A stretch of 64,000 bases of DNA. Origin: Actinomycetota bacterium. Its GTDB lineage: Bacteria > Actinomycetota > Acidimicrobiia > IMCC26256 > PALSA-610. The translations under genes and the position numbers were made by a program. Below are positions 1 through 64,000 of this stretch, one piece after another. The stretch's first letter is position 1, and the number at the start of each line of letters is the position of its first letter. The stretch is taken from assembly GCA_005773635.1 (NCBI GenBank), contig SXHN01000074.1:1-64000 (forward strand). The letters run 5' to 3'. A model generated the notes under the pieces. The model was not told where the DNA came from. It did no database searches and saw only the letters and a program-made list of their open reading frames with translations.

Positions 1-141
1 CCCACCCACCACGGCAGCGAAGACCGCATCCACCTGCCGCGCTAGCCGTACAAACGAAAGAAGGTCGTCGCGGCCCAGTTTCGGTTCGGAACCGAATGCC
101 GCTATGGCTTGTTGTAGCAGCTCAATCCCACTCGAACTCAT
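1..141 (-). CDS. 5' end of a LexA-controlled gene, possibly DUF222/HNH endonuclease (partial)
   Basis: Only the first 47 codons lie in the window, starting at the ATG read from 141 and running off the left edge. The N-terminus is acidic and helical, with RDDLLSFVRLARQVDAVFAAVVG resembling the opening helices of DUF222 (13E12-type) proteins, which usually carry a C-terminal HNH nuclease domain. That domain cannot be seen here. The start is fixed by a -10 box ending 6 bases before the ATG, which makes the transcript leaderless, and by a perfect LexA operator just upstream. Several mycobacterial 13E12-repeat genes are DNA-damage inducible, which agrees with the assignment. Being a gene is well supported; the family is a guess from 47 residues. 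Confidence 0.5.
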   Translation of the reverse strand, partial: MSSSGIELLQQAIAAFGSEPKLGRDDLLSFVRLARQVDAVFAAVVGG

Positions 142-147
142 ACCAAC

Positions 148-176
148 ATTATACCGAACGTATGTTCGTATCACAA
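148..176 (-). promoter_or_regulatory. SOS promoter with LexA box inside the -35/-10 spacer
   Basis: On the minus strand TTGTGA (171-176) is followed after 17 bases by TATAAT (148-153). The spacer holds CGAACGTATGTTCG (155-168, + strand), which matches the Gram-positive LexA consensus CGAACRNRYGTTYG at every position. The start codon is 6 bases after the -10 box. LexA bound here would block RNA polymerase directly, so the gene should be induced by DNA damage. Confidence 0.88.
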
Positions 177-250
177 GCGAAATGAGAGAAGAGATCAATA
201 TTTATAGGAGATTTTGAAGATTGATGCCGCGGCGCAAGGTTGCCGAGCGG

Positions 251-358
251 TCAGTTCACTATTGCTATGAGCACCGCGAAGATCGCGACGACGGCTGAGA
301 ATGTGGCGTAGGCCACCGAAATCCATAGGCGCGTGTCTTTGGCAGCTTCCGCGTTCAC
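251..358 (-). CDS. Small single-pass membrane protein (35 aa), tentative
   Basis: From a GTG at 358 with AGGA eight bases upstream (367-370), a 35-residue protein can be read: a charged N-terminus (NAEAAKDTR) followed by one hydrophobic helix rich in Ala, Val and Ile to the C-terminus. That is the layout of a small membrane protein. The same frame stays open upstream as far as a TAG at 458-460, and that extension is basic, so the short product may be the remnant of a longer gene. It lies about 250 bases downstream of the LigD-type polymerase gene on the same strand. No family is recognised. Confidence 0.35.
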   Translation of the reverse strand: MNAEAAKDTRLWISVAYATFSAVVAIFAVLIAIVN

Positions 359-457
359 TCGTTCGTTCCTGTGAGGTCGCAGAGCGCGAGCGAAGCGGCG
401 ATGCACGTAAATCTTTGGCAATCTCGACAGCCAGTCGGTGCCGTTGACGTCGTAGCC

Positions 458-568
458 CTAAGGTTCTACCGCTTCTTGCAGCAGTGGAGTTGCCGCGGTT
501 CGACCTGAACGTCGCCGCTGCAACTTCCGACTGCGTTTTGGCGTTCGTTTGGACTTGGCGCTCCCCAT
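458..568 (-). CDS. Small very basic peptide (36 aa), tentative
   Basis: An ATG at 568, 37 bases downstream of the LigD-type polymerase gene, opens a 36-residue frame with a strongly basic first half (MGSAKSKRTPKRSRKLQRRR). It ends at TAG 458-460. The reading frame continues without another stop into the 35-aa membrane peptide ending at 251, so the two may be halves of one ORF split by a nonsense codon. No clear ribosome-binding site is seen. It could equally be a decayed gene end. Confidence 0.25.
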   Translation of the reverse strand: MGSAKSKRTPKRSRKLQRRRSGRTAATPLLQEAVEP

Positions 569-605
569 GCCGATCACGATACTTCGCCGAACCGAGGCCC
601 CGTTG

Positions 606-1493
606 TTAGTTCAAGTGTGGCAGTTGCTGTTGAACTGTGAGCGCGTCACTCCAGAGATCGCCGCGCGCCGCTACTCGTTCGATTACCTCATCGGGTATGA
701 AGCGCAGACAACGTTCATCGGATGCGGCTTCCAACTCGTCCCACGACAACGGCGTCGATACTGTTGGATATTCTCGGATGCGCATCGAGTACGGAGCGAC
801 TGTCGTCTTGTGGCGATCGTTTTGGCTCCAGTCGATAAATACCTTGCCCACACGTTGTTCCTTCGCCATGTTCGTAGTAACCGTGTCGTCGCGTTGTTCC
901 AGGAGTTGCCCCATGGACAATGCGAATCGCTTGGCGTCCTCGTGGGTGACCGCGGAGCCCGATATCGGAACCGAAAGGTGGATTCCCTTCGAGCCCGACG
1001 TCTTGACGAATACTGCCAGCCCAAGCTGTTCGAGCCACGTGCGCAGTTGCAGCGCGACGCGTCGGCAGTCGAGAATCGTCGACCCGTCGCCGGGGTCGAG
1101 ATCGAAGACCATGGCGGTTGGTGTTTGCAACGCCAAACGGGGTGACTGTTGTACGTGGAGTTCGATTGCGGCCAAATTGGCGGTCCACACCAACGCCGCG
1201 AGCGAATCGATCACGCAGCCACCAGTGACACCGTTCGCAGGACCAATGGCGATCCACTCTGGACGATGCGATGGACACCGCTTTTCGAAAAACACTTCGC
1301 CCGCGACACCATCGGGCGCTCGCACCAGTGTGGGGCAACGATCGGCGATGTGGGGGAGCATCACTGGCGCGATCTGGCGGTAGTAATCGATCACTTGAGC
1401 TTTGGTAAAGCCACAGGCTGGGAACAACACCTTTTCGAGGTTCGTGAGCCGCAGGGTGCGACCTTCGATCGACACCTCAGTTGCGCTTGCCAT
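606..1493 (-). CDS. LigD-type NHEJ DNA polymerase/primase domain protein
   Basis: This 295-aa protein corresponds to the stand-alone polymerase (PolDom, archaeo-eukaryotic primase) domain of LigD, which extends and ribonucleotide-patches broken DNA ends during non-homologous end joining. The expected active-site motifs are present: VFDLDPGDGS with two metal-binding Asp, SGSKGIHL with the nucleotide-binding Ser/Lys/His, and VFIDWSQND with the third Asp. There is no ligase or phosphoesterase domain, so a separate ligase must be encoded elsewhere. It is divergent from ku with a 32-base gap. The start at 1493 has a TACGTT -10 box 6 bases upstream (1500-1505) and no ribosome-binding site, pointing to a leaderless mRNA. 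Confidence 0.93.
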   Translation of the reverse strand: MASATEVSIEGRTLRLTNLEKVLFPACGFTKAQVIDYYRQIAPVMLPHIADRCPTLVRAPDGVAGEVFFEKRCPSHRPEWIAIGPANGVTGGCVIDSLAALVWTANLAAIELHVQQSPRLALQTPTAMVFDLDPGDGSTILDCRRVALQLRTWLEQLGLAVFVKTSGSKGIHLSVPISGSAVTHEDAKRFALSMGQLLEQRDDTVTTNMAKEQRVGKVFIDWSQNDRHKTTVAPYSMRIREYPTVSTPLSWDELEAASDERCLRFIPDEVIERVAARGDLWSDALTVQQQLPHLN

Positions 1494-1499
1494 GAGCCA

Positions 1500-1518
1500 A
1501 ACGTAGTAGGGATACGCT
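1500..1518. promoter_or_regulatory. Back-to-back leaderless promoters of the polymerase and ku genes
   Basis: The minus-strand -10 box TACGTT (1500-1505) lies 6 bases before the polymerase ATG, and the plus-strand -10 box TACGCT (1513-1518) lies 7 bases before the ku ATG. Only seven bases separate the two boxes, so each promoter's upstream region overlaps the other gene's start. Confidence 0.6.
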
Positions 1519-1525
1519 GGGCGCT

Positions 1526-2338
1526 ATGGCAACCGCAATCTGGACTGGGTCGGTGGGCTTTGGCCTCGTGCAAGTGCCCGTGCGAATCGTGACCGCTACC
1601 CGTAGCCGTGATGTTTCGTTCAATCAGCTTGAAGCCGAAACTGGTTCGCGGATCCGCTACAAGAAGGTTTCGGATTCAACCGGCCAAGAAGTGACCGCGG
1701 ACAAGATCGTCAAGGGTTACGAAATCACCAAGGGCCGATACGTTTTGGTGGAGCCCGATGAGATTGCCTCGCTAGCGCCGAAAGCTAGTCACACAATTGA
1801 TATCGAAGAGTTCGTTGATCTCTCCGAAATCGATCCGTTGTATTTCGAACAGCCCTACTATCTCCAGCCCGATGACAAGGGTGTGAAGGCGTACAAGCTG
1901 CTCGTTGAAGCAATGACGGAACTGAACAAGGTCGGGGTTGGTCGCGTTGTGATGCGATCGAAGGAGCGTCTCGTCGCGATTCGTCCCGTTGATGGCGTGC
2001 TGTGTTTGTCCACGATGAGGTATCACGACGAAGTGTTACTGCGCGACGGGTTAGTGCCCGATGAAAGCGCGGAACCCTCCGACAAGGAACGAGCGATGGC
2101 GCGCCAACTCGTGGAATCTTTGGCAGTCGATGAGTTTGAGCCCGAGAAGTTTCGCGACGAATATCGTGAACAGCTCCTTGGTCTGATTGATCGCAAAGCG
2201 GCTGGGGAAACCATTGTGACGTCACCGACGGCTGAACCGCCGGCGAAAGTGCTGGATTTAGTTGCCGCGCTCGAAGCGAGCTTGGCCAGAGCCACCAGCA
2301 ATCCGGCAAAGTCCGACTCGGAAACGGCGACCGGTTAG
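1526..2338 (+). CDS. ku: Ku, DNA end-binding protein of NHEJ
   Basis: A 270-aa bacterial Ku homologue. The beta-barrel core typical of the homodimeric ring that loads on double-strand break ends is clear: N-terminal AIWTGSVGFGLVQVPV, the central DLSEIDPLYFEQPYYLQPD segment, and the helical RPVDGVLCLSTMRYHDEV stretch. The C-terminal tail is short and weakly conserved, as usual in actinobacterial Ku. It sits head to head with the LigD-type polymerase, so the two NHEJ partners share a regulatory region. The start at 1526 fits a leaderless transcript (TACGCT at 1513-1518). Confidence 0.97.
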   Translation: MATAIWTGSVGFGLVQVPVRIVTATRSRDVSFNQLEAETGSRIRYKKVSDSTGQEVTADKIVKGYEITKGRYVLVEPDEIASLAPKASHTIDIEEFVDLSEIDPLYFEQPYYLQPDDKGVKAYKLLVEAMTELNKVGVGRVVMRSKERLVAIRPVDGVLCLSTMRYHDEVLLRDGLVPDESAEPSDKERAMARQLVESLAVDEFEPEKFRDEYREQLLGLIDRKAAGETIVTSPTAEPPAKVLDLVAALEASLARATSNPAKSDSETATG

Positions 2339-2831
2339 TCGTGGTCGGGGTGAACCCGCCCCGACGATCAGCAATCTCATTGTTGGCCCGAGCCGTTCGA
2401 TCCAGTTGTCAGCTTCGCTGACCTCGACGCTGATCGCGCCGCGGGTGTTTGAGTTGTGCGCCACGCGGGCGATTGTGGTCTGGACCGCTGCCAGTTCGGC
2501 CGCCCGATTGTGTCGACTCAATCAATCGTGCGAGGGTGGATTGCGCGGCCGTGTCGCGGCTCCGTCAGGATCGGTGGGCACGACACGACCGCACATCAGT
2601 TTGAATCCGGCGCCACGCCATCCATAGTGCACAACGAGTTGAACCGTTCCTGGCGTGTTACGACTCGACGGCCTTCCGTGGAAAACGGCACGGCAAGGCA
2701 TCGGAGAATGGCGAGCCTGCGCTGGACCGAGTTGTAACCACCGTGACCGACAGCACTTCACGAAGTGAAGCGGAAGCGTCGGCGGAAAATGCAACCGATG
2801 CTTGTCATTGACATTCGGTATTGTGATTCCT
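2339..2831. other. 493-base region without an intact gene; possible decayed ORF on the minus strand
   Basis: No convincing gene is found between ku and the HelD-like gene. On the minus strand short protein-like stretches occur in different frames: a TTG-initiated 87-codon frame from 2521 (AAELAAVQTTIARVAHNS, then ISVEVSEADNWIERLG) and, just upstream in another frame, DTAAQSTLARLIEST. They look like pieces of one coding region broken by a frameshift and stops, but no family is recognisable. The last bases hold the promoter of the downstream gene. Confidence 0.35.
2819..2824 (+). promoter_or_regulatory. -10 box of the HelD-like gene (leaderless)
   Basis: TATTGT stands 7 bases before the ATG at 2832. 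No ribosome-binding site is present, matching the leaderless pattern seen repeatedly in this window. Confidence 0.45.
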
Positions 2832-4856
2832 ATGCCGCACCCGGATCTTGAGCTGGAACGCGCGCGCCTTGATTTCTTTCGACAGTGTCTCGACGCAATG
2901 CGCGCCAAAACCGCGCATCTGGCAGGGCGCGAAGATCTCCTGGCTGCGAATGAGGCTGATGCCGTCGCGGTTCGGCATCAGTTATCGCTTCGTTTGGCCG
3001 CGCTCGATCAGCCGGGAATGCTGTGTTTCGGGTCACTGCTTACCGACTCCGCCAGCGGTGCAGAGCGATTCCACATTGGTCGCCGACATCTCGACGATGC
3101 CGAGGGTGAGCCGGCTGTGGTTGATTGGCGAGCACCAGTGGCCGTTCCGTTTTACCGAGCGACGGCGGCGGACCCTCTTGGCCTCGATCGACGGCAGCGC
3201 TTCACGTTTGCCGCGGATCAATTGGCTGACATTTACGAAGAAGACTTCACTGACCCTGACTCGTTGCTCGGCGGAAGTGGTGCCCACGGTGTGCCGGATC
3301 CATTGCTTGGCGAACTCAGTCGCGAGCGCACGGGCCAGATGCGTGACATCGTGGCCACGATTCAGGCAGAACAAGACGTTGTCATTCGCGCCGGGCTCGA
3401 CGAGTGTTTGATTGTGCAAGGTGGGCCCGGCACGGGAAAGACCGCGGTTGGTCTGCACCGCGCCGCTTTCTTGCTCTACGAACAACGCGATCAGCTCGCG
3501 CGCACCGGCGTTTTGGTCGTGGGACCGAATCCAATATTCCTGCAATACATCTCGCAAGTTCTTCCATCGCTCGGCGAAACCTCGGTGACGCAAACAACCC
3601 TCGTAGGAATCTTCGGGTGGCGGTTTCGATGTTCGATTGACGATTCGTTCGACCGAGCCAGTTTGCTCGGCGACGCTCGTTGGAGCGTGGTCATTGAACG
3701 TGCGGCATTGCGATGCATCACCGTCCCGGCCGAATCAATCGAACTACGTTTTCGGTCGCGAGTTGTGCGCATTGAACCAGAGTTCATTCAAGAATTAGTG
3801 ACCTTGATTCGCGATCGAGATTCTTCGCTCCGCCAACAGCGCGATCGGTTCCGCAATCGAATGTTGCGTGAAGCCTACGATCGATGGTCAGGCGACGAAC
3901 TCCACGCGTTGTCGCTGGATGAGTTTTCCAGTGAGGTGTTGGCGCATAAGCAGTCTCGTTCTGTTCTCGACAAGTGTTGGACGACGGTAAACCCACTTGC
4001 ACTGGTTCGCAGTCTGCTCACGTCGAAGAACTCTTTGGCACGCTCGTCTGACGGAGTGTTCGACGGTCGCGAGCAAGAAACGATCATCCGTGATCGACAG
4101 CAGTTGGGATCGCAAGAATTATGGAGTGCAGCTGAAGTGCCATTGATCGATCACGCGGAGGCCTTCGTGACCGGCGAGGTGCGTCGGTACGGCCATGTCG
4201 TTGTCGATGAAGCACAAGACCTCTCACCAATGGCGCTGCGTTTGATAGGGCGCCGAGCTCATCGCAACTCGCTGACAATCCTGGGAGATCTTGCCCAGGC
4301 CACCGGAGCCGGAGCTTCCGCCGATTGGTCTGCGACCTTGGCGCATCTCGGACAACCCGACAACGCTCGCATCGCCGAATTGACGGTTGGGTATCGATTG
4401 CCCGCGGCCATTTTGGAATTCGCGAATCGGCTATTGCCGGAGGCGGCACCATTGGTGACCCCGGCGACGTCGGCCCGCAAGGTGGGCTCACCGCCACAAC
4501 TCGTCGAATGTTCAACGCCCGATATCGGGCGGGTCGTTGTTGCCCGCGCGGCAACGATGGCGGGGGAGTACTTGACCGCGGCCGTGATCGCGCCGATTTC
4601 AGTGCACAATGATCTGCGTTCGGCCGGTTTGGTGGAAGGCGAGTGGGGCAACGGCATCGTGCTCCTCGATCCGGCGACCGCGAAGGGGCTGGAATTTGAT
4701 GCTGTGATCGTGGTGGACCCAATGGCGATCTATCGCGAAGCGCGCCATGGCCCGCGTTTGCTGTTCGTTGCGCTCACCAGGGCTGTGCAATCGCTCACAC
4801 TTATTCACGGCCCAGAAGGGCTGCCCGCGGCGTTTCTCGACGTCGCTAGCGGCTAG
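2832..4856 (+). CDS. helD: HelD-like UvrD/Rep-family helicase (RNA polymerase recycling factor)
   Basis: A 674-aa superfamily 1 ATPase. Walker A is GGPGTGKT (about residues 197-204), Walker B is VVVDEAQDLSP, a motif V-like GLEFDAVIVVDP follows, and motif VI is LFVALTRAVQSL. The N-terminal 150 residues (coiled coil, then VDWRAPVAVPFYRA) are typical of HelD proteins, which in actinobacteria pull stalled or rifampicin-bound RNA polymerase off DNA, rather than of UvrD, PcrA or Rep. The frame is open ten codons further upstream, but the ATG at 2832 starts the conserved N-terminus and has a -10 box at the leaderless distance. The gene converges on an acyltransferase with a palindrome across its stop codon. 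Confidence 0.88.
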   Translation: MPHPDLELERARLDFFRQCLDAMRAKTAHLAGREDLLAANEADAVAVRHQLSLRLAALDQPGMLCFGSLLTDSASGAERFHIGRRHLDDAEGEPAVVDWRAPVAVPFYRATAADPLGLDRRQRFTFAADQLADIYEEDFTDPDSLLGGSGAHGVPDPLLGELSRERTGQMRDIVATIQAEQDVVIRAGLDECLIVQGGPGTGKTAVGLHRAAFLLYEQRDQLARTGVLVVGPNPIFLQYISQVLPSLGETSVTQTTLVGIFGWRFRCSIDDSFDRASLLGDARWSVVIERAALRCITVPAESIELRFRSRVVRIEPEFIQELVTLIRDRDSSLRQQRDRFRNRMLREAYDRWSGDELHALSLDEFSSEVLAHKQSRSVLDKCWTTVNPLALVRSLLTSKNSLARSSDGVFDGREQETIIRDRQQLGSQELWSAAEVPLIDHAEAFVTGEVRRYGHVVVDEAQDLSPMALRLIGRRAHRNSLTILGDLAQATGAGASADWSATLAHLGQPDNARIAELTVGYRLPAAILEFANRLLPEAAPLVTPATSARKVGSPPQLVECSTPDIGRVVVARAATMAGEYLTAAVIAPISVHNDLRSAGLVEGEWGNGIVLLDPATAKGLEFDAVIVVDPMAIYREARHGPRLLFVALTRAVQSLTLIHGPEGLPAAFLDVASG

Positions 4857-4863
4857 CCGCTAG
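4846..4863. terminator. 18-base perfect palindrome at a convergent gene end
   Basis: CTAGCGGCTAGCCGCTAG is a perfect palindrome centred on the helicase stop codon. As RNA it can fold with CTAGCGG/CCGCTAG as stem and CTAG as loop on either strand. There is no T-tract, so an intrinsic terminator is plausible but not certain. Confidence 0.45.
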
Positions 4864-4887
4864 TCGTTCGCGAAGCCGAGTCGATCG

Positions 4888-5526
4888 TTACGCGGGTGGC
4901 CGAACCCAGGCTTCGCCGTCGTGGAATCGCACAACTCTTGCCGGTGCTCCGACCACAACCGCGTTGTCGGGAATCGTGCCGGTGACGATCGCTCCCGCCG
5001 CGACGACGACATGTTTTCCGATCTGCGCGCCCGGTAGCACGATGCTGCCGTGCCCGAGCCACGACCCGCTGCCGATCGACACGGGATCGTTGCGCCACAT
5101 TTGCGTGCCAATCGGGAGGGCGATGTCTTCGTAGCCGTGATTCTGATCGGTGATGTAGACGTAGTGGCCCGTCCAGATGTCGTCGCCGATTTCGATGCGA
5201 TCGTGGCCGACGATGCCGATGCCTTTGCCGAGCATGCAGCGGTCACCGATCGAAATGATGGGTTCGCCGCGTTCGTCGGCATGCATGGGCATACCGGCCG
5301 AGAGCGATGCGTACGGCCCCACAGTTGTTTGAGTGCCGATCGCGATGCGACCCTCGCCGAATACCACCGTCGTGGGGAAGGCGAGCATTGAGCCAGCACC
5401 GAATCGGTTGAAGGCCCGAGCCCGGCGGTGCATTGGGCCGATTGCACCGTAAGCCTGGAGACGCGGCCACGCGGCATGCACCACATCACCAAGGATGCGG
5501 TCCGCGCCGCGTGGCCAGTATTTCAT
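4888..5526 (-). CDS. Left-handed beta-helix (hexapeptide) acyltransferase
   Basis: A 212-aa protein with tandem hexapeptide repeats ([LIV]-G-x4 periodicity: IAIGTQTTVGPYAS, IEIGDDIWTGHYVYI, VSIGSGSWLGHGSIVLPGAQIGKHVVVAAGAIV). This is the fold of trimeric acetyl-CoA or acyl-CoA dependent O/N-acyltransferases. The loop HGYEDIALPIGTQ and the ending DNAVVVGAPARVVR are typical of the maltose/galactoside and sugar acetyltransferase group. It begins 19 bases after the solute-binding protein gene on the same strand and is probably the last gene of the transport operon, although a functional link to transport is not obvious. The acyl acceptor cannot be deduced. Confidence 0.85.
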   Translation of the reverse strand: MKYWPRGADRILGDVVHAAWPRLQAYGAIGPMHRRARAFNRFGAGSMLAFPTTVVFGEGRIAIGTQTTVGPYASLSAGMPMHADERGEPIISIGDRCMLGKGIGIVGHDRIEIGDDIWTGHYVYITDQNHGYEDIALPIGTQMWRNDPVSIGSGSWLGHGSIVLPGAQIGKHVVVAAGAIVTGTIPDNAVVVGAPARVVRFHDGEAWVRPPA

Positions 5527-5545
5527 CGGGTGGAGCGTAAAGGAA

Positions 5546-7303
5546 TTACTTGCCGACGCACTTACCGTTGGTCAATGGTTTCAGGGCATCGGGAACCGCG
5601 TATATCCCGTTTGGTTCATCGACTTCGTCGGAGTAGTACGTGATGGTGTTGGTCTTGTCGAAGAAGTCCATGGTTTCGGTCGGGATCTCTCCAGGCAAAT
5701 AGCGCTTGCCTCTTTCCATGTAGCGCCACAACCCCTTCTTCGGATTCCCCGCGTCATCCTTGGTGATTTCACCGGTTTCGTCTTGGCCTTCGGCAGTCGG
5801 ATCCCACCAGGCGAGCCCAACGTCGTCTGTACCACCGAAGTCGGTGTCTTTGGGCCAGATTGTCTTGCCATTGATCTCATGATTACCGTAGGTGACGGTG
5901 CCACGAATGTGGTCGGGGTCGCGTTCTGCCATCGGGGCAGCCCACAGGCCGTCTCGGAAGTGCTCGGGCGTGAGATCGGGGCCCGCGAGCGTGAGCCCGT
6001 TCATGAGCAGCGAGACGTTGCCCAAAATGATGCCTTGGGTATTGTCGGCTTCAGCCTCGTGACCGGTGCCACAGACGTACACGGTCTGTGCCTCGCCAAC
6101 ATCGCGAGGGATCCGCGTGGGTATCAAATTCATCCCAAACGCGTGTTGCCATTGCTCTTGGTCGAACTGCCGAGAAAATACGGTGGTGTCGGCGAACACA
6201 GTGCCCGACAATACCCACTCGGGGAAATAGCCCTGTTTCGTCATTTCCGCGGTGAGGTAGATCGGTGAGAACGGGTCGCCAGTGAACAAGATCGTGGTGG
6301 CACCGAGATCTTTGAGCTTTTGCACCGTCGGGATGGCATCTTGGGCAACGGTCGCCACGTTGAGGTAGTACGGCACCCTGCCGATCACGTCGGCTCCAGC
6401 AGCTTTGAGCTTCGCTTCCCAATCATCCCAGACCTTGGTGAAGTTGCCTTCGGGAGTGTCGTAATTGAGGATCACGAATGTGCGGTCTTTGTCTTTCACA
6501 GCGTCGCCACCGAACTCAGCCTTTTTGCCACCGAGCTGTTTGGTCACGAATTCGACGTTGAGTTGCGACGTTTGATCGGGGGAAGTGCCGGGCCATACGT
6601 ATGGGTGAATTTCTTTGTAGAACGACGCCGGTTGTGCGATCAGACATGAACCGATGCAGAGAATCTTTTCCTCGGCGAGGGTCTGGCTGAACGATCGTGT
6701 TTGGCTAGGGCCTCCCAATACGGCGAAGACGCCCATTTCCTTAGCCTTGAGCGCATCGGATTTCGCGGCGGTTTCATCGCTCGCCAATCCTGTGCCATTG
6801 AGTGGCACAAGCTCGATCTTGCGGCCATAGAGCTCGGTGGCCTTCGCGATGATGTCGGTGTAGCCCTTGATCGTCGTCGCAATTTCTTCGGGGGAGTCGT
6901 AGGCGCCGACCGACTTAGTGAGAAATTCTGAAGAAGGGTCGGGTTTCGCGACGTAGTAAGCGACTTTGATCGTGTCTGCAGTAACGCCGATGCCTTTAGC
7001 GCCACCGTTGTCGCCTGAGAACACTGGGACACACGGCGGGGCGAGGCGCATCGGCACACGCATGCGCCCTCGCTCGGGATCGCAGCGACCATCCGGCCCA
7101 TCGTCCCATTGTTTGGATGTGTCTTTGTTCTTGGTGTCGTAGACGGGCACCGGACCCTTCGCCGACTCCGTCAATACTTTGGTGTTTTCGGTTTCGACTT
7201 CTTTGGTGTTGCTGGCCGAACAGCCTGCTGCAACGGCGGCTGCGACGAGCGCTACCGCTGCTACGCGTGTGGATCGTCGGAAACGATAAACGGTCGTTGT
7301 CAT
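5546..7303 (-). CDS. Branched-chain amino acid-type ABC transporter solute-binding lipoprotein
   Basis: A 585-aa extracytoplasmic binding protein of the type 1 periplasmic-binding (LivJ/LivK) class. A lipoprotein signal peptide ends at lipobox AAGC with Cys28, so the mature protein should be membrane anchored. The lobe signatures are recognisable (GIGVTADTIKVAYYV, VFAVLGGPSQTRSFSQ, GATTILFTGDPFSPIYL). It is longer than classical LivK (about 370-400 aa), which is common in acidimicrobial and mycobacterial relatives. It lies in the operon with the fused permease and fused ATPases. A G-rich ribosome-binding site precedes the ATG at 7303. The substrate is unknown; the family takes up amino acids, amides, urea or aromatic acids. 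Confidence 0.9.
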   Translation of the reverse strand: MTTTVYRFRRSTRVAAVALVAAAVAAGCSASNTKEVETENTKVLTESAKGPVPVYDTKNKDTSKQWDDGPDGRCDPERGRMRVPMRLAPPCVPVFSGDNGGAKGIGVTADTIKVAYYVAKPDPSSEFLTKSVGAYDSPEEIATTIKGYTDIIAKATELYGRKIELVPLNGTGLASDETAAKSDALKAKEMGVFAVLGGPSQTRSFSQTLAEEKILCIGSCLIAQPASFYKEIHPYVWPGTSPDQTSQLNVEFVTKQLGGKKAEFGGDAVKDKDRTFVILNYDTPEGNFTKVWDDWEAKLKAAGADVIGRVPYYLNVATVAQDAIPTVQKLKDLGATTILFTGDPFSPIYLTAEMTKQGYFPEWVLSGTVFADTTVFSRQFDQEQWQHAFGMNLIPTRIPRDVGEAQTVYVCGTGHEAEADNTQGIILGNVSLLMNGLTLAGPDLTPEHFRDGLWAAPMAERDPDHIRGTVTYGNHEINGKTIWPKDTDFGGTDDVGLAWWDPTAEGQDETGEITKDDAGNPKKGLWRYMERGKRYLPGEIPTETMDFFDKTNTITYYSDEVDEPNGIYAVPDALKPLTNGKCVGK

Positions 7304-7360
7304 AATTCCCCCCGGAATGTTTGGGTATGGATAGGTGAGTTCTACTACGAATCGCGAGAG

Positions 7361-10333
7361 CTAGGTGAGCGCCCCAGATCTTCCAACTGCTGCGCCCGAC
7401 GTGCCGAGGTAGGCCGCGACCACCCGCGGATCGTTGACGACGTCGCGCGGAAGGCCGGTCGTTACGACGCGGCCGAGGTCCATGGCTACGAGCCGGTCAG
7501 AAACTGAGAGCAGCAGGGGCACGTCGTGTTCGATCACGAGCAGGCTCGCACCGGTTTGTTCGCGAATCCTGTGCAAGAGAGGTCCGAGTGCCTCAGCTTC
7601 TCGCTGCGCGATCCCGGAGCTTGGCTCATCGAGCAGCAATACTGATGGCCCGTGCGCCATCACACACGCAAGATCCACGATGCGTTTGCTACCGGTTGAC
7701 AATTCGCGCATCAGCTTGTCGCGGAAGTCGCCGATTCCCATGAGTTCGAGCAACTCGTCGACGCGTACTTTGAGCTTCGCTTCTGATTTCCAGACCTGCG
7801 GCAGCCAGAGCGCCGAAATGATCGGACTGCGGACCGTGACTTGGCGTTCCAGCGCGGTGGTGAGCGTTTCGGCGACGGTGAGGTTTGGAAAGAGCCGTCC
7901 GTCTTGAAACGATCGACCCAATCCGAGCCACGCGCGCGATTGTGGGGTGCTGGCGGCGAGGTCGTGGCGCGTACCGTTTTCGTGATCGATGATCGTGATG
8001 CGCCCACCGTCGAGCGCGATGAACCCGTTGATCGCATCGAACAGGGTGGTCTTGCCTGCGCCGTTTGGCCCGAGGAACCCAACGATTTCGCCCGCGCCGA
8101 TCGAGATGTTTACGTCGTCAAGTGCTTGCAGCCCACCGAAACGCTTTGATACGCCGGTGATTACGAGGCGGTCAGCAAATTCTTTGACACCGGTTGTCGC
8201 GGCGTTGACTGCGGCGGGGGCACTGGCTGGTGATGCATCGACTGTCGCTGCGCCCTCCAAGAACACCGAACGGAGAATGTCGGGGCGATCTAGGAGTTCG
8301 CGCGTCGGGCCGTCGAATCGAATCTCGCCCTTCTCCATGAAGTAGGCCTTGTTCGCGAGCTCTAGCGCCAAGTTCACCGACTGTTCGACGAGAATGATCG
8401 TGGTGCCGGTTGAGGAAATATCTCTGACTATTTCGAGAAGTTGTTCGACGATTGTGGGTGCCAAGCCAAGTGATAACTCGTCGATCATGAGGAGCCGTGG
8501 CTTCATGATGAACGCCATGCCGAGCGCGAGCATCTGTTGCTGGCCGCCCGAAAGATTGCCAGCAGGCTCCTGCATGCGTTCTTGCAAAACTGGAAACAGA
8601 CCCAAGACGTGTTCAGTGGATGCGCTCACGCCGGCTTTGTCTTTGCGCTGGGTCCACCCGGCGAGCTTGAGATTTTCGGCAACGGTGAGGCCAGGGAAAA
8701 CGCCTTGGCCTCCCGGCATCAGCACGATGCCGCGTTGCGCAGTCTCATTCGGTGGCGTATAGGTGGCGTCGCGTCCGTCGAACACGATGGCACCCGTGCT
8801 GGCTTCGACAAGCCCACAGATCGCTTTGAGCAATGTCGACTTTCCGGCACCGTTGGTGCCAAGAAGTGCCACGACTTCGCCTTCGTCTACCTCGAAATTG
8901 ACGCCGAACAACACTTGCACTTTGTCGTAGTGCACATCGACGCCCCTCACAATCAACAGTTTCGAACGCCCCTGGCGACGCTCATACAGCGCTTCGGCTT
9001 GCACGGCTGTTGAGGTCCAGACGCGATTGATGTCGGCCTTAACGTATTTGCCTGCCGACGCGATGAGGAATGCGCCGATGACAAAGACTGGGCTCATGAA
9101 TGCCATGCCCGCCCGGATGCCCCACGAATCGGAGATCAGCGTTGCGAACAAAATCGCGAACAAACCCGGCAAAATCCACAATGAACTCATCGCGAATCCA
9201 AGTGACCGTACCTTGGGTGGAATCGACAATGACAGCGCCGCGAATACCGACGGGAGAATGAGTGCTCCGAAGGCTCGGAGCAGGAGTCCGGTCCCGACTG
9301 CGATCCATAGGTTGGGCGCGAGCGCGATCACCAAAAATCCGCCGCCCAAGATGACGCCGATGACTGCGACGAGCCGCAGCCCAATGCCAGGATCTTGCAG
9401 CATCAGCCGACCCGCGAGGGGGATACCAACCATAAGCCCAAGCGCAGCGAGTGGTGCACCAAACGCGGCGATAATGCCACGCTGGCCCGCGTTGAGATTG
9501 AAGATTTCTTCATAGTAGAGGCTGACGAGCGTGCCGAAACCGAGCAACGAACCCGCAATGAATGGGAGCGCGTACCAGATGCGGCGCAAGGTTCCGACGT
9601 TCCACAAAATGCGAATCGATTCAGCGAAGCTTGGTGGGATGTCGTCGGTGTCGACTACCTCTGCGCTCGCACCACCTGCAGCCCGTTCGAAGTGGCCGCG
9701 TCTCGGTTCTCGAAGGCGCGTACCGATTGCGACGAATGTCAGGGTTGGAATGACGAAAATGATGAACGGCCACTGCCACCCGTAATAGTGCGCGATTGCC
9801 CCGCCCGCGGCCGCGCCGACAAACTCGCCCACAGGATCCGCAAGTCTGTGGATGCCGTACGCGTCCGTGCGGGCATCAAGTGGGTAGTAGTCGGCTACCA
9901 GCGAATTGTGCGTGGGTGCCACCACTGCGCGTCCGAGCCCGGCTCCGATCCGCATCAAGACGAGCATGAGCAAGGTTTGCGAAAGGCCGGTTCCGAGTCC
10001 GAACGCCGCCCAAACGCCCGCGCCGATCACGGCGACCCGTACTCGATTCAATCGGTCGGCGTAATAGCCGAGCGGGATCTCAATGAGAAGACCGCCGATC
10101 AACGTGAGCGTGACCATCAGACCGAATTGCGAGTTGCTGAGGTCGAAATGGTCGCGAATGTCTGGGCCGAGGATCCCGAATACTTGGCGGTCGAGTTCAT
10201 CGACGGCGTTCAAACCGAACAAGGTCATCAACGGGAAGGCTGGGTAGCCCTTGGTAGCATCGGCAATGTAGCGGCGCGGTGAGCGCGGCCGTTTAGGTTT
10301 CATTGGCCCGAAGTCGATTCCGAAGGCTTTCAT
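7361..10333 (-). CDS. MFS transporter fused to LivF- and LivG-type ABC ATPases (990 aa)
   Basis: Three complete modules are joined. Residues 30-430 are a 12-helix major facilitator domain with motif A-like GYYADRLNR near residue 90. Residues about 455-695 are a LivF-type ATPase: Walker A GTNGAGKST (492-500), signature LSGGQ (594-598), Walker B LLMIDE (614-619). Residues about 720-975 are a LivG-type ATPase: Walker A GPNGAGKTT (755-763), a divergent signature LSTGS (878-882), Walker B LLLDEP (899-904). An Ala/Pro linker separates the two ATPases. The ATG overlaps the stop of the LivHM permease by ATGA, so translation is coupled and the ATPases must serve that permease. Why an MFS domain is attached is unknown: it could be a second transport route or a membrane anchor. 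No frameshift is needed to read through. Confidence 0.9.
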   Translation of the reverse strand: MKAFGIDFGPMKPKRPRSPRRYIADATKGYPAFPLMTLFGLNAVDELDRQVFGILGPDIRDHFDLSNSQFGLMVTLTLIGGLLIEIPLGYYADRLNRVRVAVIGAGVWAAFGLGTGLSQTLLMLVLMRIGAGLGRAVVAPTHNSLVADYYPLDARTDAYGIHRLADPVGEFVGAAAGGAIAHYYGWQWPFIIFVIPTLTFVAIGTRLREPRRGHFERAAGGASAEVVDTDDIPPSFAESIRILWNVGTLRRIWYALPFIAGSLLGFGTLVSLYYEEIFNLNAGQRGIIAAFGAPLAALGLMVGIPLAGRLMLQDPGIGLRLVAVIGVILGGGFLVIALAPNLWIAVGTGLLLRAFGALILPSVFAALSLSIPPKVRSLGFAMSSLWILPGLFAILFATLISDSWGIRAGMAFMSPVFVIGAFLIASAGKYVKADINRVWTSTAVQAEALYERRQGRSKLLIVRGVDVHYDKVQVLFGVNFEVDEGEVVALLGTNGAGKSTLLKAICGLVEASTGAIVFDGRDATYTPPNETAQRGIVLMPGGQGVFPGLTVAENLKLAGWTQRKDKAGVSASTEHVLGLFPVLQERMQEPAGNLSGGQQQMLALGMAFIMKPRLLMIDELSLGLAPTIVEQLLEIVRDISSTGTTIILVEQSVNLALELANKAYFMEKGEIRFDGPTRELLDRPDILRSVFLEGAATVDASPASAPAAVNAATTGVKEFADRLVITGVSKRFGGLQALDDVNISIGAGEIVGFLGPNGAGKTTLFDAINGFIALDGGRITIIDHENGTRHDLAASTPQSRAWLGLGRSFQDGRLFPNLTVAETLTTALERQVTVRSPIISALWLPQVWKSEAKLKVRVDELLELMGIGDFRDKLMRELSTGSKRIVDLACVMAHGPSVLLLDEPSSGIAQREAEALGPLLHRIREQTGASLLVIEHDVPLLLSVSDRLVAMDLGRVVTTGLPRDVVNDPRVVAAYLGTSGAAVGRSGALT

Positions 10334-12486
10334 TTTTCGTCCTCGACGTGGGCCTCGACTTGGGATTCCGTGAGATCGGTGGCATCGGCGACCGCCGAAA
10401 CCATCTCGTCGGATGCCGTGAACTGAGCCTCAACACGAGTGTCGGCCAACAAGCTAGGGACGCGGATTCCCTTGCGATCCGCGAGCCAACGGAGGCCCAT
10501 GTTGCGAACGTCGCCGGCCGCCGCGCCCATGCCCCCGGGAACAAGCCACAGCACTAAGAAGAGTCCGGCGCCGGTGGCGAACAATGCCCATTCGCTTGGT
10601 AGGAAATACTGCACGATCTGGTAGTACACCGCGCCCGCAACGGCTCCACCGATTGAACCGAGACCGCCAACGACGACGATCGAAAAGACTTGCAGGCCTT
10701 TGTTGAAGTTGTATTCCTGGAAAAAGATCGAATTCGTGAGGAATGTCAATAACGCGCCAGCTACGCCGACGAAGGCCCCGGAAAACGCGAGCGCCATGAT
10801 TTTGGACCCGGTTGGGCCGATGCCGTAACTCTTGGCTGCTCGATCGTTTTCGCGTAACGCGATGAGTGCTCGGCCGGCCCGTGAACGTCGCAAGCCTTTC
10901 GCCATCAGTACGACCGAAGCAAGCACGGCAAGCACGAAATAGAAGTAGCCCGATTCGGTGTCCAACATTGCTGCGCCGAACAGGAGTGGCCGCTTGCCAC
11001 CCGTACGAAATATCGGGAGGTAGTCGCGGTAGAACCACGGCGCCCACGCCGGGTTGATCAGGAAACCGACTGCAAGGGTTGCCGCGAGCGTCGTGATTCC
11101 GAGCGACAACCCAGAGGAACGCAATGCTGGAAGCCCAATGAGTACCAGAAAGATCGCACCGGTTGCTGCTGCGATGAGTAACGCGATCGACATGTCAGTG
11201 CCATAACGCGTGGTTCCAACGGCCGCGGCGGTCGCCGACACTGAAGCGACGGCCATGTGTCCGAGGCTGACTTGGCCAGCCCATCCAGTCAGAATTACTA
11301 GCGATACTCCGACAATACCGAGAATTGGAATGGTTGTAGCCAAGAGCATCTTCGACTCGGGGAGCCACAGCGGCAGAGTGCCGACGAAGAGCATGAGCAC
11401 GCCGAGCAGAGCAACTCGCGCGTAGCGCACTTGCGGAAGGTGCGCTAGTTCGTGGGGAATTGCTCGCACTTCGCGAGTGGCTTGCCAGCTAGAAACGCTT
11501 CCTGCGGCTACTCGAGCGGTGTTTGGTTCGCGTATGAAGTACATCGCGAGGATAACGATGATTGCAAGACCAAAATCGCGATGTACTGGATGGGGCCATT
11601 CTTGCAACATCGTGTCGTTGAAGATCGAGAGCCCGATTGTGGTGGCGACTACTGATTGCAGTTGTTCGTAACGCGCAATGTGGGCGGAGGCGAGGGTAAT
11701 GAGGAGTGTCTCGGGGCCAAGCGGGACCGATCTTGGCAGTTGGTAACGGCCTGCATAGAGCAACATGGAAATGAATGCCAGCATGGAGGCGATGGTCCAC
11801 ACGACCATTTGGAGCCTGCGCACAGGAATGCCCAGCAGCGCGGCGCGGTCGGAACGCTCGGCCGCGGCTCGCACGCCCTGCCCGAAGGAGCTCTTGCGCA
11901 GAAATACCGCGAGAATCGCTAAGACGATGGGAACGACGATGAGCGGCATTGCGTCGTGTCCATCGAACTGGACGCCGGCAAGCTTGAAGTCGAGATTGAT
12001 TGGCGGTGCGAGCACCGAACCCTCGCCGCCGAACGCGATGTTCAGCAGAATGTTCAAAAAGAACAACAGCTGCGCGATCCCGATCGTGACGACCGTGAGG
12101 ATCAACCGGGGTGCCTCAAAAAACCGGCGTACCAACGCGAATTCGACGACGATGCCCAGCACCACGCTGCCGAGCAAACCAACGAATGCGCTGAACCAGT
12201 AATTCCAACCCCAGTTGAGAACTAACAACGCGGACAACGTTGCCGGCACTAGCCCGATCGCTGCCTGCGCGAAATTGATCGATCGGCTGCTGCGATATAT
12301 CAGCACGATGCCGACGGCGATCGGCGAGAATATGAGCCCGCGAATGAACCCTTGCAGCATGGATCCGGTGGGCGGCAGCAGCCCGGGATGAATGCCTGGA
12401 GCCAAGACGTGGGCCGTAGAAATGATGACAAGGCAGCCGAGGAACGGCACTAGTGGGTTGTGGGTGATCCACCGAGGAACTCGCAT
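10330..12486 (-). CDS. Fused LivH-LivM permease of a branched-chain-type ABC transporter
   Basis: A 718-aa membrane protein carrying both permease subunits in one chain. The N-terminal half (to about residue 325) is LivH-like (IYRSSRSINFAQAAIG, IALVRRF-type helices). After a cytoplasmic linker, the C-terminal half is LivM-like, with LAGWAGQVSLGHMA-type signature (here LTGWAGQVSLGHMAVA) and the ATPase-contacting loop ALRENDRAAKSYGI. A hydrophilic tail of about 60 residues follows. It starts 3 bases after the TetR stop and overlaps the MFS-ABC-ABC gene by four bases. Together with that protein it makes a transporter with all membrane and ATPase parts on two polypeptides. Confidence 0.92.
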   Translation of the reverse strand: MRVPRWITHNPLVPFLGCLVIISTAHVLAPGIHPGLLPPTGSMLQGFIRGLIFSPIAVGIVLIYRSSRSINFAQAAIGLVPATLSALLVLNWGWNYWFSAFVGLLGSVVLGIVVEFALVRRFFEAPRLILTVVTIGIAQLLFFLNILLNIAFGGEGSVLAPPINLDFKLAGVQFDGHDAMPLIVVPIVLAILAVFLRKSSFGQGVRAAAERSDRAALLGIPVRRLQMVVWTIASMLAFISMLLYAGRYQLPRSVPLGPETLLITLASAHIARYEQLQSVVATTIGLSIFNDTMLQEWPHPVHRDFGLAIIVILAMYFIREPNTARVAAGSVSSWQATREVRAIPHELAHLPQVRYARVALLGVLMLFVGTLPLWLPESKMLLATTIPILGIVGVSLVILTGWAGQVSLGHMAVASVSATAAAVGTTRYGTDMSIALLIAAATGAIFLVLIGLPALRSSGLSLGITTLAATLAVGFLINPAWAPWFYRDYLPIFRTGGKRPLLFGAAMLDTESGYFYFVLAVLASVVLMAKGLRRSRAGRALIALRENDRAAKSYGIGPTGSKIMALAFSGAFVGVAGALLTFLTNSIFFQEYNFNKGLQVFSIVVVGGLGSIGGAVAGAVYYQIVQYFLPSEWALFATGAGLFLVLWLVPGGMGAAAGDVRNMGLRWLADRKGIRVPSLLADTRVEAQFTASDEMVSAVADATDLTESQVEAHVEDEK

Positions 12487-12489
12487 CGG

Positions 12490-13140
12490 CTACCGCCGCC
12501 CACCGAGAAGGGCGCGCAACGCTTCGAACAACGCGGCGCGTGCGTCGTCGTCGGCCAACTTGAGGACCGTGCGCCAGTGGTCCCACGCTGCGCCGGAGAC
12601 GAGTGCATCGACCGCCGCGGTGGTCGCTGCTTGTTGTGACGGGTCGGTGTGGTGCAACTCTGTTGCGAACACCCGTTGCACGTCTACCGTTGAAAGTGTC
12701 CGCGCGCCTTCGAGGATCGATGCGAGTACTGGCGAGAACGGTTCTTGGAGTGAGGCGGCCAAACGAACAGGGGCTGTCGCCTCCCAGATCTCGCAGCGTT
12801 GCTGGACGAACTGCTGCAGGCGTTCTTCGAACGGCCCATCGTCGGGTATCGGCACAAGCAGTTGCACGATCGATTCGTTTTGTCGAACCGATGCTGAGCA
12901 AAACAGATCTTCGAGGTCGTCGAAGTGAACGTAGACGGACCGCAACGACGTGCCAGCTTCGTCGGCTATCTCTTTGGCGGTCGGGCGGAGATTGCCTTTG
13001 CGTAGCAACGCCAGTAGTGAATCCACCACGGCATCTCGAGTGCGCTGCGACCGCGCGCTGCGGCCATCTGCCGAAGTGGCTGATGCTGGCGTGGCCTCTG
13101 GTTGGAGCTGAGGTTGCGGGTCGGAATTGATGGGCCGCAA
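12490..13140 (-). CDS. TetR-family transcriptional regulator, first gene of the transport operon
   Basis: The N-terminal helix-turn-helix is typical (TRDAVVDSLLALL, then AKEIADEAGTSLRSVYVHF and DDLEDLF), followed by a variable ligand-binding domain. The open frame extends 139 codons further upstream, but that part is low-complexity Arg/His sequence antisense to the neighbouring gene. The first sensible start is TTG at 13140, giving 216 residues; it has no clear ribosome-binding site. It lies 3 bases before the LivHM permease gene, so it is probably autoregulated and controls uptake in response to the transported compound or its CoA ester. The exact start is uncertain. Confidence 0.85.
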   Translation of the reverse strand: MRPINSDPQPQLQPEATPASATSADGRSARSQRTRDAVVDSLLALLRKGNLRPTAKEIADEAGTSLRSVYVHFDDLEDLFCSASVRQNESIVQLLVPIPDDGPFEERLQQFVQQRCEIWEATAPVRLAASLQEPFSPVLASILEGARTLSTVDVQRVFATELHHTDPSQQAATTAAVDALVSGAAWDHWRTVLKLADDDARAALFEALRALLGGRR

Positions 13141-13152
13141 CCTATGGGTATG

Positions 13153-13167
13153 TGCACTTTGCGTGCA
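13153..13167. promoter_or_regulatory. Candidate operator upstream of the TetR gene
   Basis: TGCAC, five bases, GTGCA form an inverted repeat 12 bases upstream of the TTG start. The position suits autoregulation by the TetR protein, but the arms are short. Confidence 0.25.
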
Positions 13168-13202
13168 ACTTTTCTCGCTGATTCTTTGGAAATCGATACG
13201 TG

Positions 13203-13850
13203 CTAGCCGAAGGAGAACGACGGGATGCGTATGGCGAAACTGGTCGCGCCCCCGAGTCGCGGCGCGTCGCCGAATGGATATACGCCGCCGGTGTTGTCGA
13301 GGATCCAGTACCCGTTGCCACTCGGTGTAATGCGAAGTGAAGTTGCGATTCGTGATCCGAGCGCGGCAGTCGATCCGTAGTTCGCGGCATCTCCGAACCG
13401 GTGCACCTTGCCGTTCGCGGCGAGCATCCAGTAGCCATTCCCCGAGCGGGTGCGAATCATTGCTCGAATGGGCGACGTGATGGCTTTCCCGCCAAGTGAT
13501 CCAAAGAAGTGGGCATCGCCGAAACTGAAGATTCCGCCGTCGGCCGCGGTCAGCCAATACCCGCGTCCGCTGCGGGTTGCCGTCATCGCCACGATGGGTT
13601 GATTGAGACGCAAGTTGCCGAGCGATCCCGCGAATCGAGCATCGCCGAAGCTGAAAACTCCGCCGTCGGCGGCAGTGAGCCAGTATCCGCGTCCTGTTGG
13701 CGTAGCTGCCATCGCTACGACTGGTTGGCGCAACGCCAGGGCTGAGGTATCGCCGTAGTGACGGGCCGCGCCTGCTGCGTACACCCGGCCTTCGCTATCT
13801 GCGCGCCACCAACCCTTGCCATCGGGTGTGGCGGCTCCAGTAATGATCCA
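13203..13850 (-). repeat. Five tandem protein repeats (GYWL...FGDA type) in the dehydrogenase C-terminus
   Basis: Five units of about 42 codons follow the pattern (S/T)GxGYW(L/I/M)xxxxGxVxxFGDAxxxGS. The two central ones are the closest (GRGYWLTAADGGVFSFGDA and GRGYWLTAADGGIFSFGDA). The first and last units are degenerate. Such units are widespread at the C-terminus of secreted actinobacterial proteins, and their ligand is not established. Confidence 0.8.
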
Positions 13851-16235
13851 CGGGCGCGGCTGCGAAAACGCGCTGACCGACATCGTTCGAGTGGTGATTC
13901 CAAATGTTGCAGTCGACCCGTCGATGGCGAGAATTCGGTACTGGGCGGGGTTCGGTGACTGATAGCGAACGTCGAGGTTCGCAGGTACGTTCCCGACAAC
14001 GTAGGTGCGTGATTGTGCGGGTGAGTCAGACCAGCGCTCGAAGTACCAGCGCGACGCGAACGCTACCTGGGTGTTCTTGGCGGTCAGCACATGCCGCGAA
14101 CCTTTGATGACCTGAAACGCGGTGCCCGAATCGACGCTGACCCCATCGATCAAGGTGGTAAGACCGGGCGGTAACGATTGTACGGTCAGCGTTGTGGTCG
14201 AAGGGTTGAGGCGCCGCACGAGGGTGGAAGCAAGGCCGGTGTCGTCACGGGCCGAAAGCTCAACTTCCAAATACGCGGGCAAGGCATGATCCGGCGCCGT
14301 TACAGATCCCATCGCCGACCCTGCAATCGTTGCCAATGCATGCGCGTGGCATTGATTGCGCGCATCACAGTGTTGCAGCCGCAATCGCCACGTAAAATTC
14401 GCAGGGTCTATCGCCACGCCACCCGAATCTGTCGCAGAACCTGTGAACGAAATCAGATCTCCGACTTTCCATGCGGCATTTGTGATTGCGACCGCAAGCT
14501 GTGGTGACGTTCCTACCCGCACCGACGTCGTGGCGATGCTGCTGGCTCCATGAACGTCGGTCGCACGCACCGCGAGGGTGTGAATTCCAACCGTCGTCAG
14601 CGTGACTTGTTGCGTCAATCCTGACCCGTCGTCGAATGCCCCGTCGTCGTCGAGATCCCATGCGAATTGCAGCGTTGCCGTTTCACCGGGATCGGGATCA
14701 GTCGAATCACGCGCGTCCACGGTGACGCTGAGCGGCGCGGCGCCGACGGATGGCGACGCGGTCACGGCCGAGATCGGCGCTTGATTCCCGGCGACGTAGC
14801 GAATGCGCATCACCTCACCGGTGACAATGTCGGGATAGAACAGTTCCCCTCCTGGTCCAGATTGCAGATCGACGGGAAAATGGCCGGGGGTCGCCATGAA
14901 TGTTTCGCGTCGCGTGAAGTCGGGTTGACCGTTTGCATCGCTTGGTGCGAACCAAATGCACTGCCGTGCGTAGTCGGCAAAAAATAAGCCACCGTTGTAT
15001 TTTGCGGGATAGTTGCCCGCACGTGAGAAGGCCAACCCTGAAAGTGCGCTGGCACCGGGCGGGCAAGGTTCGTTTGCGACGACCTGTTCGGTGTGGAGGT
15101 ATTCGTAGACAGGATTGGTGGCGCGTACCGACCCGGTTGCCGTGTACAGCGATTGGCACAGCGTTGCGTTGAGATTGAACCACGCGGGTAGCACCTCGCT
15201 GCCTTCGTAACAGGGCCAACCGAAGTTCTCTGCGACGGCATCAGCGCCATTCGCGATGCGATCGATCTCGTCGCCGTAGTTCCAGCCGACGTCGCCGACG
15301 AAGAGTTCGTTGGTGCCGCGTCGCATCGCGGTCCGAAACGGGTTGCGGACGCCGTAGGCGATGATGCGGCGCTGGTTAATGTCGCTCGAAGTACTGAACG
15401 GGTTGCCCGGTGCGGCCGCGCCAGTAGCAGGATCTACGCGGATGATTGCTCCGCTCAGCCCGGTTGGGTCGGCGGTGGTGCGGGCATCCTGGCTGCGCAA
15501 AGACCCGCCCTGAGCTTCGGGCAATGTCAGCCCAGTTCCCGAGCTAGATGGCGGATCTCCGCACGGGTTACGCGGAGATCCGAACTGGCCCCAATCGGCG
15601 GTGAGATACGACGCGCCGTCGCCCGCGCCCGCGTATAAGAACCCGTCGGCTCCAAACTCCAACGCGCCAGTTGCGTGTGATCCGAATTGTTTGCACCAGT
15701 CGTCGATGAGCACAATGCGCGGCCCCGCGCTATTGCCATTTACTTGATAGCGCACCAGTCGTGAGTATGAAATGCAGCCTTCGGGCGCATCGCACGCGTC
15801 GTTCCATGCGGGTGTTGCACCGCCCGCCGAAATCGCATCGCGGCTGTAGAGCAGGTACACGTACGGTTGCTGGGGGAAGCTTGGGTCGAGGGCCATGCCG
15901 AGGAGCCCGTGGTCGAGGAATGAATACACCTCACGGCGGATGTCGACGAACGTGGTCGGCGTTGTATCCGCCATCGAGTCGAATATCTTGACGATTCCAG
16001 GCTTTTCGGCCACGAAGATGCGCCCGTCAGGAGAGAAACGCACTGCAATCGGTTCGGTCAAGCCGCTCAATGCGGCTTCAGAGACGAATGCGCCCGCCGC
16101 TTGTTGGGATCCTGTTTGGCGTGCATCTGGGGGTGTCGAGCGCCCGGCGGCTACCTCACCAGGAATCGGTAAGGCCGTGGTGGCGGCGAACAGACTGCCG
16201 ACAATGAACACGTGGAATGTTCGAGGTCGGGTCAT
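13203..16235 (-). CDS. Secreted PQQ-type sugar dehydrogenase with PKD domain and C-terminal GYWL repeats
   Basis: A 1010-aa exported protein. A signal peptide (residues about 1-30) is followed by a soluble glucose/sorbosone dehydrogenase-like beta-propeller (about 50-470): EPIAVRFSPDGRIFVAEKPG, DHGLLGMALDPSFP, YGVRNPFRTAM, GDVGWNYGDEID. Then come a PKD domain (about 475-570, AWDLDDDGAFDDGSG), a further beta-rich region, and five repeats of about 42 residues (about 796-1010). The propeller family oxidises aldoses or aldose-containing polymers with PQQ; the PKD and repeat modules suggest binding to a polysaccharide or the cell surface. The ATG at 16235 has a -10 box TAGCGT 6 bases upstream. Whether it binds PQQ cannot be read directly, since related propellers have lost it. 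Confidence 0.85.
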   Translation of the reverse strand: MTRPRTFHVFIVGSLFAATTALPIPGEVAAGRSTPPDARQTGSQQAAGAFVSEAALSGLTEPIAVRFSPDGRIFVAEKPGIVKIFDSMADTTPTTFVDIRREVYSFLDHGLLGMALDPSFPQQPYVYLLYSRDAISAGGATPAWNDACDAPEGCISYSRLVRYQVNGNSAGPRIVLIDDWCKQFGSHATGALEFGADGFLYAGAGDGASYLTADWGQFGSPRNPCGDPPSSSGTGLTLPEAQGGSLRSQDARTTADPTGLSGAIIRVDPATGAAAPGNPFSTSSDINQRRIIAYGVRNPFRTAMRRGTNELFVGDVGWNYGDEIDRIANGADAVAENFGWPCYEGSEVLPAWFNLNATLCQSLYTATGSVRATNPVYEYLHTEQVVANEPCPPGASALSGLAFSRAGNYPAKYNGGLFFADYARQCIWFAPSDANGQPDFTRRETFMATPGHFPVDLQSGPGGELFYPDIVTGEVMRIRYVAGNQAPISAVTASPSVGAAPLSVTVDARDSTDPDPGETATLQFAWDLDDDGAFDDGSGLTQQVTLTTVGIHTLAVRATDVHGASSIATTSVRVGTSPQLAVAITNAAWKVGDLISFTGSATDSGGVAIDPANFTWRLRLQHCDARNQCHAHALATIAGSAMGSVTAPDHALPAYLEVELSARDDTGLASTLVRRLNPSTTTLTVQSLPPGLTTLIDGVSVDSGTAFQVIKGSRHVLTAKNTQVAFASRWYFERWSDSPAQSRTYVVGNVPANLDVRYQSPNPAQYRILAIDGSTATFGITTRTMSVSAFSQPRPWIITGAATPDGKGWWRADSEGRVYAAGAARHYGDTSALALRQPVVAMAATPTGRGYWLTAADGGVFSFGDARFAGSLGNLRLNQPIVAMTATRSGRGYWLTAADGGIFSFGDAHFFGSLGGKAITSPIRAMIRTRSGNGYWMLAANGKVHRFGDAANYGSTAALGSRIATSLRITPSGNGYWILDNTGGVYPFGDAPRLGGATSFAIRIPSFSFG

Positions 16236-16241
16236 TTTGCG

Positions 16242-16302
16242 ACGCTATCGCGCGCAACGTGACCGAGGACACGACGCGCGAACGGCTCTGTCGTCGTATC
16301 GT
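16242..16302. promoter_or_regulatory. Divergent leaderless promoters (dehydrogenase and DUF4097 genes)
   Basis: The minus-strand -10 box TAGCGT (16242-16247) is 6 bases before the dehydrogenase ATG. The plus-strand -10 box TATCGT (16297-16302) is 6 bases before the DUF4097 ATG. Neither gene has a ribosome-binding site. Confidence 0.55.
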
Positions 16303-16308
16303 GCAGGC

Positions 16309-16974
16309 ATGAGCACGCAGCGTCTGTTTGTCACTGCGCGCAGCGCCAGAGTGGTGGTGCGCGCGGAACCCGTCACCGCGATATCGGTGCAGAGTGGCAA
16401 GGCCGAAAGTGTGGGGGGCGATGTTGAAGTGTCGAGCGCATCGCAGGCCGTCGATGTGACGGTTCCCGAAGGGACCGACGTAGTGATCGGGGTTGCGTCG
16501 GGCCACGTGAACTGTTTCGGGGCGCTCGGCGCAGTGTCTGTGACTTCGCAGAGCGGCAATATCTCGGTGCAATCTGCCCGCGAAATCGACGCGCGTTCCG
16601 CTAGTGGCAGTATCGAAGTGGGTGTGTGCGATGAGCTGTGCCGGATCAATGCCAAGAGTGGGCGAATAGACGTCGGCACCGCGCACACCGTGGAGGCCAC
16701 GACGATGTCGGGGCGCATCGATATCGGAGGCGCCGAGCATTCCAACACCTCAGCGGTGTCGGGGCGCATCACCATCGGGTCAACGGGGGTGCCCGACATC
16801 GTTGCCCGGACTTCGTCGGGCACCGTATCGATCTCGGTTCCCGCGGGCGTCACGCCGACCACCCGACTCGATAGCAAATCTGGTTCAGTGCGATGCGATT
16901 GTGGTGTGGGCGACGACGGGTCGATCGTTGTTGTGACCAAGAGCGGAGCGATCAAGATCGAGTCGCGCTCGTGA
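16309..16974 (+). CDS. DUF4097-like beta-helix protein
   Basis: A 221-aa protein made of short Ser/Gly-rich beta repeats (VSVTSQSGNISVQSAREIDA, RSASGSIEVG, AKSGRIDVG, TTMSGRIDIGG, AVSGRITIGS, TSSGTVSISVP), the pattern of DUF4097 right-handed beta-helix domains. There is no signal peptide or membrane helix, so it is probably cytoplasmic. Its stop overlaps the GTG of the cyclase gene (GTGA), so the two are translated together. The longer open frame upstream overlaps the divergent dehydrogenase and is not used. The function of the family is not established; a regulatory link to the cyclase is suggested only by the gene coupling. Confidence 0.8.
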   Translation: MSTQRLFVTARSARVVVRAEPVTAISVQSGKAESVGGDVEVSSASQAVDVTVPEGTDVVIGVASGHVNCFGALGAVSVTSQSGNISVQSAREIDARSASGSIEVGVCDELCRINAKSGRIDVGTAHTVEATTMSGRIDIGGAEHSNTSAVSGRITIGSTGVPDIVARTSSGTVSISVPAGVTPTTRLDSKSGSVRCDCGVGDDGSIVVVTKSGAIKIESRS

Positions 16975-17516
16975 CATCGGCGGTTGTCACCGGCGCGATT
17001 GCGTTCAGCGACATTGTCGGTTTCACCGAGTTGACCTCAGACCACGGAGATGATCTTGCGTTAGCGATGGTCGAACGTCACGAATCATTGGTGTCGAGCG
17101 CGATCGGCGATCATGGTCGGATCGTCAAACAACTTGGCGACGGGTTGTTGCTGTTTTTCGATGACGCGTGTGCGGCCGTCGAATCCATGCTGGAAATCCA
17201 TCGCCATGCGAATAATCCCGCCGAAAAGCAACTGTTCGACGGCGTTCCGTTTTGGTTGCGGAGCAGTTTGCATTGGGGTTCGCCGCGGGTGCGCGGTCTC
17301 GACCTCATCGGTCACGACGTGAATCTTGCCTCGCGAGTTTCAGGTCTTGCGTCTCCGGGTGAGTTGCTCGCGACCGATGACTTGCTCAACGAAATCGGTG
17401 CTCGGCGTGAGCAGTTCACTCGGATCGGGCCCATATTCGTCAAGGGTGTTGCCGAACCGATCCGAGTGTGGCGCGCCACGGCGAGCCCGGTCATGAACGC
17501 GACGTTGCTTGCCTGA
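16971..17516 (+). CDS. Stand-alone class III adenylate/guanylate cyclase catalytic domain
   Basis: A 181-aa protein consisting of little more than the class III cyclase homology domain. The two metal-binding Asp are in FSDIVGFTEL and GDGLLLFF, the purine-selecting Lys in VKQLGDG, and the transition-state Asn/Arg in GHDVNLASRV. All catalytic residues are therefore present and the enzyme should be active as a homodimer, making cAMP or cGMP. Start GTG 16971 overlaps the DUF4097 stop; the frame upstream of it reads as out-of-frame DUF4097 sequence. It converges with the CoA ligase gene, leaving 3 bases between the stops. It has no sensor domain of its own. Confidence 0.9.
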   Translation: MTSAVVTGAIAFSDIVGFTELTSDHGDDLALAMVERHESLVSSAIGDHGRIVKQLGDGLLLFFDDACAAVESMLEIHRHANNPAEKQLFDGVPFWLRSSLHWGSPRVRGLDLIGHDVNLASRVSGLASPGELLATDDLLNEIGARREQFTRIGPIFVKGVAEPIRVWRATASPVMNATLLA

Positions 17517-17519
17517 TCG

Positions 17520-19142
17520 TCAATTGCTTGTATCCATAGCCCGCGCTCGTAGTTCGAACTTCACGACTTTGCCTGACGCGTTCAACGGGAACTCACGCAC
17601 CACTTCGACAATCTTGGGTGCTTTGTAGTTTGCCATTTCCGCTTTGCACCAAGCTTGGATTTCCGGGCCTGTGGCGTGAGCGCCGTCGCGAAGAATCACG
17701 AAGGCGTGGCCGACCTCACCCATTCGATCGTCGGGTACGCCGATGACTGCAACCTGGGCGATTGCGGTGTGGCGCGACATGAGGCTTTCAATTTCCGCCG
17801 GGTATGCGTTGAATCCGCCGACGATGAACATGTCTTTTTTGCGATCGGTGATCTTGATATATCCACGGGAGTCCATGGTGCCGATGTCGCCGGTATGGAG
17901 CCACCCGTCGGTGTCGACAGCCTCTGCAGTCTCGGTGGGGTCGTCGAAATATCCGACCATTACGTTGTACCCGCGCACAATTATTTCACCTGGTGTGCCG
18001 CGAGCGACTTCAACGTTGCTGTCATCAACGACCAACACTTCCACTCCTTCGATCGCGCGGCCCGATGTGGTGGCGATTGTCTCGGCATCATCGTCGTATC
18101 GGCACATGGTTGCGATGCCGGTTGCTTCAGTCAGCCCGTAACCCGTGACAACGTTGTCGAATCCGAGTCGCGTCCACATGTCTTCGATCAACGTCACGGG
18201 TATTGCCGCCGCGCCGGTGACTGAAAGGCGCAGCGAAGATAGATCGAACTGGTCGAGATCGTTGCGCGCCAAAATTGTTTGGAACAGCGCTGGTGGTCCT
18301 GGCAACATCGAAATTCGATCACGAGGAATCCGTTCGAGCACCGCCGCCGCGTCGAAAACTGCGTGGGGTAGCAAAGTGCTTCCGCACATGAGTGCGGCAA
18401 GAATTCCGGCTTTGTACCCGAACGCATGGAAGAAGGGATTGACGACCAGGTAGCGATCGCCCGGTTGGAGCCCAATGACGTGTGACCATGACCGAAACGC
18501 CCGAAGATTCTGCGCGTGGCTTGTACGGACGCCTTTCGGCGCACCGGTAGTACCGGAGGTGAACAGCATGTCGGAAATATCGCCTGGTTGGATTGATTCG
18601 AGGGTCGCGATGACCTCGTTGGGGTCCGTCTGCAAGCCTCGACGAATGAAGGATGGCCAGTCGATGGCATCGCCCTGACTTTGGCCGCGGGCAACCACAA
18701 CCGTGGTGAGCGACGACAATTCGCCGAGCTCTTCGCTCGCGCTTTCGAGCATCTCGACGTAGTTGGTGTCGAGAAAGCCGTTTACCGTCACCAATGTCTT
18801 GGCCCCGCTGCGTCGCAACACGTAGTGCGCTTCCGCGCCCTTGAAGCGGGTGTTGAGCGGCACCAGAATCGCTCCCGCGCTTTGTGCGCCGAGGGCAGCA
18901 ACCGGCCACTCCCAGATGTTGGGTGCCCAGATTGCCACTCGGTCGCCCGGGCGAATACCGCATGCCGTGAACGCTGCGGCGGCTTCGATCACTCTCGGCG
19001 CGAGTTGCGCGTACGAGATGCTTACACCCGCGTCAACGTCGACGATCGCTTCGGCATCCCCGTAGCGGTGTGCGGTTGCGCGCACCATTCTTGGAATTGT
19101 TTCGAACTCGAGATCGCCGCGTGGGCCTTCGATTGCACTCAT
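17520..19142 (-). CDS. Acyl-CoA synthetase (AMP-binding), FadD3-like
   Basis: A 540-aa ANL-superfamily ligase that activates a carboxylic acid through an acyl-adenylate. The P-loop DMLFTSGTTGAPKG, the A5-like GYGLTEATG, the hinge YIKITDRKKDMFIVGGFNAYPAEIE and the C-terminal Lys in NASGKVVKFELR are present. The N-terminal half (GDRVAIWAPNIWEWPVAALG, VPLNTRFKGAEA) recalls mycobacterial FadD3, which activates the sterol C/D-ring propanoate HIP, but medium-chain or dicarboxylate ligases also fit. ATG 19142 is preferred over the longer frame to 19214, which would overlap the divergent cyclase gene. Confidence 0.88.
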   Translation of the reverse strand: MSAIEGPRGDLEFETIPRMVRATAHRYGDAEAIVDVDAGVSISYAQLAPRVIEAAAAFTACGIRPGDRVAIWAPNIWEWPVAALGAQSAGAILVPLNTRFKGAEAHYVLRRSGAKTLVTVNGFLDTNYVEMLESASEELGELSSLTTVVVARGQSQGDAIDWPSFIRRGLQTDPNEVIATLESIQPGDISDMLFTSGTTGAPKGVRTSHAQNLRAFRSWSHVIGLQPGDRYLVVNPFFHAFGYKAGILAALMCGSTLLPHAVFDAAAVLERIPRDRISMLPGPPALFQTILARNDLDQFDLSSLRLSVTGAAAIPVTLIEDMWTRLGFDNVVTGYGLTEATGIATMCRYDDDAETIATTSGRAIEGVEVLVVDDSNVEVARGTPGEIIVRGYNVMVGYFDDPTETAEAVDTDGWLHTGDIGTMDSRGYIKITDRKKDMFIVGGFNAYPAEIESLMSRHTAIAQVAVIGVPDDRMGEVGHAFVILRDGAHATGPEIQAWCKAEMANYKAPKIVEVVREFPLNASGKVVKFELRARAMDTSN

Positions 19143-19186
19143 GTCGGTGAGGCTACCGATCTGCATGTCATGGCCGATGAGAAGAG

Positions 19187-20335
19187 GTGGAAGCGATCCG
19201 AAAACCGCCTGCACCCAATCGCGATGAACTCATTGCGTTGGGGCTGCTTGATCCTGGCGCCGCCGACGCTGCTGATCGAGAACTGTTGCTGCAATTTTTG
19301 CTCGCTCGAGGTTCCACGCTTGAAGAGCTCCGCCGTAGCAACGAATTGGGTGACTTGGTCGGTGCCAGCATCGACCAGACCTTGCGACCTGGGCCTCGTT
19401 TGACCCGCCGCGAATTGGCCTGGAGGACTGCAATTGATGACGACGTGTTGGTGCAGCTCCGCCAGGCGATGGGGTTGCCCGATCCCGGCGTGACCGCGGC
19501 CTTCTACACCGAGGCTGATGTGCTCGCGGCACGCGCGTTTGAGCGACTCTCGTTGCTCTTTAGCGAATCAGTTGCGCTCCAGCTGATGCGGGTAGCCGGT
19601 GCTGCGCTCTCACGAATTGCTGAAGCCTCTGTCAGCGCGTTTGCCGTCAATGTCGAAGCGCCCCTGCGAGCGGCCGGTACGACAGAAGTCTCGATGGGTC
19701 GAGCATTCGCTGAGGTTGCTTCGTCGCTCCCAGACCTTGGTCGTCTGCTCGACGTGCAGTTGCGTCATCATGTTGAAGCGGCAATTCATCAATTCATGCT
19801 GACTTCGAATGGGGCAGTCAGCGAAACGCACAGTTTGACGGTGGGGTTCGTCGACATCGTGGGATCGACTGCGTGGGCGCGTTCTCTGTCCCCGTCGACG
19901 CATGCCGCACGCATTCAGCACTTCGCGCAACTCGCCGGCGATGCCGTGAGCTTGCATGGAGGGAGGCTGGTGAAACTCATCGGCGACGAAGCCATGTTCG
20001 TTGTCGCCGACTCTGCTGCGGCGTGTCGCATCGCGCTCGACATTATTAATCGGTGTGCTGCAGCCGGAAATATTCCGCAAGTACGGGCTGGGTTGGCGAC
20101 CGGTGATGTGATCTCGCGCGACGGCGATTACCACGGTGAGGTTGTGAACCTCGCAGCTCGCATCGTGAAGTGCGCGGAACCAGATTGCGTTGTCGCGGCT
20201 CGATCAAGTTTCGAGGCCACGTCGCGTGTCGCTGGAGTCGGATGGACGGTGCTCGGGGCTCGATATCTGCGCGGCTTTGATGAACCGGTCGAACTCGTTC
20301 AGGTTGTTCGCACCAAACTCCGCGCTGCTGCGTAA
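19187..20335 (+). CDS. Class III cyclase with N-terminal autoinhibitory domain (Rv1264-like)
   Basis: A 382-aa holoenzyme. The N-terminal about 200 residues form a helical regulatory domain like that of the mycobacterial pH-sensing cyclase Rv1264: LLQFLLARGSTLEELRRSN, LTRRELAWRTAIDDDVLVQL with a run of helices, ending QLRHHVEAAIHQFM. The C-terminal class III catalytic domain has metal Asp in VGFVDIVGST and GDEAMFVV, Lys in VKLIGDE, and Asn/Arg in GEVVNLAARIV. It should be an adenylate cyclase activated by a shift in pH or lipid state (inference from Rv1264). Start GTG 19187; a weak GA-rich ribosome-binding site lies very close. It is divergent from the FadD3-like gene. Confidence 0.88.
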   Translation: MEAIRKPPAPNRDELIALGLLDPGAADAADRELLLQFLLARGSTLEELRRSNELGDLVGASIDQTLRPGPRLTRRELAWRTAIDDDVLVQLRQAMGLPDPGVTAAFYTEADVLAARAFERLSLLFSESVALQLMRVAGAALSRIAEASVSAFAVNVEAPLRAAGTTEVSMGRAFAEVASSLPDLGRLLDVQLRHHVEAAIHQFMLTSNGAVSETHSLTVGFVDIVGSTAWARSLSPSTHAARIQHFAQLAGDAVSLHGGRLVKLIGDEAMFVVADSAAACRIALDIINRCAAAGNIPQVRAGLATGDVISRDGDYHGEVVNLAARIVKCAEPDCVVAARSSFEATSRVAGVGWTVLGARYLRGFDEPVELVQVVRTKLRAAA

Positions 20336-20399
20336 GGGAGCATTGTCATAATTCGCGGCGCGATCTTGATGACTTCGGGACGTGTTCCCAACGCGACGG

Positions 20400-21383
20400 T
20401 CACGCGCATTTGTCGGCCGTAGCTTCGTTGTAGGAAATGATCTCATTGAAAAAGCGTGTCATGCGAACTCCCACGTCCGCTCGGAGGCGCTCATTGCGGG
20501 CACGGCCGCCGAGCGTTGCGCGCACGAATTCGCCTGTGAAGTCGGCTCCCGCTGCGATGCTCAGAGAAACGCCACCGCCAAAGCGTGGATTCACTTCGAT
20601 GCAAGTTGCCTCGCCTTCGTCACTGAGGAACCCTTGCAGACACGCGACCCCTCGGTATTGCAGCGCCTTCATCGTTCTCTCTACGAGGTGCGTTACTGCT
20701 GGATGCTGGAACGTCACGCCACTCGTAGAGATTCCACCCTTGGTAGCAAGGCGCCACCGAGGCGAGAGCCCAACGACCGTTCCGTCACGCTCCACGAGAA
20801 CGTCGACAGTGAACTCGCGCCCTTGTACTCGTGTCTGGATGATGGGGTCGTCAACTCGCCGCAGCGCGTACGCCACGTCGTCGATGCTGTCGGCCGCAAT
20901 CACATTGCGCGACCCTCTTGCTTGGCGCGGCTTGACGATCCAAGGGCCTGCAACGAGATCGCGCAATGTCGTACTGGTCGCCGGCGTTGCGATTCCGTGT
21001 TGGCGTAGCACCGTGGCGAATCGCGATTTGTCGTTGCATAGCGCGACAGTCGACGCGGGCGGAAGCCACACCTTGGTACCTGTAGCGTGGATATCGCTTT
21101 GGGCGCTTTCGATGGCCAACATTTCCTCGGCAACGGTGCACACAATGGCATCGACTGCGAAGTGGCGACACGCTTGCAGCAACATCGGTATGAACTTCGC
21201 AGAATCGGCCCGTGGTAGCACGAAACCGTGGTGCGCGAGCTCGACGCCGGGTGCGTGAGGATCTGAATCGGCAGCAAGAACCCTCACGCCAGCCGTCGAA
21301 CGCAACGCTCGAACTACGGCGACTCCAGCCGCACCGCCTGCACCGGTAACTACAACGTTGGTCGTGATGCCGTGGCGGCTCAT
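20400..21383 (-). CDS. ATP-grasp family ligase, carbamoyl-phosphate synthase-like
   Basis: A 327-aa protein with an N-terminal Rossmann-like pre-ATP-grasp region (NVVVTGAGGAAGVAVVRALR) and an ATP-grasp fold (CNDKSRFATVLRQHGIATPAT, WIVKPRQARGSRNV, CIEVNPRFGGGVSLSIAAG with metal-binding Glu/Asn). Such enzymes join a carboxylate to an amine or thiol through an acyl phosphate. Relatives include PylC-like and peptide-ligase proteins. It converges with the Rv1264-like cyclase and follows a membrane protein gene on the same strand after about 190 bases. Its substrates cannot be inferred. Confidence 0.82.
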   Translation of the reverse strand: MSRHGITTNVVVTGAGGAAGVAVVRALRSTAGVRVLAADSDPHAPGVELAHHGFVLPRADSAKFIPMLLQACRHFAVDAIVCTVAEEMLAIESAQSDIHATGTKVWLPPASTVALCNDKSRFATVLRQHGIATPATSTTLRDLVAGPWIVKPRQARGSRNVIAADSIDDVAYALRRVDDPIIQTRVQGREFTVDVLVERDGTVVGLSPRWRLATKGGISTSGVTFQHPAVTHLVERTMKALQYRGVACLQGFLSDEGEATCIEVNPRFGGGVSLSIAAGADFTGEFVRATLGGRARNERLRADVGVRMTRFFNEIISYNEATADKCA

Positions 21384-21575
21384 CGAGGCTCGCGTTGGTG
21401 TGTTGGTGCGAATAGCGATCGCAAACTGGCCTGGCCTCTGGGTCTTCGAGCGATTGGCGATGCCCGATCGAGTACTCGTTGCCAGGTATCGGCGCAGATT
21501 TTGGGTAGGTGAACACCAAAGTTTCGACCGCTGGCGATGAGTTCATTGTCGAGGGCGCAAGCACAACCTCCTTGG

Positions 21576-22526
21576 CTACAACTTGACGTCGACGCGGTCG
21601 GTCGCAGTGCATGGGTTCGCCTTGCCTGCGCGGCGGGGCCGGGTTGCGTTCTGGGTGTGCACATGTTGCGCGTCGTTGATCGTTTGGGCGGCGTTCGACG
21701 CCGATCGGCTGAGCTTGCCAGCGGCTTTGAGAGCCGGGCTTGAGAATCTTCCGGCGACCCAAATTCCGAGTCCGAGGCACGCAAGAATGAGTGCCGGCCC
21801 TGCGAGTCGCTTTCCGTAGCCGGACGCGAGTGGGCTCAATGTTTGCGCCGCGTCAGCTTCAAATTTGCGCAGAAGCCACGGAACTATCACCCACATCACC
21901 ACGGGGATCATGCCGATGCCGATGAGGCGACGTCCCACGCCCCGTACCGCAACGAATGGTTCCGGATGCAGGAGTATGGCGAGCGCCGAGAGTGCGATGG
22001 CTGCGAACGCTCCGAATACGGCGATTTTCGGTGCCGCCGCCTTCGGACCGCTCAAGTTGGGAATGTCGCCAGTATCAAACTTGATCGACAGGGAATCGTC
22101 TTTGATCGATGCAGCCAAGGCGGGGTCGATTGAGGCGAGGCGGTCTTTCACCGCTGCGGTGACGGCGCTGGTATCGATGGCGATGTCGTTGGATTTCGGG
22201 CCGTCAGCGAGTAGTTGCTCGTGAAGCGAACTGATTGCGGCACCGAACGCAGCGACAACCTTCGGGTCGGCAAGGGCCGCCGTCGCGGCTTGTTGGGCAG
22301 CAGCGTTTTGGGAGCTTGTGGAAGACGGCAGCAGCGATGCCAACTGTTCGGAGAGCGACTTGATGGCGTTGTCTTGTATCGGCTTGGCGGCGAACAGGCT
22401 TGTCGCCGTGTCCCTCGTGGCTTCGACGTCGAACACGGTTTGGGTTGCAGCAAAGGACCACCACGACGCGACTGCCGCTAAACCCCCTAGCAGCAGTGCG
22501 ACACGAGCGATACCACGGCTTTGCAT
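21576..22526 (-). CDS. Membrane protein with large extracytoplasmic domain, unknown function
   Basis: A 316-aa protein. One N-terminal hydrophobic helix (VALLLGGLAAVASWWSFAA) is followed by an Ala/Ser/Asp-rich soluble region of about 130 residues (helical, with DTATSLFAAKPIQDNAIKSL), then two or three more hydrophobic helices (IAVFGAFAAIALSALAILL, RLIGIGMIPVVMWVIVPWLL, LAGPALILACLGLGIWVAG) and a basic tail. The layout suggests an integral membrane protein whose loop faces outside. The sequence resembles no family I can name. It lies upstream of the ATP-grasp gene on the same strand. Confidence 0.75.
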   Translation of the reverse strand: MQSRGIARVALLLGGLAAVASWWSFAATQTVFDVEATRDTATSLFAAKPIQDNAIKSLSEQLASLLPSSTSSQNAAAQQAATAALADPKVVAAFGAAISSLHEQLLADGPKSNDIAIDTSAVTAAVKDRLASIDPALAASIKDDSLSIKFDTGDIPNLSGPKAAAPKIAVFGAFAAIALSALAILLHPEPFVAVRGVGRRLIGIGMIPVVMWVIVPWLLRKFEADAAQTLSPLASGYGKRLAGPALILACLGLGIWVAGRFSSPALKAAGKLSRSASNAAQTINDAQHVHTQNATRPRRAGKANPCTATDRVDVKL

Positions 22527-22619
22527 ACTTCAGTCTCGGCTGTTCGCGACTCGAAATGGAGGATGCCTTCGAATTTCTTGGTGGCTCGCAGGACGCCGCC
22601 AAAATGATCAGCCGGCCGT

Positions 22620-22645
22620 TGCCCAGATATGACAGGCTCTGGGCA
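22620..22645. promoter_or_regulatory. Inverted repeat overlapping the GNAT gene start
   Basis: TGCCCAGA (22620-22627) and TCTGGGCA (22638-22645) are perfect inverse complements separated by 10 bases; the last base is the A of the start codon. It could be an operator over the transcription start or an RNA hairpin at the initiation site. Confidence 0.4.
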
Positions 22646-23250
22646 TGCCGCGGTTGACCTCCCGATTGACGTTGGACAACGTCAGTATTCGTCCACTTGT
22701 GCGGACAGATGGGGAGGCGGTGTTCAATTACCTATCGTCGGATTCGACGATTTCGCAGTGGACCCGCATTCCGTGGCCCTATACCCGTGCTCATCTCGAA
22801 GGGTTTCTTGCGCGGATCGACCAGTTTCGAACCGTCGGTGCCGACGTCGTTGCCGCGGTCACCGTTGGAGGTGACGACAGACTGGTTGGGTGCTGCGGCC
22901 TGCACCGGATCGATGCCGATTGGCAGCCACGATCATCGTTCATTCCAAACGAACTTGGCTATTGGCTCGGTGCTGAACAGCGTGGCACAGGCGTGATGCG
23001 CCGCGCCGCGTCATTGCTAGTGCAGTACGCCCTGACCGAACTTGAACTTGAAGTCGTGAACGCGCAGACGAATGTTGACAACGTGGCTTCTCAGAACGTG
23101 TTGAGGCGTATTGGTTTTCGATTCACCGAAAAGGTGTTCGCGTCGCAGGTGTCTGACGACAATCACGATCACGATCGTTTCTCGATTACCGCGGCGGATT
23201 GGGAAGCCGCGCACGGACCGCTGGTGGCACCTATGCCGTTTGAGCTTTGA
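22645..23250 (+). CDS. GNAT-family N-acetyltransferase (RimJ/RimL type)
   Basis: A 201-aa acetyltransferase of the RimJ/L group. [21 protein letters not shown], the central [27 protein letters not shown] (acetyl-CoA binding loop RGTGVM) and [21 protein letters not shown] are diagnostic. These enzymes acetylate N-terminal amines of proteins or small amines; the substrate cannot be told. Its last 20 bases overlap the 3' end of the convergent gpmA gene. Confidence 0.92.
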
Positions 23251-23992
23251 CCCCTTCGATCGCAACGGCCGCAGCCGCTCGATCGAGGTATTGGCCCCGG
23301 ACGCCAAGATCGGTTTCTTTGCGAAGCGGTTGAAGGTCGTCGTCGAGTTCGTACACGAGCGGCAAGCCCGTTGGAATGTTCAAGCTGATGACGGCTTCTG
23401 CGCTCATGCCTTCAAGGTGCTTGACCAAACCGCGCAGAGAGTTTCCGTGGGCGGCAACGAGCACTGTGTGGCCGTGGCGCAGGTCGTCCACGATTGCATC
23501 ATGCCAGTACGGAAGCATCCGGATGATCACGTCTTGGAGACATTCAGCGCGCGGCAGCACATCGTTCGGCAATGCCGCGTAGCGGTCATCAATACCGGAG
23601 TTCGGGTCCGCGATGTCCATCGGCGGCGGGGGAGTATCGAAGCTGCGACGCCACAGCATCACTTGTTCCGCGCCGTACTTCGCGACCGTTTCCTTTTTAT
23701 CCTTGCCCTGCAAATCGCCGTAGTGCCGCTCGTTCAGCCGCCAACTTCGCCGGACCGGGAGCCATTTGCGGCCCATGGCGTCAAGCGCCATTTCAGCCGT
23801 GCGAATCGCGCGTACTTGCAACGAAGTGTGCACCACCGTCGGGAGCACGTTGGCGGCCAACATTTGTTCGCCGCCGGCCGTTGCTTCAACGCGGCCTTGG
23901 TCGGTGAGATCGACGTCGACCCAACCGGTGAACAAATTGCGACGATTCCATTCGCTTTGGCCGTGGCGCAACAAAATCAGCGTCGAAGTCAT
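23231..23992 (-). CDS. gpmA: 2,3-bisphosphoglycerate-dependent phosphoglycerate mutase
   Basis: A 253-aa enzyme of glycolysis and gluconeogenesis interconverting 3- and 2-phosphoglycerate. The phosphohistidine motif [37 protein letters not shown] and the second catalytic His in [19 protein letters not shown] are all present, and the length is normal. The frame is open nine codons further, but ATG 23992 begins the conserved N-terminus. It follows ppa on the same strand after 42 bases and overlaps the convergent GNAT gene by 20 bases. Confidence 0.96.
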
Positions 23993-24034
23993 GGACACAT
24001 CGTCGCAGGTGATGGACAACGAAGTCGAGTCGTA

Positions 24035-24523
24035 TTACAGGTGGGTCGGTGGATACGCCGCGCGTGCATCCGCGATGGCTTGTTCGGCCGCAGCTGAACC
24101 TTCCCAGCCTCGAGTCTCGGACCCTTTGCCTGGTTCAAGATGTTTGTACGCGTCGAAAAAGTGGCCGATCTCATGGAGGAGGTGTTCTGGTACATCGGCG
24201 AGGTCTTGGGTGTCGACCCATCGAGGATCGTGAGCCGGCACACATAAAATTTTTGCGTCGGGCCCCTTTTCATCAGTCATCCAAAACACCGCGACCGGCC
24301 GTACGTGAATGTGGCAGCCAGGGAATGTGGAATCTTGGAGCAATACAAGCGCATCGAGAGGATCACCGTCTTCGGCATGGGTGTTGGGGAAGAATCCGTA
24401 GTCGGTCGGGTATTGCATGGCAGTGAACAACATCCGATCAAGCCAGATCTCACCCGTGTCGTGGTTCATCTCGTATTTGTTGCGGCTTCCTTTCGGGATC
24501 TCAACAATGACTTCGTGTTCCAT
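24035..24523 (-). CDS. ppa: Inorganic pyrophosphatase (family I)
   Basis: A 162-aa soluble pyrophosphatase hydrolysing PPi to phosphate, pulling biosynthetic reactions forward. The signature EDGDPLDALVL with its metal-binding Asp, plus EIPKGSRNKYE and YPTDYGFFPNT, are intact. The ATG at 24523 follows a strong GGAGGA ribosome-binding site, unlike many leaderless genes here. It lies directly upstream of gpmA and is divergent from the phosphatase gene at 24569 with 45 bases between. Confidence 0.97.
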   Translation of the reverse strand: MEHEVIVEIPKGSRNKYEMNHDTGEIWLDRMLFTAMQYPTDYGFFPNTHAEDGDPLDALVLLQDSTFPGCHIHVRPVAVFWMTDEKGPDAKILCVPAHDPRWVDTQDLADVPEHLLHEIGHFFDAYKHLEPGKGSETRGWEGSAAAEQAIADARAAYPPTHL

Positions 24524-24568
24524 AGGTCCTCCGACGTTGATGGTGCACGTACCGTAACCTCCCGGCCT

Positions 24569-25087
24569 GTGAATGGATTACACGTTGTGTCGTTGTGCAC
24601 TGGTAACGCCGCTCGGTCGGTGATGGCAGGCGTGCTGTTGGCTGAGCACGTGCCCGGGCTCAATGTATCGACATCGGGCACGCACGTCATTGAAGGTCTG
24701 CCCATGAGCTGGCGTACCGCCGACGCGATCAAGAGCCTTGGGCTCGCGGTGCCAAATCACCGGAGTCGCCAGGCAACCGATGACGAGCTCGATCGTGCCG
24801 ATCTTGTGATCGCCGCAGCAGCCGAGCACGTGCGATGGATGCGACGGGTGCATCCACGAGCCGCCACCGTCACTGGCACGCTGAAACGGCTCGCGCGTGA
24901 TTTGGCTATACCGGGCGCAGTTCCCTTTGCGCAAAGGGTTGCCTCGTTGCAACTCGAGCGAGTCGAGCTCGAGCCAGATTGGGAAGACGTGATCGACCCG
25001 GCTGGCGGCGATGCCGATGTGTTCGTGGAGACCGCGGCCGAGATCGCTGAACAGATTCATATTCTTGCTCCTCGGTTGGTTTCGTAG
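24569..25087 (+). CDS. Low-molecular-weight protein tyrosine phosphatase-like protein
   Basis: A 172-aa protein with the phosphatase loop CTGNAARS near the N-terminus (the usual CxGNxCRS with the second Cys replaced by Ala; nucleophile Cys and Arg kept) and the general-acid Asp region in VIDPAGGDADVF. It should act on phosphotyrosine proteins or small phosphorylated or arsenate substrates. The GTG at 24569 starts the conserved strand NGLHVVSLCTGN; the longer upstream frame overlaps ppa and is not used. A TAACCT -10 box lies 8 bases before the GTG. The next gene, another type of tyrosine phosphatase, starts 4 bases after the stop. Confidence 0.85.
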   Translation: MNGLHVVSLCTGNAARSVMAGVLLAEHVPGLNVSTSGTHVIEGLPMSWRTADAIKSLGLAVPNHRSRQATDDELDRADLVIAAAAEHVRWMRRVHPRAATVTGTLKRLARDLAIPGAVPFAQRVASLQLERVELEPDWEDVIDPAGGDADVFVETAAEIAEQIHILAPRLVS

Positions 25088-25091
25088 ATCG

Positions 25092-26096
25092 ATGTATGTA
25101 GGCGCGGCGGCTGCGCTCAAATTCACGCACTATTGGTTTGAAATCAACAGCGGTTGGGCCGAACCAATTGGTGACACGTTGCAAGAGTGGCTCGATGACG
25201 ACGTTTGCCAATGCCCTGATGAGTGTTGGGTCGCCGTCGACGGAGTCTGCGTGCACGGCCTTGCGAGTTGGTGGCTGGTGCTGCGAGCGATGGGGGAACA
25301 CTCGACACTGTGTGGGCCTGAGCGCAGCTCGCTGCTCACGCATGCTCCGAATTTTCGTGACCTCGGTGGAATCGTGGCTTCAGATGGACGAAAGGTGCGT
25401 TCCGGCATGGTGTTTCGCAGCGGCGTCATGGATCTGCTCGACGATTTCGACCTGTCGCGTTTGCGGGCGATTGGCCTCAAGACGGTGGTGGATCTGCGGA
25501 GCTCCGATGAAGTAGCGCAACGACCGAATCGTCTGCCCGAAGGAGTCGTGAGCATCCACGTGCCGGTCCGCGATGTGTCGGCGGCACCTCGTGCGATCAT
25601 CGAGCGGATCGCCGAGGGCGACACTGAAGGCATGGGCGCGCCAATGTTGATACGAGGCAACGAAGCGTTTGCCACAACCCACCGGGGTATTTTTGCGGAA
25701 GTGTTAGCGATTGTTGCGGATCCGCAAAATTGGCCAGTGGTGATGCATTGCACCGCGGGCAAGGACCGAACCGGATTTTCGGTTGCTGCCCTGCTCTGGG
25801 CCATCAACGTCGAACGTTCCGTTGTAGTAGACGACTACTTGCGGTCGAATGTTGCACTCGATGAGCGGCACGCAACAATCTTGCGCGACGTCGAAACCCG
25901 AGGTTTAGACGCCACCGTGTTGCGCGAGATGTTGACTTGCAGTCCTCAATACCTCGACGCTGGATATGAAGCGGCAGTGGCCGCGCACGGCAGTATCGAG
26001 ATTTGGTGTACTGAAGGTCTCGGATTCAGCCCTGCGCAGCGCGGGTCGTGGTGCGATGCATTGTTGGAACCATTCGATGCTCTCCGGAAGGATTAG
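25092..26096 (+). CDS. Tyrosine/lipid phosphatase of the PtpB type with an N-terminal extension
   Basis: A 334-aa protein. The phosphatase domain starts at about residue 85 (APNFRDLGG, typical of Y_phosphatase3/PtpB) and has the P-loop HCTAGKDRTG with nucleophile Cys, Lys-Asp and Arg, as in phosphatases that also use phosphoinositides. The first about 80 residues (FTHYWFEINSGWAEPIG, four Cys, two Trp) match nothing I know. An internal ATG at residue 68 could start a protein without the extension, but the extension reads as coding sequence. The ATG is 4 bases after the preceding phosphatase stop, indicating one operon. It is probably an atypical dual-specificity phosphatase. Confidence 0.85.
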   Translation: MYVGAAAALKFTHYWFEINSGWAEPIGDTLQEWLDDDVCQCPDECWVAVDGVCVHGLASWWLVLRAMGEHSTLCGPERSSLLTHAPNFRDLGGIVASDGRKVRSGMVFRSGVMDLLDDFDLSRLRAIGLKTVVDLRSSDEVAQRPNRLPEGVVSIHVPVRDVSAAPRAIIERIAEGDTEGMGAPMLIRGNEAFATTHRGIFAEVLAIVADPQNWPVVMHCTAGKDRTGFSVAALLWAINVERSVVVDDYLRSNVALDERHATILRDVETRGLDATVLREMLTCSPQYLDAGYEAAVAAHGSIEIWCTEGLGFSPAQRGSWCDALLEPFDALRKD

Positions 26097-26098
26097 CC

Positions 26099-26719
26099 AT
26101 GCCCATCGATCTTCGTTCGCTTGTCGACCCACGGCATACCGCCCTAGTGCTCCAAGAAGTGCAAAATGGTGTGGTTGGCACGCCGTCGGTTTTACCAGCG
26201 CTTGCCGCGGCTGCTGCCTCGGTGCGACTGGTTGACAACTGCGCGCGTTTGGCCGTGCGAGCCCGTGAGGTCGGCGTGCCCGTGTATCACTGCACTGCCG
26301 AGACACGAGTCGATCGAGTTGGTGCGAATCGAAATGCCCGCTTGTTTATGGGAGTAGACAAGGCACCAGTTCAATTGGTGCCTGGGAGCGAAGCCGTGCA
26401 AGTGCCGGAACAGATCGGCGTCGACGGCCGCGACGTTGTGTTGCCCCGCCATCACGGTGTGGGCCCGATGACCGGCACCCAACTCGATTCAATGTTGCGC
26501 AACGGCGGTATCTCGACCATCGTCGGCGTCGGAGTTTCAGTGAATATCGGGATGTTCAGTCTCACGCTCGATGCCGTCAACTTGGGCTACCAAATCGTGT
26601 TGCCGCGCGACGCCGTCGCCGGTGTGCCTGTTGAGTATGCAGAAGCAGTGCTCAACCATTCGTTGGTGTTGTTGGCGACTTTGTCGACCACTGACGCGAT
26701 TCTCGACGCGTGGCAATAG
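26099..26719 (+). CDS. Isochorismatase-fold protein with degenerate active site
   Basis: A 206-aa protein with the cysteine hydrolase (isochorismatase-like) fold: TALVLQEVQNGVVG, GTQLDSMLRNGGISTIVGVGVSVN and LPRDAVAGVPVEYAEAVL. The catalytic triad of the family is Asp-Lys-Cys. Here Glu20 stands for the Asp, no Lys precedes the HHGVGPMTGT loop, and Gly151 occupies the Cys position. Hydrolysis by the usual mechanism is unlikely, so the protein may bind a ligand or do different chemistry. It starts 2 bases after the PtpB-type gene and is the third gene of that operon. Similar GVSVN forms occur in mycobacteria (from memory). Confidence 0.82.
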   Translation: MPIDLRSLVDPRHTALVLQEVQNGVVGTPSVLPALAAAAASVRLVDNCARLAVRAREVGVPVYHCTAETRVDRVGANRNARLFMGVDKAPVQLVPGSEAVQVPEQIGVDGRDVVLPRHHGVGPMTGTQLDSMLRNGGISTIVGVGVSVNIGMFSLTLDAVNLGYQIVLPRDAVAGVPVEYAEAVLNHSLVLLATLSTTDAILDAWQ

Positions 26720-26773
26720 CCACTTACAGCCAATACCGAAAACTCCGCGCCTGACAGTGCGCGTCTGCGCTCG

Positions 26774-28021
26774 CTAAGCCGATGAAGATCTTGCAGTTCG
26801 TTGCGACGTCGCGACGAACAGCACCACCGCTGTCGCCGTGAGCAGTGTCGAAGCAGCTGCGGCCGCAGGGAATGCATTTGGGCCGTATCGGGACAATAAC
26901 TTTCCGGTGGCCCACGGCAATGTCATTGCACCGAGGCTTGAGCCAGCGAGATACACGCTCGTGACGGTGCCGGTCGCGGCGACGTGTTGTTCACTGAGCG
27001 AGAGCATCGATGCGAACATGGAAGCGATTCCGAATCCGAACAGCACGGTGCCAGTGACCAGCGCCGCGACACTGGACCGACCGATCGCGACGATTGCAAG
27101 TGCTCCCAAGGCGATCGCATGATCGAGGCACAACATCCGGGTGGCAGTGAGCCGTTGCGCGATCGGCACACCGACGATGCGGCCAACTGCAAACGCGCCC
27201 AGAAATGTGGCACCAAATGCCGTGGCACCCGCGGCAGTTGCGAAGCCGCGCGCTTCGACGTATTGATATATCCATCCGGCAAATGTGATTTCGACTCCGA
27301 CATACAGCGCAAAAAACATCGCTCCGATTATCACGAGCGCGTGCGAGCCATTCGGAATTCCTCGGCCATGATCCTCATGAGGATTCATGGGCGATTCGGC
27401 CCGAACTACCAGTAACAAGGGTGTGAGTGCCAGCATCGCTGCGACGGCGTAGCCGGTACCGAGCCCGTCGGTCCATGCCAATGATCGCCCGATGATCACC
27501 GGCGCAAGCACTGCGCCGATCGCAAACGAAGCATGCAACGCGTTGATCGCGCGGCCGCCGCCATGACGCCACAGGATCGCAGAATTTGCTGGGATCTCGA
27601 TCCAGCCGATGCCAATACCGAGCATCGTTTGCATCGCGAATATTGCCGCAAGGGAGTGCATTGACGGCAGTAGTGCGGCGGCGCCCGCCATCAGGACGAT
27701 GCCGATTGCCAGTGCCGCGTGAGCGCTGTGCCGTACCACCCACTGCCCCGAAGCGGTGACGCCGATGAGGTAGCCAATCGACGCGGCGGTGAACAGGATG
27801 CCGATGTCGGAAGTGGTCGAGCCCGAGACTTTTTGAAATGTTTCGAGCGACGGGCCGAGCAACATCGTGCATACGCCCATCGCCACGAATGATGTGAGGT
27901 ACGGGGCTGTCGCGGATCTGGTTGTGGCTTCTCGGCGAATTGAGGTGGTCGACGGCTGCAGCGGGGACATTGTGTGCAGCATTGCATATCGAGGGCTGGT
28001 TCGATCTGATGGCTGTGACAC
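26774..28021 (-). CDS. MFS transporter (12 helices)
   Basis: A 415-aa major facilitator superfamily protein with 11-12 hydrophobic helices, for example YLTSFVAMGVCTMLLGPSLE, AINALHASFAIGAVLAPVIIG and IIGAMFFALYVGVEITFAGWIY. The arrangement resembles sugar or FucP-like MFS members, but the substrate is unclear. GTG 28021 lies inside a strong palindrome, so ATG 27982 or 27970 are real alternatives. It converges with the isochorismatase-fold gene and is divergent from the lipoprotein gene at 28126. Confidence 0.85.
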   Translation of the reverse strand: MSQPSDRTSPRYAMLHTMSPLQPSTTSIRREATTRSATAPYLTSFVAMGVCTMLLGPSLETFQKVSGSTTSDIGILFTAASIGYLIGVTASGQWVVRHSAHAALAIGIVLMAGAAALLPSMHSLAAIFAMQTMLGIGIGWIEIPANSAILWRHGGGRAINALHASFAIGAVLAPVIIGRSLAWTDGLGTGYAVAAMLALTPLLLVVRAESPMNPHEDHGRGIPNGSHALVIIGAMFFALYVGVEITFAGWIYQYVEARGFATAAGATAFGATFLGAFAVGRIVGVPIAQRLTATRMLCLDHAIALGALAIVAIGRSSVAALVTGTVLFGFGIASMFASMLSLSEQHVAATGTVTSVYLAGSSLGAMTLPWATGKLLSRYGPNAFPAAAAASTLLTATAVVLFVATSQRTARSSSA

Positions 28022-28037
28022 TGCGGCCTAGTGTCAC
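28015..28037. promoter_or_regulatory. Perfect 8-base inverted repeat at the MFS gene start (operator)
   Basis: GTGACACT, 7 bases, AGTGTCAC. It covers the presumed transcription start and the GTG of the MFS gene, with an AT-rich -10-like stretch just upstream on the minus strand. This is the layout of a repressor operator (GntR or TetR type). No regulator gene adjoins it. Confidence 0.6.
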
Positions 28038-28125
28038 TCTTATTATTGCCCGTTTGAGGAGTGCCTGTGAAGATCGCAAGTCGTGCGGTGAGTTTTGTCA
28101 ATGACCGGCGATTGGATATGAATTC

Positions 28126-28554
28126 GTGAGCCGTGCCCTGACGCTTCGGATGTTGCTAGTTGCATCGGTAGCAACGTTGGGTGCGTGTGGTGAAGACGCT
28201 CGGGAGTTGAAGAAAGCTGATTTCATTCGTCGGGCCGATGCGATTTGTCGTGAAGCAAATGTGGCGGTCGACAAGTTGCAAGACGAGGTGAACCCTGACG
28301 ACGAGAAGGCCTTTGCGGAACTCACGGCAAAGGCGTTCGATTTGCAACTTGACGCGCTCGACAGGGTCAAGTCACTTGGAACGCCAGACTCGGATGCCAA
28401 GGCGGTGAACGAGTTTCTGACCGAAGCCGAGGAGTCTTTTGCACAAGCCAGAGATGCCGACACGGAATTCAACTTCGGTTTGGCGGCGAAACGCATCGAA
28501 AATCTGGCGCCGGTAGCGGCGAAACTCGGCTTCGCGGTCTGCGGAACTCGATAG
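28126..28554 (+). CDS. Small lipoprotein, paralogue of the next gene
   Basis: A 142-aa protein with a lipoprotein signal peptide (LRMLLVASVATLGAC, lipobox LGAC) and a helical mature part. It shares with the downstream gene the pattern KKADFIRRADAIC near the start and GFAVCG at the end, so two Cys are conserved and may form a disulfide outside the membrane. Start GTG 28126. The family is unknown to me; such short lipoproteins recur in Acidimicrobiia. Confidence 0.8.
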   Translation: MSRALTLRMLLVASVATLGACGEDARELKKADFIRRADAICREANVAVDKLQDEVNPDDEKAFAELTAKAFDLQLDALDRVKSLGTPDSDAKAVNEFLTEAEESFAQARDADTEFNFGLAAKRIENLAPVAAKLGFAVCGTR

Positions 28555-28636
28555 GTATCGCCACCACGAAGGTATCGCCGAACGCTGTATGTGGCGACGG
28601 TACGGTTCCTGTTTCATCTGTCGAAGGAGTTTCGCA

Positions 28637-29056
28637 ATGCGTACATTCATCACTCGGGGACTGTTAGTCGCGACATCGCTGACGCTTGTGACCGCCTGCG
28701 GCGATGATAAGAAGGTGTTGAAGAAGGCTGACTACATCAAACAAGCAGACGCTATTTGCGCCGCCGCGGAAAAAGAATCCGACGGGCTCGGCGACCCCGA
28801 AACCGAAGCGGAATACCTCAAGTTGATTCCGAAAGCGGCCAAGATTTCGATCAAATCGATTGAAGACGTTCAAGCCCTCGGCGAACCCGATATTGAGGCC
28901 GCCAAGATCAAGAAACTGCTCAATGACTACAAATCGGTGTTCAGGTCAATATCCAAAGCAACCTCGATCAAAGCGATGGAACCCGACCTCGAGAAGCTAG
29001 AAGAGCTAGGGAAAGTTGCTGATGACTTCGGTTTTGTCGAATGCGGCCACGGGTAG
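28637..29056 (+). CDS. Small lipoprotein, paralogue of the previous gene
   Basis: A 139-aa lipoprotein with signal peptide ending VTAC. The mature part KKADYIKQADAIC...GFVECGHG matches the previous protein in order, length and both Cys, showing a tandem duplication with considerable divergence. ATG 28637 is preceded by AAGGAG at 7 bases, a clear ribosome-binding site. The 82 bases between the two genes contain the direct repeat GGTATCGCC twice. Function unknown; probably anchored to the outer face of the membrane. Confidence 0.82.
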   Translation: MRTFITRGLLVATSLTLVTACGDDKKVLKKADYIKQADAICAAAEKESDGLGDPETEAEYLKLIPKAAKISIKSIEDVQALGEPDIEAAKIKKLLNDYKSVFRSISKATSIKAMEPDLEKLEELGKVADDFGFVECGHG

Positions 29057-29124
29057 CCGCACGTTTGGTAGCGCCGGGGCCCAACGGTTGCGCAATCTTC
29101 GCAAGTCGTAGCCTCATTCAAAAG

Positions 29125-29140
29125 TAGAACGCGTTACACT
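29125..29140 (+). promoter_or_regulatory. KstR-like operator overlapping the -10 box of the aldehyde dehydrogenase operon
   Basis: TAGAACGCGTTACA (29125-29138) fits the mycobacterial KstR motif TnnAACnnGTTnnA at every fixed position and has a palindromic core AACGCGTT. TACACT (29135-29140) is a -10 box 7 bases before the ATG. A TetR-type repressor here would block transcription. Confidence 0.5.
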
Positions 29141-29147
29141 TCCGCGT

Positions 29148-30617
29148 ATGACTAGCGGAAGCTTTAAGAATCTGATCGGGGGGCAATGGGTCGACGGCGC
29201 CGACGGCGCCTATGAAATCCATAATCCCGCCAACGGCAGTGTGGTCGGCCATGCACCCGAAGCATCGGTGCAACAGTCGCTCGATGCCGCTCGTGCTGCG
29301 AAGGACGCGTTCGCAAGCTGGTCGCGTACGACGCCCGAGTACCGAGCGGAGCTTTTGTCGAAAGCCGCCGACGCAGTGCGCGCCCACTCGGCAGATCTCG
29401 TGCCGCTGGTGATCTCCGAGACTGGTTGCACTGCCGCCGTCGGTAACACAATGCAGGTGCCGCAAGTGGTGGCGCGGTTCGATCGTTACGCCCGCGGCGC
29501 GATGGAAGACCTCGATATCCCCCTGTCTCCTATGGAGATGCCTGCAACTGCGCTTGCGCCCGGTGGCATTATGGGCGCAGTAATTCGCCGCATCCCGGTC
29601 GGCCCGGTTGCGTGCATCTCTCCGTACAACTTTCCGCTGGTGAACATCGCCGGAAAGATCGGCCCCGCGCTCGCTACTGGCAACACCGTCGTGGTGCGGC
29701 CCGCGTCGCAAGACCCGTTGGCCGTCATCGAATTGTGTCGCATCCTCAACGACGAAGTCGGATTTCCCGAAGGCGTGATCAACTGCGTTACTGGTTCGAC
29801 ACCTCCGAGCGGTGAAGCACTTGTCGAAACCCGCGACATCGACATGATCTCATTTACCGGTTCGACGGGGGTCGGCTTGCGAATCGCTGAGGTGGGCGGG
29901 CGCACGATGAAGCGGTTGCTGCTCGAACTCGGTGGTAAGGGCGCGGCGTTAGTACTTGAAGACGCTGATGTGAAAACTGCCGTTGGCGCAATCATGTCGG
30001 TGTGGGCATTTCACTCGGGGCAAATTTGTACGGCGCCGACACGCGTTATCGTGCACCGTTCGAAGTATGACGAACTCTGCTCGGGCCTCGTGCAAGCAGC
30101 TGGCTACCTGAAGGTCGGCGACCCTCTGGCACTAGGCACCGTTGTCGGTCCGTTGATCACTGAAGCGCACCGCGCTCGCGTGGAGAGCTATATCGCGGCC
30201 GGAGTTGCCGAGGGCGCCACCGTCGCGGTCGGCGGCGGGCGGCCCGATGGGCTTGATCAAGGCTGGTATGTCGAGCCGACGTTGATCACTGAGTGTCGCC
30301 CCGACATGAGGGTGGTGCGCGAAGAAATCTTCGGACCCGTTGTGGTAGTCGTGCCCTTCGACGGTGACGATGAAGCTGGCATCGCGATCGCGAACGACTC
30401 AGATTTCGGCCTCTACGACTATGTGTTCTCAGGAGATTCGGGCCGTGCGCTGCGGGCTGGCCAGCTCTTGCGGGCCGGAAACATCGGCATCAACACAGTG
30501 CAGCGCCACCACGAGGCGTGTTTCGGCGGCACGAAATATTCGGGTGTCGGACGAGATGGCGGAAGCTTCGGTTTGCATGCCTATACCGAGATGCAAAGCA
30601 TGGTTTGGAGCCGATAG
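29148..30617 (+). CDS. NAD(P)-dependent aldehyde dehydrogenase
   Basis: A 489-aa ALDH-superfamily enzyme. The NAD-site FTGSTGVGLRIAE, the general-base Glu in LLLELGGKGAAL and the catalytic Cys in SGQICTAPTRV are present, as is EIFGPVVVV. It oxidises an aldehyde to the acid. It is first of three genes with overlapping ends: its TAG shares a base with the GTG of the first LLM oxidoreductase. The leaderless promoter carries a KstR-like operator, so the substrate may come from lipid or isoprenoid catabolism (inference). Confidence 0.93.
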   Translation: MTSGSFKNLIGGQWVDGADGAYEIHNPANGSVVGHAPEASVQQSLDAARAAKDAFASWSRTTPEYRAELLSKAADAVRAHSADLVPLVISETGCTAAVGNTMQVPQVVARFDRYARGAMEDLDIPLSPMEMPATALAPGGIMGAVIRRIPVGPVACISPYNFPLVNIAGKIGPALATGNTVVVRPASQDPLAVIELCRILNDEVGFPEGVINCVTGSTPPSGEALVETRDIDMISFTGSTGVGLRIAEVGGRTMKRLLLELGGKGAALVLEDADVKTAVGAIMSVWAFHSGQICTAPTRVIVHRSKYDELCSGLVQAAGYLKVGDPLALGTVVGPLITEAHRARVESYIAAGVAEGATVAVGGGRPDGLDQGWYVEPTLITECRPDMRVVREEIFGPVVVVVPFDGDDEAGIAIANDSDFGLYDYVFSGDSGRALRAGQLLRAGNIGINTVQRHHEACFGGTKYSGVGRDGGSFGLHAYTEMQSMVWSR

Positions 30618-31555
30618 TGACAGTGAACATCGTTCCCGACGGCGAGTTGGCCTACGGCATTCAGCTGCCCGTGCAGGCGAAATCCGTGCGCACTTCAATG
30701 GAGTGGGAGCGCGGTGCGGAGATCGGTGCATCTGCGATGGTGCGGGCCGCGAAAGCGTGTGACGACGCCGGCTTCTTCTACGTCGCAGTGTGCGATCATG
30801 TTGCCGTTGCAGCTCCGGCCGCGATCGACGGCGGCATGTCGGCGACGTGGTACGACCCGATCGCAACGCTTGCCTATGTCGCAGCGGTGACTACCCATAC
30901 GCGGTTGATGACGAACGTGTATGTCGCGGCCTATCGCCACCCGTTGCAGACTGCGAAACACTTCGCCACAATCGACGCGCTGAGTAACGGTCGTGCAATT
31001 TTGGGAGTGGGCGTCGGCCACTTGCAGAGCGAGTTCGATGCACTCGGCGTCTCGTTCGTGGATCGAGGTGCTGCAACCAACGATGCGATTGATGGAGTGA
31101 TCGCTGCATGGGGCAACGAATTCCAGCAACTGCCGGCCCCGGTGCAAACGCCCCGGCCTCCTATTTGGATCGGCGGGTCAGGGGCGCCGGCATTGCGTCG
31201 CGTCGCGGAACGCGGCGATGGGTGGATTCCGCAAGGCACACTGCGCACCGTGATGCCTGAATCGATCGCGTTCATTCGCGCGCACCGCGACATGGTGCGC
31301 CCCGACGCGAAGCTGGATATCGGCTATATCCACGAGTATGTGTACGTGGGCGAAGCCAACTGGGATTTCGATGGCGAGTACACGGTTACGGGTTCCGACC
31401 AGCGCATTGTCGATAAGTGCAATGAAATGGGCACGATGGGCGTGAACCATTTGCAGATGCGGCTGCGATGCAGGGATCTCGACGAGTTCTGCGATCAGGC
31501 GGCGGCATTCGGTGAGCGGATTGGGCCCCACCTCGAATCGCAGGGAGCTATCTAA
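30617..31555 (+). CDS. LLM-class (luciferase-like) F420/flavin-dependent oxidoreductase
   Basis: A 312-aa luciferase-like TIM-barrel protein: YGIQLPVQAKS, DDAGFFYVAVCDHVAV, TRLMTNVYVAAYRHP, LGVGVGHLQSEFDALGV and PPIWIGGSGAPALRRVAERGDGW are typical of the F420-binding group in actinobacteria. GTG 30617 overlaps the ALDH stop by one base; the longer frame lies inside the ALDH gene. Such enzymes reduce or oxidise ketones, alcohols or sulfur/nitrogen groups. It is coupled to a second LLM gene by TAATG. The exact reaction is unknown. Confidence 0.88.
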   Translation: MTVNIVPDGELAYGIQLPVQAKSVRTSMEWERGAEIGASAMVRAAKACDDAGFFYVAVCDHVAVAAPAAIDGGMSATWYDPIATLAYVAAVTTHTRLMTNVYVAAYRHPLQTAKHFATIDALSNGRAILGVGVGHLQSEFDALGVSFVDRGAATNDAIDGVIAAWGNEFQQLPAPVQTPRPPIWIGGSGAPALRRVAERGDGWIPQGTLRTVMPESIAFIRAHRDMVRPDAKLDIGYIHEYVYVGEANWDFDGEYTVTGSDQRIVDKCNEMGTMGVNHLQMRLRCRDLDEFCDQAAAFGERIGPHLESQGAI

Positions 31556-32538
31556 TGGCGGTCATGGTCACGATGCGCCAAGACTTTCGAGCGCCCGCGT
31601 TTGGCCCCGCGACGACTGCCGAGATCTATTCGGAAGCGTTAGCGATGTGGGCTTGGGCCGATTCACGTGGTTGGGACATGGCCGTGGTGTCAGAGCATCA
31701 TGGCATCGCCGACGGGTGGATGCCGTCGCCATTCACGATCGCAGGCATGGGCCTCGGCCGCACACAGCGGATCCCGTTTTTTATCTCAGCGTCGTTGTTG
31801 CCGTTACATGATCCAATACGAATTGCGGAACAAATCGCCGTGCTCGACTGTGCTGCGCCGGGTCGCTTAATGACGGTGTTTGGTGCTGGATACCGCGTCG
31901 AGGAATTTGAAATGGCTGGGGTCGCCCACAAGGAGCGCACGAAGATCCTGGAAGCGAGCATCGCCGTTGTGCGCGATGCCCTTGAACACGGAGTTGTTGA
32001 ATATCAGGGCCGATCCGTGACGGTAACGCCGCGCCCAGTCACGCTGCCGCACCCGATGCTGTTTGTTGGTGGCGGTGTGCCTGCTGCAGCACGGCGAGCC
32101 GCGCGTTTGCGGTTGCCAATGATGCCGATGAACACCGACCCGGAGCTCCCGATCGCGTATGCAGCCGAAGCGCAACGGGTGGGCTACACCGAAGGGTTCG
32201 TGATGCACCCCAACGGCCCGACCTTCTTGCATGTCGCCGACGATCCCGAACGGGCATGGGTAGAGATTGGCGAGTACCTCTTCTACGAAACGAGCACGTA
32301 CGCCTCATTTCAAACTCCTGGCCAACACTCCACACCCGTCGTGCACGCCGACGACATTGAAGGGCTGAAAACTGCGTCGAACCTATGGATCGGCACACCG
32401 CAACAGATCATCGATCGTGTGCAAGCCCACCCCGACGTTGCCGCGCTCAACTTTCATCCGCTAGCGGGCGGTTTGCCGCCGCGTCTGGCATGGGAAAGCC
32501 TCGAATTGTTCGAAAACAAGGTGCGAAAATACATCTAG
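31555..32538 (+). CDS. LLM-class flavin-dependent oxidoreductase/monooxygenase
   Basis: A 327-aa luciferase-like protein, only distantly similar to the preceding one: DMAVVSEHHGIADGWMPSP (bacterial luciferase-type His-His), LPLHDPIRIAEQIAVLD, GRLMTVFGAGYR and LFVGGGVPAAARRAARL. ATG 31555 overlaps the previous stop (TAATG), so the two LLM proteins are made together and may act in sequence on one compound. It meets the convergent DUF202 gene with a 4-base overlap of ends. Confidence 0.88.
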   Translation: MAVMVTMRQDFRAPAFGPATTAEIYSEALAMWAWADSRGWDMAVVSEHHGIADGWMPSPFTIAGMGLGRTQRIPFFISASLLPLHDPIRIAEQIAVLDCAAPGRLMTVFGAGYRVEEFEMAGVAHKERTKILEASIAVVRDALEHGVVEYQGRSVTVTPRPVTLPHPMLFVGGGVPAAARRAARLRLPMMPMNTDPELPIAYAAEAQRVGYTEGFVMHPNGPTFLHVADDPERAWVEIGEYLFYETSTYASFQTPGQHSTPVVHADDIEGLKTASNLWIGTPQQIIDRVQAHPDVAALNFHPLAGGLPPRLAWESLELFENKVRKYI

Positions 32539-32879
32539 GGCGCGAGGGCTAGCGCGAGTGCCGCGATTCCTAACGCGGAGGTGCCGTATGCGGTTGCGGC
32601 CAACGTGCGCGCGTTCGCCACGGGGCGGCCTTCGAGGCTGGCGCGGGCAATGAGGCGGGCCCATGCCAACCCAATGGCCCAGCCGACGCCAGCGACGGCC
32701 AACGCCGCCATCACAATTGTGAGTGCCGACGGGTCGTCGACAGTATCGAGGATGCGCTTCGCTACGGCGCCGAGAAGTGTCAAAACTGCAAGGCCAGAGC
32801 GCGACCACGCCATGTCGGTACGTTCGCCAGCAAGCCCCGGCACCTCGTGGTCGTCGATTGACGCATTCACTTGGGTCAT
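32535..32879 (-). CDS. DUF202 membrane protein
   Basis: A 114-aa protein with three predicted helices. The family hallmark ERT-x2-AWSRSGLAVL follows the N-terminal tail, then TIVMAALAVAGVGWAIGLAW and a C-terminal helix. DUF202 (YidH-type) proteins are small inner-membrane proteins without known function. Its ATG overlaps the stop of a second DUF202 gene by four bases, so a hetero-oligomer is likely. Confidence 0.85.
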   Translation of the reverse strand: MTQVNASIDDHEVPGLAGERTDMAWSRSGLAVLTLLGAVAKRILDTVDDPSALTIVMAALAVAGVGWAIGLAWARLIARASLEGRPVANARTLAATAYGTSALGIAALALALAP

Positions 32880-33241
32880 TGTGTTCCGATGCTTGCAACG
32901 ACGGCGGCGATTATTGCGGCGAGGGTCACTCCGATCGCCAACAATTTAGGGAGATTCGACGCGGGCAACGGACGTTGTTCGCGCATTGCCCGTTCGTTGG
33001 CATCCCAACGCCAAAAGCTGGTCATCGACAGTAACGCACCGAGGGTAATGAGCGGGACGCCGATGATTTTGCGGCCACCGCCGAACGAGAACTCTGGCAA
33101 CACCGATGCTGCCGCGAGGCCAGTCGCGATGAGCGCCATCGCGGTGCGATTCCACGCGAGAAAAGTGCGTTCGTTCGCATATGAAAATCGCACGTCGGGC
33201 TCGGTGCCGATCTCGTGCAGCGGTCGTTTGTCGCGTGCCAT
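32876..33241 (-). CDS. DUF202 membrane protein (YidH-like)
   Basis: A 121-aa protein with the DUF202 signature YANERTFLAWNRTAMALIATG and two further hydrophobic helices (IIGVPLITLGALLSMTSFW, LLAIGVTLAAIIAAVVASI). The ATG follows the sulfatase TGA directly (TGAATG), making a sulfatase-DUF202-DUF202 operon. Tandem DUF202 pairs are common in bacteria. Function unknown. Confidence 0.87.
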   Translation of the reverse strand: MARDKRPLHEIGTEPDVRFSYANERTFLAWNRTAMALIATGLAAASVLPEFSFGGGRKIIGVPLITLGALLSMTSFWRWDANERAMREQRPLPASNLPKLLAIGVTLAAIIAAVVASIGTQ

Positions 33242-34744
33242 TCAGTATCCCAATCGAACAAACTGATCTGCGGGCGCTTCTACCTCGGTGAGTGCTGCAT
33301 GCAACATATCGGCGAGATGCGCACCAAAACGATCATCACAAAGGTTGCGCAGTTCGCCGGGATCGGAGCCGAGGTCGAATGCCTTGGAGCCGTCGAACTT
33401 TGCGTACGACCAAAACGGTCGTGGGTCACTGGCTTCGAAGGGTTGTCGAATAACAGGTATCGACGACCCCGGCATGTGGTCGAGATAGGCGCGATCATCG
33501 GGCATCGGTAGTTTGAGATCGGGAAAGCCACCCACTGGCATCGTGCTCCAGCGGTTCGAAAACATCGACATCGGCACGTTTCCCGCTACTGGAGCGCGCA
33601 CATACTTTGCGTGATCCGCGATGAGATGCACTTCACGCCCGTATACACCGGACAGCGCCCACTCGCGAATGGAAACGGCTTCGCGGTGCAAAAGCGGAAG
33701 CAGTGAGTGCCCATGGGTCCGGTGGTCACTCGTCGCCCCGAAGATGTCGAGCAGTGTCGCATGAAGATCGACGTTGGTCGTGAGCGCGTCGCACGTCATT
33801 GGTGACGCGGCATTGCTGTCTGTCGGCCATCGAATCAACAACGGCGTGTGACCGAGCGGCTCGTAGATCGGGCACGCGGGCTTGCCCCAGATGTCGTGTT
33901 CACCAAGGAAGTGCCCATGATCCGTACACACGATTACCGCAGTGTCGTCGTTGCTCTCATCGATTGCGGTGAGGAGCTCGCCAAACCAGTGATCAATGAA
34001 CGTGAGCTTCGCGCCGTAGTTGGCGCGAATTTGGCGGCCTTCCCGTTCGGTGATGACGCCCTTCGCGACGGCTCCGACGGTGTACGGCGGCCAGATCAGT
34101 CGTTGCGCCTCTGACCAATCTGGGTCGTACATCGACGCATACGGCTCTGGCGTATCGAATGGTTCATGCGGATCAAATTCGTCGATGAACAACAAGAACC
34201 GGTCGTGGTGAATCGCTTCTTCGCGCAGCCAGCGTGCCGCTTCTCGCATAACCCGAGGGCCAGGAAAGTCGGCTTCATCGCGAAACCAGCCGCGAGAATG
34301 GTCATAGTGCGACGATGGGCGGCCGAACATTGGTGCGCCGATCCAGCTTGGATCTGCGTGTGTGCGCCATGGATCGCTCTCGTGTCCGCGTTGGTAATCC
34401 CAAGCGGTGAATTCGGTGTGGTAATTCTCGCCGCCCACTTCGAACAGATGCGGATGGTCGGTCACGAGTTTGGTGACCACACCAGCCCGACGCAGTGGCG
34501 CCGTCAGCGGCTCTTCCCACAATTCCACTGATCCCCACGGTTTCCAGAGAAAATCGAGTGCCCCGCACAACAAGTCGTGGCGGGCGGGCATACAGGGCAG
34601 CGAACCGCTGTAATGCTGCGTAAAGCGAGTTGCGCTATCCGCGAAACGATCCAAATTGGGGGTGGCGAATTCGGTGCTGCCGTACGCGCCGAGCATGTGG
34701 CGATTGAGTGAGTCGAGCAGTACTACGACCACGTTCTGCGCCAT
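33242..34744 (-). CDS. Sulfatase (formylglycine-dependent, cytoplasmic)
   Basis: A 500-aa sulfatase of the alkaline phosphatase superfamily. The FGly motif CMPARHDLLCG (Cys51) is intact for oxidation by the formylglycine-generating enzyme. Metal and core motifs VVVLLDSLNRHMLG, FIDEFDPHEPFD and VIVCTDHGHFLGEHDIWGKP are present. The N-terminal metal site has Asp-Ser rather than Asp-Asp, a variant seen in related actinobacterial sulfatases. There is no signal peptide, so the sulfate ester must be taken up. ATG 34744 is chosen over 34804 because a TACGGT -10 box lies 7 bases upstream of it and the conserved region begins there. It is divergent from a P450 gene. Confidence 0.9.
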   Translation of the reverse strand: MAQNVVVVLLDSLNRHMLGAYGSTEFATPNLDRFADSATRFTQHYSGSLPCMPARHDLLCGALDFLWKPWGSVELWEEPLTAPLRRAGVVTKLVTDHPHLFEVGGENYHTEFTAWDYQRGHESDPWRTHADPSWIGAPMFGRPSSHYDHSRGWFRDEADFPGPRVMREAARWLREEAIHHDRFLLFIDEFDPHEPFDTPEPYASMYDPDWSEAQRLIWPPYTVGAVAKGVITEREGRQIRANYGAKLTFIDHWFGELLTAIDESNDDTAVIVCTDHGHFLGEHDIWGKPACPIYEPLGHTPLLIRWPTDSNAASPMTCDALTTNVDLHATLLDIFGATSDHRTHGHSLLPLLHREAVSIREWALSGVYGREVHLIADHAKYVRAPVAGNVPMSMFSNRWSTMPVGGFPDLKLPMPDDRAYLDHMPGSSIPVIRQPFEASDPRPFWSYAKFDGSKAFDLGSDPGELRNLCDDRFGAHLADMLHAALTEVEAPADQFVRLGY

Positions 34745-34751
34745 GTTTGGG

Positions 34752-34757
34752 ACCGTA
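34752..34757 (-). promoter_or_regulatory. -10 box of the sulfatase operon (leaderless)
   Basis: TACGGT on the minus strand, 7 bases before the ATG at 34744. Confidence 0.45.
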
Positions 34758-34838
34758 GTCGGCCAACGCTCTGATTGTTGCGAAGCTGGGAGAGTGGTCA
34801 GCAACGGTCCAGTTCAGGGCCCTGTCGCGCGTCATTAT

Positions 34839-34856
34839 GAGAACACGTTCTAGTAT
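34839..34856 (+). promoter_or_regulatory. KstR-like palindrome overlapping the -10 box of the P450 gene
   Basis: AGAACACGTTCT (34840-34851) is an inverted repeat AGAAC-AC-GTTCT; the 14-base KstR frame (34839-34852) fits at seven of eight fixed positions. TAGTAT (34851-34856) is a -10 box 6 bases before the ATG. Confidence 0.55.
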
Positions 34857-34862
34857 GGAAAC

Positions 34863-36107
34863 ATGCAACTTGCAGATATCAATCTCAACGACATGGACCG
34901 CTTTCAGGACAACTTTCCGCATGAGTGGTTCACCTATCTCCGCAACAATCTTCCGATTCACTTCCACGAAGGCCCCGACGCCGAAACGCCGGGGTATTGG
35001 GTGTTTACGAAGTACGACGACATCGTCGCGTTGAGTCGTGATTGGGAGACCTTCTCGTCGGAGCGTTCCGATCCGGAAGCGCCAACCGGTGGCGTCATGA
35101 TCAACGAGATGCCCGCGGAGGCCGGCCTTGGAGCGATGATGCTGACGATGGATCCGCCGAAACACACGCGGTATCGCAAGATCGTCATGAGCGCGTTTAC
35201 GCCACGTGTGCTGCGATTGTTCGAAGCCACCGTGAAACGGCGAGCGACCGAGATCATCGACACAGTGATTGAACGCGGCGAATGCGATTTCGTGAACGAC
35301 ATCGCGGCCGAACTCCCGCTGCAAGCCATCGCCGAGATTCTGGGCGTGCCAATGGAAGATCGTGGCAAACTGTTCGACTGGACGAACGCGATGGTTGGTT
35401 CGACCGACCCTGAATACGCCGTCTCGGAAGTCGATACCATCAATGCGCAAGTCCAAATGTTTACGTATGCGAATGAACTGGCATTGCAGAAACGGGCTGG
35501 CCATTACGACGACATCGTGAGTGAAATTCTGAACTCTGAAGTCGAAGGCGAAAAGCTGGACGAAATGGAGTTCGATCTTTTTTTCATGTTGCTGACGGTG
35601 GCGGGCAACGAAACCACGCGTAACGCGATTTCGCACGGCATGCTGGCGTTCTTTGACAACCCAGAACAATGGAAGCTGCTGACCGAACACCCAGAGCACC
35701 TCAACACCGCCGCCGAGGAAGTTGTGCGGTGGGCAAGCCCAGTCATCTATTTCCGGCGATCAGTCACCAAAGACATTGAATACAAGGGCCATCTGCTCAA
35801 GAAGGGCGACAAGATCACGATGTGGTATCCGTCGGTGAACCGCGACGAAGATGTGTTTCCTGAGCCCTTCAAATTTGACGTCACGCGCTCTCCGAACAAG
35901 CACCTCGGATTCGGTGGCCACGGGCCGCATCACTGCCTTGGTTTCAACCTCGCCCGTATGGAAATCGTTGCGATTTTCGACGAACTTACCCGCCGAATGC
36001 CTGACATCAAGATCGCCGGCGACGTCGACCGTTTGCGCTCCAACTTCATCAACGGCATCAAGCGCATTCCAGTCACCTTCACGCCGGGGGTAAAGGAACT
36101 TGATTGA
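34863..36107 (+). CDS. Cytochrome P450 (CYP125/CYP142/CYP124-like)
   Basis: A 414-aa soluble bacterial P450. The I-helix oxygen-binding motif AGNETT (247-252), the K-helix ExxR in EEVVR (285-289) and the heme loop FGGHGPHHCLG with ligand Cys358 are complete. Overall it looks most like the mycobacterial P450s that hydroxylate the sterol side chain or methyl-branched lipids (DPPKHTRYRKIVMSAFTPR, RRSVTKDIEYKGH), but the substrate is not proven. The leaderless promoter carries a KstR-like operator. The gene is divergent from a sulfatase, suggesting use of a sulfated lipid or sterol (inference). No ferredoxin gene is adjacent. Confidence 0.92.
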   Translation: MQLADINLNDMDRFQDNFPHEWFTYLRNNLPIHFHEGPDAETPGYWVFTKYDDIVALSRDWETFSSERSDPEAPTGGVMINEMPAEAGLGAMMLTMDPPKHTRYRKIVMSAFTPRVLRLFEATVKRRATEIIDTVIERGECDFVNDIAAELPLQAIAEILGVPMEDRGKLFDWTNAMVGSTDPEYAVSEVDTINAQVQMFTYANELALQKRAGHYDDIVSEILNSEVEGEKLDEMEFDLFFMLLTVAGNETTRNAISHGMLAFFDNPEQWKLLTEHPEHLNTAAEEVVRWASPVIYFRRSVTKDIEYKGHLLKKGDKITMWYPSVNRDEDVFPEPFKFDVTRSPNKHLGFGGHGPHHCLGFNLARMEIVAIFDELTRRMPDIKIAGDVDRLRSNFINGIKRIPVTFTPGVKELD

Positions 36108-36344
36108 ATTAGCGCTTGGCCTGAGCGAAGGCAGTCATTGATTTGGTTGTCTGAGAGAACTGCGGATTCGACTGATAGCTTTGCCTCGCGGGCGCAAATG
36201 AGGATCAACGATCAGGCATGACCCGTCGGGGACTGTTGTCGGCGTGTGCACGAGGCATCGACATCTCGCCGAACACCGAAATCGATCGTCGATGCGTCTG
36301 ATGATGTCGATTTTCAACGCATGGTCGTTGAGTTAATCTCGGTG
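36108..36344. other. Convergent intergenic region, nothing recognised
   Basis: The 237 bases between the P450 stop and the 3' end of the saccharopine dehydrogenase-like gene contain only short chance frames. No strong hairpin, RNA gene or repeat was seen. Confidence 0.5.
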
Positions 36345-37550
36345 TCAGCGTTCGTCGATGTGCCAGGGCTCGCCGAAGTTGTTCATGAGATCGAGGTAGG
36401 GGACAGCGTCGAATGCTTCCGGGCCGAGCACGCCACTACCTTCCCAAATGCCATTCGCGAGTAGTTCCAGTGCAAACACTGGATTGATTGCGGTTTGCCA
36501 TACAACCGCTTGGCAGCCGTGTTTTGCCATGGTTTCTTCGTTGTCGCTCACGTGATACAAGTACGACGCTCGCGGCTTGCCATCTTTGCCGAGCCCGGTC
36601 ACATAGGTGCCAGCACACGTGCGCCCATGCATCTTGTCGCCGAGACTCGCCGGGTCGGGGAGACACGCGGCTACAACATCGCGCGGCGACACCTCCACGC
36701 CGCGAACATTTACTTGAGGAGTGCGGTCAAGCCCGAGTTTGTGCAGCGTTTCCAACACCGAGATGAATTCGTCGCCCAGCCCATATTTGAACGTGACCTT
36801 GTTGCAATCGATCCAGCGTGGCACAAGGAGCACCTCTTCGTGCTCCACGTGTACGCATTCCACATCGCCGATACCGTCCGGGAAGTGAAACACTTCAGGT
36901 TCGGAAAATGGTGGGAGACAAAACCACCCTCGGTCGCGCTCCCAAACAATGGGAGGGTTTAAACATTCTTCGATCACAGTCCAAATCGAAAACGTTGGAG
37001 CAAAGTCGTATCCATCGATTGTGAGATTCGCGCCATCGCGAACCCCGACCTCGTCGATCTGCGAAAACAGGTGGTCGGCTGCGTAGCGCGCCGCCACATC
37101 GGCGAAACCGGGTTCGATGCCCAGGCCACACAACGCAAGCTGACCACGCGCTTCCCATGCAGATGCAACCGCGAACTGTGCATCGCCGAGCTTCACGCCG
37201 CATTCTTCGTGCGGATTGGTGGGGTGAGGCTCCGACAATGTCATTGCCATGTCCATGTAGTTGACGCTCGCGTCGAATGCGCCCTGAAAGATGCCAGGGT
37301 TGAATCGGGGATCGCATGCGTTCATCACGATGTCGACTCCATGAGCCTTCGCCAACGCCGCTACATCCTGGGCGCTCGACGCATCAACTCGGGCCGCCGT
37401 GAACCGCGAATCGTTCACGCGCTCGGCGATGCTGCGCGCCTTGGCTTCGTCAACGTCAGCGATTACCAGATGATCAAAGAATTCGCGGCCGCTTGCGGCC
37501 ACCGCCATCGCGCCGCCCACTCCGCCTGCACCAACGATCAGAATTTTCAT
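36345..37550 (-). CDS. Saccharopine dehydrogenase-family NAD(P)-binding protein
   Basis: A 401-aa protein with an N-terminal Rossmann fold (KILIVGAGGVGGAMAVAA, VIADVDEAKARSIAERV) and the saccharopine dehydrogenase/homospermidine synthase-like catalytic region (NYMDMAMTLSEPHP, LCGLGIEPGFADVAARYAAD). Family members act on amino-acid or polyamine imines; carboxynorspermidine-type synthases are close relatives. ATG 37550 has a TACCCT -10 box 6 bases upstream. It stands alone between the P450 and an operon of unknown pathway; with a polyamine-type synthetase further right, a polyamine role is possible but unproven. Confidence 0.85.
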   Translation of the reverse strand: MKILIVGAGGVGGAMAVAASGREFFDHLVIADVDEAKARSIAERVNDSRFTAARVDASSAQDVAALAKAHGVDIVMNACDPRFNPGIFQGAFDASVNYMDMAMTLSEPHPTNPHEECGVKLGDAQFAVASAWEARGQLALCGLGIEPGFADVAARYAADHLFSQIDEVGVRDGANLTIDGYDFAPTFSIWTVIEECLNPPIVWERDRGWFCLPPFSEPEVFHFPDGIGDVECVHVEHEEVLLVPRWIDCNKVTFKYGLGDEFISVLETLHKLGLDRTPQVNVRGVEVSPRDVVAACLPDPASLGDKMHGRTCAGTYVTGLGKDGKPRASYLYHVSDNEETMAKHGCQAVVWQTAINPVFALELLANGIWEGSGVLGPEAFDAVPYLDLMNNFGEPWHIDER

Positions 37551-37556
37551 GAGGGC

Positions 37557-37562
37557 AGGGTA
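37557..37562 (-). promoter_or_regulatory. -10 box of the saccharopine dehydrogenase-like gene (leaderless)
   Basis: TACCCT on the minus strand, 6 bases before the ATG at 37550; no ribosome-binding site. Confidence 0.45.
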
Positions 37563-37601
37563 TCGAAGAAACTGAACGGCGCGTCAGTATTGGACAGTGA
37601 A

Positions 37602-38390
37602 TTACCAGAGTTGGTCGGTGTAGGTATCGGTGCCCACGACGGTCGCTCGAAACGGCGAGCAGAACGCCGCTTTCGCGATGCCCGCAGCTTCCATAGCTGC
37701 GCCGAGTCTCGCGAAAGAGTCGGCCCACAACGCTGGGAGGTCGCCATCAACGAACCACAACACTGTGAAGCGATTCCCGCCGTCGCTTCTGGGAACGTCG
37801 CTCGGAGCGTCGCCTGCCAACGGAATAGGTGTGAACTCAACTCCGACGACTGCGGGAAGTTCATGTGACTTCAAGAACGTATCGACTTGCTCCAGCGAAA
37901 CTCCGGGGAGCGGCTCGCCAATGAACAACACGGCGTACGGTGAACGGTGATCGAGGGCCAGTTCCGCTGGCACCCCGTCGGGAAGTTCCAACGACGCGCG
38001 GTGTTCGTACATCACGGTGTGAATGTGGTCGCGCTCCAAAAACATGCGGCCGTTTTCGTGCAGCCAGCGCACCTGCGCGACGCCCCACTTCATCCACTCG
38101 GTGAATTTGCCGTCGAGGATCCAATAGATCGCGACATAGCTCCCGGAATTCGGATCGGGGCAAACGTCGTTGTCGACCGGATAACGCAACGCTTTCAAAT
38201 CTTTAGTGGCAACATAGCGACCCCCTTGAATTGTCCAAGCACCAATCATGCAACCCGCGAAATAGTGATCACGCTCGTACCAACGGTTGTACGCGACCTC
38301 ATGGCCCCTGCGCGGCTCAACCATGGTGATCAACGCCCCGCCAAGCGCGATTGGTCGATGTTCGGTGGTACCGGATCCGAGTTCTTGCAT
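37602..38390 (-). CDS. Uncharacterised protein with two possible dimeric alpha-beta barrel (EthD-like) halves
   Basis: A 262-aa soluble protein. The N-terminal half GALITMVEPRRGHEVAYNRWYERDHYFAGCMIGAWTIQ has the strand-helix pattern and Tyr/His residues of EthD-like dimeric alpha-beta barrels; the C-terminal half (VVGVEFTPIPL...RFTVLWFVDGDLPALWADSF) looks like a second barrel. Such proteins are accessory enzymes or heme/ligand binders in catabolic clusters. The ATG shares a base with the stop of the upstream CoA ligase (TAATG), so both work in one pathway. No specific function can be named. Confidence 0.72.
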   Translation of the reverse strand: MQELGSGTTEHRPIALGGALITMVEPRRGHEVAYNRWYERDHYFAGCMIGAWTIQGGRYVATKDLKALRYPVDNDVCPDPNSGSYVAIYWILDGKFTEWMKWGVAQVRWLHENGRMFLERDHIHTVMYEHRASLELPDGVPAELALDHRSPYAVLFIGEPLPGVSLEQVDTFLKSHELPAVVGVEFTPIPLAGDAPSDVPRSDGGNRFTVLWFVDGDLPALWADSFARLGAAMEAAGIAKAAFCSPFRATVVGTDTYTDQLW

Positions 38391-39868
38391 TACACGTACT
38401 CCTTGGCTTGTTCACGTAAGATCGTCTTGTCGACTTTGTGCATCGCATTGACGGGAAGTTCTTCGACACACACCAAGCGCTCGGGACTTTTGTAGTCCGC
38501 GAGCTGCGACCGACACCAATCGCGTACGTCTGACAGCGACGGTGGAGAGTGTTGCGAATCGACAACGAGAAACGCCACTCCAATTTCGCCCACGATTGGG
38601 TCGGGCGCTCCCACCACTGCGGCCGCGATGATCGCGGGATGTTCAGATAACACCGCCTCGACCTCCGCGGGATACACGTTGTAGCCACCGCGGATGTACA
38701 TCTCTTTCAAGCGGCCAACGATGCGCAAGTTGCCCTCGGGTGTCGCGTAGCCGAGATCACCGGTGCGCAGAAATCCGTCGTTGTCAAGTGCATCGGCCGA
38801 GCCCTCAGGATCATTCCAATAGCCGCGAAACATGGCAGGCGACCGGAGCCGGATTTCACCCACGTTGCCTTGCCCCACCGTTGCGTCAGTCCCAGGGGCA
38901 ACCAACCGCATTTCGACGACAGAACTGGGCACACCAACCGTCGTCGCCACAACTTCATCGGAGTCGCTGAGTTGCGTCCCGGTCGCGAGGCCAGCTTCGG
39001 TGCTGGTGTAGCGGGTCATGACGGCGCAGCCAAGACGTTGGCGCACCGCGCGGACTAGCTCAGGCGCAACCGCCGCACCGCCAATCCCAGCAAGGCGCAG
39101 CAGCGATAGATCGATCTCGGCGAGACGAGGGCACTCCAGCATTTTCACCCATTGCGTTGGCACTCCGGTTGCCATAGTGATGCGTTCACGCTCGAGCAGA
39201 TCCACTTGCTTGTCTGCGGTCCACGGATCGGGTACGAGAACCATCGTGACCGTGTTTGCAATGTCGTCCCATGCGCGCGTCATGTATCCAACGTGCGCAA
39301 ACGGCAACGATACGACGCGTCGATCGCCAGGTGCCGATAGGTCACCCATACCTTCGTGAATCGCTTTGAGACAGCGGTGATCGTAGACGGCGCCTTGCGG
39401 TAACCCCGTCGTGCCGCTCGTCCAAACAATCGCCACCGTGTCAGCATCGTGTAAACGCACAGCGAGTCGCGGAGTTCCACGCGTATACAACTGCGACAAT
39501 TCGCCGACCCTCAGCACCGTTCCCCATTCCGACCCGACGTCGAGTGTGTCCGGCGCCACCGTCAACACGGGCGATGTTCTGTGCGAAATGCTCGCTCGTT
39601 CGTTGGGGCCCAAGCGAGGATTCACTGCAGACGTGATCGCGCCCACCTTCATCGCCGCCATATAACACAACGCGAAATCAATAGATGACGGCATGAGCAA
39701 CGTGACCACATCACCGTGTTTGACACCACGATCTTGCAGCGAGGTCGCTATGCCATCGGACATCGCGCCAAATTGCTCGAACGTGATGCGCCGGTCGCCA
39801 TCGACATACGCGTCCCGGTCGCCATGGGTACCGGCCGCCCATTCCAACACCTCGACCACCGTCTGCAC
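38390..39868 (-). CDS. Acyl-CoA synthetase (AMP-binding)
   Basis: A 492-aa ANL ligase: P-loop AIVWTSGTTGLPQG, TRYTSTEAGLATG, hinge NLRIVGRLKEMYIRGGYNVYPAEVE and the terminal catalytic Lys in NAMHKVDKTILREQ, where the usual GK is replaced by HK. It activates a carboxylic acid to its CoA thioester. Start GTG 39868 with a TACGAT -10 box 8 bases upstream and no ribosome-binding site. Two palindromes cover the promoter. It is first in a two-gene operon with the EthD-like protein. Confidence 0.88.
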   Translation of the reverse strand: MQTVVEVLEWAAGTHGDRDAYVDGDRRITFEQFGAMSDGIATSLQDRGVKHGDVVTLLMPSSIDFALCYMAAMKVGAITSAVNPRLGPNERASISHRTSPVLTVAPDTLDVGSEWGTVLRVGELSQLYTRGTPRLAVRLHDADTVAIVWTSGTTGLPQGAVYDHRCLKAIHEGMGDLSAPGDRRVVSLPFAHVGYMTRAWDDIANTVTMVLVPDPWTADKQVDLLERERITMATGVPTQWVKMLECPRLAEIDLSLLRLAGIGGAAVAPELVRAVRQRLGCAVMTRYTSTEAGLATGTQLSDSDEVVATTVGVPSSVVEMRLVAPGTDATVGQGNVGEIRLRSPAMFRGYWNDPEGSADALDNDGFLRTGDLGYATPEGNLRIVGRLKEMYIRGGYNVYPAEVEAVLSEHPAIIAAAVVGAPDPIVGEIGVAFLVVDSQHSPPSLSDVRDWCRSQLADYKSPERLVCVEELPVNAMHKVDKTILREQAKEYV

Positions 39869-39876
39869 GGTTGGGC

Positions 39877-39908
39877 ATCGTAGGACCTACGCCTCATTTA
39901 TGAAATGA
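39877..39908 (-). promoter_or_regulatory. Promoter of the CoA ligase operon with two palindromes
   Basis: The minus-strand -10 box is TACGAT (39877-39882). It is overlapped by the palindrome CGTAGGACCTACG (39879-39891), followed by TCATTTATGAAATGA (39894-39908), whose 6-base arms are perfect. Two adjacent operators, or one composite one, are likely. Confidence 0.5.
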
Positions 39909-40006
39909 AGACCCATTCGATATCAACCCGAAACCAAACCAGCCGATGATTGACGACAAGAACACGCTTCGAGTCCCGACCCCCCCCTATGGGCACAAGG
40001 AGCGCG

Positions 40007-40044
40007 AGCCCGCCGGACTTGCAACGAAGCCAGTCCGGCGGGCT
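40007..40044. terminator. Strong 13-base-pair hairpin between divergent genes
   Basis: AGCCCGCCGGACT (40007-40019), a 12-base loop, then AGTCCGGCGGGCT (40032-40044): a perfect GC-rich stem followed by TTACTTCT. It looks like a terminator, yet the flanking protein genes point away from it, so it may end an unannotated small RNA on the plus strand or shield the SDR promoter. Confidence 0.55.
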
Positions 40045-40113
40045 TACTTCTGACCGAATTTTGCCGCTACTTGTCTATTGGTCGGTCGAATCGCCTCGTT
40101 CGGGTGCAAGGGT

Positions 40114-40119
40114 TAGATT
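40114..40119 (+). promoter_or_regulatory. -10 box of the SDR operon (leaderless)
   Basis: TAGATT stands 9 bases before the ATG at 40129. Confidence 0.4.
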
Positions 40120-40128
40120 CTGCGGCCT

Positions 40129-40884
40129 ATGACACGATTTTCTGGCAAGGTTGCACTTGTGACTGGCGCAGGTAGTGGCTTGGGTCGGGCGACCGCGCGG
40201 CGTTTGGCAAGTGAGGGAGCGACAGTTGCGTGTCTTGATATCGCTGCTGATGCGGCGAAGGCGACCGCCGACGGCATCATCGCTGATGGAGGCCACGCTC
40301 GGGCCTACATGAGCGACGTGAGCGACCCTGATTCATCACGAAATGCCGTCGATGCTGCCGCGAGCGATCTCGGCCGAGTGCAACTCGCGATCACGTGTGC
40401 GGGCATTGGTCGGCTGGTACACACCCATGAGATGCCGTGGGAGATGTGGCGAAAAATTTTGGGTGTCAACCTCGACGGGACCCTGTTGATCTGTCAAGCC
40501 GCAATACCGTATTTGCTCGACGGTGGTGGTCGGATCGTGACCATTGCTAGTAACGCTGGATTGATGGGTCAGCCCTACTCAGCCGCGTACTGTGCGAGTA
40601 AGGGCGGCGTAGTGAATCTCACGAAGGCGTTAGCAGCGGAATACATGACCAAGGGCATCACGGTGAACTGTGTCGCGCCCGGAGGTATGGACACCCCGTT
40701 GCAAAACTCCTTCGCGACAACGCTTCCCGAAGGCGCGAGCTTTCGAGAACTCCACAAAGTGATGACTCCCATGGGCGTCAGTCAACCTGAAGAGGTCGCT
40801 TCGGTGATCGCATTCGTAGCTTCCGACGAAGCGCGGTACATGACTGGGTCGATCGTGAGCATCGACGGTGGCCTGACGATCTAG
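40129..40884 (+). CDS. SDR-family oxidoreductase
   Basis: A 251-aa short-chain dehydrogenase. The cofactor loop TGAGSGLG, CAGIG strand and active-site Tyr/Lys in YCASKGG (with Ser in the preceding IASNAG region) identify a classical SDR; the Asp in CLDIA favours NAD(H). It ends DGGLTI as usual. It is first of three plus-strand genes (SDR, CoA ligase, LLM oxidoreductase) spaced by 33 and 0 bases, which probably degrade one compound. The substrate is likely a hydroxy acid, ester or alcohol. Confidence 0.92.
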   Translation: MTRFSGKVALVTGAGSGLGRATARRLASEGATVACLDIAADAAKATADGIIADGGHARAYMSDVSDPDSSRNAVDAAASDLGRVQLAITCAGIGRLVHTHEMPWEMWRKILGVNLDGTLLICQAAIPYLLDGGGRIVTIASNAGLMGQPYSAAYCASKGGVVNLTKALAAEYMTKGITVNCVAPGGMDTPLQNSFATTLPEGASFRELHKVMTPMGVSQPEEVASVIAFVASDEARYMTGSIVSIDGGLTI

Positions 40885-40917
40885 CTTCGTTTCTCGACCT
40901 GCGCGTGAGGAGTGCAA

Positions 40918-42453
40918 ATGTTTGATGATGCAAAGTCGGTCTCGGAGCTGATCGAACGCCGCGCGGCCGCGAGCCCTAACAAGGTGATGCTGTGCGCCGG
41001 CGAACGCGAAATGACCTTTGTTCAGTATCGCGATGCCGTCGAGGTGGCCGCGGCCGGTTGGGCGGCGCTCGGCGTTGATGAAGGCGACCACGTGTCGTGG
41101 CAACTACCGACGTGGATCGAATCGGCGGTCTTGGTCGGGGCACTGTGTCGCCTCGGCGCGATCCAAAACCCGATGTTGCCGATCTACCGGCAAAAAGAAA
41201 TCGGATTTATTACCGGCCAACTCGGAACAAAATTGCTCATCACGCCGAGCACATGGAACAACTTCAACTATCACGAACTTGCATCGTCGATCGTCGGAGA
41301 TTCAGCAGTGATCGCAGACTCCTGGAACCCTGACGGCGACCCGTCGACGCTGCCTCCAATGCCCAAGGTGTTCGACAACCGTGGCGATGATCCGGTGCGT
41401 TGGGTGTTTTATACGTCAGGCACAACGAGCGATCCGAAGGGCGCACAACATACGGATCGTTCGGTGATGCAGGCTGCCATTGGATACGCCAAGAAGACCC
41501 ATGTGACCGAACACGACATCGCGATTGTTGCGTTTCCCTTCACGCACGTTGGCGGGGCGATCATTGGAGTATTCACGCCGTTACTCACTGGCTCGACCGC
41601 AGTGTTAATGGAGGCCTTCAGCCCGCAACTGACCACCGAGTTGGTGGGGCGTCACAAGGTGACGTTGGGCAATGGAGCGCCGGCGATTCATCAAATGCTG
41701 ATCGCTGAAGCCAAAGCACACCCCGAGGCGTACGCGCACGTCCGAGCCTTTCCAGGTGGCGGGTCGCCCAAACCCCCGAATCAACATGATGAAATCCGAG
41801 CGGTCGTGCCGAGCGCCACACAGGGCATCAACTCGGGGTACGGGCTCACCGAGGCGCCGATCTTGACGCAGACTGATACGGACGCGCTGGATGCAAGCAA
41901 GATTGTAGGTGAAGGCACGCCAACGGAAAGTGTGACGATTCGTCTCATTGATGGGAGCGGCAACGATGTTGCGGCTGGTGCCGAAGGCGAGATCGTGGCC
42001 AAGGGCAATCAGGTGATGCGCGGCTATACCGACCCGTCGCTTGACGCCGCGGCATTTACTCCAGACGGCTTTTTCAAGACCGGCGACATAGGTCGGTTCC
42101 TTGCCGACGGCACGATCGTTGTTACCGGTCGCATCAAAGACATCATAATTCGCAAGGGCGAAAATGTTTCGGCCAAAGAGGTGGAAGACACACTGTTTAA
42201 TCACCCGCTGATTGCCGATGTTGCGGTGTTCGGCATCCCCGACATGGATCGAGGCGAAATGGTGGTCGCCGCGATTGTTCCCAAGGTCGCGGCGAACGCG
42301 CCCGACCAGGCATCGGTGTTGAATTTTTGTAAAGACGCGGGGTTGATGCTGCAGAAAATTCCCGAACGAATAATGGTGCTGGATGCGCTGCCACGAAACC
42401 CAAGCGGCAAAGTGCCGAAGCACGAACTCCGTCGACAACTCGTAGGCGAATAG
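40918..42453 (+). CDS. Acyl-CoA synthetase (AMP-binding)
   Basis: A 511-aa ANL ligase: P-loop WVFYTSGTTSDPKG, INSGYGLTEAPI, hinge TIVVTGRIKDIIIRKGENVSAKEVE and catalytic Lys in NPSGKVPKHELRRQL. ATG 40918 is preceded by GAGGAG at 5-6 bases, so this gene, unlike the operon leader, has a ribosome-binding site; the frame's GTG two codons earlier is less well placed. Similar to cyclohexane-1-carboxylate or medium-chain ligases of actinobacteria. Its stop TAG is followed at once by the ATG of the LLM gene. Confidence 0.88.
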   Translation: MFDDAKSVSELIERRAAASPNKVMLCAGEREMTFVQYRDAVEVAAAGWAALGVDEGDHVSWQLPTWIESAVLVGALCRLGAIQNPMLPIYRQKEIGFITGQLGTKLLITPSTWNNFNYHELASSIVGDSAVIADSWNPDGDPSTLPPMPKVFDNRGDDPVRWVFYTSGTTSDPKGAQHTDRSVMQAAIGYAKKTHVTEHDIAIVAFPFTHVGGAIIGVFTPLLTGSTAVLMEAFSPQLTTELVGRHKVTLGNGAPAIHQMLIAEAKAHPEAYAHVRAFPGGGSPKPPNQHDEIRAVVPSATQGINSGYGLTEAPILTQTDTDALDASKIVGEGTPTESVTIRLIDGSGNDVAAGAEGEIVAKGNQVMRGYTDPSLDAAAFTPDGFFKTGDIGRFLADGTIVVTGRIKDIIIRKGENVSAKEVEDTLFNHPLIADVAVFGIPDMDRGEMVVAAIVPKVAANAPDQASVLNFCKDAGLMLQKIPERIMVLDALPRNPSGKVPKHELRRQLVGE

Positions 42454-43371
42454 ATGCAGGTTTCCGTCACCATCTCCGGCTTCACGCGGCTCTTCGACAA
42501 CGACCTCAGCAAAGTGCTCGACGCTGCGAAAGTTATCGATGACGCGGGCGTACACCAGCTTGTGCTCGCGGACCACGTCGTGATGGGGGATCGAACGGAC
42601 CGTTATCCCTTTGGCACATTTCCGTACCCATCCGAAGAACCCTGGCCTGAGCCGTTGACGTTGTTGGCCGCGATTGCTGCGGTCACCACGAACGTCCGGC
42701 TCGGCACGGGAATCCTCATTGCGCCATTGCGCCCGCCCGCACTGCTTGCCAAAACGGTGGCAACCCTTGATCAGATCAGTGGAGGTCGGGTCGACCTCGG
42801 GGTAGGCACTGGCTGGCAGCGCGAAGAGTATGGCGCGTGCGATGTGCCTTGGAATACCCGATGGCAACGACTCGACGACACGATGCGCGCGTGTGCTGCC
42901 CTGTGGACGACGCCAGGGCCGGTGAAGTTTGCATCCGAAACCGTTTCGTTCGATGCCGTGTGGTGCAATCCAATGCCAGTGCAGACGGCCGCGGACTCTG
43001 GGATCCCCGTCTGGTACGGGGTGGCTGCAAGCGGAGACCACATCGCACGCATGGCTGAGCTTGGTGCTGGTTGGTTACCGATTCACATCACGACGCCGGA
43101 CGAACTTCGTGATGGCATTGTGGCCCTGCGGGCCGCGGTCGCCGATCGCGGTCGCGATCCCAAGGCGTTTCACGTGCGGGCCGGAGCGCGACCGGTGATG
43201 GGCGACGACGGCAGGCTCGACACGGCCGCGACCCAGGCCGAGAATGCCTGGCTTGCCGAAGCGGGCGTCGACTCGGTGAGCATCGGCACTGGGCGTCACG
43301 TGGCCGACGGCGAGTCGCTGCGAGCGTTTTTGAGCGATGCCGTTGAGGCCTTCGCAGGTATTTCGTCGTAA
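42454..43371 (+). CDS. LLM-class F420-dependent oxidoreductase
   Basis: A 305-aa luciferase-like protein of the F420 group: DDAGVHQLVLADHVVMGDRTDRYPFG, TNVRLGTGILIAPLRPPALLAKTVATLDQISGGRVDLGVGTGWQREEY. The start follows the ligase stop without a gap. In actinobacteria such proteins often handle ketosteroids, terpenoids or other CoA-activated intermediates next to FadD genes. The direction of the redox step cannot be told. Confidence 0.9.
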   Translation: MQVSVTISGFTRLFDNDLSKVLDAAKVIDDAGVHQLVLADHVVMGDRTDRYPFGTFPYPSEEPWPEPLTLLAAIAAVTTNVRLGTGILIAPLRPPALLAKTVATLDQISGGRVDLGVGTGWQREEYGACDVPWNTRWQRLDDTMRACAALWTTPGPVKFASETVSFDAVWCNPMPVQTAADSGIPVWYGVAASGDHIARMAELGAGWLPIHITTPDELRDGIVALRAAVADRGRDPKAFHVRAGARPVMGDDGRLDTAATQAENAWLAEAGVDSVSIGTGRHVADGESLRAFLSDAVEAFAGISS

Positions 43372-43381
43372 CGCAATCAGC

Positions 43382-43396
43382 CCGGCACTTTGCCGG
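43382..43396 (+). terminator. Short hairpin after the SDR-ligase-LLM operon
   Basis: CCGGCA-CTT-TGCCGG forms a 6-base-pair GC-rich stem 10 bases after the LLM stop codon. There is no T-tract; a weak or Rho-assisted terminator is possible. Confidence 0.4.
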
Positions 43397-43403
43397 CCGA
43401 TGA

Positions 43404-44279
43404 GTGTCGATGGTCGGAATTTCGCGTCAGGTTGTTGGGGGCGTCGTTGTGGCTCTCGTCGCGACAGCTTGTGGGAGCGATGCGACGACGAAGGGATCAA
43501 CCACAACCTCGTCTGTGGCGATCACAACTACCACCGTGATTGCACAACGATTCACGTCGACCTCAGCGCTGCTGAAAACAAGCTCAACTCCAGCACCGTC
43601 GACAACAACGATTTCAGCGGCAACTCCGTCGACCACGGTCGCACCGGTTGTTGGCGTTGACGGATGCAGCCTCACTGGCTTGCCGGCCGGAGCAACGGTG
43701 ACCGGGACCATAGTTGGAGATGTCAACGGCGACGGTAAAGATGACACGTTGACGACCTACGTCGCTGACAAGTCTGCCGGGTTCCGCGTACTCTTCGGTG
43801 GCGGCGGCGGATTCCAAAACCCGATTGCCTACGCGGGCGCAGGCGACGGCGCCGTGAAGGCGTTGGGTTTGACGTCGCTCGTTGGGCAAGTGACTCCTGA
43901 CGACGTCACCTTGCAGGTGTTCGCCAGAGTTGGTAGCGGCGCGAGCACTCAAATAGTGGGCCTGTATCACTACGAGAACTGTGCGCTGCAACCTGTGAAC
44001 TTGCCTGATGGCAAGGACGCGACGTTCGTCGTTGGCGGCGGGGTGATGCACGCTGATGGGCTGGCCTGCGACGGTGTCGCGGCTGGTGTTGTTCTCGCGG
44101 TGTACAGCGCAAACAGCAGCAACGGCAGCAAATTCGCAACCTCCGTGCAGGGATATCGCTATGCAAATGGTGGGTTGACGAAGTACGGATCCATGATCAA
44201 CGGGACTATGAATCTGCCTGCCGATTCAGCTGCATTCGAATCATTCGCAACGATCGACTGTACCGGAATCGAGATATAG
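43404..44279 (+). CDS. Lipoprotein with Thr/Ser-rich linker and Asp-rich (VCBS/FG-GAP-like) segment
   Basis: A 291-aa exported protein. The lipoprotein signal VVGGVVVALVATAC is followed by about 65 residues rich in Thr and Ser (wall-spanning linker) and a beta-rich domain with the calcium-binding-type motif GDVNGDGKDD, as in FG-GAP/VCBS repeats, and three further Cys. It probably sits on the cell surface. GTG 43404 or the ATG two codons later can start it. It lies alone after the LLM operon. Function unknown. Confidence 0.78.
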   Translation: MSMVGISRQVVGGVVVALVATACGSDATTKGSTTTSSVAITTTTVIAQRFTSTSALLKTSSTPAPSTTTISAATPSTTVAPVVGVDGCSLTGLPAGATVTGTIVGDVNGDGKDDTLTTYVADKSAGFRVLFGGGGGFQNPIAYAGAGDGAVKALGLTSLVGQVTPDDVTLQVFARVGSGASTQIVGLYHYENCALQPVNLPDGKDATFVVGGGVMHADGLACDGVAAGVVLAVYSANSSNGSKFATSVQGYRYANGGLTKYGSMINGTMNLPADSAAFESFATIDCTGIEI

Positions 44280-44283
44280 CAAT

Positions 44284-44979
44284 TCAGGTCTGACAAGTTG
44301 GCTGCCGGACGCGGCCACGCGGTGCGGCCATCACTATCTTGAGCCAGTCAACGGCTGCGTCGATCGTTTCCGGGTGGCCATTGACGAGGTCAACACCATG
44401 CGTGGATCCTTGAACAATTTCTGCCTTGCTCTGCAATTCTTGGCTTTCGGTGAGTGCGCGAGCTGTAGCTGCAGTCTCGCCATCGCCGTTTGAAGCGATG
44501 GCGAGTATGGGCTGGCCCGGTACTTTGATTATCTCACCTGCTGAAAAAGTGATTGTGGCGTAGGCGGCGATTTCACAATCGTTGCTGGCCCGCAGCACAT
44601 GACCCGCACCGAGCGACGACCCCATGAGTACGAAGGTACCAACGCCCTCTCCCCGTAGTTGCTGAACGACGGCGGCGATGTCGGGATCGCCCGAGGAGTC
44701 GTAGTCGTAGGCCACTGCTCGATAACCGGCAGCTACGAGCTTCGGCATCACTGGATACCAGGAGTCTTTGTGCGTGCTGCGTCCGTGCACCATCACGATG
44801 GCAGTCGGGGCTTCCGTGTTGCCAAGCTCAGCGGTGGAGTGCCCGGCGATCGTGGTCAAGCGCAGCCCATCGGGCTTCGCGACCTCGCTCCCGCACTGTG
44901 TGGTGAATGTCGCAATGAGTGCGATGCCGAGAGTCGCGCGGATCGTTCTGCGAATCGTTGCAATGCTTGCGAGGTTCAT
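44284..44979 (-). CDS. Exported alpha/beta hydrolase
   Basis: A 231-aa alpha/beta-fold hydrolase with an N-terminal export signal (RATLGIALIATFTTQC; Gln before the Cys is unusual for a lipobox). The oxyanion His-Gly MVHGRSTHKDSW, nucleophile elbow GSSLGAG, and a C-terminal His in GSTHGVDL complete a plausible triad. Closest in character to small carboxylesterases or dienelactone hydrolase-like proteins. The ATG overlaps the stop of the glutamine amidotransferase-like gene (ATGA), placing it last in that operon. Confidence 0.82.
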   Translation of the reverse strand: MNLASIATIRRTIRATLGIALIATFTTQCGSEVAKPDGLRLTTIAGHSTAELGNTEAPTAIVMVHGRSTHKDSWYPVMPKLVAAGYRAVAYDYDSSGDPDIAAVVQQLRGEGVGTFVLMGSSLGAGHVLRASNDCEIAAYATITFSAGEIIKVPGQPILAIASNGDGETAATARALTESQELQSKAEIVQGSTHGVDLVNGHPETIDAAVDWLKIVMAAPRGRVRQPTCQT

Positions 44980-45722
44980 TTCGTCGCCTCAAACTCTGCG
45001 GCGCTGACGAGCGCATCAAAAAGTGACTGTTGGTTCGGATCAGTAGGCGCAGTGTCTTCTGGATGCCACTGAACGGCGAGCGCGAACCACGAAGCATCGC
45101 TGGGCTCGATTGCTTCGACGATCCCATCGGCTGCTCGCCCCACCACCCGCCAGCCCTGCGCAACGCGATCAACGGATTGGTGATGATGACACGAAACGGT
45201 TGGCGTGAGGGTGCTCATCACAGTCGCGACGCGCGACCCGGCGTCGAGCTTGATGAGATGATGTAGCTCGCCGTCGCGAAAACCAGGGCGGCCGTGGGCT
45301 TCAACGCCATCGAGATCAGGAATGTGTTGGTGTAACGAACCACCGAATGCCACGTTGAGTACCTGCAGCCCTCGACAAATTGCGAGCAACGGCACCGACT
45401 GCGCGCGTGCCTCTCGCGCGATCGCGATCTCGAAACTATCCACGGTGGCGTCAGTGCCATACACCGTTTCGTGGCTGATTCCGCCGTAGCGTTGCGGCTC
45501 CACATCGGGTCCACCCGTGAGAACGACGGCGTCGAGCCGCCCTACAAGCATGGTGATGTCTTCATCGCTGCATTGCGCAGGGTCGAGTAGAACGGGGAGT
45601 GCGCTGGCAGCCCGCAATCGCTGCAGATACTTGTCGCGTTCGCCGATGCCGGCTCCGGTCCAGCCTTTGACCCGCCCATCACCAAGCGTACGAGCGGTCA
45701 GACCGACGAGAGGTTTTACCAC
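44976..45722 (-). CDS. Class I glutamine amidotransferase-like gamma-glutamyl hydrolase (PuuD type, C26)
   Basis: A 248-aa enzyme: LTGGPDVEPQRYGG, the nucleophile Cys in LAICRGLQVLNVAFGGSLHQ, and His/Glu in VQWHPEDTA. PuuD-type enzymes release glutamate from gamma-glutamyl-GABA and similar compounds. The frame extends further upstream, but GTG 45722 starts the conserved KPLVGLTART and overlaps the synthetase gene by 7 bases. Lying next to a PuuA-type synthetase, it should remove the glutamyl group that enzyme adds. Confidence 0.9.
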   Translation of the reverse strand: MVKPLVGLTARTLGDGRVKGWTGAGIGERDKYLQRLRAASALPVLLDPAQCSDEDITMLVGRLDAVVLTGGPDVEPQRYGGISHETVYGTDATVDSFEIAIAREARAQSVPLLAICRGLQVLNVAFGGSLHQHIPDLDGVEAHGRPGFRDGELHHLIKLDAGSRVATVMSTLTPTVSCHHHQSVDRVAQGWRVVGRAADGIVEAIEPSDASWFALAVQWHPEDTAPTDPNQQSLFDALVSAAEFEATK

Positions 45723-47101
45723 TGATCGAAGTTTCGCTTGTGTTCCCAATCTGTAACGTGGCGATTGAAGCTCGCCCATTCTTGGCGCGCAGTATTTAAC
45801 AGATGGAAGTGCACCGCTTCGCCGAAGGCATCTATCGCCACCTCTGACTTTTCGAATTCATTGATGGCTTCCACGATGTTCCATGGCACTCGCTCCACGT
45901 CGGTGGAGACATACGCGTTGCCTTGAAAGGGATCGCCGGGCGTGAGTCCAGCTTCAATGCCGTGGAGCCCGGCCGCAATGGTTGCGGCGAACGCGAGGTA
46001 TGGGTTGGCGTCTGCGCCGGGGATACGTGATTCGACTCGGAATCCTTGGCCGTGGCCGACGGTGCGAAATCCGCACGTGCGGTTGTCGTCGCCCCAAACG
46101 ATCGCAGTTGGTGCCCACGACTCGGGCTGGTACCGCTTATATGAATTCACAGTGGGTGCGTGCATCCACGCGAGCTCGCGTGCGGTAGCCATGAGTCCGC
46201 CGAGCCAACCTTGTGTGACCGCCGATTGGTGATGTGGCGCGTTCTCGTCCCACATGAGTGACTGCGCGCCGTGCTGATCCCAAACGCTTGAATGAATGTG
46301 GCATGACGAACCAACGCGATCGATGTCATATTTCGCCATGAAGGTAATGGTGCGCCCGAATTGGTGCGTGATTTCCTTCGCGCCGTTTTTGTAGATCACG
46401 TGACGGTCGGCCATCGTGAGCGCGTCGGCGTATTCCAAGTTGATCTCGTGCTGGCCGAGCTCTGCTTCGCCCTTCGAAAACTCGACAGGAACCCCTGCGT
46501 TGTCCATGCCGTTGCGGATGGCTCGGATGATGGACTCATCGCGCGTGGTCTGCAGAATGTGATAGTCGAGCACTACGTTCGAAATGGGAGCGAGCCCGCT
46601 GTAGCCCTTCGCGGCGGCTTCCTCATGATTCTCTTTGAACAAGAAGAACTCGAGTTCGGATGCCATCTTGACGCTGTAGCCGAGTTTGGCCGCGCGTTCG
46701 ATTTGGCGTTGCAGGATTCGGCGCGGCGACACCTCGATTGGGGAATCGTCGTGCTCATCGACGACGTCGCACATCACAAGTGCGGTGGCCTCCAGCCAAG
46801 GGATTCGGCGGATTGTCGACAGGTCGGGTCGCAGCGCAAAATCGCCGTAGCCTTTTTCCCAATTGGCGAACTGGTAGCCCGGAAGCACGGTCATTTCGGA
46901 GTCGACCGCTAGTAGATAGTTACAAGCGTGAATCTCACCTGCACCGCGCTTCATCTGGCGCAACCAATAGTGGCCGGTCACGCGCTTGCCCATCAGACGG
47001 CCTTGCAAATCAGGAAACACCACCAGAATTGTGTCGATGGTGTAGAGCTCGATTGCAGATGCGAGCTCGTCGGCGTTGAGCATGCCGTGCACTGGTGTCA
47101 T
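45716..47101 (-). CDS. Glutamine synthetase-like gamma-glutamylpolyamine synthetase (PuuA/GlnA3 type)
   Basis: A 461-aa member of the glutamine synthetase superfamily. Metal-site Glu residues in ASELEFFLF and GQHEINLEYADAL, SCHIHSSVWD, NSYKRYQPESWAPT and ESRIPGADANPYLAFAA are conserved, so it should form gamma-glutamyl phosphate. The regulatory adenylylation Tyr loop of GlnA is not recognisable, and the PuuD-type neighbour points to gamma-glutamylation of putrescine, another polyamine or a monoamine rather than ammonia assimilation. It is second in a minus-strand operon: SDR, this gene, hydrolase, alpha/beta hydrolase. Confidence 0.9.
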   Translation of the reverse strand: MTPVHGMLNADELASAIELYTIDTILVVFPDLQGRLMGKRVTGHYWLRQMKRGAGEIHACNYLLAVDSEMTVLPGYQFANWEKGYGDFALRPDLSTIRRIPWLEATALVMCDVVDEHDDSPIEVSPRRILQRQIERAAKLGYSVKMASELEFFLFKENHEEAAAKGYSGLAPISNVVLDYHILQTTRDESIIRAIRNGMDNAGVPVEFSKGEAELGQHEINLEYADALTMADRHVIYKNGAKEITHQFGRTITFMAKYDIDRVGSSCHIHSSVWDQHGAQSLMWDENAPHHQSAVTQGWLGGLMATARELAWMHAPTVNSYKRYQPESWAPTAIVWGDDNRTCGFRTVGHGQGFRVESRIPGADANPYLAFAATIAAGLHGIEAGLTPGDPFQGNAYVSTDVERVPWNIVEAINEFEKSEVAIDAFGEAVHFHLLNTARQEWASFNRHVTDWEHKRNFDQW

Positions 47102-47122
47102 AGCTGCAGCCTACGCAGGTTG

Positions 47123-47893
47123 CTATTCAGGGGTCACGTACGCCGCGGTGATGCCGCCGTCGACGACAAGTTGTGAGCCGGTGATATAGCTCGCTTCGTC
47201 GGAGGCGAGAAAGAGTGCAGCGTTCACAATCTCTTCGGCTTGTGCGAGTCGACCCATCGGGATATGCACCATCCGGCGTGCTTTGCGGGCAGGATCGCTC
47301 ATCAACGGTGCGAGCAGGGGAGTGTCGACGGGGCCGGGGCACAATGAGTTGGCACGGATGCCCTTGCGCGCCCACTCAACCGCGATTTCACGAGTCATTG
47401 CGAGGACGCCACCCTTGCTGGCGGTATATGCGATCTGAGCTGTGGCCGCGCCCATCAACGCCACGAATGATGCGACGTTGACAATGGAGCCGCCGCCCGA
47501 CTCGACCATTGCAGGGATACCTGATCGACAACCGAGCCAGACGCCTTTGAGGTTGATTTCCATCACGCGTTCCCACGTGCTTTCGGGTGTGTCCATGACA
47601 CCTCCGTCGTCATCGGGAAAGACTCCTGCGTTGTTGTACAACACATGGAGACCGCCGAAGGTCGTCATCGCGTGCGCCACCATCGCATCGCAATCGGCTG
47701 CCTTCGAGACGTCGGCAGCGATGAACGTTGCGCGATCTCCGAGCGATGCTGCCACTGCCTGCCCAGCCGCTTCGCTGTAGTCGACGACCACGACGCGAGC
47801 CCCCTCGGCTACAAAGCGTTCGCTGGCGATTTTGCCCATGCCACTCGCGCCACCGGTGATGAGTGCAACTTTGTTTTGGAGCCGAGGCATCAT
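47123..47893 (-). CDS. SDR-family oxidoreductase
   Basis: A 256-aa classical SDR: TGGASGMGK, NNAGVFPDDDG, active-site Ser in NVASFVALMG, Tyr-Lys in YTASKGG, ending VVDGGITAAYVTPE. It is probably NAD(H) dependent (VVVVDYS). ATG 47893 overlaps the stop of the upstream membrane protein gene by ATGA and has AAAGG upstream; the longer frame lies inside that gene. The polyamine-type synthetase follows after 21 bases. It may oxidise an alcohol or aldehyde intermediate of that pathway. Confidence 0.9.
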   Translation of the reverse strand: MMPRLQNKVALITGGASGMGKIASERFVAEGARVVVVDYSEAAGQAVAASLGDRATFIAADVSKAADCDAMVAHAMTTFGGLHVLYNNAGVFPDDDGGVMDTPESTWERVMEINLKGVWLGCRSGIPAMVESGGGSIVNVASFVALMGAATAQIAYTASKGGVLAMTREIAVEWARKGIRANSLCPGPVDTPLLAPLMSDPARKARRMVHIPMGRLAQAEEIVNAALFLASDEASYITGSQLVVDGGITAAYVTPE

Positions 47894-48507
47894 GGAACCT
47901 TTGTTGGGTCGTTGGGATAGTTGCGCACACCGTCGACGATTTCGGCCTGCAGATTGTGGGTGGCGCATACGATCAAGTTGTGGGTGCGCGAGTATTTGTT
48001 CATACGGTTTGTGACGGGCGCGCTGCCGTCTTTAGGCAGTAACAGTTCGGGTCGCGGGTCGTCGTTTCGCAATTTTGTAGCGTACGCGGCGCGGCTCGTA
48101 TTGACTCCGTTCCAATCGGCAACCCACCCGCTGTACGCGGTTGCCCCGACCGCATTCGTCGGGCGAGCCGTTGCGAGTTGTTTGGCCATGGCCACAAAGA
48201 TTGTGTTTTCTGCTTCGAGCAGATCGGCGGCTTCGGATGCCGCTGTGGTTGCGATAACGGGGAGTTTCTTGAGGCGTTCATACGCGTCACGACAGGCAGT
48301 AGCGGCGACCGTGCGCGCCTGTTCGTTGAGTTTCTCCGAAGTCGTAGGAGCGAGCGCGTTGTAGACGACGGCTCCGCAGCTGATCAAGGTGAAGGCGACG
48401 ATGATGATAAGCGGCAACCGAGCCCGAAAGTCGCTCGTCGATTGCATGCCGGACCCAATGTCTTCGGTGACTGTAGGGTCGGATTGAGAGGTTGGAGTGC
48501 GGGCCAT
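47890..48507 (-). CDS. Single-pass membrane protein, unknown function
   Basis: A 205-aa protein with a hydrophilic N-terminal tail (about 30 residues), one helix (LPLIIIVAFTLISCGAVVYNAL) and a helical extracytoplasmic domain containing three Cys (one in ATACRDAYERLKK, one in LIVCATHNLQ). The topology suggests a surface-facing domain. It is the first gene of the SDR-PuuA-PuuD operon, sharing four bases with the SDR. AAGGCG before the ATG may be its ribosome-binding site. No family recognised. Confidence 0.72.
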   Translation of the reverse strand: MARTPTSQSDPTVTEDIGSGMQSTSDFRARLPLIIIVAFTLISCGAVVYNALAPTTSEKLNEQARTVAATACRDAYERLKKLPVIATTAASEAADLLEAENTIFVAMAKQLATARPTNAVGATAYSGWVADWNGVNTSRAAYATKLRNDDPRPELLLPKDGSAPVTNRMNKYSRTHNLIVCATHNLQAEIVDGVRNYPNDPTKVP

Positions 48508-48593
48508 TTATCGCCTTGACGGTCGTGGCACAAATGCAGTGCGGTCGCTGCGAATGTATGGGATGGATACCGATTTGAATCGATCGGGCTCAT

Positions 48594-48627
48594 CGATCTG
48601 ACGCCTCGTCAGATCGACCGGTATTGT
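48594..48627 (+). promoter_or_regulatory. Operator and promoter of the acyl-CoA dehydrogenase operon
   Basis: CGATCTGACG-CCT-CGTCAGATCG (48594-48616) is a perfect inverted repeat with 10-base arms. It overlaps a -35-like CTGACG (48598-48603) that stands 18 bases from TATTGT (48622-48627), 9 bases before the ATG. Binding of a repressor would block the promoter. Confidence 0.7.
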
Positions 48628-48636
48628 CTGAAAGCA

Positions 48637-49773
48637 ATGGAACTTCGCTACACCGAAGCAGAGGAAGTATTTCGCGCTGCGTTGCGCGAGTGGCTCAACA
48701 GCGAACTTCCTGGCATGGCCCCGCAGCCGCATCGTGAAGATTGGGTCGCGCGTCGCAAGTGGGATACGGATTGGCAGCGACGACTGTTTGATGGCGGATA
48801 CGCAGGCTTGAACTGGCCGAAGGAGTTCGGAGGCCAGGGCGCGACACCCACTGAACAGCTCATCTTCTTTGAAGAAACCACAAAGGCGCAGGCTCCTTAC
48901 GTCGGAGTCAATTTCGTGGGAACCTTGCACGCAGGCCCGACGTTGATCGAGGAGGGTACCGACGCGCAGAAAGCTGCACACCTCTCGAAGATCTTGCGCG
49001 GCGATGAAGTGTGGTGCCAAGGGTTTTCTGAGCCGGGCGCGGGCTCGGATCTCGCTTCACTGCGCACCCGCGCCGATCGCGACGGAGATGACTATGTGCT
49101 GAACGGCCAAAAGATTTGGTGCAGTTTTGCTCACATTGCCGACGTGGGGGAATTTCTTGTCCGCACAGACCCGGATGCGCCAAAACACCGCGGCATTTCG
49201 TGGCTGGTTTTGCCGATGGATCTTGCGGGCATCGAAATCCGCCCGATCAAGACGGTATTGGGTAGCTCGGAATTTTGCGAGGTGTTTCTTACTGATGTCC
49301 GCGTGCCCGTGTCGCAGCGTGTCGGCGCAGAGAACGACGGTTGGCGAGTCACAAACGTGACGTTGAAATACGAACGTGGCACGGCGTTTGTGTCAGAACT
49401 CATCGATTCGCTACGGCTGTGCGCTGATGTCGCGGCGATTGCGTCAGATGCGGCACACCTGCGAGAACTCGGGCGCTGTTACGCCGACTTTGCTGGACTC
49501 TGGTCGTTGACTAAGCGAAACGTAAGTCAAACTTCTCGCGGCACTCCAGGCGCAGGAGGAATGGTGATCAAACTCGCGTATTCCGAAGCTCGCCAGCGAT
49601 TCGGTGAACTGTGCTTGCGAATCCTTGACCGCGAGGGGCTCTATCTCGACGGGAATGAACTCGTCGAGGAACGGTTGCGCACGATGTCGCTCACGATTGC
49701 GGCGGGCGCGAGTCAAATTCAACGCAACATCATTAGCGAGCGCGTGCTTGGATTGCCGAGGGAGCCACGATGA
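48637..49773 (+). CDS. Acyl-CoA dehydrogenase, FadE-type subunit 1
   Basis: A 378-aa flavin acyl-CoA dehydrogenase. The FAD/substrate motif CQGFSEPGAGSDLASLRTRA is typical of the group used in sterol side-chain oxidation, as are WPKEFGGQGATPTEQLIFFEE and GISWLVLPMD. It introduces a double bond in an acyl-CoA. The neighbouring gene encodes a shorter, complementary dehydrogenase, as in the alpha2beta2 ChsE-type enzymes of Mycobacterium. The promoter is leaderless and under a strong palindrome. The substrate is probably a branched or cyclic acyl-CoA (inference). Confidence 0.9.
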   Translation: MELRYTEAEEVFRAALREWLNSELPGMAPQPHREDWVARRKWDTDWQRRLFDGGYAGLNWPKEFGGQGATPTEQLIFFEETTKAQAPYVGVNFVGTLHAGPTLIEEGTDAQKAAHLSKILRGDEVWCQGFSEPGAGSDLASLRTRADRDGDDYVLNGQKIWCSFAHIADVGEFLVRTDPDAPKHRGISWLVLPMDLAGIEIRPIKTVLGSSEFCEVFLTDVRVPVSQRVGAENDGWRVTNVTLKYERGTAFVSELIDSLRLCADVAAIASDAAHLRELGRCYADFAGLWSLTKRNVSQTSRGTPGAGGMVIKLAYSEARQRFGELCLRILDREGLYLDGNELVEERLRTMSLTIAAGASQIQRNIISERVLGLPREPR

Positions 49774-49818
49774 GTGATGTGGCAACGCACGCCGACCCAA
49801 CTCTGTTTGGAGTGCTCC

Positions 49819-50712
49819 GTGGATCTTGAACTGTCGGCGGATCAAGTGTCGATGTGCGACGGAATTCGCGCGTTGCTTCAAGGAAGATTCAACCCCGAAC
49901 GCGTACGCGAAGGTTTTAATCAATCCGTGTATCAAGAACTCAACGATGCAGGAGTGTTCAGCTTGATCGCTGACGGCTTTTGTTGGGCGGATGCCGCGAT
50001 TGTGTTCGAACAACTCGGTACGTTCTGCGTGCCGGGTCCGCTGGTCGCGTGTGCATTGAGTGGCGAATTGGCGAGTCATGTCGAAGCGCATAACCCAACT
50101 GTGGTCGAGCATCTTGGGCACGTCGATAGTGTGTTGTGCATTGGCGCGGACGTGCGCCGCGCTCGCGCCGATAGCTTGACTGGCGTCTTGTCAGATTGGC
50201 CGCTTGATCCGTTGACACCCGTCACTCGCGTCAGCGCACCAGCTTTCACGGCCATCGTTGGCGATGCTGCGGCCGCCATTGAATGGCGTCAACGAGGCGC
50301 AGTGCTGACTGCGGCATACCAACTTGGTATCGCGAGCCATCTCGCCGACATGTCCGCTGAATACGCAAAGTCGCGGATCCAATTCGACCGGCCTATTGGT
50401 TCGTTTCAAGCGGTGAAGCACTTGCTTGCCGACATGGTCGTACGGGTCGAGATTGCTCGAGCCAGTGTCTACGCTGCCGCGGCGCACCTCGACGAGCCCA
50501 CCGATTCGGGTCTTGCCCGCACGATTGCAGTTGCTAAGACCCTCGCAGGCGAAGCCGCAATCGCCAACGGAAAAGCCGCGACGCAGGTACACGGTGGGAT
50601 GGGATACACCTGGGAAGTTGACGTGCATCTCTACATGAAACGGGCTTGGCTGTTGGAGACCCATTTTGGCAATTCCGATTCCCACTGTGATGCCATCGCT
50701 GCAAGCTTGTAA
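49819..50712 (+). CDS. Acyl-CoA dehydrogenase, FadE-type subunit 2 (short)
   Basis: A 297-aa acyl-CoA dehydrogenase-like protein, shorter than the usual 380. The C-terminal helices RIQFDRPIGSFQAVKHLLADM and QVHGGMGYTWEVDVHLYMKRAW are well kept, while the middle beta domain with the FAD loop is reduced. GTG 49819 with GGAG six bases upstream starts the normal N-terminus DLELSADQVSMCDGIRALL. An ATG at 49770, overlapping the first subunit's stop, opens a 19-codon frame ending just inside this gene; it may help translational coupling. Likely partner of the preceding subunit in a heterotetramer. Confidence 0.87.
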   Translation: MDLELSADQVSMCDGIRALLQGRFNPERVREGFNQSVYQELNDAGVFSLIADGFCWADAAIVFEQLGTFCVPGPLVACALSGELASHVEAHNPTVVEHLGHVDSVLCIGADVRRARADSLTGVLSDWPLDPLTPVTRVSAPAFTAIVGDAAAAIEWRQRGAVLTAAYQLGIASHLADMSAEYAKSRIQFDRPIGSFQAVKHLLADMVVRVEIARASVYAAAAHLDEPTDSGLARTIAVAKTLAGEAAIANGKAATQVHGGMGYTWEVDVHLYMKRAWLLETHFGNSDSHCDAIAASL

Positions 50713-50767
50713 ACGCGGAACTGCCAATCACTCAACTTTGAGACGCCCTCAGGCCGATACCGCAGGG

Positions 50768-51592
50768 GTGAACCAATGCCCGGAGTGCGATTATCTCGTG
50801 CCCTCGGCTTGGGAGCATTGTCGACGCTGCGGCGCTTCGCTAGTGACCGCCGCTCCGGTCTTGCCCGTGGGCGGGTCATCATCGACCCGAATCGTGCGCC
50901 CAAGACCTGACCTCGCGCCCCGCTCCAGCTCGGTCCGCCCGCCACCGCCCGCAATGAGCGGCCAATACACCCCACCGCCGCGCGTTGGCGATGCCGCACC
51001 TCGGCGCCACCGCGGGCTTGCGCGTATTCCGGTGGTTGGTCCGGTGTGCATCATGGTGGTCGTGGCTTCGTTGTGGCTGGGGTGGCAGCGGTATTTCCAT
51101 CCCCCGGTACCCGCGGCCTTGAGTCCATGGATGGAACACAATCAAGGCGTCGTGTACCGCCCGCAGGGAACCACATTGTCCGTCTCGCTCCCATCGATGC
51201 CGAACGAAATGACGGTGAAAGTGGTGTTCGGTCCTGGGCGTCAGGGCTCAGCGCGCGTGGCGCGGAGCGTGGCCGGTGACCATGAAATTTTGGTGGTGTG
51301 GCTCGTGGCTCCGGCCGATGTGCTCAATAGCCCAGGGTCCGATCCGGTGACGTTGGCCGCCGATTTTGCAGGGCGAGCAGGCGGCTTCAAGATATTGGTG
51401 CCGCGCAACGTGCAACATCACGGGCGCCCGGCCATCGAAGGCGTGATTGACCGAGACGGGCTTGATGGGCGAGCGTTGGTAGTTCTCGACGGCAATTCCG
51501 TCTTCGCGGTGCTCGTCAGCGGCGCCACGGAACCCGAGGCGGGCTTTGAGTTTCTCGTCGATTCGTTCGGGGTCGGTCCCGCGCCGCAGTAG
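50768..51592 (+). CDS. Zinc-ribbon membrane protein
   Basis: A 274-aa protein. The N-terminus is a zinc ribbon (CPECDYLVPSAWEHCRRCG, two CxxC pairs), followed by a Pro/Arg/Ser-rich linker of about 70 residues, one membrane helix (PVVGPVCIMVVVASLWLGW) and a soluble domain of about 140 residues outside the membrane. The longer open frame upstream overlaps the dehydrogenase gene; GTG 50768 directly precedes the zinc ribbon. Function unknown; such proteins often sense or bind envelope components. Confidence 0.75.
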   Translation: MNQCPECDYLVPSAWEHCRRCGASLVTAAPVLPVGGSSSTRIVRPRPDLAPRSSSVRPPPPAMSGQYTPPPRVGDAAPRRHRGLARIPVVGPVCIMVVVASLWLGWQRYFHPPVPAALSPWMEHNQGVVYRPQGTTLSVSLPSMPNEMTVKVVFGPGRQGSARVARSVAGDHEILVVWLVAPADVLNSPGSDPVTLAADFAGRAGGFKILVPRNVQHHGRPAIEGVIDRDGLDGRALVVLDGNSVFAVLVSGATEPEAGFEFLVDSFGVGPAPQ

Positions 51593-51727
51593 GCGCGGAA
51601 ATAGGTGACCTTGAACTTGCGACGCATGCCGTGAGCATGAAACCGAGGTCGTGTGCAGTCAACGAGCTGGCAGTACTGTTGGCATCGTGGTCCAGGAATC
51701 GTTCAGCGTCGCTTGTGACCAGATCTT

Positions 51728-52402
51728 GTGATAGACGGCGTAGCTCCCGAGGGTGTGAACGCCGAGCGCGCGATCGACGGCCGCGAACTTGGCATTCGAG
51801 GCGCGGCAACCCGCCGGCGATTGCTCGACGCGACCGCTGAGCTGCTCCAAAATCACGGGGTTCGCGAATTACGGGTCGTTGACATTGCGCGCTCGGTGGG
51901 AACCTCTCCGGCGACCTATTACCAGTACTTCCGCGATGTTGATGAAGCTGTGCTCGTACTGGCTGACGAAGTGGGCACCAACGACGTCATGCCCATCGCA
52001 TTGTTGTTCGATCGCTTATGGGATTCCACCAGCGGCTTGGACATAGTGCGTGAACTAGTGCGCAGCTACTTCCAAATGTGGGATTCGCATCATGCGGTGC
52101 TTCGGACACGCAATCTGAGCGCCCAAGAAGGCGATCAACGATTTCGTGCAATACGCAACCGCACCAATCGGCCCTTTCTTGAAGGCTTCGCGGCGCAGGT
52201 GAGGGAGCATCAGGCAATGGGTGCAGTTGCTAGCGAAATTTCAGCGGTCGCAGCTGCAGCCGCGCTGACGGCGCTGATTGAGCGGATGGCCGCATTCCAT
52301 TCAGAGTTGCGGGCACTCGGCATCAACCGCGACGATGTGATTGAAACGACCGCTCGCATATGTTTTCAAACTGTTCTTGGCACTCAAGGAGCGCAAACAT
52401 GA
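51728..52402 (+). CDS. TetR-family transcriptional regulator
   Basis: A 224-aa regulator with N-terminal helix-turn-helix TRRRLLDATAELLQNHG, VVDIARSVGTSPATYYQYFRDVDE and an effector-binding domain ending DDVIETTARICFQTVLG. The KstR-like mycobacterial regulators have the same overall plan, but this does not look like KstR itself. GTG 51728 or a GTG ten codons later could be the start. Its stop overlaps the ATG of the aldehyde dehydrogenase gene (ATGA), so it probably controls that gene and itself. Confidence 0.88.
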   Translation: MIDGVAPEGVNAERAIDGRELGIRGAATRRRLLDATAELLQNHGVRELRVVDIARSVGTSPATYYQYFRDVDEAVLVLADEVGTNDVMPIALLFDRLWDSTSGLDIVRELVRSYFQMWDSHHAVLRTRNLSAQEGDQRFRAIRNRTNRPFLEGFAAQVREHQAMGAVASEISAVAAAAALTALIERMAAFHSELRALGINRDDVIETTARICFQTVLGTQGAQT

Positions 52403-53856
52403 ATTTCGAATCCCGCATGTTGATCGACGGCGAATTGGTTGAAGCCGAAGCCGGTCGCACGTACAACAACATCAACCCCGCAACCGAGGAAGTGATCGGC
52501 GTTGTGGCCGACGCGTCTCCTGGTGACATGCAGCGTGCGATCGCAGCTGCCCGCAGAGCGTTCAATGAGTCTCCTTGGGCGACTGATCGCGAACTGCGCA
52601 AGCGCTGCTTGTTGCAATTGCAAACTGCGCTCGCCAACACTCGCGAAGATCTACGACCTCAGATCGTCGCCGAGGTGGGTACGCCGATTGCGCTGACGTT
52701 CGCGATCCAGCAGGACAGTTGCATCGACGACATGACGTGGGATATCGATGTGATCGACCGCTACGAATGGGAACGCGAACTCGGGGTGCATGAGTTCTTC
52801 GGGCTCACGAGTAACCGACTCGTGGTGAAAGAACCTATTGGTGTCGTAGGCGCGATTACGCCCTGGAACTTTCCGTTCATGCTCAACTTGTCGAAGATCG
52901 TCCCCGCACTAGCTGCGGGCTGCACTGTTGTTTTGAAGCCGGCTCCGGACACACCGTATAGCGCCACATGGATTGGCAAGATGATCGCGGAGCACACAGA
53001 TTTTCCTGCTGGCGTCATCAATGTCGTTACCGCTTCGGACCCTGCGGAAGTCGCCGAGATGCTGACGACGTCGCCCGACGTCGACATGATTTCCTTCACT
53101 GGGTCGAGCGTGGTCGGAAAGCGCATCACTGAGGTCACGTCGGCAACTCTCAAGCGAGTGTTTTTGGAACTTGGTGGAAAATCTGCGAACATCGTGCTTG
53201 ATGACGCCGACTTTCCGGCGGTGCTTTCATCGGCGAGCATGGTGTGCATGCATAGTGGTCAGGGCTGCGCGATTACGACGCGGTTGTTGCTGCCTCGTTC
53301 GCGCTACGACGAAGGCGTCGCAATCATCAAGGAGTCATTCGAGAAGTTTGGGTACGGAGACCCGAACGATTTCGCGAACATGGCGGGGCCGCTTATCAAC
53401 GCCAAACAGCGCGAACGAGTCCTGGGATACATCGAAAAAGGTCAGGCCGAAGGCGCCAAGTGCGTGGTCGGTGGCGGCCCTGCCACGCAATTCGACAAGG
53501 GCTACTTCGTGCAACCGACGTTGTTCATCGACGTCGACCCCGACTCGACCATTGCGCAAGAAGAGATCTTCGGACCGGTGCTGGCGGTGATCCCATATGA
53601 CGATGACGATGATGCCGTACGCATTGCCAACAACTCCCGTTACGGCCTGTCGGGTGCCGTCAACTCGGGGTCGCTTGATCGTGCGCTGTCAGTTGCGCGC
53701 CGCATTCGTACCGGCACGATCGCAGTGAACGGCGGCCAATGGTTTGGCCCTGATTCGCCGTTCGGTGGATACCGTGAATCGGGGACCGGTCGTGAGCATG
53801 GCATCGCCGGTTTCGAGGAATACCTTGAGACCAAAACGATCGGACTTCCGGGCTAG
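52399..53856 (+). CDS. NAD(P)-dependent aldehyde dehydrogenase
   Basis: A 485-aa ALDH-superfamily enzyme: PWNFPFMLNLSKIVPALAAG, FTGSSVVGKRITE, general-base Glu in VFLELGGKSANIVLDD, catalytic Cys in SGQGCAITTRL, and EEIFGPVLAVIPYDDDD. It resembles aldehyde dehydrogenases beside sterol or terpene genes in Mycobacterium. Translation is coupled to the TetR regulator through ATGA, so the aldehyde or its precursor is a candidate effector. It is followed after 73 bases by a class II aldolase gene. Confidence 0.93.
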   Translation: MNFESRMLIDGELVEAEAGRTYNNINPATEEVIGVVADASPGDMQRAIAAARRAFNESPWATDRELRKRCLLQLQTALANTREDLRPQIVAEVGTPIALTFAIQQDSCIDDMTWDIDVIDRYEWERELGVHEFFGLTSNRLVVKEPIGVVGAITPWNFPFMLNLSKIVPALAAGCTVVLKPAPDTPYSATWIGKMIAEHTDFPAGVINVVTASDPAEVAEMLTTSPDVDMISFTGSSVVGKRITEVTSATLKRVFLELGGKSANIVLDDADFPAVLSSASMVCMHSGQGCAITTRLLLPRSRYDEGVAIIKESFEKFGYGDPNDFANMAGPLINAKQRERVLGYIEKGQAEGAKCVVGGGPATQFDKGYFVQPTLFIDVDPDSTIAQEEIFGPVLAVIPYDDDDDAVRIANNSRYGLSGAVNSGSLDRALSVARRIRTGTIAVNGGQWFGPDSPFGGYRESGTGREHGIAGFEEYLETKTIGLPG

Positions 53857-53866
53857 CCAGACGACG

Positions 53867-53886
53867 CCGGTCGCGGTTCCAACCGG
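53867..53886 (+). terminator. Weak inverted repeat after the aldehyde dehydrogenase gene
   Basis: CCGGT (53867-53871) and ACCGG (53882-53886) flank a second nested repeat CGGTTCCAACCG (53874-53885). Two alternative short hairpins could form. It may be a weak terminator or an operator for the downstream gene. Confidence 0.25.
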
Positions 53887-53917
53887 GAGCAGATGTCCGT
53901 CGCGGCGGCTTTGGAGT

Positions 53918-53923
53918 TAGGCT
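53918..53923 (+). promoter_or_regulatory. -10 box of the class II aldolase gene (leaderless)
   Basis: TAGGCT lies 6 bases before the ATG at 53930; no ribosome-binding site. Confidence 0.45.
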
Positions 53924-53929
53924 TGGCGC

Positions 53930-54697
53930 ATGACTGCAACGATGCCCGACCTCAGTTACCTTCCTACCTTCGACTCGGTCGAAGCTGAACGCCTACACCG
54001 TAAACAACGTTTGGCTGCGGGGTTTCGACTGTTTGGCAAATTCGGTTTCGATGAAGGCGTAGCGGGACATATCACGGTTCGTGATCCCGAGCATCTTGAT
54101 CAGTTTTGGGTCAACCCATTTGGGATGAACTTCAAACACATCCGCGTCAGCGACCTTATTTGCGTCGATCATTCTGGGACGGTCGTGCACGGCGATGCGT
54201 TTGTCAACGGCGCCGCGTTTGCTATTCATAGTCAGATCCACGCGGCTCGGCCGGATATCGTAGCTGCCGCGCATTCGCATTCGATTTACGGCAAGGCCTG
54301 GTCATCGCTGCATCGACTCCTCGACCCTCTTACGCAAGACGCCTGCGCATTCTTTGAAGACCATGTCGTGTTCGACGGGTATTCCGGCGTGGTGCTTGAT
54401 TTGTCTGAAGGCAAACGAATTGCAGAAACGATGGGTCACAAAAAGGCTGCGATCTTGGCGAACCACGGATTGCTGACGAGCGGGAATTCGGTCGATGAAG
54501 CCGTATGGTCGTTCATTACGATGGAACGTTCGGCGCAGGCCCAGTTGCTTGCCGAAGCCGCGGGAACGCCGATATCAATCGAACCTGAGGTTGCACGGAG
54601 CACGCGCCGCCAAGTTGGTTCTCCCGTTGCTTGCTACTTCTCATTCCAGCCGCTCTGGGACATGATCACTCGCGAGCAGCCCGATCTGTTTGACTAA
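53930..54697 (+). CDS. Class II aldolase/adducin-family protein
   Basis: A 255-aa protein of the class II aldolase/adducin fold (fuculose-phosphate aldolase relatives). EGVAGHITVRDPE, the metal-binding His pair in AAHSHSIYGKAW and the third His region in AILANHGLLTSGNSVDEAVW are conserved, so a Zn-dependent retro-aldol or decarboxylation reaction is possible. Members lacking phosphate-binding residues are often catabolic enzymes of unknown substrate. It overlaps the frame leading into xerC, whose first usable ATG lies 5 bases after its stop. Confidence 0.88.
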   Translation: MTATMPDLSYLPTFDSVEAERLHRKQRLAAGFRLFGKFGFDEGVAGHITVRDPEHLDQFWVNPFGMNFKHIRVSDLICVDHSGTVVHGDAFVNGAAFAIHSQIHAARPDIVAAAHSHSIYGKAWSSLHRLLDPLTQDACAFFEDHVVFDGYSGVVLDLSEGKRIAETMGHKKAAILANHGLLTSGNSVDEAVWSFITMERSAQAQLLAEAAGTPISIEPEVARSTRRQVGSPVACYFSFQPLWDMITREQPDLFD

Positions 54698-54701
54698 CGC
54701 C

Positions 54702-55607
54702 ATGACCGATCCGTGGCATGTCGATGAATTCATTGCCACGTTGACGGGAGTCAGTGATCACACGAAGCGTGCGTACTCCTTTGATACGCGGGAGTTCGCG
54801 GCGTGGTGCAGTCGTGGTGCATGTATCGCACCGCACGAAATTTCACCGAGGGTGTTGCGCCGCTACCTGGCCTATCTGAATACGCGTCGACTTTCTCACA
54901 GTTCGATCGCTCGCAAAGCCGCAAGTGTGCGAGCACTGTTGCGATACCTGTATCGCAGCGGGGTAGTGGATCATGACGCCGGGCGCCAACTCACGGCACC
55001 GAAGAAAGTTGCTCGGCTCCCGCGCGTGCCACGGCAAAGCGATGCTGTTCGGTTGCTCGACGCGGCCGCGTCGGTCGCAACTGATACAGGAACTCGACGA
55101 GCGCAAGCATTGGCGCAGCGAGATTGGTTGTTACTGGAGTTGCTCTATGGGGCCGGTCTTCGCGTGAGCGAGGCCTGCGGCTTGGCGCCGGGCGATATTG
55201 ATCCGCGCGCGCACACGGTGACGGTGCTCGGAAAGGGTTCGAAGGTGCGGCGAGTGCCGGTTGGCGATCCGATCCTTGATGCCTATTCTGCCTACCTCGC
55301 CCAGCGCCCTGCGCTGACGACTGATGCGACGCGCTCCGATGCGCTGTTGCTGAACAACCGTGGTGCTCGTCTTGGCCCCCGTGACGCTCGGCGCATTCTT
55401 GATCGATTTCCGCTTGAGAATGGGCAGCGTTTACATCCGCACTCGATGCGCCACGCCTACGCGACCCACCTCCTTGAAGGCGGAGCCGACCTGCGAGCGG
55501 TCCAGGAACTTCTAGGCCACGCGGACCTGTCTACGACGCAGGTCTACACTCACGTGACTCGCGACCGATTGAAAGCGGTATACAACAGTGCCCATCCTCG
55601 GGCATGA
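54702..55607 (+). CDS. xerC: Tyrosine recombinase XerC (chromosome dimer resolution)
   Basis: A 301-aa site-specific recombinase. The N-terminal SAM-like domain (VDEFIATLTGVSDHTKRAYSFD) is followed by the catalytic domain with the first Arg in GAGLRVSEACGL, Lys in VLGKGSKVRRVPV, His/Arg in HSMRHAYATHLLEGG, His in ELLGHADLSTTQ and nucleophile Tyr in VYTHV. With XerD it resolves chromosome dimers at dif. Position beside whiG and rpsB matches other actinobacteria. ATG 54702 is preferred to TTG 54690, which would overlap the aldolase gene. Confidence 0.92.
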   Translation: MTDPWHVDEFIATLTGVSDHTKRAYSFDTREFAAWCSRGACIAPHEISPRVLRRYLAYLNTRRLSHSSIARKAASVRALLRYLYRSGVVDHDAGRQLTAPKKVARLPRVPRQSDAVRLLDAAASVATDTGTRRAQALAQRDWLLLELLYGAGLRVSEACGLAPGDIDPRAHTVTVLGKGSKVRRVPVGDPILDAYSAYLAQRPALTTDATRSDALLLNNRGARLGPRDARRILDRFPLENGQRLHPHSMRHAYATHLLEGGADLRAVQELLGHADLSTTQVYTHVTRDRLKAVYNSAHPRA

Positions 55608-55673
55608 GCCACAATGCGCGCGAAACGTGACAAACTCCGAGCAATCCAGCTAGTAACACACCGATAGGACATC

Positions 55674-56462
55674 ATGGACGAAGCCATTTCGGTCGTAGCT
55701 CAACTTTGGGACGACTACAAACGCACCGGCGCGCGAGATTCGCGTGACCGCCTTATTTTGAATTTTTCACCATTGGTGAAGTTTGTTGCGGGCCGCGTCG
55801 CGGCGGGATTACCGCACAACATCGAACAGTCCGATTTGGTCAGTTACGGCATGTTTGGCCTTATTGATGCCATCGACAAATTCGATCCAGAGCGCGGGTT
55901 CAAATTTGAGACCTATGCGATCGCTCGCATTAAGGGTGCGATCATCGATGAATTGCGTTCCATCGACTGGGTCCCACGGTCCATTCGCAGTAAGGCCCGC
56001 ACTATCGAACGGGCGTTTTCCAAGCTGGAAAACGAACTGAAGCGATCTCCCACCGAACTCGAAGTCGCCACAGAAATGGGCGTCACCGAAGCCGAACTCG
56101 CAACCACGATGAGCCAAATCAGCTTCGTCGGCGTTGTGGCCCTCGACGAGTTGCTGTCGGCAGGACAAGATCGCAATACCGGCGCAACGCTGGGTGACAC
56201 CCTGGCCGATACTGCAAACGACCCGGTGTCGGCATTTGAGACCGCCGAGATGCGACATGTGCTCGCCGATGCGATTAACCGGATGCCAGACCGCGAGCGG
56301 CTCGTGTTGACGTTGTACTACTACGAAGGTCTGACGCTCGCGGAAATTGGCACAGTGCTCGGGGTGACCGAGAGCCGGGTTTGCCAGATCCACACCAAGG
56401 CGATTTTGCAACTCCGTGGTCGATTGCAAGACCCGGTGCTCGAACGCGGCCTCGTCACGTAA
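55674..56462 (+). CDS. whiG: RNA polymerase sigma factor of the WhiG/FliA family
   Basis: A 262-aa alternative sigma factor with all the usual parts: region 2 ([38 protein letters not shown] and [28 protein letters not shown]), region 3, and region 4 ([43 protein letters not shown]). Family members direct flagellar or, in Streptomyces, sporulation genes. Its place upstream of rpsB is that of whiG in Streptomyces. AGGA lies 4-5 bases before the ATG. No anti-sigma factor is adjacent. Whether it controls motility or development in this organism cannot be told. Confidence 0.92.
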
Positions 56463-56566
56463 TCGCCGTTCCACGCGGCCTGTTTGGTACGGTCGCTCAG
56501 CTTCTCCCAACTTCCCTGTGTTTCGGCGCGCCCGTGCGTCAAGTCTTAGGGAAGGTCAAATTCGCC

Positions 56567-57217
56567 ATGAAGTTTGCTCCGGCATGCGTCTTTGCTTGTT
56601 GTTCGTCACTGGTCGCCTTTGGAATTGGTTCCAACGCCGCCGCAATGGTGGGCCACTCCTCGACGAGACCGGTTGCGGCCTCGGTAGCCACCGACACCAA
56701 ACAAAATCACTGGATTCGCCCGGTATCCGGGCCAGTCGTGCGACAGTTTGTTGCCCCTTCGACGCCCTACGGCCCTGGTCATCGGGGCATCGATATTCAG
56801 ACCGCCATGGGATCGCCCGTAACGGCCGCGGGGTCAGGACGTGTGGTCTTTTCGGGCCTCGTCGCGGGCGACATGCATGTCACAATTCAGCACCTGCCGT
56901 CGGGATGGTTGACGGGGTACAGCAACCTGGGCTCGCGATCGGTACGAACCGGGCAAAAGGTTCGCGCAGGCGATGAAATCGGGCGCAGCGGTGGACAGTT
57001 GCGCCAGCACAGCCCATCGGTCGTGCACTTCGCCCTGCGCATCGATGGGCAATATCGTGACCCGGAGTTGCTCTTTTGGGCCGGAGCGCGTGTGCGCGTA
57101 CGTCTTGCTCCTATCTCTACCTCTGCAACGCTCAGTTACAAGCGCCCCTTCGGCCGCCGGGTTCACGGCCCGGTACACTCAGCGCTCGGCTCGTCGACCG
57201 GCGACCGATTCCGCTAA
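56567..57217 (+). CDS. Secreted M23 (LytM)-like protein with degenerate active site
   Basis: A 216-aa exported protein: a signal peptide ([20 protein letters not shown]) followed by a LytM/M23 domain (about residues 50-170). The Zn ligands His72 and Asp76 (HRGID) and His154 are present. The two histidines needed for catalysis in LytM are replaced: Asn120 in YSNL (usually YxHL) and Val152 in VVHFALR (usually HLHFEVR). It therefore probably binds cell wall or activates other enzymes rather than cutting peptidoglycan. ATG 56567 follows GAAGG at about 11 bases. M23 genes in this place before rpsB are usual in actinobacteria. Confidence 0.85.
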
Positions 57218-57318
57218 CTATTTCCCACTCGTTACCCCAAGGTGGCGTCGCTCCGACCGATTCGGAGTTTGGCGCTGGCGCGAGTGGTCCGCAATATCAA
57301 CCAAGGGAGCGCTCCAAC

Positions 57319-58278
57319 GTGCCTGTTGTTACCATGACCCAACTTCTCGACGCGGGAGTCCACTTCGGGCACCAGACGCGCCGCTGGAACCCGAAAATGA
57401 AGCGGTTCCTGCACGGTGAACGTGCTGGTATCTATATCGTCGATCTCCACCAAACCCTTTCGGGTATTGACACCGCATATCGCTTCGTGCGCGAGACCGT
57501 TTCCAATGGTGGCTCCGTACTGTTTGTTGGTACGAAGAAACAAGCGCAAGAACCAGTGGCATCTGAGGCCGCTCGCAGTGGCCAGGCGTATGTCAATTTC
57601 CGTTGGCTCGGTGGCATGCTGACCAACTTTCAAACCGTGCATGGCCGCACGTCGAAGCTGCGTGAATTGCAGCGCATTATCGACACCGGTGAAATCGACC
57701 AGATGATTAAAAAAGAAGGTCTCAAGCTTCGCCGTGAGGCTACGAAACTTGAACGTAACCTCGGCGGCATCAAGAACCTCGAACGCTTGCCCAGCGTGAT
57801 CTTCGTGATTGATACGAAGAAGGAACACATCGCCGTGACCGAAGCGAATCGCCTCGGTATCCCGGTCGTAGCGATCGTCGACACGAACTGTGATCCTGAT
57901 GTGATCCAGTACGTGATTCCAGGTAACGACGATGCGATGCGGTCGGCAGCACTGATGTGTCGCGTCATTGCCGACGCGGTCATCGAAGGTAAGCAGATGG
58001 CGTCGCGTAAGGGCATTCGGGTTGCAGGCGAAGCCGTTGCGACCGTGCCTGCTGTGGTTGCGAAGCCAAAGCGCACGCCCGAACAAGAAGCGGATCACCA
58101 ACGCAAGCAGCAAGAAGCTCGTGATGCGGCGGCCGCCAAGCAACGCGACATTGAAGCCAAGGCTGCGCAAGCCAAAGCAGAAGCGAAAGCTGCTGAAGAC
58201 GCGGCGCCCGCGGTCGATGATGACGCATCCACAACCGACGTAGCTGCTCCCGACGTTCCTGACGCCGCAACCGAGTAG
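57319..58278 (+). CDS. rpsB: Ribosomal protein S2 with long Ala/Lys/Glu tail
   Basis: A 319-aa 30S ribosomal protein S2. The core is standard ([65 protein letters not shown]). From about residue 235 a low-complexity tail of Ala, Lys, Glu and Asp extends some 80 residues beyond bacterial S2 of usual size (about 240-260); such tails are frequent in high-GC actinobacteria. GTG 57319 is preceded by AAGGGAGC at 9-10 bases; the open frame upstream is out-of-frame sequence of the M23-like gene. Confidence 0.97.
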
Positions 58279-58317
58279 CTGCAACCTTCCCGACCACTAC
58301 GACCTACGGAGACGATA

Positions 58318-59157
58318 ATGGCTGACATTTCGGCCAAGGATGTCGCGGCGCTACGCAAGCTGACCGGCGCTGGCATGATGGATTGCAAGAATGCACTTGC
58401 TGAAAACGATGGCGACATCGAACGCGCCAAAGACTGGTTACGTGAAAAAGGCAAAGCTGGGGCTGCAAAGCGTGAAGGGCGCGCTGCCGACCAAGGTGCT
58501 ATTGATGTCTGCCTCGATGGCAACGTCGCAGCGCTTGTGGAGCTGAACTGCGAAACCGATTTTGTGGCAAAGGGCGATCAATTCAAGGCGACCGTTGCAG
58601 CCCTGGCGCAGCTTGTTGCGGCGAACTCGAGTGATGATGTTGTGAGTATGTCGTTCGAGGGAACAACGGTTGGCGAACATCTCACGCAAATGTCGGCGAC
58701 GATGGGCGAAAAGATTGAGCTCGGTCGAGTCGTGCGCTACGTCAGCGACGGTGGCGCGATTGACGCGTACAAACACATTCAAAGCGAGCGCGGCGTCATT
58801 GGTGTTCTGGTCGAGCTTGTAGGGGCCGCGGGCTCGGGTGCCGTCGAGATCGCTCATGATGTTGCATTGCACATCGCGAGTGCTGCGCCTCGTTTCGTCA
58901 CACGCGAGGAAGTGCCCGCCGACGAAATTGACCGCGAACGAGCGGTATTCGAAGCACAGACCAAACAAGAAGGCAAACCCGAACAAGCCTGGCCGAAGAT
59001 CATTGAGGGCAAGCTCAACGGCTTCTACAAACAGGTCGCGCTGTGCGAGCAGGGTTTCGTGAAAGATCCCAAACAGACCGTGGCCGCACTGGTAGCAACC
59101 GCTGGCCCGGATGCCAAGGTCAAGCGCTTTACCCGCATCAAAATCGGCGAAGACTAA
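58318..59157 (+). CDS. tsf: Elongation factor Ts
   Basis: A 279-aa nucleotide exchange factor for EF-Tu. The N-terminal UBA-like domain (VAALRKLTGAGMMDCKNALAENDGDIERAKDWLREKG) and the EF-Tu contact CETDFVAKGDQF are conserved; the coiled-coil dimerisation insert is of normal size. It lies 39 bases after rpsB with GGAG eight to nine bases before the ATG, in the usual rpsB-tsf operon. Confidence 0.98.
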   Translation: MADISAKDVAALRKLTGAGMMDCKNALAENDGDIERAKDWLREKGKAGAAKREGRAADQGAIDVCLDGNVAALVELNCETDFVAKGDQFKATVAALAQLVAANSSDDVVSMSFEGTTVGEHLTQMSATMGEKIELGRVVRYVSDGGAIDAYKHIQSERGVIGVLVELVGAAGSGAVEIAHDVALHIASAAPRFVTREEVPADEIDRERAVFEAQTKQEGKPEQAWPKIIEGKLNGFYKQVALCEQGFVKDPKQTVAALVATAGPDAKVKRFTRIKIGED

Positions 59158-59184
59158 CGAGCGATCGAATCGGAGCATCACGAC

Positions 59185-59916
59185 GTGGCGAGTAGCAAAT
59201 ATCGACGGGTTGTCCTCAAACTGTCCGGAGAGGCGTTCGCCGATCGCTCCATTGGCTACGGCATCGATGCTGAGGTAGTAGGGCGAATCGCAGGCGAAGT
59301 CACCGCTGCTCGACTCGACCTCGACGTTGAGATTGCGATCGTTGTTGGCGGCGGAAACATTTTCCGTGGGATGTCGGGAGCCAAGCGGGGCATGGATCGC
59401 GCTCGCGCCGACTACATGGGCATGTTGGCAACAGTCATTAATGCGCTCGCGCTCCAAGATGCGCTCGAAGCATGCGAACAACCGACGCGTGTGCAGACTG
59501 CGATCACGATGGCCAAGATCGCTGAGCCGTATATACCGTTGCGCGCGAGCCGACATCTCGAAAAGGGACGAGTGGTGATATTCGCAGCCGGTACCGGCAA
59601 TCCATATTTCACCACTGACACCACCGCCGCGCTTCGGGCCGCCGAAATGGGCGCCGAAGCAGTGTTGAAAGGCACCCACTCTGGGGTTGACGGTGTCTAC
59701 TCAGCCGATCCACGCACCAACCCCGACGCGCTCAAGCTTGATGAACTCACCCATATGGACGTACTGACCCGTGGCCTTGAAGTCATGGATTCCACGGCGA
59801 TTACCTTCTGCAACGACAACCGACTCCCGATTCACGTGTTCAACGTGATGGAGCCTGGCAATATCGCTCGCGCGTTGATGGGCGATGCAATCGGTACGAT
59901 CGTTCGCACCGCTTGA
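59185..59916 (+). CDS. pyrH: UMP kinase
   Basis: A 243-aa amino-acid-kinase-family enzyme phosphorylating UMP to UDP. The glycine-rich loop [19 protein letters not shown], the [20 protein letters not shown] segment and [35 protein letters not shown] are typical. Bacterial PyrH is hexameric and regulated by GTP and UTP. GTG 59185 starts the conserved part. It follows tsf by 27 bases. Confidence 0.98.
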
Positions 59917-59958
59917 AATACGCCTGAGTGTTCCACGATTTGTACAAGAGGAGTTGGC

Positions 59959-60519
59959 ATGAGCGCCGACGAACGAGTCACCGAAATCACGACCAAAATG
60001 CACAAAGCTGTAGATCATCTGCGAGATGAGTTTTCGACACTGCGCACCGGTCGGGCAAACCCCGCATTGGTCGAGCGCATTCGGGTTGAATATTTCGGTT
60101 CCGAAGTCCCGTTGCAGCAGTTGGCGAGCTTCTCGGTGCCCGAGCCACGAGTGCTGGTGGTGTCGCCGTATGACAAAAGCGCACTGAAAGCAATCGAAAA
60201 AGCGGTTCAGTCCAGTGATCTTGGTGTCAATCCTGGCAACGACGGCAACGTGATTCGGCTCGTGTTCCCCGAACTGACCGAGCAACGACGCAAGGAATAT
60301 GTCAAGCTTGCGAAAGCCAAAGCTGAAGAAGCGCGAGTGGGAGTGCGCAATGTGCGTCGCAGCGCTCGCCAAGAGCTCGAAGGGCACAACAAAAGCGGCG
60401 ACATCAGCGACGACGACTTGGCCCGTGTCGAAAAAGAGCTCGACAAAGCGACCCAAAGTGTTATCGCTGAGGTGGACAAGTTGCTCGATGCCAAAGAGAA
60501 GGAACTTCTCGAGGTGTAA
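59959..60519 (+). CDS. frr: Ribosome recycling factor
   Basis: A 186-aa protein that splits post-termination ribosomes with EF-G. The two-domain pattern is complete: helical hairpin start MHKAVDHLRDEFSTLRTGRANPALVE and the tail GDISDDDLARVEKELDKATQSVIAEVDKLLDAKEKELLEV. AGAGGAG sits nine bases before the ATG. It lies 42 bases after pyrH as in most bacteria. Confidence 0.98.
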   Translation: MSADERVTEITTKMHKAVDHLRDEFSTLRTGRANPALVERIRVEYFGSEVPLQQLASFSVPEPRVLVVSPYDKSALKAIEKAVQSSDLGVNPGNDGNVIRLVFPELTEQRRKEYVKLAKAKAEEARVGVRNVRRSARQELEGHNKSGDISDDDLARVEKELDKATQSVIAEVDKLLDAKEKELLEV

Positions 60520-60641
60520 CGCCTCGTAGAGGTCCTGCGGAGCACGAATTCGCACTACGTTGTGACCCTGAACGAAGGTGTCCATTTGACGTCACCTGTC
60601 CAACGACGCCCGCTACGGTGGGGCGTGAGGAAGGGGAGCCA

Positions 60642-62171
60642 GTGAGCGACCACGACGAAGATCACAAACCGCCAGCTACCGAGGGCGTGCGAATCCTGGG
60701 CGCCCAAGAGGCGATCGCGTTCGATGCACACCGTGCGGGTGAAGAAGTGGGGCCACTCATCGGATCTGGCTCCAGCGAATCGATCTCAACTTGGAGCGAC
60801 GATGGCCCGAGTTGGTCGGCCGCGCCGGATGTTGGCGCCCAACCGATGTCGGCCGATGAGGCGACCTTGGCGATGCCCGCAGTGGTAATTGACAGTGCGG
60901 CCGGCGAAGCTCCTGAAATGCCTCATTGGTCGGAACCAGCCACGGGCCAGATGCCAGCAGCATTTGCAGCAGATGATGGGACCGAACCCTCGAGCGATTC
61001 TGGTCCGCGATTTCGTTCCGATAGCGATGATTGGAATGATGCAGATTTCGCTGCGGCCCTCGCTCGCGACGATGACGACGACCTCTCCGATATGCGGATC
61101 AGCCACGCCGAACCCGCGCCGCTCGATGCTGACGAGGATGACGCAGCGTTCGTCGCTGCGGTGCGCGCTCGTCGCAGCGCTGGTACACGCGCCGTGGTGA
61201 CGTCCACGCCACAAGCTCGGCCACGGCCCAGTGCGACAGGCCGTCGCCCCAACCCCCCACGGCGTACCGCGGTTGGTGAAGAACTCGAAGGCGACATGTT
61301 GCCCGTTGGAGGCAGCGGGCGCAATGTGTCGCAGGCGTTCGGAACCGCCGCAATCTTCGGCACAATCGCGTTGTTTTGCTTCTATTTTGGCCGAGAAACC
61401 ACTGCAGTGCTCGCGGCCGCGGTGCTCGGTGTATGTGCGTTCGAGATGTGCACGGCATTGCAATCGAAAGGGCTTCGTCCTGCAACCGTTCCGGTCGTCA
61501 TCGGTGTCGCAATCACGCCCCTTGTAGCACTGAAAGTCGATGTGGTTGCCGCGGGTGGTGCATCCGCAGGTATGGGCGTGTACCCGATGGTCGTGGTCGG
61601 CACGCTCGTCACTGCGGCATCGATGATGTGGTTCTTGTTCAAGGTTGGGCCGGGCAGGCCCGTGGTCGGCATCGCCACGAGCATCATGACCTATGCATAC
61701 ATTGGCGGCCTCGGTGGGTTCGTCGGCTTGCTGCTGCAGCGCAAGCACGGGGTCGCACTGCTGGCGGGTACCTTGCTGTGCGTCATCGCCTACGACGTGG
61801 CCGGCTATTTCTTTGGGTCGCGTTTTGGCAACGCCAAAATCGCGCCCGACATCTCGCCGAACAAGACCGTTGAAGGCACAGTTGCCGGCGTGCTTGGTTC
61901 ATTGCTGATGGGGCTCATCGCTTTGGCCAATATCGAACCTTGGCAAAACGGTGGCAGGAATTCTTTGTTGCTGATGGCAGTCACGGGATTCTTGATCGGG
62001 GTTGCCGCACTAATCGGTGATCTGGTCGAGTCAATGCTGAAACGTGATCTTGGCGTCAAAGACTTTGGGTCGGTGCTTCCCGGTCACGGTGGGTTCCTCG
62101 ACCGCTTTGACGGGCTGTTGTTCGCGCTGCCGCTTGCGTATTTCCTCAGCCTGCACCTAAACGCGTTTTAA
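60642..62171 (+). CDS. cdsA: Phosphatidate cytidylyltransferase with a long disordered N-terminus
   Basis: A 509-aa membrane enzyme making CDP-diacylglycerol from CTP and phosphatidate, the precursor of cardiolipin and phosphatidylinositol. The C-terminal 270 residues hold about eight helices and the CDS signature LIGDLVESMLKRDLGVKDFGSVLPGHGGFLDRFDGLLFA. The first about 230 residues are acidic, Ala/Pro/Ser-rich and without predicted structure, ending in an Arg-rich stretch before the first helix; ordinary CdsA is 280-300 aa. GTG 60642 follows GGAAGGGGAG; an upstream GTG at 60618 is less likely. Confidence 0.94.
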   Translation: MSDHDEDHKPPATEGVRILGAQEAIAFDAHRAGEEVGPLIGSGSSESISTWSDDGPSWSAAPDVGAQPMSADEATLAMPAVVIDSAAGEAPEMPHWSEPATGQMPAAFAADDGTEPSSDSGPRFRSDSDDWNDADFAAALARDDDDDLSDMRISHAEPAPLDADEDDAAFVAAVRARRSAGTRAVVTSTPQARPRPSATGRRPNPPRRTAVGEELEGDMLPVGGSGRNVSQAFGTAAIFGTIALFCFYFGRETTAVLAAAVLGVCAFEMCTALQSKGLRPATVPVVIGVAITPLVALKVDVVAAGGASAGMGVYPMVVVGTLVTAASMMWFLFKVGPGRPVVGIATSIMTYAYIGGLGGFVGLLLQRKHGVALLAGTLLCVIAYDVAGYFFGSRFGNAKIAPDISPNKTVEGTVAGVLGSLLMGLIALANIEPWQNGGRNSLLLMAVTGFLIGVAALIGDLVESMLKRDLGVKDFGSVLPGHGGFLDRFDGLLFALPLAYFLSLHLNAF

Positions 62172-62208
62172 CCATCTCTTCGGGTTGCCTCAGACGTCCG
62201 AAGCGTGG

Positions 62209-62913
62209 TTAATTTCCGATGGTGAGGGGGCCAGTTGTATCTGTCTCGGTGTCGTAGCAGCCGGTGATTTCTTCAGTGCTCGGATCGATCCAACACACCA
62301 GGCCGGAACTGGTGCTGTTGTAGAGAAACGTTCTGGCGTCCTCTGTGCCCTGACGGTCCGCTTCAATGGCCGTGGTCGCGCTCATGAACACGGAGTCCAT
62401 TGATTCCAGACAAATGTTCAGCGACAGCGGGTTGGTCGCGTCGTCGGGATCGTACATCGCGCCATTCGTCGAAAACCCCCAGATCCGATTGCACTCTGCC
62501 TTCCATGCTGCAAGGTACGTTTTTTCGAGATCAGTTGCTTGCACAACCGTGGTTACGGTTGCCGATGGTCCGCTTCCGCTTGTGGTTGTGGACGAACCTG
62601 AAGAACTCCCACCACCGGCAACCGTCGATCTCGGTGGGCCATTCGAACTTGTAGTCGTTGTCGGTTGTACGTTCGCGGTGTCGCGCGTGGTCGCCGTAGC
62701 GCCATCGTCCGAGGTTGTGGTTGTTCGGTCGGCGAACTGGCCGAGGGACGGTGTCGTTTTGCCAGCCCCAGTCCCAGTGTCATCGTTGTCACTCGCAACC
62801 GCGAAGATAGTCACACCAACAACGATCGCAAGACCGGTGACCGCAGCAGCGGCGATCGCGGGACCTCGTCGTGATCGCAGCAGCCGAGCCAAGTAATACT
62901 GAGGCATCGCCAT
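62209..62913 (-). CDS. Single-pass membrane protein with Thr/Ser-rich linker, unknown function
   Basis: A 234-aa protein: a short basic cytoplasmic tail, one helix (AIAAAAVTGLAIVVGVTIFAVA), a Thr/Ser/Gly-rich linker of about 90 residues, and a C-terminal extracytoplasmic domain of about 100 residues with four Cys (ECNRIWGF, NICLESMD, LVCWIDP, ITGCYDTE), likely disulfide-bonded. It begins 6 bases after the surface propeller gene and converges with cdsA. No family recognised; the domain might belong to a group of short Cys-containing surface proteins. Confidence 0.75.
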   Translation of the reverse strand: MAMPQYYLARLLRSRRGPAIAAAAVTGLAIVVGVTIFAVASDNDDTGTGAGKTTPSLGQFADRTTTTSDDGATATTRDTANVQPTTTTSSNGPPRSTVAGGGSSSGSSTTTSGSGPSATVTTVVQATDLEKTYLAAWKAECNRIWGFSTNGAMYDPDDATNPLSLNICLESMDSVFMSATTAIEADRQGTEDARTFLYNSTSSGLVCWIDPSTEEITGCYDTETDTTGPLTIGN

Positions 62914-62919
62914 CGCATC

Positions 62920-64000
62920 CTATTTGTCGTTGTAGACGCCAAGGCCCTCGACGACCACAGGCTTGCCTGAGGACGTGACCTTGACCGTCAACGTGCCAGT
63001 CTGGGGGGCTGACCATGTGACGATGGGTACCGGCACGTTGCGGGTCGTGACCGAGGCCACGAGGTCGATGCGTTTGAGCAAGGAGCCGTTCCAGAGCACA
63101 TCGACGGTGCCGCAGGTCGAACACGTTGTGGCGATCAGCGCGAGGCGTCGTCCTGCGATCTGCGCGCGGGTCGCGGTCGCGTTGCGAACTGTCGATCGAT
63201 AAACGTTGGTCGTGTAGGCGCCGACCGGTGAGTAGGTGGTCCACCCTGAACTGACGCTGAACGCGCTGGCCTTGAGTGGCAGCGCTCGACATGTGGTTAC
63301 ACCGATGCCACTCGTCGCGTTGGTAGCTCCGTCGACTTCACCGGTCACGCGAAGACAGTACGTGGTACCTGCGCTTTGCGCCGAGAAAGATGCCGAAGTG
63401 TTGGGTGTATTCGAATACAGCGGAACGTACGTGGTCCCGGCGCCGCCTCCGTTCCATGTGAATCGCCCTCGTGAGATGGTTGTGCTGGCGATGCCTGAGG
63501 GGTCCCATCCGCTCCAATTGAGTTGGTAGTTGTTGGGTTCCAAGTTTGTGATCCACACCGAATTACTGGCAATCGCAAGCGTGGTGTTGGCAAGGTCGGG
63601 GCCGTGGGTATCGTTGCGCCATTGGCGGGTGAACACATCGCGCTGCGAATTGTTGTCTCCGCCAAAGAGATTCGATGCGCCGGAATCGAACACCACTTGG
63701 TCTCCGTCTGGGCTGAAGATCGGGTTGCCACTGGGGCCATTGGTTGCCCCGCTGAGCGCACTGGAAATTCGAAGCGGCGCCGCAGCCGCGCAGCGGTTGA
63801 CCAGGAACACATCGCTTGCGCTGGCACCGCCAAGATTGGAGGCTGTTGACGTGAAGACGATTTGGCATCCATCGGGGCTGATGTGCGGTGAAAGCACATC
63901 GGCATTTGCCCCTACACCAGCGCTGACGCTTACCAACGTTGTGGCAACGGAGCCTGCTTCGTCGAACATGCCATCGGCGTCGGTATCGCGGTCGCGTACG
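62920..64000 (-). CDS. Secreted WD40/TolB-like beta-propeller protein, C-terminal part (partial)
   Basis: The frame is open to the right edge, so the N-terminus lies outside the window; at least 359 codons are present. The visible start (RDRDTDADGMFDEAG) is a calcium-binding-type Asp repeat typical of surface proteins, followed by propeller blades with HISPDGCQIVFTSTASNLGG and IFSPDGDQVVFDSGASNLFGG, each with the SPDG-x-(Q/K)-(I/V)-(A/V)-F signature of TolB/PD40 repeats. The rest (about 230 residues) is beta-rich with fibronectin-like segments. Probably an exported cell-surface protein. Function unknown. Confidence 0.82.
   Translation of the reverse strand, partial: VRDRDTDADGMFDEAGSVATTLVSVSAGVGANADVLSPHISPDGCQIVFTSTASNLGGASASDVFLVNRCAAAAPLRISSALSGATNGPSGNPIFSPDGDQVVFDSGASNLFGGDNNSQRDVFTRQWRNDTHGPDLANTTLAIASNSVWITNLEPNNYQLNWSGWDPSGIASTTISRGRFTWNGGGAGTTYVPLYSNTPNTSASFSAQSAGTTYCLRVTGEVDGATNATSGIGVTTCRALPLKASAFSVSSGWTTYSPVGAYTTNVYRSTVRNATATRAQIAGRRLALIATTCSTCGTVDVLWNGSLLKRIDLVASVTTRNVPVPIVTWSAPQTGTLTVKVTSSGKPVVVEGLGVYNDK

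Follow-up and report, generated by a model that had tools for sequence, protein, structure and literature searches.

Putative KstR-type operators before an aldehyde dehydrogenase operon and a CYP125-like P450 gene in an Acidimicrobiia genome

Genes and sites of the locus

The window, that is the whole stretch of 64,000 nucleotides (64 kb) analysed here, carries an operon in which an aldehyde dehydrogenase (ALDH) gene is followed by two genes for LLM-class oxidoreductases, and it also carries a gene for a CYP125-like cytochrome P450 (Table 1). The listed start of the first LLM gene overlaps the ALDH gene, and its homology to relatives starts near 30602. The ALDH-LLM-LLM order is conserved in L037, G001, G002, G006 and G012, and in L037 and G002 the P450 gene comes after it. 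These genes had been described in the initial annotation as being of the types found in the KstR regulon, which is borne out by the profile matches of the ALDH and LLM families and by the PDB matches of the P450, the best of which are CYP125MRCA (495 bits), CYP125 (5dqn, 352 bits), CYP124 (342 bits) and CYP142 (234 bits). CYP125 (steroid C26-monooxygenase) is the highest-scoring characterised family and the I-helix and haem motifs are conserved; with CYP125 at 352 and CYP124 at 342 bits, the substrate of the P450 is not readable from the sequence. A sulfatase gene on the minus strand (33242-34804), which probably starts with the ATG at 34744, some 95 nt from operator 2, diverges from the P450 gene and might share operator 2, and a role of its product on a steroid or lipid is speculation; in G002 it is not present between the second LLM gene and the P450 gene. 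A gene resembling carboxynorspermidine synthase and saccharopine dehydrogenase (36345-37550, minus strand) adjoins the P450 gene here as well as in L036 and in G001 (86% identity).

Table 1. Positions of the candidate operators, promoter elements and genes in the window.
Feature	Position	Strand	Evidence
KstR-type operator 1 (putative), TAGAACGCGTTACA	29125..29138		Matrix score 20.9; conserved at ALDH loci
Putative -10 box TACACT (TAnnnT), overlapping the 3' end of operator 1	29135..29140	+	From sequence; 7 nt to ATG
Aldehyde dehydrogenase (ALDH), operon gene 1	29148..30617	+	Pfam Aldedh 473 bits; homologues in 42/61 genomes
LLM-class F420-type oxidoreductase 1	30518..31555	+	TIGR03619 171 bits (cut-off 166.9, passed); synteny
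LLM-class oxidoreductase 2	31555..32538	+	Pfam Bac_luciferase 135 bits; synteny in relatives
KstR-type operator 2 (putative), GAGAACACGTTCTA	34839..34852		Matrix score 19.3; kept before P450 orthologues
Putative -10 box TAGTAT (TAnnnT), overlapping the 3' end of operator 2	34851..34856	+	From sequence; 6 nt to ATG
CYP125-like cytochrome P450	34863..36107	+	PDB matches; haem motif FGGHGPHHCLG

Operator 1 agrees with the KstR motif TnnAACnnGTTnnA at 8/8 fixed positions and operator 2 at 7/8, the latter forming a perfect inverted repeat (AGAAC-AC-GTTCT); both were located again in the sequence where the initial annotation had placed them and with the same matches. Between operator 1 and the ATG of the ALDH gene there are 9 nt, and between operator 2 and that of the P450 gene 10 nt. 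Since the putative -10 boxes lie 6–7 nt from the ATG, leaderless transcription is plausible at both genes, so that of the earlier proposal that the sites sit on the -10 boxes of leaderless promoters the overlap is seen and the leaderless character is plausible. A consensus promoter scan returned nothing useful. In Mycobacterium tuberculosis and M. smegmatis, part of the KstR-regulon palindrome TAGAACnnGTTCTA likewise falls on the -10 region (Kendall et al., 2007; PMC1995591). Additionally, the 15-mer GAGAACACGTTCTAG is common to operator 2 and the published MSMEG_2645 site.

Frequency and conservation of the sites

A weight matrix was built from 47 published KstR sites (Kendall et al., 2007, Table 3; PMC1995591). 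The operators reach 20.9 and 19.3 bits, inside the span covered by the training sites (median 21.8), no position in the rest of the window reaches a score of 10, and for scores of 19 or more chance predicts 0.013 matches in 64 kb. The loose motif TnnAACnnGTTnnA with at most one mismatch occurs in the window at random frequency (17 observed versus 15 expected) and is weakly enriched genome-wide over its reversed control, so it was rejected as proof by itself and replaced as evidence by the matrix and the strict palindrome. The genome-wide site counts come from pattern searches. Matches to AGAACnnGTTCT on contigs C35 and C42 were rejected as regulon members (matrix scores below 11, inside predicted reading frames).

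Among 61 relatives, grouped by whether they encode a KstR homologue (E<=1e-12) and to be read as non-independent samples, the perfect palindrome TAGAACnnGTTCTA occurs 72 times in the 50 genomes with a homologue, against 3 occurrences of the reversed control; for the 11 genomes without one the counts are 0 and 4, respectively. The expectation that the motif exceeds random frequency is thus upheld by the tight palindrome, which is much commoner in the relatives than chance would give and goes together with a KstR homologue, and fails for the loose motif in the window. Of the 29 palindrome sites examined, 19 have the start of a regulon-type gene homologue no more than 250 nt away. In 22 of the 30 ALDH loci compared (that of the window plus those of order-level relatives, with identities down to 63%, again non-independent), the operator 1 14-mer or a variant of it, with a score of 13 or more, was found near the ALDH start, and a single further match of at least 13 occurs elsewhere in these loci. 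Operator 2 is kept at the P450 orthologues of G001 (90%), G006 (81%) and G002 (72%) and at L037 and L036, which are loci from Acidimicrobiia and Actinomycetes MAG records, the four closest orthologues being among those that keep it. Together with the further matches, L037 and L036 place the genome in or near the class Acidimicrobiia. On the other hand, P450 homologues of at most 58% identity are mostly without an adjoining site, which counts against the explanation preferred below.

KstR-family regulators and further genes with the site

The KstR homologue for which the initial annotation had proposed a search is present: the genome encodes three TetR proteins of the KstR family, on contigs C47, C56 and C18. 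Their best solved-structure match is M. tuberculosis KstR (E 8e-28, 2e-21 and 6e-19), and all three combine TetR_N with the C-terminal TetR_C_20 domain (PF17925), as expected of KstR repressors. The cut-off of the NCBIfam KstR equivalog NF033703 (280 bits) is not reached by the proteins of C47 (146.6 bits), C56 (129.6 bits) and C18 (98.5 bits), and the C47 protein, the best of them on this model yet below its cut-off, is therefore termed KstR-like. Its helix-turn-helix (HTH) sequence VQMRDVATEADVALGTVYRYFNSK is nearly identical to that of KstR (VQMRAVADRADVAVGTLYRYFPSK), and the site TAGAACAGGTTTTA lies directly upstream of its gene. The C47-type clade is the widespread KstR type, and the genes of its members are frequently preceded by a site; tree support for its grouping with M. 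tuberculosis KstR is weak (0.50). The HTH of the C18 protein differs (VTMKAVADQSGVALATIYRWFSSK), and a perfect site, TAGAACAGGTTCTA, is flanked by its gene on one side and by an LLM gene of the Rv3520c type (TIGR03559, 418 bits, above cut-off) on the other. This paralogue with an altered recognition helix (L022:4348-4959) occurs here and in a few relatives, and not in G001, which is of the same genus.

The two sites almost certainly belong to the KstR control system known from the cholesterol use of tuberculosis bacteria. That a palindrome this short was matched by chance could be argued from the behaviour of the loose motif, yet coincidence is barely credible in view of their matrix scores, their place on the promoters, their retention in relatives and their occurrence together with KstR homologues. 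It is highly probable that both serve a KstR-type TetR repressor as operators. The likeliest such repressor is the C47 homologue, possibly joined by its C56 and C18 paralogues, although with three paralogues it stays uncertain which TetR is the regulator. Their coexistence in one genome, together with the deviating HTH of the C18 protein and the perfect site beside its gene, would also suit a paralogue of the C18 or C56 type that binds the sites in response to its own ligand, in a sub-regulon no longer responsive to sterols or isoprenoids; this is unlikely, since G001 retains both sites without a C18-type protein and since it is the C47 type that is widespread and so often preceded by a site, although a binder of the C56 type is conceivable. 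The TetR encoded at 51728, which the initial annotation had put forward as a candidate, lies in the window and adjoins another ALDH gene, but it carries a C-terminal domain of the TetR_C_38/EthR_C family, among PDB entries it matches EthR best (3e-7) and the matrix scan of the window gave no KstR-like site near it. Control of both sites by this EthR-like protein is thus very improbable, and its candidacy was dropped in favour of the proteins of C47, C56 and C18.

In the region 51728-54697, the neighbours of the EthR-like TetR are a class II aldolase and an ALDH that scores 682 bits for the Rv0768 type (cut-off 775), and we take the TetR/ALDH pair to resemble the M. tuberculosis pair Rv0767c-Rv0768.

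Further strong sites in this genome comprise two that stand together between a FadD gene and a gene called EchA19-like because its score on the EchA19 model (343 bits) is below the cut-off of 400, one before an acyl-CoA dehydrogenase pair and one between two LLM genes. The two acyl-CoA dehydrogenases match both chains of 4x28 (8e-140 and 3e-61), which is M. tuberculosis FadE26-FadE27. The FadD of C47 passes the cut-off of NF005863 (688 bits against 543), the subfamily to which FadD19 belongs; the FadD of C56 was rejected as FadD19, its best match being the FadD4 model. Published KstR sites of M. tuberculosis include those at Rv3503c/Rv3504, Rv3515c/Rv3516, Rv3520c/Rv3521 and Rv3545c/Rv3546 (Kendall et al., 2007; PMC1995591). 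Here, side-chain genes of the cyp125, fadE26-27 and echA19 types stand under the motif, as expected of a KstR cholesterol regulon. The genes that bear the Rv numbers above include fadE26, fadD19/echA19 and cyp125.

Side-chain oxidation and sterol-ring breakdown

In the mechanism that we infer, including binding, direction of control, ligand and substrate, a TetR dimer on the -10 box would block RNA polymerase at the leaderless promoters of ALDH-LLM-LLM and P450, and accumulation of an isoprenoid-like side chain, oxidised and present as its CoA thioester, would release the repressor from the DNA. A terminal methyl group would be oxidised by the P450 and taken on to the acid by the ALDH, and the co-regulated set of FadD, FadE26-FadE27 and EchA19 would shorten the chain.

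No KshA_C was found in this genome (95% complete), in G001 of the same genus (98%) or in G006 (100%). The leading PF00890 proteins (E<=1e-30) of G000, G001, G006, G003 and G012 look like NadB or SdhA types and were rejected as KstD, and no KstD-type flavoprotein was found in this genome. BphC_D1, marking a BphC-type dioxygenase, was not found in this genome; its use as a test for HsaC rests on PF22632, which presumably covers HsaC. Mce4_CUP1 (PF11887) is absent from this genome and its close relatives (G000-G013). One order-level relative has six Mce-domain genes in a row (L213, L215; G019:C137), and the close relatives are without any. Because this is a draft assembly of 95% completeness, an absence seen here alone weighs less than one shared with relatives. 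With no KshA, KstD-type flavoprotein, BphC-type dioxygenase or Mce4 found, a full sterol pathway is not supported, and the genes look like a KstR-type regulon for the oxidation of a side chain (isoprenoid-like, of a sterol or other) without ring opening. From the sterol or isoprenoid-lipid regulon suggested at the outset, isoprenoid-like side-chain oxidation is retained and full sterol degradation becomes questionable. Complete degradation, with ring-opening genes missed through incomplete assembly or divergence, would be in line with G002, where the orthologous P450 with its site is accompanied by KshA_C and a weak BphC_D1 match, and with the KshA_C genes of other relatives, which carry a KstR-type site (at least 15 near the gene in four of the five KshA_C loci read). 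It is nevertheless doubtful, given that KshA_C is lacking in three genomes of such completeness, that the leading PF00890 proteins of five genomes are NadB/SdhA types and that this genome and its close relatives are devoid of Mce4_CUP1.

The likeness to the KstR regulon of M. tuberculosis and M. smegmatis consists of the palindrome on the -10 region and of the cyp125, fadE26-fadE27, echA19, LLM, ALDH and kstR genes, whereas the present case differs in belonging to another actinobacterial class, in its three KstR-family TetRs, in the spread of its genes over several contigs and in the four ring-breakdown and uptake-type functions named above that were not found (PMC1995591). CYP125-family P450s, CYP142 and cholesterol-degradation genes have been reported in marine Acidimicrobiales, of the same class-level group; the available part of that source treats gene content and describes no KstR regulator or operator (PMC10205998). 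No paper treating KstR in Acidimicrobiia was found, and the KstR literature that was found concerns mycobacteria, Rhodococcus, Nocardioides and Saccharopolyspora. These all belong to the class Actinomycetes, so a known repressor-operator pair would be extended, nearly base for base, to another class of the phylum. Additionally, KstR-type control would be separated from sterol-ring breakdown, which makes it a testable question what the system first evolved to sense. A tentative possibility is that it first served general oxidation of isoprenoid or branched side chains and that sterol-ring breakdown was attached later, this genus and G006 retaining an ancestral-like regulon without ring-opening enzymes. 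The site may also provide a ready marker for sterol- or isoprenoid-using genes in uncultured Acidimicrobiia.

Two other parts of the window were noted. The region 38390-43371, with two acyl-CoA ligases, an SDR and an F420 LLM (TIGR03619, 214 bits, above cut-off), forms a second lipid-type neighbourhood, in which no KstR-like sites were found. At 57076-58278, a 30S ribosomal protein S2 is encoded whose likeness to the model of the 'sunset domain' variant reaches 356 bits, short of the cut-off of 710.

Follow-up and report, generated by a model that had tools for sequence, protein, structure and literature searches.

The mycobacterial KstR regulon is the closest described counterpart of the regulatory element considered here. 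As described in PMC1995591, the published KstR core is TnnAACnnGTTnnA, and the M. tuberculosis kstR promoter carries TAGAAC(N2)GTTCTA, partly overlapping the −10. Our locus has in common with the regulon a 14-bp palindrome of this type, which often lies between divergent genes and overlaps the −10, together with KstR-type TetR regulators and lipid-degradation genes under the palindrome. It differs in having three paralogs and no KstR equivalog by cut-off, in the absence of a detected KstD, and in its target cluster, which is made up of ALDH-LLM-LLM, saccharopine-DH-like, and GS-like genes. The two enzymes flanking the palindrome also have described counterparts. The cytochrome P450 shares with CYP125 and CYP124 (8vxi, 2x5w, 6t0f) the fold (TM 0.89), 41–53% identity, the heme-Cys motif, and a KstR-type operator; unlike them it does not clearly belong to one family, and its cluster has no recognisable steroid-ring genes. 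The sulfatase shares with S1 sulfatases (choline sulfatase 6fny, PMH 2vqr, and S1_7 6hhm) the fold, CxPxR, the metal Asp and His residues, and the positions of His193 and Lys288, but identity is only ~20% and no aerobic FGE was detected in the genome that encodes it.

The window, meaning the whole 64,000-nucleotide stretch of DNA analysed, comes from a 3.56-Mb genome in 125 contigs that is 95% complete. Its relevant features are the following.

29125–29138, no strand: second operator-like site TAGAACGCGTTACA, 9 bases 5' of the ALDH ATG (similar sites upstream of ALDH in related clusters)
29148–30617, plus: aldehyde dehydrogenase (ALDH), gene 1 of ALDH-LLM-LLM (PF00171)
30605–31555, plus: LLM oxidoreductase 1 (conserved position, by eye; orthologs in cluster)
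31555–32538, plus: LLM (luciferase-like) oxidoreductase 2 (PF00296)
32535–32879, minus: DUF202 membrane protein b (PF02656, E 2e-6)
32876–33241, minus: DUF202 membrane protein a (PF02656, E 1.1e-15)
33242–34744, minus: S1-type sulfatase, 500 aa, without signal peptide, CMPAR at residues 51–55 (PF00884, E 1.4e-29; CxPxR; sulfatase fold)
34745–34862, no strand: divergent intergenic region, 118 bases (sequence)
34834–34861, minus: weak promoter-like hexamers TTTCCA-16 nt-CATAAT, facing the sulfatase and flanking the palindrome (consensus match alone)
34839–34852, no strand: KstR-type palindrome GAGAACACGTTCTA, its end 10 bases 5' of the P450 ATG (conservation in 4/4 P450 orthologs)
34863–36107, plus: CYP125/CYP124-like cytochrome P450, 414 aa (PF00067, phmmer, Foldseek)
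36345–37550, minus: saccharopine-dehydrogenase-like protein (PF16653, PF03435)
37602–38390, minus: p262, a 262-aa conserved protein used as cluster marker (without Pfam or PDB match)
38390–39868, minus: AMP-forming CoA ligase 1 (PF00501)
40129–43371, plus: SDR, CoA ligase 2, LLM 3
44976–47968, minus: peptidase-C26 type GATase, glutamine-synthetase-like ligase, SDR

A sequence-only reading of this DNA had described an FGly sulfatase with a Cys51 motif and a sterol-type P450, divergent across 118 bases that hold a KstR-like palindrome; the coordinates and the PF00884 and PF00067 matches bore out this arrangement. The sulfatase is followed without a gap by DUF202a and DUF202b (TGA then ATG, and an ATGA overlap, respectively). 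Translation from the ATG at 34744 yields 500 aa, and the ORF list offers an alternative TTG at 34804 that would add 20 aa. The first strand of the sulfatase model is at residues 4–10; therefore, no signal peptide was seen. The PF00884 fold and the CxPxR motif (Cys51-Met-Pro-Ala-Arg55) are those of an S1 FGly sulfatase. Cys51, Pro53, and Arg55 were invariant in 45/45 aligned relatives, as was DHPH at 96–99, and D11, C51, R55, H193, D275, H276, and K288 were kept. Ser12 stands where choline sulfatase has Gln15. Choline sulfatase has a Lys-x-His sulfate-binding pair, Lys102/His104, after the nucleophile (PMC5870055); DHPH falls near this pair in an alignment that is uncertain, also when made with the genome's other sulfatases. 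The closest solved folds included carrageenan and ulvan sulfatases, phosphonate hydrolases, and choline sulfatase, each at ~20% identity. Assignment to a subfamily by fold was rejected: no single solved subfamily was clearly nearest, and residues 98–153 are poorly modelled. The human STS structure (1p49) matched residues 3–61 only (E 1.3e-7).

Searches of the whole genome gave 18 PF00884 matches, the window sulfatase included, and one FGE-domain protein. Aerobic FGE was not found with PF03781 in this 95% complete genome. The sole PF03781 match (L145, 1486–2796; contig C37) was rejected as an FGE, since it scored 552.8 bits as EgtB against a cut-off of 360 and adjoins EgtD. Inspection by eye of C60:84001–104000 showed several sulfotransferase-like and glycosyltransferase-like ORFs; further sulfatase matches lie at C60:91676, 113534, and 126376, and this may be a region for a sulfated surface polysaccharide. 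A record titled Bifidobacterium breve (L042) encodes the identical sulfatase found in G093, a genome of the window's order; judging by its title, it looks like a mislabelled MAG.

The sequence-only reading had called the P450 sterol-type, and by family this is fair: the best PDB match was the ancestral CYP125 (CYP125MRCA), with 53% identity and a TM score of 0.89. Identities to individual families were 42% for CYP124, 41% for M. tuberculosis CYP125, and 34% for CYP142. Membership in CYP125 requires at least 40% identity and that CYP125 be the closest family. Elsewhere in the genome, nothing pointed to the predicted sterol substrate. In the genome search KstD was not found over cut-off (best 22.1 bits vs 793, PRK12845), nor was a ring-cleavage dioxygenase of the HsaC type (46.3 bits vs 366, TIGR03213), the two enzymes by which 9,10-seco steroid degradation is recognised. 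Because both scored below cut-off and the only FGE-domain protein is EgtB, the sulfated-sterol substrate proposed earlier is unsupported. A literature search found no paper joining a sulfatase, a P450, and sterol in Acidimicrobiia, joining a sulfated sterol, a sulfatase, and a P450 in Actinobacteria, or treating CYP125MRCA.

The palindrome was examined for conservation and frequency. Its core, AGAAC-AC-GTTCT, is at 34840–34851, and the 14-mer GAGAACACGTTCTA has 7/8 fixed bases of the core TnnAACnnGTTnnA given in PMC1995591. It extends into a −10-like TAGTAT. A 14-mer GAGAACNCGTTCTA was present just 5' of the P450 gene in 4/4 orthologs with little conservation in the flanks; these four, the window included, are all the orthologs behind the conservation, and the sites of G004, G002, and G003 are identical to the window 14-mer except for one spacer base. 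A palindrome upstream of a lipid-catabolic gene and overlapping its −10, as in KstR operators, was found, and the earlier recognition of a KstR-like palindrome held up. When 150 nt upstream of genes in 38 cluster loci were searched with up to 2 mismatches, sites were found for the P450 (4/4), ALDH (8/14, the window's own site having 2 mismatches), p262 (2/35), and amidohydrolase (1/6), and for 0/161 genes of 20 other cluster gene types. The other cluster sulfatases had no upstream site under the same conditions (0/4). Because it is absent 5' of these four sulfatases, we conclude that the palindrome is a predicted operator of the P450 and ALDH genes, which the sulfatase faces only in the window genome.

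Raw motif counts were unimpressive. With up to 1 mismatch the window had 1 site against 1.33 expected. Genome-wide, exact AGAACNNGTTCT occurred 7 times against 4 for the reversed control pattern, with two of the seven exact 12-mers inside coding genes (rpoB-like and acyl-CoA dehydrogenase), and the 22 sites within 2 mismatches of TAGAACRYGTTCTA were below the 56 of the control. Such counts were rejected as proof of an operator; it is conservation in P450 orthologs that lifts the palindrome above chance. In the promoter scan the hexamers facing the sulfatase matched the consensus at 9/12 positions (0.2 expected). Shared repression of the sulfatase and P450 in the window genome is possible from this sequence arrangement.

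Candidate regulators were sought among the 25 TetR_N matches of the genome. Three, on contigs C56, C18, and C47, were KstR-like; the remaining 22 were judged by eye. Among PDB entries, the C56 and C18 proteins matched KstR best (E 2e-21 and 6e-19). Among NCBIfam models, the KstR model scored highest for the C56 (129.6 bits) and C47 (145.5 bits) proteins, in both cases below the equivalog cut-off of 280 bits. KstR-type palindromes adjoin the TetR genes on C18 and C47. Others lie between a FadD-like and an EchA19-like gene close to the TetR gene of C56, between two LLM genes on C32, and 5' of an acyl-CoA dehydrogenase gene on C104. A steroid cluster at the KstR-like loci on C56, C104, and C47 was rejected; acyl-CoA genes were found there instead.

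The genes around the pair belong to a conserved, order-wide catabolic cluster. Of 296 class genomes, 73 gave a match to the marker p262, and the set conserved near it comprises ALDH-LLM1-LLM2, CoA ligase 1-p262-saccharopine-DH-like, SDR-CoA ligase 2, GS-like-C26, and an amidohydrolase. The closest matches of the saccharopine-DH-like and GS-like proteins were 4ina and 11zs, respectively. At 44976–47101 of the window, the GS-like ligase and the peptidase-C26 hydrolase, joined in relatives by GcvT, recall gamma-glutamylation of an amine. The GS-like, C26, and ALDH genes are also reminiscent of a polyamine/amine (Puu) pathway, but none scored over an equivalog cut-off.

Within the order, a sulfatase relative (E ≤ 1e-120) occurred in 16/58 genomes and was near p262 in five: the window genome, G011, G012, G013, and G074. 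Of the remaining 11 genomes, 10 have the sulfatase and p262 on different contigs or, in single-contig G016, ~104 kb apart; G199, which has the sulfatase, gave no p262 match. P450 orthologs of at least 72% identity were found in 4/58 genomes, all beside cluster genes (G004 90%, G002 81%, and G003 72%, besides the window). The sulfatase and a close P450 ortholog occurred together in 1/58, the window genome; in G109, a P450 of 56% and a sulfatase of 69% identity lie on separate contigs. At one position in the cluster the P450 either takes the place of the sulfatase or stands beside it, and the window genome has both. In G002 and G003 the P450 and operator are behind LLM2, in a cluster with no sulfatase. 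The order in G004 is saccharopine-DH, P450, operator, DUF202a, DUF202b, with the sulfatase absent; no sulfatase relative at E ≤ 1e-60 was found in that genome. Conversely, the P450 is missing from G011, G012, and G013, where the sulfatase precedes DUF202a and lies between cluster genes (CoA ligase, p262, and usually saccharopine-DH-like) and the DUF202 genes, and G074 has the sulfatase in the cluster and no P450. The window sulfatase and those of G011–G013 group in a supported clade (98/91), so the cluster probably already held the sulfatase when the genera diverged, and G004 would have lost it. DUF202a was present in 14/40 cluster loci (two of the 40, L040 and L225, being one assembly) and adjoined a sulfatase in 4 of these. 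Among the genomes examined, only the window genome has the sulfatase and P450 facing each other across one intergenic region.

The reading that we consider probable, on sequence comparison, is that the palindrome is a KstR-type operator for the P450 and for the ALDH operon of a conserved cluster, and that the sulfatase is an optional entry enzyme. The palindrome would be the operator of a KstR-like TetR repressor. Conservation places it in the P450 transcription unit and gives it a partner site 5' of the cluster's ALDH-LLM-LLM operon. As the palindrome extends into the −10-like TAGTAT, the P450 promoter would be blocked once repressor is bound; the sulfatase promoter probably overlaps the palindrome too, and the repressor may therefore also damp the sulfatase-DUF202-DUF202 operon in the window genome. 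A CoA-type or lipid inducer would then open the cluster. As judged from their families, the P450 would add a hydroxyl group at the end of a hydrophobic side chain, further oxidation would fall to ALDH and the SDR and LLM enzymes, and the ligases would form CoA esters. The sulfatase would be a separate, optional way into the pathway, acting in the cytoplasm and inherited as part of the cluster.

This reading was weighed against the original proposal of a dedicated, co-regulated pair, in which the sulfatase would desulfate a sulfated sterol or other lipid before the P450 hydroxylates it, with the DUF202 proteins aiding the sulfatase. The divergent genes do share an operator, set between promoter-like hexamers that face the sulfatase, and both lie in one catabolic cluster with a P450 of the CYP125/124 type. 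Their joint occurrence in a single genome of the order and the lack of an operator at the other four cluster sulfatases, however, speak against dependence of one gene on the other, and the DUF202 pair, although it directly follows the sulfatase here, is not tied to it and occurs without it, as in G004. With the steroid-ring enzymes below cut-off as well, we regard a dedicated pair as very unlikely; coupled desulfation and hydroxylation is only partly supported, and a sulfated-sterol pathway is possible but unsupported.

Alternatively, the sulfatase could serve sulfur or sugar supply from a small or carbohydrate sulfate, apart from the P450 pathway and adjacent to it by chance. Of 504 confirmed relatives the best 80 were kept; the family reaches 59–69% identity in many phyla, and its neighbours were varied (among next genes PAS_5 13/77, xylose-isomerase-like 4/77, GH3 3/77, also MiaB-like); a constant neighbour of the distant sulfatases was rejected, with no dominant partner in these 80 loci, many of them short. 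A P450-like ORF was present in 2/80, L063 (39%) and L064 (30%), neither close to the window P450. The carrageenan and ulvan sulfatases among the closest folds fit a sugar substrate, yet phosphonate hydrolases and choline sulfatase are there too, and the position of the sulfatase amid cluster genes in G011–G013, and within the cluster in G074, speaks against this alternative, which we consider rather unlikely. It is quite possible that the P450 resembles CYP124 in function and hydroxylates methyl-branched or isoprenoid lipids, and is not a sterol enzyme. Its identities to CYP124 and M. tuberculosis CYP125 are equal within error, the steroid-ring genes were not found in the genome search, and the operators elsewhere precede acyl-CoA genes; the 53% identity to ancestral CYP125 points the other way, although a reconstructed ancestor would tend to resemble every descendant.

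A broader proposal, which we put forward as distinctly doubtful, is that KstR-type control, originally of sterol catabolism, was transferred in this order to an undescribed catabolic cluster whose substrate would be a branched or amine-bearing lipid, with entry by P450 side-chain hydroxylation or cytoplasmic desulfation; the window genome, with both under one operator, could then use a sulfated form of that compound. The locus is also a caution against deducing a pathway from a single divergent pair, since the two genes are optional and distributed separately. What it offers is a conserved catabolic cluster, predicted to be under KstR-type control, from an actinobacterial order without cultured members, along with a few predicted operators and candidate regulators open to direct DNA-binding tests.
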